Below, piece by piece: positions 1-28,218 of a DNA stretch of 28,218 nt. Origin of the DNA: a virus. The position numbers and the translations under genes are program-made. The notes under the pieces were generated by a model. That model saw only the letters and a program-made list of their open reading frames with translations, was not told the origin of the DNA and did not search any database. The stretch covers positions 1 to 28,218 of IMG/VR virus record IMGVR_UViG_3300030329_002504. One strand, 5' to 3'. How positions within the stretch are numbered: the stretch's first letter is position 1; every line of letters starts with the position of its first letter.

Positions 1-2
1 TG

Positions 3-92
3 GATCGGTTAAGGCTGTTAGGCAATGGAGTAGTGCCGGATACGGCAGAGGTAGCTTTTAGGACTTTGTACAAGGAGTTGATGAATGACTGA
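3..92 (+). CDS. DNA (cytosine-5) methyltransferase, C-terminal fragment
   Basis: This reading frame is open from the left edge and ends at TGA 90-92, so only the last 29 residues are present. The segment RLRLLGNGVVPDTAEVAF matches the conserved C-terminal motif (motif X region) of phage and bacterial C5-cytosine methyltransferases, where an LGN(A/G)VVP block precedes the last helix. In that family the C-terminus packs against the S-adenosylmethionine-binding core. A phage copy would normally methylate its own DNA against host restriction. The catalytic PCQ and ENV motifs lie outside the window, so activity cannot be judged. Its end overlaps the start of the next small gene (ATG at 85), which suggests coupled translation. 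The family call rests on one short but distinctive motif. Confidence 0.7.
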   Translation, partial: DRLRLLGNGVVPDTAEVAFRTLYKELMND

Positions 93-204
93 CGCAGACC
101 ACGAAGCCGAAATGCGGCACATGGACTACATGGGGTTTGAGCATGAGGACGATTATTGCAACGAGTGTGCGAACTTTGGGTGTACGTGTGAGGAGGCGGA
201 ATGA
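85..204 (+). CDS. small Cys-rich hypothetical protein (39 aa)
   Basis: ATG 85 to TGA 202-204 encodes 39 residues. It overlaps the methyltransferase end by 8 bases and the next gene by 4 (ATGA). The N-terminal half is acidic and rich in His and Met. The C-terminal half has a compact cluster, CNECANFGCTC, with four cysteines in 11 residues, which could bind one zinc ion together with nearby histidines. No family is recognised. Support for a real gene is the overlap with real genes on both sides and the GGAG-type site (AAGGAG, 71-76) at suitable spacing. Function is unknown; a small regulatory or host-takeover protein is possible but is inference. Confidence 0.5.
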   Translation: MTDADHEAEMRHMDYMGFEHEDDYCNECANFGCTCEEAE

Positions 205-413
205 AACCTGAACCCACGCAACCCCTCACCCTCACCATCAACGGCAGCGAGGAGGAGTTGCGGCACTACTTAAAGTCAACCCATTACCACAGCATCCTGT
301 GGAACTTGGAGGGTCAGTGCCGGAATAAATTAAAGCACGGGCATGATTTTGAGAATGCCGATGAGGTGTTGAGGTGGGTGCGAAGTTTTATGATCAACTT
401 GGAGGAAGAATGA
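201..413 (+). CDS. conserved small phage protein (70 aa)
   Basis: This 70-residue protein starts at ATG 201, overlapping the previous stop by 4 bases, with GAGGAGG at 190-196 close upstream. Its central pattern (YHSILWNLEGQCRNKLKHG) resembles a small protein found widely in phages, where a 'YkSvLWdLDqhLRnqlKyG' block follows a short beta-strand region and a charged helix follows it. Here the N-terminus is the predicted strand (LTLTINGSEEEL) and the C-terminus a helix (DEVLRWVRSFMINLEEE). The family has no established function that I know of. It usually sits among replication genes, as here. The next gene begins at ATG 410, overlapping its TGA by 4 bases. Confidence 0.65.
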   Translation: MKPEPTQPLTLTINGSEEELRHYLKSTHYHSILWNLEGQCRNKLKHGHDFENADEVLRWVRSFMINLEEE

Positions 414-532
414 AAAAGCGGGAACCTTGGGAGAACTATAACCTCGCCACGGAGGTAGGGGGAATAATCATAGCCTTGTCACCACTGGCTTTTGCCGTGC
501 TGTGGATTTTAAGGGGGTGCGCCAGTGCCTAA
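410..532 (+). CDS. small single-span membrane protein (40 aa)
   Basis: ATG 410 to TAA 530-532 encodes 40 residues, with GGAGGAAG just upstream inside the previous gene. The N-terminus is charged (MKKREPWENYNLATE). Residues 17-34 form one hydrophobic helix (VGGIIIALSPLAFAVLWI), and the short tail ends in RGCASA. The one cysteine comes after the hydrophobic segment, so the helix looks like a membrane anchor and not a clear lipoprotein signal. Its end overlaps the following nuclease gene (GTG 525) by 8 bases. No family is recognised. Small early membrane proteins of phages often act on host envelope or exclusion functions, but nothing here shows that. Confidence 0.5.
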   Translation: MKKREPWENYNLATEVGGIIIALSPLAFAVLWILRGCASA

Positions 533-869
533 CTCACGAGCCAAGGGCAAGCGCCGGGAGCGGGAGCTGGCCCGCCTGTTTACGGACGAGGGTTACCCTG
601 CGAAGCGTGGTGGATTCATGCAGGTCAGGGCCGGGGCCAGCGAGGGCGCGGATGTCTTATGTGACTCCCTCCCCTGGCTGCATGTTGAGGCGAAGGGGCA
701 TAAAACTTTTATGGGGGCCAAGCTGCGGGCCGCCATCGAGCAGGCCGAGCGTGACCGCAAGGTCAACACGCTGGCATCCGTGTGGCACAAGGAGGATCAC
801 TCCCCCTGGTACGTCACCATGGAGGCACATGACCTGTTCCGAATTATTCGCGGCGAGTTTTTAACCTAA
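525..869 (+). CDS. PD-(D/E)XK endonuclease, Holliday junction resolvase-like
   Basis: This 114-residue protein is in the size range of small phage and archaeal-type resolvases. The N-terminal helix KGKRRERELARLF holds the conserved Glu (E12/E14). It is followed by a Gly-rich strand region, then D43 (GADV) and E55-A-K57 (HVEAKGHK), which form the PD-(D/E)XK metal site. A helix with Q73 (AIEQAERD) and the strand PWYVTM complete the fold. In the family these enzymes cut branched DNA such as four-way junctions and may resolve replication intermediates before packaging. The start is GTG 525, the first codon that gives the full conserved N-terminus, and it overlaps the previous gene by 8 bases. A general VRR-NUC-like nuclease is the main alternative. 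Confidence 0.75.
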   Translation: MPNSRAKGKRRERELARLFTDEGYPAKRGGFMQVRAGASEGADVLCDSLPWLHVEAKGHKTFMGAKLRAAIEQAERDRKVNTLASVWHKEDHSPWYVTMEAHDLFRIIRGEFLT

Positions 870-887
870 ACCAAAGAAAGGAAACCC

Positions 888-1502
888 ATGGCAATAACAG
901 TAATGGGTGCCAACGAAGGCACCATGCAACGACAACTCCCCCCCGCAGAGAACCTACCGGCACGGTGTGTGCAGATTGTGGACCTCGGCACACAGGAGGA
1001 GGAATGGAGCGGGGAGAAGTCCCTGAAACGTAAAATACGGCTCACCTGGGAGCTGCCCACGGTGGAGTTTACCGGGCAGGAGGGGGATACTTGGAACCCC
1101 ATTATCTCCAAGGAATACACGGCAAGCCTCCACGAGAAGGCCACGCTTCGCAAGCACCTCGAAAGCTGGCGCGGCAAGCCCTTTAACAGCACGGAACTGG
1201 AAGGCTTCGATGTCGGCAAGCTGCTGGACAAGACCTGCATGGTACAGGTGGGGCATAAGCAAAAGGCCACCGGGGGTGAGTACGCCGTCATTGCCAATAT
1301 CTCCAAGCTGCCCAAGGGCATGGACTGCCCGGATCGCGTGCGGGACCTCATGGAATACTCCGCCGATGAAGGTGACACGGACACGTACCGCGGGTTCCCT
1401 GACTGGCTCAAGGAACGCATCGCAGCCAGCCCGGAGTTCGCGAAGGGCAAAAAAAAAGGAACCAACACCGACCACGAGCCAAGCGAGGCGGTGCCGTTCT
1501 AA
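888..1502 (+). CDS. single-stranded DNA-binding-like phage protein
   Basis: This 204-residue protein is preceded by an AAGAAAGGAAA site. The core follows a pattern shared by many phage replication proteins: an N-terminal strand (ARCVQIVDLG), KRKIRLTWELP, a block YTASLHEKATLRKHLESWRG, then ELEGFDVGKLLDKTCMVQV and the strand EYAVIANISKLPKG, consistent with an OB-fold. The tail is charged and disordered and ends in SEAVPF, resembling the acidic tip of bacterial SSB (DDDIPF) that recruits partner proteins. Its place just before an exonuclease and a primase/helicase pair supports a role in coating single-stranded DNA. The OB-fold assignment is inference. A stop-proximal hairpin (1507-1538) follows the gene. 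Confidence 0.6.
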   Translation: MAITVMGANEGTMQRQLPPAENLPARCVQIVDLGTQEEEWSGEKSLKRKIRLTWELPTVEFTGQEGDTWNPIISKEYTASLHEKATLRKHLESWRGKPFNSTELEGFDVGKLLDKTCMVQVGHKQKATGGEYAVIANISKLPKGMDCPDRVRDLMEYSADEGDTDTYRGFPDWLKERIAASPEFAKGKKKGTNTDHEPSEAVPF

Positions 1503-1506
1503 TAAC

Positions 1507-1538
1507 CCTCGGGGAGGATAAAAACAAACTCCCCGAGG
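1507..1538 (+). terminator. 10-bp hairpin after the SSB-like gene
   Basis: CCTCGGGGAG (1507-1516) and CTCCCCGAGG (1529-1538) form a perfect 10-bp stem with a 12-base A-rich loop, starting a few bases after the TAA at 1500-1502. Only a weak T-rich stretch follows (1541-1550), so it may be an inefficient terminator, an mRNA 3'-end stabiliser or an RNase site. Two smaller hairpins follow in the same 190-bp intergenic region, at 1551-1564 (GGGCC/GGCCC) and 1625-1650 (CCCCGG/CCGGGG, then TGCGCCTTGTTATTT). Confidence 0.5.
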
Positions 1539-1656
1539 ACTTTGATATTTGGGCCTAGCGGCCCACAGGGCGCAGGGGATTGCGGCGGTGCCTCGAATGT
1601 TCACTGGTTATTGTATCACCCCCGCCCCGGATAATCGCATAAAGCCGGGGTGCGCC

Positions 1657-1674
1657 TTGTTATTTAAATAACAA
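1657..1674. promoter_or_regulatory. 18-bp perfect palindrome upstream of exonuclease gene
   Basis: TTGTTATTTAAATAACAA is its own reverse complement over 18 bases. It is AT-only at the centre, in otherwise GC-rich DNA, and ends 18 bases before the ATG at 1693. The two-fold symmetry and position suit a dimeric repressor or activator site, or a melting region for a promoter. No clear -35/-10 pair is visible. The ribosome-binding site (GAGAGG, 1680-1685) lies just downstream. Confidence 0.4.
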
Positions 1675-1692
1675 TCAAGAGAGGATTTCAGG

Positions 1693-2508
1693 ATGTCTAT
1701 TATGATAAAAGGCCCGGATGTGGATGAACAAATCCGGGGACGCACCAGTGGCTCCGAGTCAGCGCACTGGTACAAGGGTGATGGCTCACCGGCGCACCGA
1801 AAGGAGAACGGCCAACCCACCACCCTGCGGGAGGCGCGGCGGGAGAAGAAGGAGACCGGCACGGGGCTGTTCCCGAGTGTCACCAGTGTCCTTAAAATTC
1901 TTGAAAAAGATGCCTTAAACCGCTGGAAAATAAGGGAAAATCTCAAGGCAGCGTGGGATCACCGGCAGTTCGCCGGCACCCTCGATGAGTGGCTGGACGT
2001 GGTCCTGGAACAGGCCAGCAGCAAGTCCAGGACTGCCGCGGGGTTCGGCACCCGGTTCCATGAGGCCGTGTGGCTGCACAATGTCGGCATGCCCGTGGTG
2101 TGTGATGATGAGGTGCGGCCTTATTTAAATAAGTACCTCGAATGGTTTAATGAACGGGTGGACAGGGTGCTGGAGGCGGAAAAGGTTATTGTCTCGGAGC
2201 TAGGCTTTGCCGGCACCCGTGATGCTGTTATGAAAATTGACGGGGAGGTGACGGTGGTGGACTTCAAGACCCAGACCGTGGACCCCAAGTATGGGGCAAG
2301 GGCGTGGCCCGAGCATGCCCTCCAGCTCGCCGCCTACCGCAGTGTGCGACGCCGCAAGGCGAGGTGCATGAATTTAATAATTAACTCCGTGGAGCCTTCC
2401 GCGCCACACGAGCATTGGTGGAAGGAGGAGGACCTAAAGAAGGCTTGGGCTGAATTTAAGTGGTGCCTCAAGTTGTGGCAGAGTCGAAAGAAATATAGGC
2501 CGAGGTAA
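1693..2508 (+). CDS. RecB/Cas4-like PD-(D/E)XK exonuclease
   Basis: This 271-residue protein shows the RecB-type nuclease core. H123 lies in RFHEAVW, D177 in GTRDAVMKID, D190-F-K192 in VVDFKTQ, and the QxxxY motif is Q211-LAA-Y215. These metal-binding and QxxxY residues are typical of the Cas4/RecB exonuclease branch, which degrades or resects DNA ends. The N-terminal 60 residues are charged and probably disordered. The C-terminus is a Lys/Arg/Trp-rich helix that could touch DNA. Beside an SSB-like protein, primase and helicase, a role in recombination-dependent replication or DNA-end processing is likely. No RecT/Erf-type annealing protein is recognised in the window. The start is ATG 1693 with GAGAGG eight bases upstream. 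Confidence 0.8.
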   Translation: MSIMIKGPDVDEQIRGRTSGSESAHWYKGDGSPAHRKENGQPTTLREARREKKETGTGLFPSVTSVLKILEKDALNRWKIRENLKAAWDHRQFAGTLDEWLDVVLEQASSKSRTAAGFGTRFHEAVWLHNVGMPVVCDDEVRPYLNKYLEWFNERVDRVLEAEKVIVSELGFAGTRDAVMKIDGEVTVVDFKTQTVDPKYGARAWPEHALQLAAYRSVRRRKARCMNLIINSVEPSAPHEHWWKEEDLKKAWAEFKWCLKLWQSRKKYRPR

Positions 2509-2511
2509 AGG

Positions 2512-2697
2512 ATGGAAGTTCTCACAGAGCAGGAACCTCCCGAGCCGGGGATGGTGCTGGTGAAGTACACAAGGGACGGGTACATCGTTCGATGCTGGCA
2601 CCAGCCCGACACGGTGCCGGACCGGAAGGCGTTGGGGGCAATTATTAGAAGCGAAGTTTTCAGGAGGGAAAAGGATGGGGAGCAAACAGACGACTGA
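2512..2697 (+). CDS. hypothetical protein (61 aa)
   Basis: This small acidic protein starts 3 bases after the exonuclease stop and overlaps the primase start by 23 bases, which supports it as a coupled operon gene. The N-terminus (EPPEPGMVLVKYTRDGYIVRCWHQPD) suggests a small beta domain. The C-terminus (KALGAIIRSEVFRREKD) suggests a helix. I recognise no family or catalytic motif. Shine-Dalgarno support is modest (GAGG and AAAGG just upstream). Confidence 0.5.
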   Translation: MEVLTEQEPPEPGMVLVKYTRDGYIVRCWHQPDTVPDRKALGAIIRSEVFRREKDGEQTDD

Positions 2698-3655
2698 GGA
2701 GGTGTTGGGGGCCGTGGATTGGCTCAACGACTGGGAGGGGAACGCGACGTGTCCAGGGCAGGATCTCCACTCCCATCGCACTGGCCCACGGGATTGCCGG
2801 GTGTACCTCGACAAGGTTCCCACCATTTATTGTGTACACCAGTCCTGCCTCGGGGAAGTGGAGAAGGCCAACCGACAGTTGCGTAAGGTTCTCTGCAACC
2901 AGGACACAGGGAGCCTTACTTTTAAGGGGAGCCAATTAGCGGGTGGCTTTATTCCAGTCACCAAGGCCCACTACAGCCCAAAGGATCGCCGGGAGTATCT
3001 TCGGCGCAAGTCCAGGGAGCGCCAGCTCAAGTCGGCCGGGCGCAAGCAACTGGAACGGATCCTGAATGACCCGGTTTACCAGTGGGAGTATGACCAGATT
3101 CTGGCTGACTCCCCACTGGCCCCCGGCCATGAACCCATTGAGGATTGGCACCTCTTTCTGGGGCTGTTTGAGGGAATGGAGGGCAGTCTTTGGTGCGGCG
3201 ATGTCACGGACTCGGGACAGGAACATCATTCGGAGAACTTTAAGCCCACCGACGAGTGGTTGCTGTCCCCGGAGCCTCCCGGTGCCTTTACGTGCAGCGC
3301 CCTTTTTGCGCCGGGGACAACATCCCGGCGCAACGCAAACGTGACGAGCCGGCCCTATCTGGTCATGGAGAGCGACAAGCTCACCAAGGGGCAGATGGGG
3401 GCCGTTTTACGGTGGTTCAATGTCGGCATGCACTGGCCGCTCCGGGCCATTATCGACACCGGCGGGAAGAGCCTGCACGGGTGGATGGACATGCCACCCC
3501 AGGAGTGGCTGCCGGAGTTGCAAATCATTGTTGAGGCCATGGATATGGACCCCGCCATGCTCAAGCCTTCCCAACCCGTGCGCCTTCCCGGTGTGCCACG
3601 CAACAACAAATTTCAACGCCTCATCTACTATGCGCCACGCCATCAATCCCGCTGA
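2675..3655 (+). CDS. DNA primase, zinc-finger-like N-terminus and AEP-type catalytic core
   Basis: The protein has 326 residues, with AGGAGGG upstream of ATG 2675. Residues 26-58 carry Cys/His ligands (C26, H32, C41, C53, H55, C58 in PTIYCVHQSC) resembling a primase zinc finger. A charged linker rich in Arg/Lys follows. The C-terminal third matches an archaeo-eukaryotic primase core: YLVMESD (E232, D234) as motif I, D261 in IIDTGG, the SLH motif with H268 (GGKSLHGW), and R303 in RLPGVPR near the end. Such proteins make primers at phage forks. It is followed directly by its likely helicase partner, which overlaps it by 26 bases, a split version of the fused primase-helicases of other phages. 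The exact AEP subfamily is uncertain. Confidence 0.7.
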   Translation: MGSKQTTEEVLGAVDWLNDWEGNATCPGQDLHSHRTGPRDCRVYLDKVPTIYCVHQSCLGEVEKANRQLRKVLCNQDTGSLTFKGSQLAGGFIPVTKAHYSPKDRREYLRRKSRERQLKSAGRKQLERILNDPVYQWEYDQILADSPLAPGHEPIEDWHLFLGLFEGMEGSLWCGDVTDSGQEHHSENFKPTDEWLLSPEPPGAFTCSALFAPGTTSRRNANVTSRPYLVMESDKLTKGQMGAVLRWFNVGMHWPLRAIIDTGGKSLHGWMDMPPQEWLPELQIIVEAMDMDPAMLKPSQPVRLPGVPRNNKFQRLIYYAPRHQSR

Positions 3656-4640
3656 TTTTCTGCTAGGAGCATCCCTCCTGCCGCCCATCAAGGCCGCCAA
3701 CGAACTCACCCACACCGACCCCATCCTGCCCCCGGAACTCATCCATGGGGTGCTGCACCAGGGTAGCAAGATGATTATGGGCGGTGCCAGTAAGGGCCGT
3801 AAAACGTGGATGCTTATGGACTTGGCCATCTGTGTGTCCGAGGGGCTGCACTGGTGGGGTTTTCCCACAACTCAAACACCAGTCTTGTACCTCAATTTGG
3901 AGATTCAGGAGCCTTTTGCAGCCAAAAGACTGAACTCACTCAAGGCCAGCCGGGAGATTCAGGACCTACCCAATCTCAAGTTGTGGAACCTGCGCGGCTA
4001 CGCCGCCCCACTCGAAGAGTTGACGCCAAAGATTACCGAGCAACTCACCCACCACAATGTCGGTCTGCTCATCCTGGACCCACTCTACAAGGTCCTCGGG
4101 GACACCGAGGAGAACGCCAACACCGACATGGCTCTGCTCCTGAACAACCTTGAGAGCATCGCCGTGCAACACGGTTGCGCCGTGGTTTTTGCACATCATT
4201 TTCGCAAGGGTGGCCCCAGTGATGGGGCCGCCATGGATCGCATGAGTGGCGCCGGGGTGCTGGCCCGCGACCCTGACAGCATTGTCACAATGCAGGACCA
4301 CGAGGATGAGGATTGCGTGGTGGTGGACATGACCCTGCGCAATTTTCCCCCCATCAACCCTTTTGGGATGTCCTGGGAGTTCCCTGTTTTCAACCGAAAT
4401 GACGACATTGATACCAGTAAACTCCGCGGGAAGGGTGGGCAGAAGGCTAAAGTGTCAACCCAGCAAGTCGCCAATTTGATCCCGTTCAGGGATGGGGTGA
4501 CAAAAAAGGAGCTGGTGGGAAAGATCATGGATGACATGGGGGTGTGTGACAGGTCTGCCTACAGGTATGTCAAGGCCGCCCTGGACAAGGGTGACATCAA
4601 GATGTCGCCAGCCGGAGGCTGTTTGGTCCGTGGGGATTAG
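3630..4640 (+). CDS. RepA-like RecA-fold helicase/ATPase
   Basis: The protein has 336 residues from ATG 3630, overlapping the primase end by 26 bases. The phosphate-binding loop is GGASKGRKT (residues 51-59), with Arg in place of the last Gly of the usual GxxxxGK(S/T). Related phage AAA_25/RepA-like ATPases show comparable GGSKxxKTW loops. The segment VLYLNLEI follows, then Walker B GLLILDP with D150, and VVFAHHFRKG resembles the sensor region of hexameric RepA/DnaB-type helicases. The last ~60 residues (VTKKELVGKIMDD to YRYVKAALDKG) look like a winged helix for DNA binding. The likely job is the replicative helicase or loader working with the primase. The frame is open further upstream, but that part is antiparallel to no known family and overlaps the primase core. 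Confidence 0.75.
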   Translation: MRHAINPADFLLGASLLPPIKAANELTHTDPILPPELIHGVLHQGSKMIMGGASKGRKTWMLMDLAICVSEGLHWWGFPTTQTPVLYLNLEIQEPFAAKRLNSLKASREIQDLPNLKLWNLRGYAAPLEELTPKITEQLTHHNVGLLILDPLYKVLGDTEENANTDMALLLNNLESIAVQHGCAVVFAHHFRKGGPSDGAAMDRMSGAGVLARDPDSIVTMQDHEDEDCVVVDMTLRNFPPINPFGMSWEFPVFNRNDDIDTSKLRGKGGQKAKVSTQQVANLIPFRDGVTKKELVGKIMDDMGVCDRSAYRYVKAALDKGDIKMSPAGGCLVRGD

Positions 4641-4790
4641 GTTCTGTCAACATGCTGAAAACATGCTTCCATTTTGTCGCCATGTCTGTGTTTTGACAGC
4701 CCACATGGGACTAGTATCGTCCCGCGCCCCCGTGGGCGGGACTAGTCCCATGACAGTGGCATTTTTGTCATTTTGACAGTTGACAGAACC
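4640..4790. repeat. nested inverted repeats, candidate replication origin
   Basis: An outer 12-bp perfect inverted repeat, GGTTCTGTCAAC (4640-4651) and GTTGACAGAACC (4779-4790), encloses an inner perfect one, CATGGGACTAGT (4704-4715) and ACTAGTCCCATG (4741-4752). The innermost arm is CCCGC/GCGGG (4721-4725, 4736-4740). The left arm begins on the last base of the helicase stop codon. This opens the 438-bp stretch (4641-5078) that is the longest gene-free part of the window. Its position right after primase and helicase genes and its symmetry fit an origin or replication-initiator site. No flanking target duplication is visible. Confidence 0.5.
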
Positions 4791-4810
4791 CTTTAGGGTG
4801 TCGCTGTCAA
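4644..4810. repeat. TTGACAG heptamer cluster (iteron-like)
   Basis: TTGACAG or its complement CTGTCAA occurs five times: 4644-4650 (-), 4693-4699 (+), 4773-4779 (+), 4780-4786 (+, directly abutting the previous copy) and 4804-4810 (-). Shorter TGACA/TGTCA matches lie at 4751-4755, 4766-4770 and 4909-4913. Repeated short sites in both orientations are typical of initiator-binding iterons or repressor sites. TTGACA is also a -35 consensus, but none of the copies has a good -10 at 16-18 bases. Confidence 0.5.
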
Positions 4811-4873
4811 AATCGGCAAAAAATACCATGGGGTAAATAGGGGTGAAATGGTGGCTTCCAGGGTGGTCTTTGG

Positions 4874-4908
4874 CTTTTCTCACCTACCCTCAAGGTGGGT
4901 GAGAAAAG
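4874..4908. other. 15-bp hairpin in the non-coding region
   Basis: CTTTTCTCACCTACC (4874-4888) pairs with GGTGGGTGAGAAAAG (4894-4908) over 15 positions with one G-U pair and a 5-base loop CTCAA. No T-run follows on either strand, so a standard intrinsic terminator is unlikely. In this context it could be part of an origin (a single-strand initiation or primase start structure) or an mRNA-processing hairpin. Confidence 0.5.
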
Positions 4909-4968
4909 TGACAGGGCGGTGAAGGGCGGCAAGGTGGCCCCGCTGCCTCCAAGGATTGCCGGGGAGCA

Positions 4969-5097
4969 GTGTTAACACCTTGCCCAAAACCAAGAGTTGA
5001 CCCCTCAGTCCATTTCAGGGATGTTCAGCCTCAGTTGGTGTTAACACCCCAGATTGCGCTGTAGGGCGTTGGGGAGTCATGGCGGGTGTTTACACCC
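4969..5097. promoter_or_regulatory. three GTGTTWACAC palindromes, putative operators
   Basis: GTGTTAACAC is present at 4969-4978 and 5038-5047, the latter extended to the 12-base palindrome GGTGTTAACACC at 5037-5048. A third copy, GTGTTTACAC, lies at 5086-5095 inside the extended palindrome-like GGGTGTTTACACCC (5084-5097), which is inside the first codons of the gene starting at 5079. Three copies of one two-fold symmetric site around a gene start are typical of repressor operators or an autoregulated promoter. Confidence 0.5.
4997..5025 (+). promoter_or_regulatory. possible sigma70-type promoter for the 5079 operon
   Basis: TTGACC (4997-5002) is 5/6 to the -35 consensus. After a 17-base spacer comes GATGTT (5020-5025), only 3/6 to the -10. 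It lies between the palindromes at 4969 and 5037, so a repressor there could block it, which raises its plausibility. The weak -10 keeps confidence low. Confidence 0.3.
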
Positions 5098-5378
5098 TAC
5101 AGACATCAAAATGGCTTAGAGGGCCATTTACGGGCCAAAGAGAGGTACTTGTGGAGATTACAGGGACAAAGCAAAGGCTGCACACCTTCAAAATTGCCGC
5201 GGAGTGCTTTTTTTGCGGCCGCGCATACCTGGCCAATGTGCAGCGCCTCCCTTTGCCCCCGGATGGCCAGGAAAGTGCCAAAACGGATCACTGGGTGGCC
5301 CTGGTGCGACTTTCACAGGTTCAAAGAGTGGATCACGTCTGCCCGGCGTGCTGGAACGCAATTGAGGAGGAAATTTGA
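5079..5378 (+). CDS. hypothetical protein with paired CxxC motifs (99 aa)
   Basis: ATG 5079 is preceded by GGGGAG. The protein has two CxxC pairs, CFFCGR near residue 45 and CPACW near residue 89, spaced as in a treble-clef or ribbon-type zinc-binding domain with an insert of about 40 residues. The N-terminal part is a likely beta region (REVLVEITGTKQRLHTFKIAAE). No specific family is recognised. A nucleic-acid-binding or regulatory role is plausible because of the zinc-site pattern, and a palindromic operator-like site overlaps its start codon region (5084-5097), as in autoregulated genes. The next gene begins one base before its stop ends (TGATG). Confidence 0.5.
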   Translation: MAGVYTLQTSKWLRGPFTGQREVLVEITGTKQRLHTFKIAAECFFCGRAYLANVQRLPLPPDGQESAKTDHWVALVRLSQVQRVDHVCPACWNAIEEEI

Positions 5379-6034
5379 TGCCGTTATCTCAGTCGCAGGC
5401 GTCCAAGAATTTTCGGGAGAAGACTAAAAATGAGGGTGTTCTCCCATCTGGAACTGATGAGGATGGGAATATCATCATTGTCCAGCCCAAAAGGGGACTG
5501 GGGTCACGGATGGAGGGCCATAAATACGAGGCCATTGTGCGGGATCTAGCCGAGGGCCATACCATTCTCGATGTCGCTGAAAAGTACCAGGTTGGTTCAT
5601 CACTGGTTCAGTTGCTGCGCAAGCGCCATTCTGATATTTGCCCCGGTCATCGACAATCCATGGTGACTCGCATGGAGCAGATGCGTGAGCAGTTGTCTGA
5701 GTCCATGCAAAATGACTTAAAAAAAGGAAAAATGCCCCCAGGCGTGAAACCCGTTGCTTTCGGCATCGTCACTGACAAATACTTGGCCGAAACGGGCCAA
5801 AATGTGCAAAAACACGAGCATTTACACGCTGTTTTGCCCCAGGACGACGTGAAAACCGCACTTTCTGGACTCACAGGAGACAAACAGCCTCCTGAGCATA
5901 CGCAAAACACGGAGAAAACCGTCGAAATTGATGCAAATGTACAAGAAATGCACAAAAACGACACTCCAGGCGTTAGCGATAAAGGGGGGGAGGGGGGTCA
6001 TGGGCAGCCGCGGCCGGAAGCGGCGACGGATTAG
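5378..6034 (+). CDS. helix-turn-helix DNA-binding protein, possible small terminase
   Basis: ATG 5378 overlaps the previous TGA by one base and has a strong GAGGAGG site (5364-5370); a TTG at 5375 is less likely. The 218 residues start with a disordered, charged segment. Residues ~50-88 (IVRDLAEGHTILDVAEKYQV then VQLLRKRH) form a classic helix-turn-helix. A long helix follows (MEQMREQLSESMQNDLKKG), with the block PVAFGIVTDKYLAETGQ, seen in HTH proteins of phages and bacteria that resemble small terminases. The last ~75 residues are low-complexity and hydrophilic. It may recognise the packaging site, but it lies 1.8 kb before the large terminase, farther than usual, so a transcription regulator is a real alternative. 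Confidence 0.5.
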   Translation: MPLSQSQASKNFREKTKNEGVLPSGTDEDGNIIIVQPKRGLGSRMEGHKYEAIVRDLAEGHTILDVAEKYQVGSSLVQLLRKRHSDICPGHRQSMVTRMEQMREQLSESMQNDLKKGKMPPGVKPVAFGIVTDKYLAETGQNVQKHEHLHAVLPQDDVKTALSGLTGDKQPPEHTQNTEKTVEIDANVQEMHKNDTPGVSDKGGEGGHGQPRPEAATD

Positions 6035-6052
6035 CCCCCTGACATTTTTTTT
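5991..6052 (+). terminator. possible terminator with T8 run
   Basis: AGGGGG (5991-5996) can pair with CCCCCT (6035-6040), enclosing a second stem GCCGC/GCGGC (6007-6011, 6020-6024). GACA and eight T residues follow (6045-6052). The left half lies in the end of the HTH gene. The stem is short with a long internal loop, so this is a weak intrinsic-terminator candidate; the T8 run is the longest T tract I noticed near a gene junction here. Confidence 0.3.
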
Positions 6053-6061
6053 GACAATGGC

Positions 6062-6469
6062 ATGACCCCCGAGACTCACCTCCTCACCAAGCTGGACTTG
6101 TCTCGCCCTGAACTCCTCGCGTTGCGCCGTGGGAAGTTCCCGGAAGGCACCCATTGGGTGCGTGGTGACCGCTCCAAGGTTCTTTGGACAGATACTGGCC
6201 TAAACGCCCTTTCGGAGCTGACCGGGGTGGATAAGGAGGAGTTGGTGGCACCCTTGGACGCACCCACTGCCCTCAAGGGGGTGGTGATGTGGGCGAATTA
6301 CCCCAACAAAAGACTGGTGCAAGTGATGCCTGACGAGGGTGATGCGCCGATCCGGGTGAGGGTGAAGGACGCTTTGTTGTACGTGCCAGGGATGGCGATG
6401 GAGTACAGGAGAAATGGCGAAAGGGGATGGATGGAAGCCAAGCGACCCCGATCTCGCGGCCGGTTTTAG
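6062..6469 (+). CDS. hypothetical protein (135 aa)
   Basis: The N-terminal ~55 residues (TKLDLSRPELLALRRGKFPEGTHW, then LNALSELTG) look like a small winged or MerR/excisionase-like DNA-binding domain: a residue run that chooses a determinant, a 'W' strand, then a helix. The C-terminal half (GVVMWANYPNKRLVQVMPDE, VRVKDALLYVPGM) resembles a small beta-barrel. It ends in a basic tail (KRPRSRGRF). I do not recognise the family. The start lacks a good ribosome-binding site, so translation could depend on readthrough from upstream. The next gene starts inside its end (6414), with a 56-base overlap. Confidence 0.5.
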   Translation: MTPETHLLTKLDLSRPELLALRRGKFPEGTHWVRGDRSKVLWTDTGLNALSELTGVDKEELVAPLDAPTALKGVVMWANYPNKRLVQVMPDEGDAPIRVRVKDALLYVPGMAMEYRRNGERGWMEAKRPRSRGRF

Positions 6470-6638
6470 TGAGGCCCCGGAGGTTGGCTTGGGAGGTCAT
6501 GGTGATCCCGGTGGGATGACCATTAAGGAAATGAATGCCCGAATGGACAAGTGGTTGGCGGCTCGGGGGCAGAAGACTTGGGGTTTACGCAGCCAGATCA
6601 ATGCAGACTTGGCTGGTGAAAAGGGGGAGAACGAATGA
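6414..6638 (+). CDS. small hypothetical protein (74 aa)
   Basis: ATG 6414 is preceded by AGGAG at 6407-6411 and overlaps the preceding gene by 56 bases. The N-terminus is Gly/Pro/Asp-rich and probably unfolded. Residues 35-70 (MTIKEMNARMDKWLAARGQ, WGLRSQINADLAGE) are helical and could be a protein-protein or DNA-binding element. It ends with a 4-base overlap with the protease gene. No family is recognised. Confidence 0.45.
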   Translation: MAKGDGWKPSDPDLAAGFSEAPEVGLGGHGDPGGMTIKEMNARMDKWLAARGQKTWGLRSQINADLAGEKGENE

Positions 6639-7543
6639 AAAGAATCATTGGACTAACCATGGCGCTGGTGGGCTTTGCGGGCCTTGCGGCGGACAACATT
6701 GGGGACAACATTGGGGACTACCTGGCGAGCATTAGTGTGACGGTGCGGGCCGAGGGTGGCTACAACCGTGCGGAGGGTAGCGGGACGCTCTTCAAGCGCA
6801 TGGTGGATGGCAGGGAGGTGGTGTTTTGTCATACGGCGGCCCATGTCATTGCCCACACCCGATCCGTGAGGGACGAGATTGTGGATGGCAAGCCAGTGAA
6901 GGTGGTGGAGTTTGGGAGTCCGTTTTTGGTTCGCAAACTGCGCAACCCTGACACGGGGCGGATTGTGGGGGAGACCGTGGTGGCGGCCAAGGTGGTTCGC
7001 TATTCGGACGCGGAGACGGGGCATGATTTGGCTTTGTTGCGAGTGCTGGCGAAAGACTTCAAGGCACCCAATTCAGTCAAGTTTCTGTCAAGGGACGCCA
7101 AGCTGGTCCCACTGGGGACGCACCTGTGGGGTTGTGGTTCGTTGCTGGGGAGCGATGGTGCCAACAGTATCACAGATGGGGTACTGAGCCAGCATGGGCG
7201 CATTCTATTTCGCAGCACGGACTTTACCCAGGTCAGCACGGTGGCCTTTCCTGGTTCGTCCGGGGGTGGCAACTTTAATGATGCGGGGCAGTATGTGGGG
7301 ATGCTGGTGAGAGGCACCCGCACGCAGGGGTTCAACTTTCTGGTGCCGATCAAGAGGATGTGGGGTTATTATGAGAAGTCAGGAATGGCGTGGTGCATGG
7401 ACCCCAGTGTCAAAGTGACGGAGAAGGACATTTCCAAGACTCCCATTGAGGACACGGTGGGGACGCCGGGGAGTGGTCGTGGGGACGAGAAGAAGTACCC
7501 GTTTTTGATTCGGCGCATACCACTTGGGGGAGCCGGGAAATGA
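6635..7543 (+). CDS. secreted trypsin-like serine protease
   Basis: The 302-residue protein starts with a signal peptide (MKRIIGLTMALVGFAGLA, likely cut just after), followed by a duplicated GDNIGDNIGD. The chymotrypsin-fold triad is visible: H70 in CHTAAHVIA, D131 in GHDLALLRV, S209 in PGSSGGG (the GxSGG motif). Strand-like segments between them fit the S1/HtrA (DegP-like) group. No PDZ domain follows; the last ~60 residues are charged and Gly/Pro-rich. Export would place it in the periplasm or on the outside of a Gram-negative host. It is the third-last gene before the large terminase and overlaps both neighbours by 4 bases. Role is open: host envelope protein cleavage, lysis, or virion processing. 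Confidence 0.8.
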   Translation: MKRIIGLTMALVGFAGLAADNIGDNIGDYLASISVTVRAEGGYNRAEGSGTLFKRMVDGREVVFCHTAAHVIAHTRSVRDEIVDGKPVKVVEFGSPFLVRKLRNPDTGRIVGETVVAAKVVRYSDAETGHDLALLRVLAKDFKAPNSVKFLSRDAKLVPLGTHLWGCGSLLGSDGANSITDGVLSQHGRILFRSTDFTQVSTVAFPGSSGGGNFNDAGQYVGMLVRGTRTQGFNFLVPIKRMWGYYEKSGMAWCMDPSVKVTEKDISKTPIEDTVGTPGSGRGDEKKYPFLIRRIPLGGAGK

Positions 7544-7740
7544 AAACGACCTGGCGTGGAATGGCCCGCGCCGTGGTGGTTGGAGTATTGCTGGCATCAT
7601 TGTTGGCCAACTGGTCCCTGTGGGTGACTTTTAAAGTCTTCCGGGACCGTTGGTATGAGGCAATAGAGGCGGCGGAACTCAATGACTTGAACGGTGAAGG
7701 TGGGGCGTGGGTTTGGATTGAGCTGGAGCGTGATGAATAA
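7540..7740 (+). CDS. small membrane protein (66 aa)
   Basis: It overlaps the protease stop by 4 bases (ATGA). It has a basic N-terminus (MKTTWRGMAR), one hydrophobic helix at about residues 11-30 (AVVVGVLLASLLANWSLWV) and an acidic C-terminal half. This N-in, C-out single-span layout resembles small phage envelope proteins. Coupling to the secreted protease suggests they act together, for example as an anchor or partner, but that is inference. No family is recognised. Confidence 0.5.
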   Translation: MKTTWRGMARAVVVGVLLASLLANWSLWVTFKVFRDRWYEAIEAAELNDLNGEGGAWVWIELERDE

Positions 7741-7858
7741 TAGTATAAACAAGCCGGCCGGGAATAGAGGCATGGGAGAGCCATGCACGCGCTTTCATGC
7801 CCCTCACGGGGTTCTTTCTGGCGCAGTTGAACACCCGGTCGGCTTTTTCCCCTTATGA
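7733..7858 (+). CDS. 41-aa ORF bridging to the terminase gene
   Basis: ATG 7733 overlaps the previous stop by 8 bases and has GGAG at 7725-7728. Its TGA (7856-7858) overlaps the terminase ATG by 4 bases (ATGA). The peptide (MNNSINKPAGNRGMGEPC...) has no recognisable domain and runs through the branched RNA structure at 7751-7848. The terminase start has no ribosome-binding site of its own, so this ORF may serve mainly to couple translation into the terminase, like a leader peptide. Confidence 0.35.
   Translation: MNNSINKPAGNRGMGEPCTRFHAPHGVLSGAVEHPVGFFPL
7751..7848 (+). ncRNA. branched RNA structure in front of the terminase gene
   Basis: AAGCCGGCCGGG (7751-7762) pairs with CCCGGTCGGCTT (7834-7845) over 12 positions with one G-U. 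Two hairpins lie inside: GCATGG/CCATGC (7770-7775, 7781-7786, loop GAGAG) and CCCC/GGGG (7800-7803, 7808-7811). T residues 7844-7848 follow the closing stem, as in an intrinsic terminator. The result is a three-way-junction-like element ending 6 bases before the terminase ATG. It could be an attenuator, a translational control element, or a packaging-site sequence. Confidence 0.45.
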
Positions 7859-9510
7859 TCCTGTCCGCCCCCAAGACAGGTGATGAGTTGATTCAGGCGG
7901 TGTTGGACTGGCCGGTTTCCAGGGCCAGCGGCATGACACGGGACACCCTTGCGGAGGCGGTTAAGCGGCAGGGTGTGGACCGTGTTTATGAGGACGTTAA
8001 TTCGCTGTATCAGCGGATGATGCAGTCCAAGCTGGATCCCTTCAATGCCATCTGGGTGCCGGACCACTGGGAGGACGCGAAGCGGTTATTGGAGGAAAAT
8101 GATCGCCTTTTAATAGGTGGTGGCAACCGCTCCGGCAAATCAAAATTCTCAGCCTGGTACATCATGCATCTATTGGTTGAGAAGCCGGACAGTCGCGTGG
8201 CGTGTTTTAGCATGACCAGCCAGAGCAGTATTCGGGACCAGCAGCCGGCCTTGTGGGAGTTTATGCCGCAGCAGTGGCAGAAGGTGAAACGTGGCGCGGT
8301 TCAGAACGTGAAGTACAGCCAGAAGAATGGTTTCACGGACAACACCTTTATCTTACCCAATGGAAGCCAGTGTTTTTTTATGAACTACGCCCAGCAGCCG
8401 GACATTTTGGAAGGCATGGAGGCTGACCTGATTTGGTTTGATGAGTTGGTGCCATGGCACTGGGTGCAGACAGCGGAGTTTCGGTTGACGACCCGCAGGG
8501 CCAGCCGCGGGACGGGGAAGATGTTAATCTCGGCCACTCCCATTACGGGCTGGACGCCGGTGGTGAATGATTTTGTGGCGGGCTGCCGGGTGACCGAGAC
8601 CAAGCCCAGTCCGTTGTTGCCAGGCAAGAATGTGGCGGGGGTGGAGGAGGGCCGAATGCCCTACATGGCGGACGCTGTGAAACCGGGCAGTAAGGTGATC
8701 TGGTTTCATACTGCCATGAATCCGTGGCAGGACCCGGCTGAGTTTAAGCGCACCCTGAGTGGGGAATCCACGGTGCAGATCAAGATTCGTGCCTATGGTT
8801 GGTGCGAGAAGAGTACCGGCAATTGGTTTCCCAAGTTTGGCAAGGACCATATTTTAAAAGCGGAAGACATTCCCAAGGAAGGCACCAATTGGATGTGCGT
8901 GGATCCGGCGGGTAGCCGCAACTGGTCCATGCTGTGGCTGCGCGTGGACAAGGCGGGGCGGATGTATTTTTACCGGGAATGGCCGGACAAGGGAACGTAT
9001 GGGGAATGGGCGCTTCCAGGGGACAAGGTGGAGGGCCAAATGGGGCCGGCGCAAAAACCGGAAGGCCGCGGCATAACGGAGTACAAGGAATTGGTGCGGG
9101 AACTGGAAGGGGGCGAGGCCATTGAGGAGCGGCTGATTGACCCCCGTGCGGGTGGCACAGCCGCGGCGACAAAAACCGGCGGCCAGACATTGATTGATTT
9201 GTTGGGGGATGATCCGCAACCGATGTGGTTTGTCCCCGCGCCAGGGCTGTCTATTGAGCAGGGCATCGGCCAGATCAACGAGGCGCTGAACTATGACCCC
9301 GAGGAACCTCTGAGCGTGGTTAATGAGCCGAAACTTTACATTAGTGAGAAGTGCGGGAACCTGATTGATTGCATGCAGCACATTAGTAGCGCCGCCGGCG
9401 ACAAGAATAAGTTCAAGGACTTTGTGGACGTGGCCCGGTATGTCATCACCCATGAACCCTCTTATGTTGACTCAAGAACCTATGCGGCAGTTGGCGGCGG
9501 GAGCTACTAG
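7855..9510 (+). CDS. terL: terminase large subunit
   Basis: The 551-residue protein is the DNA-packaging motor. The ATPase domain has Walker A GGGNRSGKS (residues 88-96), Walker B DLIWFDE with catalytic D196-E197, and motif III SAT (226-228). The nuclease domain shows the RNase H-like acidic residues D350 (CVDPAGSRNW), D429 (LIDPRAGG) and D522/D525 (DFVDVARY). In the family it cuts concatemeric DNA and pumps it into the prohead through the portal. The length is typical. ATG 7855 lacks a ribosome-binding site but overlaps the stop of the 41-aa ORF, so coupled translation is likely. A later start at 7933 would still keep the domains but is no better supported. Confidence 0.9.
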   Translation: MILSAPKTGDELIQAVLDWPVSRASGMTRDTLAEAVKRQGVDRVYEDVNSLYQRMMQSKLDPFNAIWVPDHWEDAKRLLEENDRLLIGGGNRSGKSKFSAWYIMHLLVEKPDSRVACFSMTSQSSIRDQQPALWEFMPQQWQKVKRGAVQNVKYSQKNGFTDNTFILPNGSQCFFMNYAQQPDILEGMEADLIWFDELVPWHWVQTAEFRLTTRRASRGTGKMLISATPITGWTPVVNDFVAGCRVTETKPSPLLPGKNVAGVEEGRMPYMADAVKPGSKVIWFHTAMNPWQDPAEFKRTLSGESTVQIKIRAYGWCEKSTGNWFPKFGKDHILKAEDIPKEGTNWMCVDPAGSRNWSMLWLRVDKAGRMYFYREWPDKGTYGEWALPGDKVEGQMGPAQKPEGRGITEYKELVRELEGGEAIEERLIDPRAGGTAAATKTGGQTLIDLLGDDPQPMWFVPAPGLSIEQGIGQINEALNYDPEEPLSVVNEPKLYISEKCGNLIDCMQHISSAAGDKNKFKDFVDVARYVITHEPSYVDSRTYAAVGGGSY

Positions 9511-9679
9511 CTACCCCCCGCTGATGAGCCTGGCCCAAGCCGTGGAGGCTACCGGGCTGAACCGTAAGTACATCCAAAAGCTGCGCCGATGTGGTGTGGT
9601 AAAGGTGTATGAGTACCAAGGTGGTGGCCGGTATCGTTACCACCGTGACGACCTGTTTAAGCATGTGGGGCTGAAATGA
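9482..9679 (+). CDS. excisionase/MerR-type small HTH protein
   Basis: The conserved part is a compact winged helix: SLAQAVEATGLNRKYIQKL as helix-turn-helix, RRCGVVKVYEYQGGG as strand and turn, and YRYHRDDLFKHVG as the wing and last helix. This is the HTH_17/excisionase pattern. The start is uncertain. ATG 9482 (65 aa) is listed; 9464 and 9452 lie further inside the terminase end, and 9524 gives the bare domain. None has a strong ribosome-binding site. Phages use such proteins as regulators or in recombination; with no integrase in the window, a regulatory or packaging-accessory role is more likely. The next gene overlaps its stop by 4 bases. Confidence 0.55.
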   Translation: MRQLAAGATSYPPLMSLAQAVEATGLNRKYIQKLRRCGVVKVYEYQGGGRYRYHRDDLFKHVGLK

Positions 9680-9888
9680 ATGACCTTTCGATTTTTGGTT
9701 TTCAAGGCACCAACGTCCTCTGGGACGCGGTGATGGAGCAGTTGAAGATTTCAGAGGAGGTGGAGGTGTCACAGGCCATTGACATTCACCCCCAGGGTGA
9801 GCATCGGGCCTATCTGGCGGGCAAGGCTGCCGCCTTGATGGAGTTTCGTGAGCATCTGGAATCCCTGCGGCGGCAGGCGCGGGATTGA
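9676..9888 (+). CDS. small hypothetical protein (70 aa)
   Basis: ATG 9676 overlaps the previous TGA by 4 bases. The C-terminal ~30 residues (EHRAYLAGKAAALMEFREHLESLRRQARD) form a long amphipathic helix, and the N-terminus is mixed. Similar helix patterns (HxxYLxGKAAALxxxRExL) occur in small proteins near phage terminase or capsid genes; no function is established. It ends with a one-base overlap with the following gene (TGATG). Confidence 0.5.
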   Translation: MNDLSIFGFQGTNVLWDAVMEQLKISEEVEVSQAIDIHPQGEHRAYLAGKAAALMEFREHLESLRRQARD

Positions 9889-10061
9889 TGTTGATTAATA
9901 AAAAAGCTGTCCGGGAACTGGCCTTGACGCAGGCCCACAATGGCCGGGACCGGGTGGGTGTCTCCTTCTTTTCAGCCATTGAGGCGGCAGTCAGGGAAGC
10001 CATTTCCCGCCGGGTAGAGCATCACGACAACAAGCGCGGCCGCCGCCGGACACTGGTTTAA
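9888..10061 (+). CDS. small histone-like DNA-binding protein (57 aa)
   Basis: ATG 9888 to TAA 10059-10061. The sequence begins MLINKKAVRELALTQ, continues RVGVSFFSAIEAAVREAISRRVE and ends in a basic tail with the RGRRRTL pattern. This follows the 'strand-linker-long helix-basic tail' plan of small archaeal-histone-fold-like proteins found in marine phages and bacteria (VSxxFxxALxxxVxxxIxxA...GRKTL). Such proteins are thought to bind DNA as dimers. It is the last gene before the 176-bp leader of the head operon. The match is by pattern only. Confidence 0.5.
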   Translation: MLINKKAVRELALTQAHNGRDRVGVSFFSAIEAAVREAISRRVEHHDNKRGRRRTLV

Positions 10062-10107
10062 TTCCAAAACTAAGCCCCTTAAAGGCCCCCTTAGTCCCTC
10101 TCCGTAT

Positions 10108-10132
10108 CCGCCCCCTTTTCTTGCGGGGTTTT
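10108..10132 (+). terminator. weak terminator-like hairpin before the head operon
   Basis: CCGC (10108-10111) and GCGG (10123-10126), or CCCC (10112-10115) and GGGG (10125-10128), form a short stem followed by TTTT at 10129-10132. It sits 47 bases after the last pre-head gene, at the natural boundary between transcription units, but the stem is short. Confidence 0.3.
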
Positions 10133-10148
10133 AATTCGCCTAACTATT

Positions 10149-10178
10149 GATGGCGAAGTGTTTCTTGGTGTTCGCATC
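10149..10178 (+). promoter_or_regulatory. leader hairpin upstream of scaffold gene
   Basis: GATGGCGAA (10149-10157) pairs with TTCGCATC (10171-10178), 8 bp with one bulged G and a 13-base loop; GGCGA/TCGCC is a competing pairing. It belongs to the 176-bp non-coding leader 10062-10237. The leader also holds CTAAG/CTTAG arms (10070-10094) and an A7 run just before the scaffold ATG. No clear sigma70 promoter is visible. A leader mRNA or late promoter is expected here. Confidence 0.3.
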
Positions 10179-10237
10179 GCCTTTCAAAGCTCAAACCATG
10201 GGAGACTGGGCCGTCTTGCAGGTCCTTTAAAAAAAGC

Positions 10238-11257
10238 ATGCCAGAAGCAAAAGCCGGGCAAACGGAACAAGCCCAAGACCAAGCCGTGGAAGTGACGAAT
10301 GCCGAGTCTTTGGTCGGCATTTTGAAGACACAAATGGAACAAGAGGAAGTTCCGCAGGAGACGCCCGAGGAACCTGTCGCAGAGGCGGAAGGGGACGAGG
10401 GCAATCAACCAGAGGTTGATCTTTCCCAGAAAGAGGACGAGCAAGCAGAGGCTGAACCGGCTGCCGAGGCGGAGGGGGAACCCGAGGCCAAGGCACCCGA
10501 GGGGGACGAGTACGAGTTACCCCGCGGGGTTCAGAAGCGGATCGACAAGCTCACTGCTCAGAAGAAGGCGCTGGCCGAGGAGAAGGACAAGGCCATCTCT
10601 GATTTAAGGCAGGAGATTGATGAACTCAGGGCCAGTAAGGAAAGCCCTGATCCCAAGGTGGACGACCCCTCGAACCCTTACCGGCACCTCCAGGACCTGG
10701 AGACAATCCGGCGCGAGGAACTCAACGCGGAAACCGTTCTGGACTGGTGCGACGACCACCCCGATGGGGCGGTTGTCCATGAGGACGGGAACGAGCGCGA
10801 ATACTCCGTAGAGGACATCCGAGAGATACGCAAACGCGCTCGGAAAGCCCTCAACCGGCAACTGCCTGAACAACGCAAGTGGGTGGAGGACTACGCGGCC
10901 ACTGAGCCGTATGTCGAAGCCAACTTCCCGTGGTGGGCCGACAAGGCAACCGCGGAATATCAGGCGGCACGCCAGATTATGAAGGAGTTCCCCGAGGTGA
11001 TGAGGTTCCCCGGCTACAAGGTGAGCGTGGGGGACATCGTGGAGGGGATGAAGGTTCGGATGGCGCGACAGGAGGAAAAGGCAAAGGGACGCAAGAAGGC
11101 GGCCCCTCCCAAGGCGCCGGAACAACCCGTGGCCCCGGTGGCGGAACCCGCCCCGGTTAATGAAACGGCCGCCCGTTCAGCCGCTGCCCGGCAAAGGTTC
11201 TCGGAAACTGGAACAATAGACGACCTCGCAAATGTAATGGCGGCGGCAATGGATTAA
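10238..11257 (+). CDS. scaffolding-like protein
   Basis: The 339-residue protein lies directly upstream of the major capsid gene, the usual place for a scaffold. Residues 1-90 are highly acidic and Glu/Ala/Gln-rich. A coiled coil follows at ~95-130 (RIDKLTAQKKALAEEKDKAISDL within it). The middle is helical and aromatic-rich (QRKWVEDYAATEPYVEANFPWW), then a Lys/Ala/Pro linker and a C-terminal helix (GTIDDLANVMAAAMD). Scaffold proteins organise capsid subunits and leave or are degraded before packaging. This acidic, coiled-coil, helix-ended plan is typical, though sequences in this class are very divergent. The ribosome-binding site is weak and lies near the A7 run. Confidence 0.65.
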   Translation: MPEAKAGQTEQAQDQAVEVTNAESLVGILKTQMEQEEVPQETPEEPVAEAEGDEGNQPEVDLSQKEDEQAEAEPAAEAEGEPEAKAPEGDEYELPRGVQKRIDKLTAQKKALAEEKDKAISDLRQEIDELRASKESPDPKVDDPSNPYRHLQDLETIRREELNAETVLDWCDDHPDGAVVHEDGNEREYSVEDIREIRKRARKALNRQLPEQRKWVEDYAATEPYVEANFPWWADKATAEYQAARQIMKEFPEVMRFPGYKVSVGDIVEGMKVRMARQEEKAKGRKKAAPPKAPEQPVAPVAEPAPVNETAARSAAARQRFSETGTIDDLANVMAAAMD

Positions 11258-11270
11258 AGCCCCGCCACCG

Positions 11271-11277
11271 AAGGAGG
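11271..11277 (+). promoter_or_regulatory. strong ribosome-binding site of the capsid gene
   Basis: AAGGAGG is an almost full match to the anti-Shine-Dalgarno sequence, 7 bases before the capsid ATG at 11285. It is the strongest such site near a head gene here and fits the high copy number of the capsid protein. Confidence 0.75.
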
Positions 11278-11284
11278 AAATAAC

Positions 11285-12283
11285 ATGGCTGCTCTCCTAG
11301 AGAGGCAACAAATTGGAAAACGTGAGGACCTCGCGGATCTCGTGGCACAAGTGGATGCCCACGATCTCCCGGTGACCTCACTGGCCAAGAAAGGATCGAA
11401 ACCCGGCAACTCTGTCATGTCCTGGCAAGCGACTTCGCTTTCCAGCGCGCAGAACAGCCCAGTGGTCGATGGAACCGACGTATCGAGCTACGAGTCGAAC
11501 TCCCGTTCGCTGTTGCAGAACTACATTCAAATCTTCCGCCGCGCCGTGCGGGTCAGCCCCTTGTCGATTGACATCAGCAATGTTGCCGGTGTCCGCGACG
11601 AGCTGGCCTTCCAAGTGGCCGCGAAGATTGTGGAGCTAAAACGTGATATGGAGCTGACCTTCTGTTCCACCGCCGGCGCGGTTGCCGATGATGGTTCAAA
11701 CGGTTACGCGACCCGCGGCTTGGCTAAGTGGATCGAGGTGAGTGGAAGCAAGGACTCCGTTCTTGAGCCGCCCGATGCGTTTTGTACGCCCAGCGGCAGC
11801 ATCGAAACCACGGCGACTACAGCCACGTTGACGGACACCCATGTGCAGGACGTGCTTTCGAGCATCTTCGCGCAAACGGGTTCCATCAGCCAGTACGACA
11901 TGCCGATTGGACGCACGCTGAAACGCGCCTTCACGGACCGCCTGACCGGCACCCGTGCGGTGAGTGACACCGGCAGTGCCACGGCAGCGGCCACGCAGGT
12001 TCGCATGTTCTCGCCGCAAAACGGCAAGACCATCTCGCTGCGCTGCGATGTCTTCGAGGGTGATTTCGGCACCGTCCGATTGCACCCCTCGAACTGGTTG
12101 GACGCCCAGACCGATGGCCTGGTGTTGAACATGGCGGACGTTGAAATCCGTTACGGCAAACTGCCGGAGGTGAAGGAACTGCCTGACAGTGGCGGTGGCC
12201 CCATCCGGTTGGTGGAAGCCTACGCGGCCCTCGTGATGAAGGCCGGTGGTTTGAACCATGGCCGTTTCGACCTCGCCAGCTAA
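11285..12283 (+). CDS. major capsid protein, SU10-type
   Basis: The 332-residue protein follows the scaffold-like gene and has the best ribosome-binding site of the head region. The N-terminal part (REDLADLVAQVDAHDLPVTSLAKKG) and the segment RRAVRVSPLSIDISNVAG followed by DELAFQVAAKIVELKRDMEL resemble the SU10 major capsid family (formerly DUF5309), an HK97-fold capsid found in kuravirus-like and marine phages. Later strands (ISLRCDVFEGDFGTVRL, LNMADVEIRYG) fit the P-domain and A-domain of that fold. It forms the icosahedral shell. Family assignment is from sequence pattern. The following gene starts on the last base of its stop codon. Confidence 0.8.
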   Translation: MAALLERQQIGKREDLADLVAQVDAHDLPVTSLAKKGSKPGNSVMSWQATSLSSAQNSPVVDGTDVSSYESNSRSLLQNYIQIFRRAVRVSPLSIDISNVAGVRDELAFQVAAKIVELKRDMELTFCSTAGAVADDGSNGYATRGLAKWIEVSGSKDSVLEPPDAFCTPSGSIETTATTATLTDTHVQDVLSSIFAQTGSISQYDMPIGRTLKRAFTDRLTGTRAVSDTGSATAAATQVRMFSPQNGKTISLRCDVFEGDFGTVRLHPSNWLDAQTDGLVLNMADVEIRYGKLPEVKELPDSGGGPIRLVEAYAALVMKAGGLNHGRFDLAS

Positions 12284-12654
12284 TGTTGGAGGCGATTCTC
12301 AACTCGCTCCCGACAGATGTCCGCGCCAAAGCGGCCGGGCATCTGCGGGAGCGGGTCTTTAACGATTTAAACAGTGTCCGGGGCAACGCCAAGGCGATTG
12401 CCATGGACAACAATTCGGCCGAGTACCGCCACATGGATGGTCTGGGCCAAATGACCGCCAGTATTGATTCCAAGTCCTACCACTACTGGAACGCCCGCGA
12501 ACCCGGCTGCTGGAATGACAAGAAATTTGTGCGGGAATATCTGAGGGACAACCCCGAGGCGCGGGTTAACACCCGGTCCGGTAAAATCCAGGTGGGATAT
12601 GATGGTGATGGGTTTATTCGCCACCGTGTGGGCCGAAAGGTGAAGGTGTATTGA
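12283..12654 (+). CDS. conserved head-region protein (123 aa)
   Basis: ATG 12283 shares its first base with the capsid stop. The centre (HMDGLGQMTASIDSKSYHYW) and the stretch GCWNDKKFVREYLRDNPEARV resemble a small protein seen next to capsid or portal genes of other podovirus-like phages (a 'DGxGQ...ID...YhxW...CWxDkxFxxexLRDNPexRV' pattern). Its N-terminus is helical. Function is unknown; position suggests a minor head, decoration or assembly protein. It ends one base into the portal start (TGATG). Confidence 0.6.
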   Translation: MLEAILNSLPTDVRAKAAGHLRERVFNDLNSVRGNAKAIAMDNNSAEYRHMDGLGQMTASIDSKSYHYWNAREPGCWNDKKFVREYLRDNPEARVNTRSGKIQVGYDGDGFIRHRVGRKVKVY

Positions 12655-14777
12655 TGAAGGACAAATTGGCCAAGCACACGGACCTCCCGGACATCAACGA
12701 GTTGGTGTCAGAGTATCGCCGGAGTCTGGACGAGGGTCAGACTGTCCAGACGGTGAGGGATGCCGAGGACACCCGCTACATGAAATGGTCCGGCCAATCG
12801 TCGGACGGTAAGAAGTGGAGCAAAAACCTATCCGAAGGGGAGCAGGCGTTTCCGTTCGATGGTGCCAGCGACACGCGCATCCCGTTGGCTGACCAGATTG
12901 TAAATGACACAGTGGACATGCTGGCCACTGCCCATAGCCGCTCGAATCTTCGCGTGAGTGGTGTGGAGGTGAATGATTCAGAACCCGCAGCCGCGGCCAC
13001 CACCCTGGTCAACTGGGTTCGCTCCCGGATGCACAACAATTTAATGCGCGAGGTGGAACTCGTTGCAAATTACCGCGAGACATACGGTTGGTCATGTGTG
13101 TTCGTGGGCTGGGACCAGCAAGCCACATTGCGTTCGCAGAAATTGTCCATGGAGGACATCATGGCCATTGCCTCCCAGTCTGCCCCGGAGAGTATTCTTT
13201 CGGAACTGCCGGGGATTATTTCTGACAAGACACAGGCGGACAAGGCGGCCGAGTTGTTCATGGCCCACATTCCCGGCCTTAAAAAACGTCGCGCCAACAA
13301 GTTGGTCAAGGAGTTGCGGGAAACCGGGGAGGCTGAGTTTCCGCAGCCTTATATCTGTAAAAATGAACCCTTCCTGGTTGCGTTAAAACCTTACGAGGAG
13401 GTTTCCTTGCCGCCCGAGACAATTGACCTGCAATCTGCAAGAGTGGTCTTTCGTCGCCAATACATGACCGAGGTGGATCTCCGCAGCAAGGTCACCAATG
13501 AGGGTTGGGATGGGAAATTTGTTGAGGCGGCGTTGAACACGTCCGGCAAGCAGATGAACTACCTGGATGCCGACATCTTTGGCACCAGCGGCACGGCCAG
13601 CAGCATTGAGCGGCACGATCACTTGGTTGAAATTGTCTGGGCCTATACCCGGCAGCTAAACGAGGATGGCATCCCCTCAATCTACTGCACCGTCTTTTGC
13701 CCGCTTCTGGGCAACCTTGCAAATCATGGCGAGAACACACCCCACGCCAAGCATTTCATGCTGCCCTACGCGCACAACCTTTACCCTTTCATTTGTTTTA
13801 AGCGCGAAAACGTGGCCCGCCGAATTGTGGACAGCCGCGGGGTGCCAGAGATTGCGGCCACCTGGCAGCAGGAGGTGAAGCGCCAGCGCGATTCCATCGC
13901 GGATAGTACCTCAATGGAAACCTTGCCCAGCCTAATGGTGAACAAGCGACTGGGCTTGGCCAACAAGGTGGGGCCAGCGGTTCAATTGCCGGTGACAAGC
14001 CCGAGCGATTACCAATTCCTGAACCCCCCGCCGCGCCCACCGCAGACAGCCTTTAATTTGATCGAGTCCATCAATCTTCAAGTGGACCAGTATTTCGGCC
14101 GGGCCAACCCCAAGATTCCACCGACCCAGACCCAGCTTAAACAGCAACGCTTGGTGAACGACTGGCTGCGGTGTTGGACCGAGGTGTATCGGCAGATGTT
14201 TGTGCTTTGCCTGCAATACTACCCGCTCGACGAGCTGGCCCGCATCACCAACACGCAGGCGGCAGAGGCTTTAACCAATGACTCCGAGCGTTTCGACTTT
14301 GTTCTGCAATTCAGCGTGGCGGAACTGGATAACGACTTGGTGAAGGAACGCCTTGGTACCATCGCCAATAGCATCGTGCCACTGGATGTTGCCGGCCGGA
14401 TTGACCGGGTGAAGCTGGTGGACAAGGTGCTTCGGGCCGTGGCCCCAGAGAGCGCGGACGAGTTGATGGTGGACCAGGCCAGTGCCTCCCGTGAGATGTA
14501 TGACAAGGTGAAGAATGACATCGGCCTGATGATGCAGGGCATTGAGGCGACGTATCAGGATGCCACCAATGACCCAACCAGCAGCACCAAGATGCAATTC
14601 GCTCAGGAGATCGCCAGCACCAATCCCGGCGTGCAGCAGGCGCTACAGGGTAATGAGTTGTTTACCCAATTGTTCCAGAAGTATGTGCAGAATTTGGAAA
14701 TGGGCGTGATGCAGCAGCAGAATAAGCAGATTGGGCGCATAGGGGTTCAGCCCATGACACAGGGGGCCGTGCAATGA
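12654..14777 (+). CDS. portal protein
   Basis: The 707-residue protein starts at ATG 12654, overlapping the previous stop by one base; a TTG three bases earlier is possible. The N-terminal region has RYMKWSGQSSDGKKW and FPFDGASDTRIPLADQ, a signature of podovirus and siphovirus portals. The mid part has long helices and strands (ANYRETYGWSCVFVGWDQ), and residues after ~420 (QEVKRQRDSIADSTSMETLPSL, truncated here) match the wing/stem region with the tunnel loop. Portals form the dodecameric ring at one capsid vertex through which TerL pumps DNA. Its large size suits a T7/SU10-like portal. The next gene overlaps its stop by 4 bases. Confidence 0.8.
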   Translation: MKDKLAKHTDLPDINELVSEYRRSLDEGQTVQTVRDAEDTRYMKWSGQSSDGKKWSKNLSEGEQAFPFDGASDTRIPLADQIVNDTVDMLATAHSRSNLRVSGVEVNDSEPAAAATTLVNWVRSRMHNNLMREVELVANYRETYGWSCVFVGWDQQATLRSQKLSMEDIMAIASQSAPESILSELPGIISDKTQADKAAELFMAHIPGLKKRRANKLVKELRETGEAEFPQPYICKNEPFLVALKPYEEVSLPPETIDLQSARVVFRRQYMTEVDLRSKVTNEGWDGKFVEAALNTSGKQMNYLDADIFGTSGTASSIERHDHLVEIVWAYTRQLNEDGIPSIYCTVFCPLLGNLANHGENTPHAKHFMLPYAHNLYPFICFKRENVARRIVDSRGVPEIAATWQQEVKRQRDSIADSTSMETLPSLMVNKRLGLANKVGPAVQLPVTSPSDYQFLNPPPRPPQTAFNLIESINLQVDQYFGRANPKIPPTQTQLKQQRLVNDWLRCWTEVYRQMFVLCLQYYPLDELARITNTQAAEALTNDSERFDFVLQFSVAELDNDLVKERLGTIANSIVPLDVAGRIDRVKLVDKVLRAVAPESADELMVDQASASREMYDKVKNDIGLMMQGIEATYQDATNDPTSSTKMQFAQEIASTNPGVQQALQGNELFTQLFQKYVQNLEMGVMQQQNKQIGRIGVQPMTQGAVQ

Positions 14778-15481
14778 GGACGCTAAAATTTAATGCCGTG
14801 GTGAATGGGGTGGCGCAGTTGGCCGGACTGGACCGGGATAATTTATCGGCCAGCGAATTTAAGCGCATCCGCGACCTGGCGGATGGGCGGCTCTCGCTTG
14901 CGTGGGAAAGTGAATATTGGCCGGAAATGCTACGGGTGGCGAGCGCCACAGTGACAAGCACCGGCGGCATCGAGAGCGCAACGGTTCCCTCGGATGCCGG
15001 CGAGGTGCTGGGTGTGTATAATAAGGATCCCCGAGCCAGCACCTCCGCGGTGGAACTCTCCTGGTATCTGTACGAGGACGGGACCAATCGCCTAATCAAT
15101 CTGCGCGACACCGCCACCCCGGTTTACATGGAGTACCGTATTACCCGCCCCATGCTTACCGGGGACGTTTACTCTTCCACCAGCACCTATACCAGTGGGG
15201 ACCAGGTTTACAGCAGCGGCCACCTGTATGACGCCAATGCCAGTGTCGCCGCCAACGAAAGCCCAACAGCAGCCCCCGCCAAGTGGGACTCCGTAAAGAT
15301 CCCGTACAATTTTCAGCAGTACCTCATCCGTGGCGCTTATGCCGATTACCTGAAAGCCATCGGCAACAATGAATTAGCCACCGCCGCGGATGCCGATGCC
15401 GAGGTGGTACTGCGACAGGAGGCGGATAAACTTTACCGGCAACAAGGCCAGGTGCGCCGGCTTAACGTGCAGACTTATTAG
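14774..15481 (+). CDS. head-tail connector / adaptor protein
   Basis: The 235-residue protein overlaps the portal stop by 4 bases. The N-terminal half (FNAVVNGVAQLAGLDRDNLSA, FKRIRDLADGRLSLAWESEYWP) is helical, like head-tail adaptors that dock onto the portal. A later segment (TYTSGDQVYSSGHLYDANAS, then W-D-S-V-K-I-P) is a small beta insertion common in phage structural proteins, sometimes carbohydrate-binding. The C-terminus is helical (ADAEVVLRQEADKLYRQQGQ). Position after the portal supports a neck or tail-tube role. Confidence 0.6.
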   Translation: MRTLKFNAVVNGVAQLAGLDRDNLSASEFKRIRDLADGRLSLAWESEYWPEMLRVASATVTSTGGIESATVPSDAGEVLGVYNKDPRASTSAVELSWYLYEDGTNRLINLRDTATPVYMEYRITRPMLTGDVYSSTSTYTSGDQVYSSGHLYDANASVAANESPTAAPAKWDSVKIPYNFQQYLIRGAYADYLKAIGNNELATAADADAEVVLRQEADKLYRQQGQVRRLNVQTY

Positions 15482-15492
15482 GGGGAGAAAAG

Positions 15493-16704
15493 ATGGCAGA
15501 CACTAAAATTTCCGCACTAACCGAGGCCACCAGTGCAGCCTCGAACGACCTTATCGCCTTGGTGGACGTGGACGACACCACGATGGCCAGCAGTGGCACC
15601 ACCAAGCGCATTACCAAGGCCAACCTGACCAGCGGACTAGCCAGCGACACGCACACGCATGATGACGCCACAACGTCCGCCAGCGGCCACATGTCTGCTG
15701 CTGACAAGACCAAGCTGGATGGTGTTGCGACTGGCGCGGAAGTGAACGTGAACGCGGACTGGAACAGTTCCAGTGGTGACTCGCAGATTTTAAACAAGCC
15801 CAGCACTTTCACTCCAGAAAGCCACACGCATTCAATCAGCGATGTGACCAGTCTGCAAACGAGCTTGGACTCGAAGCAGGCAACCATCACGGGAGCGGCA
15901 ACAACGATTGATACTGAGGACTTAACCTCTAGCCGCGCATTGGAATCGAATGGCAGTGGTAAAGTTTCGGCCAGCAGTGTCACCTCCACAGAATTAGGCT
16001 ATGTGAGTGGCGTTAGCAGTGCAATCCAGACGCAGATTGACGGCAAAGCGGCAAGCTCACACGCGCATGGCTTGAACGATTTAAGCGATGTCTCCACGGC
16101 TGGCGCGGCGAACGGTAAGATCATTAAACATAACGGCACGAGTTGGGTCATTGCCGATGATTCGGGCGGCAGTGGCAGTGGCTCCAGCGATTTCGTGGGA
16201 CTCAGTGACACGCCAAGTTCACTCAATGCAAACAAGTGGTTGAAGGTAAATTCGAGTGGAGATGCAATTGAGGAAACTGACGCTCCCGCCACCTACAGTG
16301 CCGGAGATGGTTTGTCGCTTTCTGGGACGACTTTCAGCGCGGATACCGGCACGGGTTCCACACAGGTTGCGGCGGGGGACCACAACCATGACTCGGATTA
16401 TGCTGCGACGAGTCACAATCACTCCAACTTCACTGGGGATAGCGGCAGCGGCGGTTCAGCAGGGATGGTTCCAGCCCCGGCTGCGGGTGATGCGGCGGCA
16501 GACAAGTATCTGGATGCGGATGGCACTTGGAGTTCGCCACCCGCGAGCAACATCACGACTCAACCGCTCTTCGAGCATAGCAATACGATTAGCGCGGATT
16601 ACACTATCGGCACAGGCAACAACGCGGTGAGTGCTGGCGACCCCACAATTGGGTCTGGCTACACGGTAACGGTTCCGAGCGGATCAAGTTGGGTGGTGGT
16701 TTAA
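15493..16704 (+). CDS. tail fibre protein with HxH-rich repeats
   Basis: The 403-residue protein is rich in Ser, Thr, Gly and Asn, with the phage tail-fibre repeat pattern (SAADKTKLDGVATGAEVNVN, QTSLDSKQATITGAATT). Five HxH groups are seen: THTHD, SHTHS, SHAHG, DHNHD and SHNHS. In T4 long tail fibres, HxH motifs in the trimeric needle bind iron. It starts with MADTKISALTEATS, a common N-terminal attachment segment, and is preceded by GGGGAG. It probably forms a trimeric fibre that binds the host surface. It lacks an obvious C-terminal chaperone and is followed by four more fibre-like genes. Confidence 0.75.
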   Translation: MADTKISALTEATSAASNDLIALVDVDDTTMASSGTTKRITKANLTSGLASDTHTHDDATTSASGHMSAADKTKLDGVATGAEVNVNADWNSSSGDSQILNKPSTFTPESHTHSISDVTSLQTSLDSKQATITGAATTIDTEDLTSSRALESNGSGKVSASSVTSTELGYVSGVSSAIQTQIDGKAASSHAHGLNDLSDVSTAGAANGKIIKHNGTSWVIADDSGGSGSGSSDFVGLSDTPSSLNANKWLKVNSSGDAIEETDAPATYSAGDGLSLSGTTFSADTGTGSTQVAAGDHNHDSDYAATSHNHSNFTGDSGSGGSAGMVPAPAAGDAAADKYLDADGTWSSPPASNITTQPLFEHSNTISADYTIGTGNNAVSAGDPTIGSGYTVTVPSGSSWVVV

Positions 16705-16715
16705 AGGAGTTCATC

Positions 16716-17369
16716 ATGGGAGAAATTAGATCATTAAATTCGCCGCTGATTTTAAAGTCGGACGGTACGGGCAACGACATTGAACTTAAAGTCAACGGCA
16801 CCACCAAGATGACGCTTTCGGACACGGGTGTGGACGCGGTGGGGCCAACGACGATGAGCGAGCAAGCTGCCGCCGATACTTCAGTGGCGGGAAAGGGGCA
16901 GGTTTGGGTTAAAAGTGAAACCCCCAACGAATGCTGGTTCACGAACGATGCAGGCACGGACGAGCGACTGGGGACTCATGTGGTGTTCACGACAGTCACC
17001 TCTGGCACATCCCACACGGTGAGCGAGGATGGTCAGAATCATTTCGTTGTGGTCGATAATAGTTCGTATAGCGACAGCAATGGCGACCCGTTTGTGGTCA
17101 ACCTGCCAACCGCGAATACGGTTCCGGCTGGGAGACAGGTCACTGTTTGGGCCAAAGACGTGAATGCTTACTACCTCGACGTGGTGGCGGGGAGCAGCAG
17201 TGACAAGATTTATTGTCGCTCAGATGCGTACAATAGCAACTCCGCGACGAACAAGGCACAGACGTATAGTGGTTATCCGTGGGCGACATTTACCTGCGAC
17301 GGGTCGGCCAATTGGTATGCCAATGACGGCAGTATTGACGGGAGCAGTATGTGGTATGCCCCGAGTTAG
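16716..17369 (+). CDS. tail fibre / virion surface protein
   Basis: ATG 16716 is chosen because AAGGAG lies at 16703-16708; the frame extends to 16689 but lacks a better start. The N-terminus SLNSPLILKSDGTGNDIELK, the segment TTMSEQAAADTSVAGKGQVW and WFTNDAGTDERLG form a trimeric fibre plan seen in phage tail and neck appendages. The C-terminal half is beta-rich with Tyr, Asn and Ser (VNLPTANTVPAGRQVTVW, YSGYPWATFTCDGSANWY). It may be one of several separable fibre modules or a tip. Confidence 0.6.
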   Translation: MGEIRSLNSPLILKSDGTGNDIELKVNGTTKMTLSDTGVDAVGPTTMSEQAAADTSVAGKGQVWVKSETPNECWFTNDAGTDERLGTHVVFTTVTSGTSHTVSEDGQNHFVVVDNSSYSDSNGDPFVVNLPTANTVPAGRQVTVWAKDVNAYYLDVVAGSSSDKIYCRSDAYNSNSATNKAQTYSGYPWATFTCDGSANWYANDGSIDGSSMWYAPS

Positions 17370-17382
17370 GGAGATTTAAACA

Positions 17383-17871
17383 ATGCCTGTTAAAATTCAT
17401 TCAGATTCGGGAAGCGTCACCCTTCAAGCGGAGGACGTTAGCGGTAACAGCACTGCGACGCTTGTGAACGTACCGGCGAAGATCGGTCACGCGGAGATTT
17501 GCATTGCTTGCAGTGACGAGACGACTGCGCTTTCCGGGTTGGACACGAAGGCGACCTTTTTAATCCCAAGGGCGATGACGTTGGTGGAGGTTAAGGCGAG
17601 CCTCACCGCGCACACCTCCGGTGATGTAACCGTGGATGTCAACTACCACGCCACCGATCCATCGAGTGCGGCGACCATTTTTAGTGGGTCTGGTAGCCAG
17701 CCGACAATTACAGGCTCAAACCTGTTCGACTCATCTGGCACGGGGTCAGTCTTTAGCGGCAGTAGTAGCACCTATTCCTTGGCCGAGGATGGCTTTGTCA
17801 CGATTGATCTGGATGCTGCTGGGACTGGAGCCAAGGGATTAAAAGTCTGGCTGCTGGGTTATTGGAGTTAG
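17383..17871 (+). CDS. small tail fibre domain protein
   Basis: The 162-residue protein is preceded by a GGAG site. It has a run of beta-strands (ATFLIPRAMTLVEVKASLTA, DVTVDVNYHAT, FVTIDLDAAGTGAKGLKVWL). Similar 'VxxxlxtapsGxxvxVDix...GKGLKvxlxg' segments occur as C-terminal domains of marine phage tail fibres, where they may form the receptor-binding head. Here the domain stands as its own gene. It has no hydrolase motif. Confidence 0.6.
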   Translation: MPVKIHSDSGSVTLQAEDVSGNSTATLVNVPAKIGHAEICIACSDETTALSGLDTKATFLIPRAMTLVEVKASLTAHTSGDVTVDVNYHATDPSSAATIFSGSGSQPTITGSNLFDSSGTGSVFSGSSSTYSLAEDGFVTIDLDAAGTGAKGLKVWLLGYWS

Positions 17872-17874
17872 AGA

Positions 17875-18783
17875 ATGGCGAGCGTTATCAACCCATATCG
17901 GTTTGCTGCGGGCAGTGAGTCCTTTATCGTTGCTGAGGGGCCAGATGGCGCGGCGGGTGTGACGGATGGGGATTATAAGTATCATGTCTTCAACGACACG
18001 AAGACTGGGGCCGATGGGTTCAAGGTGACTAGCGCGGGCAGCGCGGGAAATGATGTTGTTCAGATTTTAGTGATCGCTGGGGGCGGGGGAGGGGGCGCGA
18101 CTCCCTACTCGTACAACAATGGCGGCGGCGGCGGCGGCGCGGGTGGATACAGGGAAATTTCTGACGTTACGGTCAGCGCGTCTGAGTACGACATTACTGT
18201 CGGAGCCGGGGGTTCTGGAGGCACAACTGGCGGCACGCTTGCGTCAAACGGCAACACCAGCACGGCGATAAGCTATTCCTCGTCTGGCGGTGGCGGTGGT
18301 GGGATAGAAAATTCTTCGTACAAGCACGGTTCGGATGGTGGCAGCGGCGGCGGCGGTGTTTACGCATCCGGTGGGGGGTATGGAGGCGACGGCAACGCTG
18401 GTTCATATTCTCCGTCTGAGGGCAATGACGGTGGCAATTCTCTCTCATCCAACGTGGGCGGCGGCGGCGGTGGTGGCGCGGGAGGTGATGGGGGCGCGGT
18501 GACCAACGCTAATGGTGGAAGCGGCGGAGCAGGGTCAAGTTCGTCGATCACTGGGTCTTCAACGACTCGCGGCGGCGGTGGCGGTGGTGGGTCATATTCT
18601 TTCAATGGCTCCGGTGGCTCCGGTGGTTCCGGTGGCGGTGGCGCGGGGGGAGCTGATAATACAGGGGGAAGCGGTGGAGTTAACACGGGCGGCGGCGGCG
18701 GCGGCGCTGGCAGTGGATATAGCGCCCACAATGGGGGTAACGGGGGCAAGGGCGTAGTGGTGGTGCGGTATAAATTCCAATAA
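17875..18783 (+). CDS. glycine-rich adhesin / tail fibre tip
   Basis: The 302-residue protein has a normal N-terminal domain (~70 residues, VINPYRFAAGSESFIVAEGPDG, shortened here) followed by a Gly-rich region of about 230 residues with runs of 5-7 glycines, alternating with short strands (YDITVGAGGSGG). This is the plan of glycine-rich phage tail tip proteins, such as S16/T2 gp38-like adhesins, in which polyglycine helices pack as a sandwich and the loops contact receptors. Loop changes give host-range variation. It ends in GVVVVRYKFQ, a strand cap common in these proteins. The preceding GGAG site gives the start. Confidence 0.7.
   Translation: MASVINPYRFAAGSESFIVAEGPDGAAGVTDGDYKYHVFNDTKTGADGFKVTSAGSAGNDVVQILVIAGGGGGGATPYSYNNGGGGGGAGGYREISDVTVSASEYDITVGAGGSGGTTGGTLASNGNTSTAISYSSSGGGGGGIENSSYKHGSDGGSGGGGVYASGGGYGGDGNAGSYSPSEGNDGGNSLSSNVGGGGGGGAGGDGGAVTNANGGSGGAGSSSSITGSSTTRGGGGGGGSYSFNGSGGSGGSGGGGAGGADNTGGSGGVNTGGGGGGAGSGYSAHNGGNGGKGVVVVRYKFQ
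18076..18720 (+). repeat. GGC/GGT low-complexity tract coding polyglycine
   Basis: Runs of GGC/GGT/GGA/GGG codons recur every 20-40 bases within the Gly-rich protein gene (for example near 18121, 18286, 18457, 18571, 18634, 18690). They are simple repeats within a gene and could support recombination or slippage that changes loop number. They are not a CRISPR array because spacers and repeats are irregular. Confidence 0.6.
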
Positions 18784-18785
18784 AA

Positions 18786-19211
18786 ATGGCATACTTCGCT
18801 GAAATTGATGACTCGAATCTGGTCGTGCGAGTTCTCGCATTGGCCGATGCGGATACCGTTGATGCCAACGGTGCTGAGTCTGAGCTAGTTGGTGCAGAAT
18901 ATCTGTCGAGCGCATTTGGCGGGCGTTGGCGGCAGACGAGTTACAACACGCGTGGCGGGGTTCACGCTTTGGGTGGTGATCCGTTGCGGAAGAATTTCGC
19001 TGGCATTGGGTACACATTCGACCCAGATCGAAATGCCTTTATCCCCCCGCGTCCATTTGCATCTTGGCTATTGGACGAGGCGACTTGCACATGGAATCCT
19101 CCCGTGCCTTACCCGGATTTCACGGAAGAAGATGGCAAGCCAGTGATGTGGAACTGGGACGAAGAGGGGCGGGAGTGGGTTAAGGTGATTTTGGAGGCAC
19201 TGAATGATTAA
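18786..19211 (+). CDS. conserved virion-associated protein (cyanophage-type family)
   Basis: The 141-residue protein has a clear family pattern: MAYFAEIDDSNLVVRVLALA, WRQTSYNTRGGVH, RKNFAGIGYTFDPDRNAFIPP, PFASWLLDE and WNPPVPYP. This family is frequent in cyanophages and marine phages, near tail genes, with no proven function; a small structural or fibre-associated role is assumed. It has no good ribosome-binding site and starts 3 bases after the previous stop, so reinitiation is likely. Its end overlaps the next gene by 8 bases. Confidence 0.75.
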   Translation: MAYFAEIDDSNLVVRVLALADADTVDANGAESELVGAEYLSSAFGGRWRQTSYNTRGGVHALGGDPLRKNFAGIGYTFDPDRNAFIPPRPFASWLLDEATCTWNPPVPYPDFTEEDGKPVMWNWDEEGREWVKVILEALND

Positions 19212-19371
19212 CCTAGACGACATTAAGGTGGCCAGTGCGAGTGCCACTGGCATTGGCAACTGGATGCTGCAAATTGACGTGCTGCTCAAGGTAGCCATCT
19301 CGGTGGCAACCTTGATCTATATAATTTTAAAAATAAAAGAACAGTTAAAAGGAGGCGATGATGCCAGTTAA
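19204..19371 (+). CDS. small membrane protein, holin-like (55 aa)
   Basis: ATG 19204 to TAA 19369-19371 encodes 55 residues, overlapping genes on both sides. Residues ~22-42 (LQIDVLLKVAISVATLIYIIL) form one transmembrane segment, followed by a Lys-rich tail (KIKEQLKGGDDAS). Together with the next membrane protein it fits a holin/antiholin pair or a small lysis accessory. No sequence family is recognised, and the call rests on the context. Confidence 0.55.
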   Translation: MINLDDIKVASASATGIGNWMLQIDVLLKVAISVATLIYIILKIKEQLKGGDDAS

Positions 19372-19576
19372 AAAGAAGAGTGCGAAACATGAACTCACTG
19401 AAACCCAAGACAGCATTCTGAATGGTGTGGTGCGCCACATCCTCACGGCTGGCGGCGGTTTTCTGGTGAGCAAAGGGGCGGTGACGGATGGCCAACTTGA
19501 GGTGGCCATTGGTGCCATTATTGCAATTGCCGGTGTAGTTTGGTCTGCGCTGGCTAAGAAGAAGGCGGCGGCGTGA
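19361..19576 (+). CDS. holin-like membrane protein (71 aa)
   Basis: The start at ATG 19361 is favoured over 19358 because GGAGG (19351-19355) is 5 bases upstream. The sequence pattern is NGVVRHILTAGGGFLVSKGAVT, shortened here, then GQLEVAIGAIIAIAGVVWSALAKKK. It has two hydrophobic helices and a basic tail. Small phage holins of the Pam3-gp28 type share 'VRHxLTaxGGxLVaKG...GaxxxxxxvvWSxxxKK'. Holins form pores that end infection. The gene overlaps both neighbours (11 and 4 bases) in the lysis-like cassette. Confidence 0.7.
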   Translation: MPVKKKSAKHELTETQDSILNGVVRHILTAGGGFLVSKGAVTDGQLEVAIGAIIAIAGVVWSALAKKKAAA

Positions 19577-19791
19577 ATATTGTGGGGGCCGTCAAGGCGA
19601 TTGCCGAGATGCCCGCCGCGCTGCGCGACTTGACACAGGAACTTAAAGGACTTGGACAGCAACTCAATAAGGCGCAGGCGCAGGAGCGGTTGGCTTCAAA
19701 AAGGAAGCGTAATGCTGCTGTCATTCGTGCTGTTCTGGACAGCAGGGTGTCTGGGTCCGAGGCTCGACAACGCGAAAAGGCTGACGACTGA
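19573..19791 (+). CDS. small coiled-coil protein (72 aa)
   Basis: The start is GTG 19573, overlapping the previous TGA (GTGA). The protein is helical and charged (MPAALRDLTQELKGLGQQLN, AQAQERLASKRKRNAAVIRA), with no obvious transmembrane segment. It overlaps the lipoprotein gene by 80 bases in another frame. That arrangement recalls an inner/outer spanin gene pair (Rz/Rz1), except that an inner-membrane spanin should have an N-terminal anchor, which is not seen. Function unknown. Confidence 0.45.
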   Translation: MNIVGAVKAIAEMPAALRDLTQELKGLGQQLNKAQAQERLASKRKRNAAVIRAVLDSRVSGSEARQREKADD

Positions 19792-19906
19792 GCCATGGAA
19801 GGAAGGATTTGAGAGAGCAACAGTGGCCAGCCCGGACTGGGTCTTGGAAGTTTTAAATACTTTAGCAGAATTGGAAGCGCAAATTGAAACTTTTGATGGG
19901 GACTGA
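19712..19906 (+). CDS. small lipoprotein, o-spanin-like (64 aa)
   Basis: ATG 19712 has AGGA at 19702-19705, six bases upstream. The protein starts MLLSFVLFWTAGC, a hydrophobic helix with a near-lipobox (TAGC, Cys13). A start farther upstream (TTG 19652) would add a five-Arg stretch but has poor spacing to AAAGGA. The rest (residues 14-64) is charged and helical. It overlaps the coiled-coil gene in the +1/+2 frame, as Rz1-type outer-membrane spanins do. Spanins disrupt the outer membrane at the end of infection. The gene end is 3 bases before the next start. Confidence 0.5.
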   Translation: MLLSFVLFWTAGCLGPRLDNAKRLTTEPWKEGFERATVASPDWVLEVLNTLAELEAQIETFDGD

Positions 19907-19909
19907 GGG

Positions 19910-22096
19910 ATGCCAAGGGGTGGAAAGCAAATAGCTGGCGGGGATACCAGGTGGATGGGGGTGGCCCCTCGTCTGGACCCCGCCAGCCTGCCCGAGGGGA
20001 TGGCCAGTGAGGGGCGCAACCTTCGTTTTCGAAACGGCGTGGCTGAGACTCGCAGGGGTGTGGCCAAGCCGGGATGGGTTAATTACGTTCACCCATCAAC
20101 GGGGTCCGAGGAAATAAATCCCTGGACAGAAGTCCATGGCGCGGGGGTTTACCGTGACCCCAACTCGCTTGAGTTCGTTATCATCGCCGCGAACAACAAG
20201 GCTTACTTTTGCCGGGAAGGGAATAACCCGGTGGCGCTGTCTCTCCCTGACGGGGTGTCCATTAGCGGGCAGGTCAACTTTGTCCAGGCCTTCAACAAGC
20301 TGGTGATGTACCGGGGGAAGGATCATAAGCCCCTGGAGATGTCCAGCATCGACACGGGCTTTGTGGATCAGGTTGAGGCGTGGGACAGTGGCACAACTTA
20401 TGTGGCCGGCGACAAGGTGGCCTACGGCCCGTTCCAGACCATAACCAGCGCCACGCATTCATCCGGCACTGTTACAGTCACCCTGTCAAATCATGGCTAT
20501 GTGGATCAGCAGGACGTAACCATCAGTGGTGCCAATGAGTCGGAGTACAACGGCCGCTTCACTGTTACTAGGGTGAACGACAGCACTTTTACTTATGCCA
20601 TCACCAGCACCCCCTCAAGTGACACGGCCAGTGGAACCGTCAAGGCCACCAATCACTTTGACTACCACGAAGCCAGCAGCACCAGCACTCCGGCTGCCGG
20701 TGAGGACCCAATCAACTACTCATCGAAATGGGCGCAAGTGGGAACGGTCATGCCCAACGCTGATGACGGCGTGAGTATTGCCAACCGCATTTGTGTCCCC
20801 ACCAATTATGACACCACCGATTTTGACTACGACAACAAGAAGGACTTTGTAATCGCCTCCGACCTACTTTCAACCACGGCGACTTATTTCGACCAAAACT
20901 TTCGCATCAACCAAGGGAGCGACGATGAGTTGGTGGGCCTCTTGCCGTTCGACCAAAACCGACTGATTTGCTTTAAAACCAAATCCGTACACCTGCTGAC
21001 GGGCTTTATTGTTGCGCAAAGCAACACCACCTTTGGCCAGTCGGTTCAACTGGAAACACTCATCAATGGCTACGGCATGGCCGGACCGCGGGCCTGTGTG
21101 TCAGTGGGGTCAGACATTTATTTCTATGCTTCCAAGCGTGGCATCGTGAGTTTGCGGCAGACCGAGCAGGGCAAGGCCCAGTCCGTGGACATCCCCTTGA
21201 GTGAGCCGGTGCAGACGATCATTGACGAGATTGATCCCCGGCATGGGGACAAGGTGAGGCTGGCGGCGTGGGATAATAAACTTTACTGTGCCATCCCCAA
21301 GGGCAATGCAGACAACGGTGAATGTTCCGCGATACTGGTGTGGGACTTCATCAATCAGGCATGGGCCGGGTACGATGATGGCACGGCCATTCGGGTGAAG
21401 GAATTTTTCACTGCAACAGTGCAGGGAGAGCAAAGGTTATTCTATTGGGGCGGCGATGGTTTTGTGAGCCTGATTGAGGAGCATGACCAAGGTGACCAGG
21501 TTAGGGATACCAACAGTAGTGATAATTTAGGCCTGGAAGCCGTGGAGAGCGTCTTGACCACCCGTGGCTATGGCGACCCGGACCTGGATCATCGCTGGTT
21601 CAATACCGCCCGCGTAAATGTAGCCACATGGCACCCCAGTTTCACGGTAAAGCTCAGGATGGACGGCGTGGCCGAGGAACACACTTTGTGCAGTGACCGC
21701 ACCAAGAGTCGCACCAATTATTATCGCCCCTTCGACGCGGACCCTTATGACGTGTCGAATGTTAATGACGACCACGGCACACCGTACCGTGAGGATTATA
21801 CAGTTACCACCATCACTGAGGTGGATAATGCCATCCTGCAAGAGGGCGGGGACGGCATCATGTTGGAGGGCGGCGATAACATTCAAATTGAGGAACTAAC
21901 CACGCAGCCGGCACAACCCAAGTCCAATGGGATTATCCCCATGCGGATGCAGGAAAGTTTGGAGCCATTTGCCTTGAACGTAAGGCAGGGGCGGTATGGT
22001 CAATTGGAGATCACCAACAATCAGGGGCGGATGAGTGTAAAGCAGGTCACGCTGGAAACCGCCACCGGCGGCAGAACTTTAAGCATAAAGGCATAG
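19910..22096 (+). CDS. tail nozzle / large structural protein
   Basis: The 728-residue protein begins GGKQIAGGDTRWMGVAPRLD and has LPEGMASEGRNLRFRNGVAE, the 'LpxGxaxxaxNxRfrnGvaexRxG' signature shared by nozzle or tubular tail proteins (T7 gp12-like) of podoviruses. Residues ~160-260 contain Thr/Ser-rich beta repeats (SATHSSGTVTVTLSNHG). A central domain (DDELVGLLPFDQNRLICFKT, then FYASKRGIVSL) looks like a beta-propeller or tube wall. In T7-like phages this protein forms the tail tip to which fibres attach. It has a GAGGG site before ATG 19910 and is followed by a fibre. Confidence 0.7.
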   Translation: MPRGGKQIAGGDTRWMGVAPRLDPASLPEGMASEGRNLRFRNGVAETRRGVAKPGWVNYVHPSTGSEEINPWTEVHGAGVYRDPNSLEFVIIAANNKAYFCREGNNPVALSLPDGVSISGQVNFVQAFNKLVMYRGKDHKPLEMSSIDTGFVDQVEAWDSGTTYVAGDKVAYGPFQTITSATHSSGTVTVTLSNHGYVDQQDVTISGANESEYNGRFTVTRVNDSTFTYAITSTPSSDTASGTVKATNHFDYHEASSTSTPAAGEDPINYSSKWAQVGTVMPNADDGVSIANRICVPTNYDTTDFDYDNKKDFVIASDLLSTTATYFDQNFRINQGSDDELVGLLPFDQNRLICFKTKSVHLLTGFIVAQSNTTFGQSVQLETLINGYGMAGPRACVSVGSDIYFYASKRGIVSLRQTEQGKAQSVDIPLSEPVQTIIDEIDPRHGDKVRLAAWDNKLYCAIPKGNADNGECSAILVWDFINQAWAGYDDGTAIRVKEFFTATVQGEQRLFYWGGDGFVSLIEEHDQGDQVRDTNSSDNLGLEAVESVLTTRGYGDPDLDHRWFNTARVNVATWHPSFTVKLRMDGVAEEHTLCSDRTKSRTNYYRPFDADPYDVSNVNDDHGTPYREDYTVTTITEVDNAILQEGGDGIMLEGGDNIQIEELTTQPAQPKSNGIIPMRMQESLEPFALNVRQGRYGQLEITNNQGRMSVKQVTLETATGGRTLSIKA

Positions 22097-22105
22097 GAGG
22101 ATTAT

Positions 22106-22864
22106 ATGGCAGTCAGCGCAACAGTCACACGAGGGTTCACGTTCAGTGAAAGCACCCCCATCACGCCCAGCAACCTGAACAATCTGGGCAGCCCCACTGT
22201 GGATATTGACGGGGCTATTGGCACACTGAGCCTTTCGGACGGCAGTGTGACAAACGCCAAGGTGAGCGCCACAGCCGCGGTTGATTACTCCAAGCTGGCG
22301 ACACTGGCCACGGGGCAACTCATTGTTGGCAACGCCGGCACGCCCACCGCGACTACCTTGGGCGGTGACGCGACAATTGATGCGAGTGGAAATCTGACTA
22401 TTGCCGCCAGTGCCTTGCCTGCCGCAATTCCTACCGGCGCCATTTCCATGTGGGCGACCAGTTCAGCGCCGGACGGTTGGTTGCTGTGCGACGGTTCCAC
22501 TTTTGACGCGTCAACTTATGCCGACTTAAACACACTCTTGGGCGGTAACACATTGCCCAACCTCCAAGGCCGCGTCCCGGTGGGTGTCTCTAGCTCAGAC
22601 GGTGACTTTGACCTTCTGGATACGGGTGGCAGCAAGACTCATGCGCTTACCGAGTCAGAGATGCCGTCACACACGCATACAATTAAAACTTACGACAAAG
22701 ATAACAATGTTGGCGCGACGGGTGGGCAGCCTGTTGCCGCCAACGGAAATGCGAGTGCTTCGGGTTCAGAGTTTACCGGCGACAGTGTCCAGTCAGCCGG
22801 AAGCGGCAGCGCACATAACATTATGCAACCCTACGTCGCGCTGAATTTCATTATCAAAACTTAA
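22106..22864 (+). CDS. tail collar domain fibre protein
   Basis: The 252-residue protein has the phage tail Collar pattern from about residue 109: PTGAISMWATSSAPDGWLLC, DGSTFDASTYADLNTLLG, LPNLQGRVPVG. It continues with SEMPSHTHTIK and ends in HNIMQPYVALNFIIKT, as microcystin-dependent-protein-like/collar proteins do. The N-terminal half is a short trimeric shaft (SDGSVTNAKVSATAAVDYSK). The collar forms a compact receptor-binding knob. It is preceded by a strong AGGAGG site and followed by a gene that shares its last base. Confidence 0.75.
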   Translation: MAVSATVTRGFTFSESTPITPSNLNNLGSPTVDIDGAIGTLSLSDGSVTNAKVSATAAVDYSKLATLATGQLIVGNAGTPTATTLGGDATIDASGNLTIAASALPAAIPTGAISMWATSSAPDGWLLCDGSTFDASTYADLNTLLGGNTLPNLQGRVPVGVSSSDGDFDLLDTGGSKTHALTESEMPSHTHTIKTYDKDNNVGATGGQPVAANGNASASGSEFTGDSVQSAGSGSAHNIMQPYVALNFIIKT

Positions 22865-23199
22865 TGACCCCCTGGCAAAAAGCAAAGGCATGGTTTCTGC
22901 ATCACAACCCCGGCCACTCGTTCGAGGAGAAGCTGGGGGAGTATCTGGCCGAAGGCGAGGTACACAGTGGCGAGGATGTATTTGTGATGGCCAAGCCAAC
23001 CTTGTGGGAGGACGGGACGATGTACTGCGGGAATGTGGCCCCCAACACATGGTTTGTGTTCCTGTCGGCCGGGAACTGGCGGCGGCTACTGGCCATGGCC
23101 CCGAGGCCGATGCGCTACGTGGCCTGGCAGCGGCGCGGGAGTCCGCGCTATCACGTATGGGAATTTGATAAACTTAAAAGGAAAATGGGAGGACTATAA
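22864..23199 (+). CDS. hypothetical protein (111 aa)
   Basis: ATG 22864 overlaps the fibre stop by one base. The protein contains aromatic-rich strands (FVMAKPTLWEDGTMYCGN, FVFLSAGNWRRLLAMAP, RYVAWQRRGSPRYHVWEF), suggesting a small beta fold, with basic residues towards the end. No family is recognised. Its place between a fibre and internal virion genes suggests a minor virion or assembly protein. Its last base is shared with the next start. Confidence 0.5.
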   Translation: MTPWQKAKAWFLHHNPGHSFEEKLGEYLAEGEVHSGEDVFVMAKPTLWEDGTMYCGNVAPNTWFVFLSAGNWRRLLAMAPRPMRYVAWQRRGSPRYHVWEFDKLKRKMGGL

Positions 23200-24122
23200 T
23201 GGGAACCAAGATTAGCGCACCGCCACCGCCGGAACCTCGTTCGTATGCAGAGGAGTACGGCAAGACCCTTGACGCGCAGATTAAGTATGCGCCAGCTCTC
23301 TACGAGAGTGAGGCCGAGTATCGGCCGCAGTACCTGGAGCTGGACTTGGCCGCACTGCGGGACTCCTTGCAGGGTCGCGGCGGGCAGGAGGGTCTGCTGG
23401 ATATTTACCGGGGCGTGCAACCGCGCATGAGCCAGATGGAGGCGGACGCCAACCGCGCCGGGCGCACTGCTGACCTGTCGGACGTGGAGGAGTACGGCTC
23501 CCGCGCCACTGATGCCCTACTCTCAGCGGACCCCTACAAGAAACGCATATCGGACGCCCTGGCCCAGCAAGCCGCGGAAGACCTGGAGGCTGGGGCCACA
23601 CTGGATCCCTCTCTCAGGCGCGAGGCGCAGCAAGCCTACCGGCAAGCCGCCACGGCGCGGGGGATGGCCTACAGCCCATCTTCGGCGGCCGAGGAGGCTT
23701 ACTTTACCGGACTAAGAGCTGAACAATTACGCCGCAACCGCCAGCAGTCGGCCATGAACATTCTGGGCCAACGACAGGCCCTGACCGGGGACCCATTCAT
23801 GCAAATCCTTGGGCGACCAGGGCAGACCTTTGGCGCGGTGCCGGGAACCGTGGGGGCGGGCGCTGGATTGATGAGCAGTGGCGGCCCGCAGTTGTTCAAC
23901 CCGGAAAGCCAGTACGCCGGCAACCTTTACGGCCAGAACTATGCGGGGGCATTGCAGAACCAGCAATTGCAGGCGCGTGCCGCAATGCAGTCGGGAATGA
24001 ACAAGGCCAACCTGTTTGGCTCCGTTGTCGGTGGACTGGGCGGCTTGGGTGGCGGGCTGCTTAGTGGCATGGGGCGGGCCAGTAGCATGGGGCGTAATTT
24101 CTGGACAGGGAAAGCAGCTTAA
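23199..24122 (+). CDS. internal virion protein-like (307 aa)
   Basis: The 307-residue protein begins KISAPPPPEPRSYAEEYGKT. The middle is helical and Gln/Ala/Arg-rich (QQAAEDLEAGATLDPSLRRE, AYRQAATARGMAYSPSSAAE). The C-terminus has PQLFNPESQYAGNLYGQNYA and a hydrophobic Gly-rich segment (GSVVGGLGGLGGGLLSGMG). This layout, with a Gly-rich membrane-prone end, occurs in podovirus ejection proteins. It lies directly before a larger structural gene. Function by analogy only. Confidence 0.55.
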   Translation: MGTKISAPPPPEPRSYAEEYGKTLDAQIKYAPALYESEAEYRPQYLELDLAALRDSLQGRGGQEGLLDIYRGVQPRMSQMEADANRAGRTADLSDVEEYGSRATDALLSADPYKKRISDALAQQAAEDLEAGATLDPSLRREAQQAYRQAATARGMAYSPSSAAEEAYFTGLRAEQLRRNRQQSAMNILGQRQALTGDPFMQILGRPGQTFGAVPGTVGAGAGLMSSGGPQLFNPESQYAGNLYGQNYAGALQNQQLQARAAMQSGMNKANLFGSVVGGLGGLGGGLLSGMGRASSMGRNFWTGKAA

Positions 24123-24136
24123 AAGGAGGGATAAGA

Positions 24137-26125
24137 ATGGCAAATCCGTATGCGGGAATCATGTACGCCGGGCAGGCGATGGGCAAGGGGTTGTCGGATT
24201 ACTTCGAGGGGTACGCCAAGGGGAAGAGCGACAACGAGGCGGTGACCAGCCAGCTTGAAAGGCTCCAGGGCCGCGCCATGTCCGTGCTGCGCAGTGGTGC
24301 AGTGGCTGATGAAACGTCAGAGGAGGGCGTGCTGCTCTCTTCGCTTGAGAAGTTTCACGACAAGGGGTTGAGCCAGAAGAAGGCGCTGCTGGTGGATGTG
24401 CTGTCGTATCTGGACCGGCGGGAGGCGGAGGAGGATTCCCTGCGTAAACGGCACCTGATGGACTTGCAGGGACAGGTGGCCCAGCAGCAGATTGATAGAA
24501 ATAAAGGCGTAATGGGGGAACGGGATGCCTTGAACGCGATTAACCTTGGCTTGTTTGACCCCGGAAAGATCAAGCAGGAAAAAGAAGCCGCTGCCATGTT
24601 CCCGGAGATCAGCAACCTTTCCGATGAGGACAAGGCGGCGGCTCGTGGAGCCTTGAAGTCCATGGGAGGGAAGGCGCTGGATGTCGTTCGTAGTCTGCAC
24701 CAATTTTTGCCGCCCAGGCAGGATGGTCCAGTGGGGCAGGACGGCATACCTCAAGGGCCGGCGGATTTGCCGCCCGCGGTGCCACCGCCCATCCCGCCAC
24801 CAGGGTTGCCCCCGGTGCCTCCCCCGGATGGCCTGCAATACAAGTGGGACGATGAAAGGAATATTGGCGACCACCTGGATAGGTTTATTGAACCCGCCCG
24901 GAAGTTGAACCCACTGTACATCCCATGGGAGCTGACCAAGGCCGGATACCAACTCCTCAAGAATAAAGGGGTTCAGGAAAAGGCCGTCCCTAAAAAGGAG
25001 GCGGACATCAACAATGCGATTCTTGGCTTTAAGCCCGATCAAGGCGGGAGTATGCCTAAACTGTATGGTCCTGAAAAACTGGAGGGCCTTGAAAAGGCGG
25101 CGGCAGACGCCATTAGGACACTAAGGAGGGCGAACAAAACGGGGCAAGAAGCCAACGAATTACTCAGGGGTCTGGGAGCCAACCGCAATCAGCCTGTTCC
25201 GGCAAATGTTCCGGTTCCGGCACGGGAAACGGAACCGGAACAGCAACCCACCTGGCGGGATGCCTACAACTGGCAATTGGCGGAACTTCGCAAGGCGGGC
25301 CACAGAATTTCCCCCGCCGTGGCGCAGGAAGTGGAGCGACGGGCCAAGCTGCAATTCCCGCCCGTGCCGAAAATCAACATGGTGAGTAAAGGGGGCATGA
25401 ATATACTTTTAGTGGATGGTCAATATAAGGCCGCCATGCCGGCCCCCGCGAAAAAAGGGGCGGTTCGCTTTGACGCCATACGAATCCCTGACACCAACAT
25501 GGTACAACCTGTCCAGATTGGGGCGGATGGAGCCATGACACCAATGGGGTCAGCGCAAAACATGTCCAGTGGTGAGATTGATCGAGAGTTCAAGGTGGAT
25601 ATTCTCGGCCCCAATGCCTACACCATGAACAAGGAGAGCGCCAAGCTATTGAGACAACAGGTTGCCGATGTTGGTTTTGCGAACGAATCCATTGGCCAGC
25701 TTCTTGAGATTTCAAACCTCCCCGGTGAGGAATACGATATTGAGAAATGGGGCGATGCCGCTGTTATGGTGACCAGCCTAAAGGGCCGACTTCGCTTGTC
25801 CTTGGTTGGCCCCGGCGCGGTATCTGCGGAGGAATGGAAAATGATGGACGAAACCATTCCGAATCCAACCGATATTCTTAAATGGGAGAAGCAGGAGCGT
25901 GCGGCTTTGCGAACACTAAAAAGTAAGCTCAACAGCGTTCTTCGCCGTGAAGCAGCCGCTCACATTGAGGGTGGGATTGATAATGTAAGTTTTCCTGAAT
26001 GGATGAGCGGAGCCAGCAACACCCCTCAATTCATTCGGGTGCAGCACCCGGATGGCCGGATTGGAACGATCCCGGCGGGGCAATTGGAAGCCGCCGAGAA
26101 GCAGGGATTCAAGAGGGTACGATAA
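24137..26125 (+). CDS. large internal/structural virion protein
   Basis: The 662-residue protein starts at ATG 24137 behind AAGGAGGG. The N-terminal ~150 residues are helical (GIMYAGQAMGKGLSDYFEGY, LSSLEKFHDKGLSQKKALLV). Residues ~211-235 are a proline-rich linker (PPIPPPGLPPVPPPDG). The centre is Lys/Glu/Ala-rich. The C-terminal ~200 residues are mixed (GEIDREFKVDILGPNAYTMN, IQLHPDGRI-like end with VQHPDGRIGTIPAGQLE). No enzyme motif is seen. Similar N-termini, with a membrane-prone repeat and a helical stalk, occur in phage ejection or minor structural proteins. It shares its last base with the next gene's ATG. Confidence 0.5.
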   Translation: MANPYAGIMYAGQAMGKGLSDYFEGYAKGKSDNEAVTSQLERLQGRAMSVLRSGAVADETSEEGVLLSSLEKFHDKGLSQKKALLVDVLSYLDRREAEEDSLRKRHLMDLQGQVAQQQIDRNKGVMGERDALNAINLGLFDPGKIKQEKEAAAMFPEISNLSDEDKAAARGALKSMGGKALDVVRSLHQFLPPRQDGPVGQDGIPQGPADLPPAVPPPIPPPGLPPVPPPDGLQYKWDDERNIGDHLDRFIEPARKLNPLYIPWELTKAGYQLLKNKGVQEKAVPKKEADINNAILGFKPDQGGSMPKLYGPEKLEGLEKAAADAIRTLRRANKTGQEANELLRGLGANRNQPVPANVPVPARETEPEQQPTWRDAYNWQLAELRKAGHRISPAVAQEVERRAKLQFPPVPKINMVSKGGMNILLVDGQYKAAMPAPAKKGAVRFDAIRIPDTNMVQPVQIGADGAMTPMGSAQNMSSGEIDREFKVDILGPNAYTMNKESAKLLRQQVADVGFANESIGQLLEISNLPGEEYDIEKWGDAAVMVTSLKGRLRLSLVGPGAVSAEEWKMMDETIPNPTDILKWEKQERAALRTLKSKLNSVLRREAAAHIEGGIDNVSFPEWMSGASNTPQFIRVQHPDGRIGTIPAGQLEAAEKQGFKRVR

Positions 26126-28218
26126 TGCCAGAAGTTATTCAGTTTGAGCCATTGCCGGCGGATAAGGCTGGCATCCAGTTTGAGGAGGAGGCACTCACCG
26201 GCGAGCAGCTCTTTGGCATGGCCGCCAGCGACCCCGAGGCCACCCTGAATTACATCAACAGCCTCCCGGACACTGAGGCCATGGCGGCCTATGTCCGTTT
26301 CCGTAAACATAAGGCCGGCGTGGAGGGGAGCATCCTTGAGGGGGCCAAGGGAATGATGGGCCGCATGTGGGAGGGCGGCAAGGAATTGGCTTCCAACATC
26401 CACCGCCCCACCGAGGCTGCGGAGGCATTGGGACGTGGTGCCATCCTTGGCACGGCCGACCTCGGCTACATGACCTGGGACGCATTCACCCCGGAAACAG
26501 ATGACACTTATCAGGATTTTTTAAGGGACGAAAAACTTGAGGACAATGATGCCTCAAGAGCTGCCTATGTGGGCCTTCTCAGAACCGACATGGGGCGCTG
26601 GAAAAAGGAACTGGTTTACCAAAAGAACACCCAGGAGTTTTCCGGAGAATCCCCCCTCCCGGCTGTAACCGAGGCGGGCCGGGAGGTACTGGACCCCACC
26701 ATGTTTGTGGGCGTGGGCGCGGGCGTCAAGGGCATGAAGCTGGCCCGGCAAGCCGCCGGTGAAGGTCTGACCAAGGCGGGCGATGTCACCCGGATGATTG
26801 GCAGGGGTTCCACTAAGGCAGGAGAATTTCCAGCTAAAGCGGCGGCCAAACTGGCTGGCCCACAGGCAGGGAAGGAACTCGGTAAGGCAACCACTGGACT
26901 CCCCGGTGTCCACACCGGCGCAATTGGCGCGGCTGTTGTGTCTCCTGCCCTGGCCATCCCCGCGGGTGCAAAAATGGCAGGCGGCGTCCTGGACACCGCG
27001 GGGGATATCATGCAGGCCACTGGCAAGGCCATGGGTGAGGGGGTGGGGCGCAGCGGCCTCATGGGCCGCGCCTCCCAACTGGCAACCACCGAGGCCGGGA
27101 AGCACTTGACCAAAGCCGCCAGCTACATGGACCCGATGCTTTCAGCAGCCGGCAGCGTGGGGGCTGGTGTCACTGCTGGTGCGGTGGTGGGCGGCATGTT
27201 GGGCGGCTTGTCCTCACGCCAGCAGGGGGAACTCTTTGGATGGGGTTCACCGGAGCTTTGGGAAGGTTTGGGCGGCGGCATGGCCCTTGGCGGTGCCGGT
27301 GGTTTTATCGGGCATGGTATATCAGTGGGGACCGGCTTGGCTCGGCGCGGGAGAGTCGCCGAGGACGCTGAAGCATTTCGGGCCACCCTGAATGACGAGC
27401 AGGCAGTCTTGTTCGACAGGTTTAATAATCGGATGACTGAACTGGGGAACCACGAGGCAGTCGCGGAGTTAATTGACGCCAAGGCGTGGCTGGGCGATGA
27501 GGTAACCGTGACGCTGGTGGACGAGGCCGGGGCGGCGGCCTTGACCGGCCAACCCTTCAAAGGGGTTCACCTTGAGGGCGACAACTCCATATTGATTAAC
27601 GTGGATCGGGCCGATGGCGGCACAGCGTTCCATGAGTCATTCCATGGCGCGATCCGCACCATGGCGGGGCGCAAGTATGGTAAAACCATGGCCGACTACA
27701 TGCTCGACCATTTCACGGCGGGCCAAATTCGTCAGCATGTGCAACGATACCTCGACATGTTTGGTTTAAAGCCCGGATCAAAGGGGAGGGCCGCCAAGTT
27801 GAAGGAGTTAATGAACGACCTCCCGCGCACACTTGAGGAAGTAAACGCCAACATGTTCATGGACTTCCTGCGCCGGCGCGAGAATCGCGATCTGCTTCTC
27901 AGGGGCCGCAAGGGGGTGGATGGGGTTATCCTGGGGCTGCTGGCTCGGGGATATGATTCCATCCTGGGGCGGTCCGGGATACGGGATGACGGCAACCTTA
28001 CAGGCAATAGGGGCATGGACGCCCTGTTCCGTGAACTCATTGAGGCCAGGGGAGCCATCAGCCAAAGGCAGGCCCAGACAGGGCGTCCAATGATTCCGGT
28101 CAAAACCAAGTCTCCCGAGGAGGCTATCGCATGGGCCAAGGAGCATGGCCAGGAGAACGCACTGGCCGTGGATGAGTCCGGGAAGGTCACAGGTTTAAAG
28201 ACTGAAAAGGAAGTATCA
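26125..28218 (+). CDS. large internal/ejected virion protein with HExxH motif (partial)
   Basis: The frame is open from ATG 26125 to the window end: at least 698 residues, no stop. Residues ~1-150 are helical. Two Gly-rich hydrophobic segments lie at about 342-364 and 379-405 and could cross a membrane. A zincin-type HESFH sits at residues 503-507 (TAFHESFHGAI), preceded by a strand (NSILINVDR). The closest pattern is the putative zincin modules of large polyvalent phage proteins. The C-terminal part is helical and charged. It starts on the last base of the previous gene. It probably is ejected with the DNA and may form part of a channel across the host envelope; protease activity is not shown. 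Confidence 0.6.
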   Translation, partial: MPEVIQFEPLPADKAGIQFEEEALTGEQLFGMAASDPEATLNYINSLPDTEAMAAYVRFRKHKAGVEGSILEGAKGMMGRMWEGGKELASNIHRPTEAAEALGRGAILGTADLGYMTWDAFTPETDDTYQDFLRDEKLEDNDASRAAYVGLLRTDMGRWKKELVYQKNTQEFSGESPLPAVTEAGREVLDPTMFVGVGAGVKGMKLARQAAGEGLTKAGDVTRMIGRGSTKAGEFPAKAAAKLAGPQAGKELGKATTGLPGVHTGAIGAAVVSPALAIPAGAKMAGGVLDTAGDIMQATGKAMGEGVGRSGLMGRASQLATTEAGKHLTKAASYMDPMLSAAGSVGAGVTAGAVVGGMLGGLSSRQQGELFGWGSPELWEGLGGGMALGGAGGFIGHGISVGTGLARRGRVAEDAEAFRATLNDEQAVLFDRFNNRMTELGNHEAVAELIDAKAWLGDEVTVTLVDEAGAAALTGQPFKGVHLEGDNSILINVDRADGGTAFHESFHGAIRTMAGRKYGKTMADYMLDHFTAGQIRQHVQRYLDMFGLKPGSKGRAAKLKELMNDLPRTLEEVNANMFMDFLRRRENRDLLLRGRKGVDGVILGLLARGYDSILGRSGIRDDGNLTGNRGMDALFRELIEARGAISQRQAQTGRPMIPVKTKSPEEAIAWAKEHGQENALAVDESGKVTGLKTEKEVS

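Follow-up and report, generated by a model that had tools for sequence, protein, structure and literature searches.

The locus described here consists of a primase gene, a helicase gene, and, directly behind them, a gene-free gap filled with short repeats. All three lie within a window of 28,218 bases, i.e., the whole stretch of DNA analyzed, which is the complete, linear IMG/VR virus record IMGVR_UViG_3300030329_002504. The record is probably a fragment because one gene runs past the right end of the window. Its source is an uncultured phage, probably marine. The host is probably verrucomicrobial, as suggested by the best helicase relatives among bacterial genomes, nearly all of which are Verrucomicrobia. 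A blastn search of the window against annotated phages gave no match, an Rfam scan of the window returned chance matches only, and a tRNA search of the window found none. Single-protein scans of virus contigs recovered only a twin contig from another metagenome (L004), which is 99.86% identical over window positions 103 to 9637, with 13 differences that are all clustered at 105 to 194 and 1244 to 1256.

The terminase, portal, scaffold, and capsid proteins (7855 to 14777) are 23 to 33% identical to those of C75C1, a poorly characterized phage whose replication genes have no match to those of the window, and the tail region (17875 to 18783) encodes a very glycine-rich protein. An SSB-like or unknown protein (888 to 1502; PHROG 862) is shared with 20 marine contigs at 41 to 46% identity and with two further contigs at 34%. 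Every other window gene tested was absent from these contigs, which suggests module exchange.

The gene at 2675 to 3655 (plus strand) appears to encode an AEP-type primase. Its product matches PHROG 2597 ("DNA primase") with an E value of 6e-4 and is 27% identical over 94% to the primase of Akkermansia phage Moulinsart. In the annotated-phage relatives examined, primase and helicase form one fused gene; in the window, the two frames are separate and overlap at 3630 to 3655, with the helicase in the +1 frame. An assembly error is unlikely because the twin contig has the same arrangement, and the overlap may reflect translational coupling or a programmed frameshift. The helicase gene (3630 to 4640, plus strand), which likely starts at ATG 3630, encodes a RepA-like, putatively hexameric helicase with a Pfam AAA_25 match (E value of 1e-30). 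Its predicted structure (pLDDT of 88) has RSF1010 RepA (1NLF) as the top PDB match in Foldseek, with an E value of 3.6e-13 and a target TM score of 0.74. In two predictions, the last 72 residues (4422 to 4637, plus strand) fold into a winged helix, with the order H-H-H-beta-beta, a pLDDT of 86 to 88, and GVCDRSAYRYVKAAL as the third helix. Foldseek searches with this C-terminal domain hit chiefly winged-helix proteins, with the weak E values expected for 72 residues.

The helicase stop codon TAG occupies 4638 to 4640. The first-pass annotation had placed a gene-free stretch at 4640 to 4914, right after the primase and helicase genes; the location is correct, but base 4640 is the final base of the stop codon and the gap is longer: the CxxC gene that follows has its most likely start at GTG 5151, preceded by GAGAGG, which puts the gap at 4641 to about 5150. 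Repeat searches recovered the five copies of TTGACAG/CTGTCAA that had been reported, at 4644 (minus), 4693 to 4699 (plus), 4773 (plus), 4780 (plus), and 4804 (minus), such that five of the seven copies in the 28,218-bp window fall inside 167 bp. No other 7-mer is clustered as densely in the window; 100 dinucleotide shuffles gave no more than 4 copies, and shuffles of positions 4640 to 5150 contained a mean of 0.09 copies (maximum, 2). The three additional TGACA-type matches are likewise there, as TGACA/TGTCA cores at 4751, 4766, and 4909. These correspond to a degenerate iteron TGACA at 4751 to 4755 (plus), a degenerate iteron TGTCA at 4766 to 4770 (minus) that together with 4774 gives TGTCA-TTT-TGACA, and a distal iteron TGACAG at 4909 to 4914 (plus).

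Both perfect 12-bp inverted repeats of the first-pass annotation were found, and two such repeats within the stretch are unexpected by shuffling (P = 0.001). The outer one pairs 4640 to 4651, an arm that contains the iteron CTGTCAA at 4644 to 4650, with 4779 to 4790. The inner one pairs 4704 to 4715 with 4741 to 4752 and closes a large hairpin, CATGGGACTAGT..ACTAGTCCCATG (4704 to 4752), which folds as DNA with -20.4 kcal/mol (z = -5.4). A second hairpin, described as having a 15-bp stem, is present at 4874 to 4888/4894 to 4908, although 14 of its 15 pairs are Watson-Crick; folded as single-stranded DNA, it has a z score of -5.5, and the distal iteron follows it immediately.

Although the nested 12-bp repeats exist as described, the more telling symmetry is that of inverted iterons around CCCTTTAGGG. 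This key unit, TTTTGACAGTTGACAGAA-CCCTTTAGGG-TGTCGCTGTCAAAA (4771 to 4812), lies directly 3' of the helicase gene and was absent from the first-pass annotation. It comprises a tandem iteron pair as the left arm (4771 to 4788, plus), the core at 4789 to 4798, which occurs once in the window and has 40% A+T, and an inverted iteron as the right arm (4799 to 4812, minus). Opposed iteron sets thus stand on both sides of the core, and A+T-rich stretches lie beside it; one of these, at 4813 to 4848 (63% A+T versus about 43% around it), is a candidate melting site. The second half of the gap also contains three GTGTTWACACC palindromes (4969 to 4979, 5038 to 5048, and 5086 to 5096), which lie shortly before the CxxC gene. 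The exact sequence TGTTAACA is confined to these palindromes, with no other copy in the window, and they may be operators for some regulator or belong to a larger origin. Cumulative GC skew has no more than a slight local minimum at about 4.0 to 4.5 kb, which was given no evidential weight.

Because the twin contig is identical to the window throughout the gap, the only near relative carries no comparative information, and we therefore looked at distant helicase homologues. Relatives of the terminase were left out of this comparison because an origin is expected to travel with the helicase. The layout was found directly 3' of many helicase homologues, in genomes of Verrucomicrobia, in virus contigs from the environment, and in cultured phages of Gram-positive bacteria. 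For example, the helicase stop codon is followed by AGTCTCATAGTCTCATAT-CCCTTTAGGG-TATGAGACATGAGAC, AGTCCCAAGTCCCATAT-CCCTTTAGGG-TATGGGACTGGACT, and CTGCCAAAA-CCCTTTAGGG-TTTGGCAGTGGCAG at Verrucomicrobia loci L196, L203, and L207, respectively, and the arrangement is similar at L195, L200, and L212; the tandem pair has the same placement as in the window at L195, L196, L200, L203, and L207. The element also lies 3' of the helicase in virus contigs L291, L323, and L328; environmental and gut phages share this plan and carry a CCTTATATAG-type core, and in the isolate phages Javan535, BCJA1c, EFC-1, Diane, and Lugh the primase-helicase gene is followed directly by repeats. The comparison across relatives that the first-pass annotation had proposed shows that distant loci keep the layout and the core and that the iteron letters vary, so that the same core recurs between unrelated iterons. 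The same iteron-core-inverted-iteron element behind homologous helicases elsewhere supports the suggestion of a replication origin with iterons. Many of the loci L116 to L126, L137 to L194, and L357 to L361 have a second hairpin after the iterons, similar in position and variable in its stem letters. In several relatives this hairpin sits just before a RusA-like resolvase gene, and at L125 it is followed by CGGGACAG, matching the distal iteron of the window.

To quantify this recurrence, we clustered the helicases at 65% identity, which gave 66 clusters, and inspected the 260 bp after the stop codon, with 515 other gene ends from the same loci as controls. These counts, and the comparison of repeated k-mers given below, took the place of an automatic search for symmetrically flanked cores whose criteria were too stringent. 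An inverted-repeat score of at least 12 was reached by 16 of the 66 helicase clusters and 2 of the 515 control ends, and the scores as a whole differed between helicase ends and controls (Mann-Whitney P = 9e-19). A core motif was present in 24/66 clusters versus 8/515 control ends; the Fisher P value for this contrast is too favorable because part of the loci had already been seen when the list of motifs was made, whereas the inverted-repeat comparison is independent of that list. A good part of the clusters has neither feature, and no such element was found within 260 bp of the helicase in L199, L205, L279, L288, L296, and L300; the element is therefore frequent but not universal.

We also scanned 2.9 million virus contigs with a pattern derived from the window alone, TGACAG-core-CTGTCA, without using any protein information. 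The scan hit three contigs, namely the twin, L355, and L356. In L355, a RepA-like helicase about 25% identical to that of the window is encoded just upstream of the element, and eleven GCGTGACA iterons and a CCCTTTAGGG unit lie inside 381 bp of the helicase stop. L356 was rejected as a true element, as it has no helicase and the match lies inside a coding region, apparently by chance.

In a partial Mantel test corrected for AAA identity, the more alike the third (recognition) helices of the winged-helix domains, the more alike were the repeated 6-mers 3' of the helicase genes (r = 0.11, P = 0.0006; second run, P = 0.0015); the correlation is weak (r of about 0.1), and the loci are not fully independent. 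For pairs below 65% identity, the association held for the recognition helix (P of about 0.005) and was not significant for the rest of the winged-helix domain (P = 0.17). In an example picked after the fact, helices with [ST]RAT go with GTCTCA iterons in all four of their clusters, and, of 56 clusters, 5 have two or more copies of GTCTCA. This modest association points to the helicase itself, acting through its C-terminal domain, as probably the iteron reader, rather than the CxxC protein.

We consider it likely, on the sequence evidence, that a phage replication origin starts at the helicase stop codon and extends to about 4914, forming the end of a primase-helicase-origin module. This reading builds on the DNA anatomy, its position behind this helicase family, its recurrence in distant relatives, and the link between helix and iterons. 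Binding, opening, priming, and bidirectionality are steps that we infer from these observations and from better-known systems. As the helix-iteron association suggests, the winged-helix C terminus of the RepA-like helicase would bind the TTGACAG iterons on either side of CCCTTTAGGG. Two opposed helicase assemblies on the inverted iterons could then open the core and the A+T-rich flank, a step modeled on the symmetry of the unit and on SaPI Rep, and the helicases would unwind outwards in both directions. In what is the weakest step, the neighboring primase may prime the unwound strands, possibly using the two hairpins in the way that RepB' of RSF1010 uses ssiA/ssiB. Points that count against an origin include the relatives without such an element, a core with so little A+T, and iterons in both orientations, which would also suit an operator.

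An operator or promoter region, in which TTGACAG marks repressor or activator sites or -35 boxes for the downstream genes, would account for these orientations, and TTGACA is indeed the sigma-70 -35 hexamer. However, the single promoter-like match (4693 to 4720) compares with 1.2 expected in shuffles, and the element stays behind the helicase in relatives while the next gene varies (a RusA resolvase, another gene, or a hypothetical one). Since the third helix of the helicase C terminus also tracks the iterons, we regard a purely regulatory role as unlikely. Slightly more doubtful still is an autoregulated origin, at which the same sites would serve replication and transcription control and the helicase would repress or couple downstream transcription. 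Many iteron initiators autoregulate, and the 510-bp gap also contains the GTGTTWACACC palindromes just before the next gene, but the iterons lie behind rather than before the helicase gene and promoter evidence is absent.

The two strong hairpins could also be read as a transcription terminator or an RNA processing element after an early operon. Yet a T run follows neither hairpin, the T-rich 5' arm and A-rich 3' arm of the hairpin at 4874 to 4908 give the wrong polarity on either strand, a terminator scan picks neither hairpin, and the iterons and core would be left unexplained; in pRN1, moreover, the terminator is dispensable and the origin stem-loop is not (PMC4234260). This makes such an element very improbable. 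We give the least credence of all to a DNA packaging site (pac or cos) for the terminase. An HTH protein encoded just downstream of the gap (5375 to 6034) is possibly a small terminase, and terL lies at 7855, but in relatives the element remains linked to the helicase, and the gene that follows it is often that of a RusA-like resolvase rather than a terminase.

Returning to the origin reading, there is about an even chance that it extends to a widespread, as yet undescribed class of phage origins. In this class, RepA-type (RecA-fold) helicases would be self-loading initiators whose winged helix reads iterons behind their own gene, with the third helix setting the iteron letters and a shared core of the CCCTTTAGGG or CCTTATATAG type, among phages of Verrucomicrobia, Firmicutes, and environmental hosts. 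If so, the origin and its recognition sequence could be read just behind the helicase gene in any phage with such a helicase, which is of value because the origins of most uncultured phages are unknown. Initiator specificity could then be tested directly on the natural set of helix-iteron pairs, and RSF1010-type helicases could carry their own origin-recognition domain instead of relying on a separate RepC.

The first-pass annotation did not recognize the arrangement from a known origin family, but precedents exist in the iteron origins 3' of an initiator helicase in SaPI/PICI and SCCmec elements and in the stem-loop of pRN1. PICI provide an iteron origin directly 3' of the initiator helicase (PMC6092414), and SaPI Rep uses its C-terminal domain to bind iterons that immediately follow its own gene (PMC7581432), within a pri-rep-ori module (Ubeda et al. 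2007, as cited in PMC7581432). As in the window, these elements have primase and helicase genes with the origin immediately 3' (in the window, the iterons begin at 4644), two sets of short iterons flank a center, and iteron letters vary between members; the C-terminal iteron reading reported for SaPI Rep is what we propose for the window helicase. However, SaPI Rep is a DUF927 or D5/Primase_C protein, whereas the window helicase is an AAA_25, RecA-fold, RSF1010-RepA-like protein. SaPIs and PICIs are also satellites with a long A+T-rich stretch, whereas the window has its own terL, portal, scaffold, and capsid genes, the 10-bp CCCTTTAGGG core, and two extra hairpins. Similarly, the SCCmec helicase Cch2 binds, through its C-terminal domain, 5-nt iterons located immediately after its operon (PMC7581432), but Cch2 is a D5-type helicase that works with a polymerase-based primase and three direct repeats.

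RSF1010 oriV, as summarized in PMC4234260, shares the RepA helicase fold, a dedicated primase, and iterons with hairpins, and the two strong predicted hairpins of the window may be counterparts of ssiA/ssiB. According to the same summary, RSF1010 has a separate RepC; in the window, a winged helix is fused to the helicase, the repeats are 7 bp long, and no RepC-like family match was found among the ten proteins scanned from the first 9.5 kb of the fragmentary record. In pRN1, the gene for an AEP primase-helicase with a winged helix at its C terminus is followed directly by the origin; the single 100-nt stem-loop of this origin is conserved in structure but not in sequence, and the authors noticed stem-loops behind similar genes in some phages (PMC4234260). 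Unlike the window, pRN1 has an SF3 helicase and no iterons, so the window does not match an AEP-SF3-winged-helix origin with a stem-loop. The phage ori of Streptococcus thermophilus phage Sfi21, a 302-bp noncoding element in the replication module (Foley 1998, as cited in PMC6356513), is alike by this description only, and its replication proteins may be of another type. The open-access literature held no description of such an origin in phages with a RepA-type primase-helicase, which is weak evidence of novelty. By analogy with SaPI/PICI, SCCmec, and pRN1, the overall plan is a known one; what appears to be new is its pairing with phage helicases of the RecA-fold RepA type, together with the shared core and the link between recognition helix and iterons.
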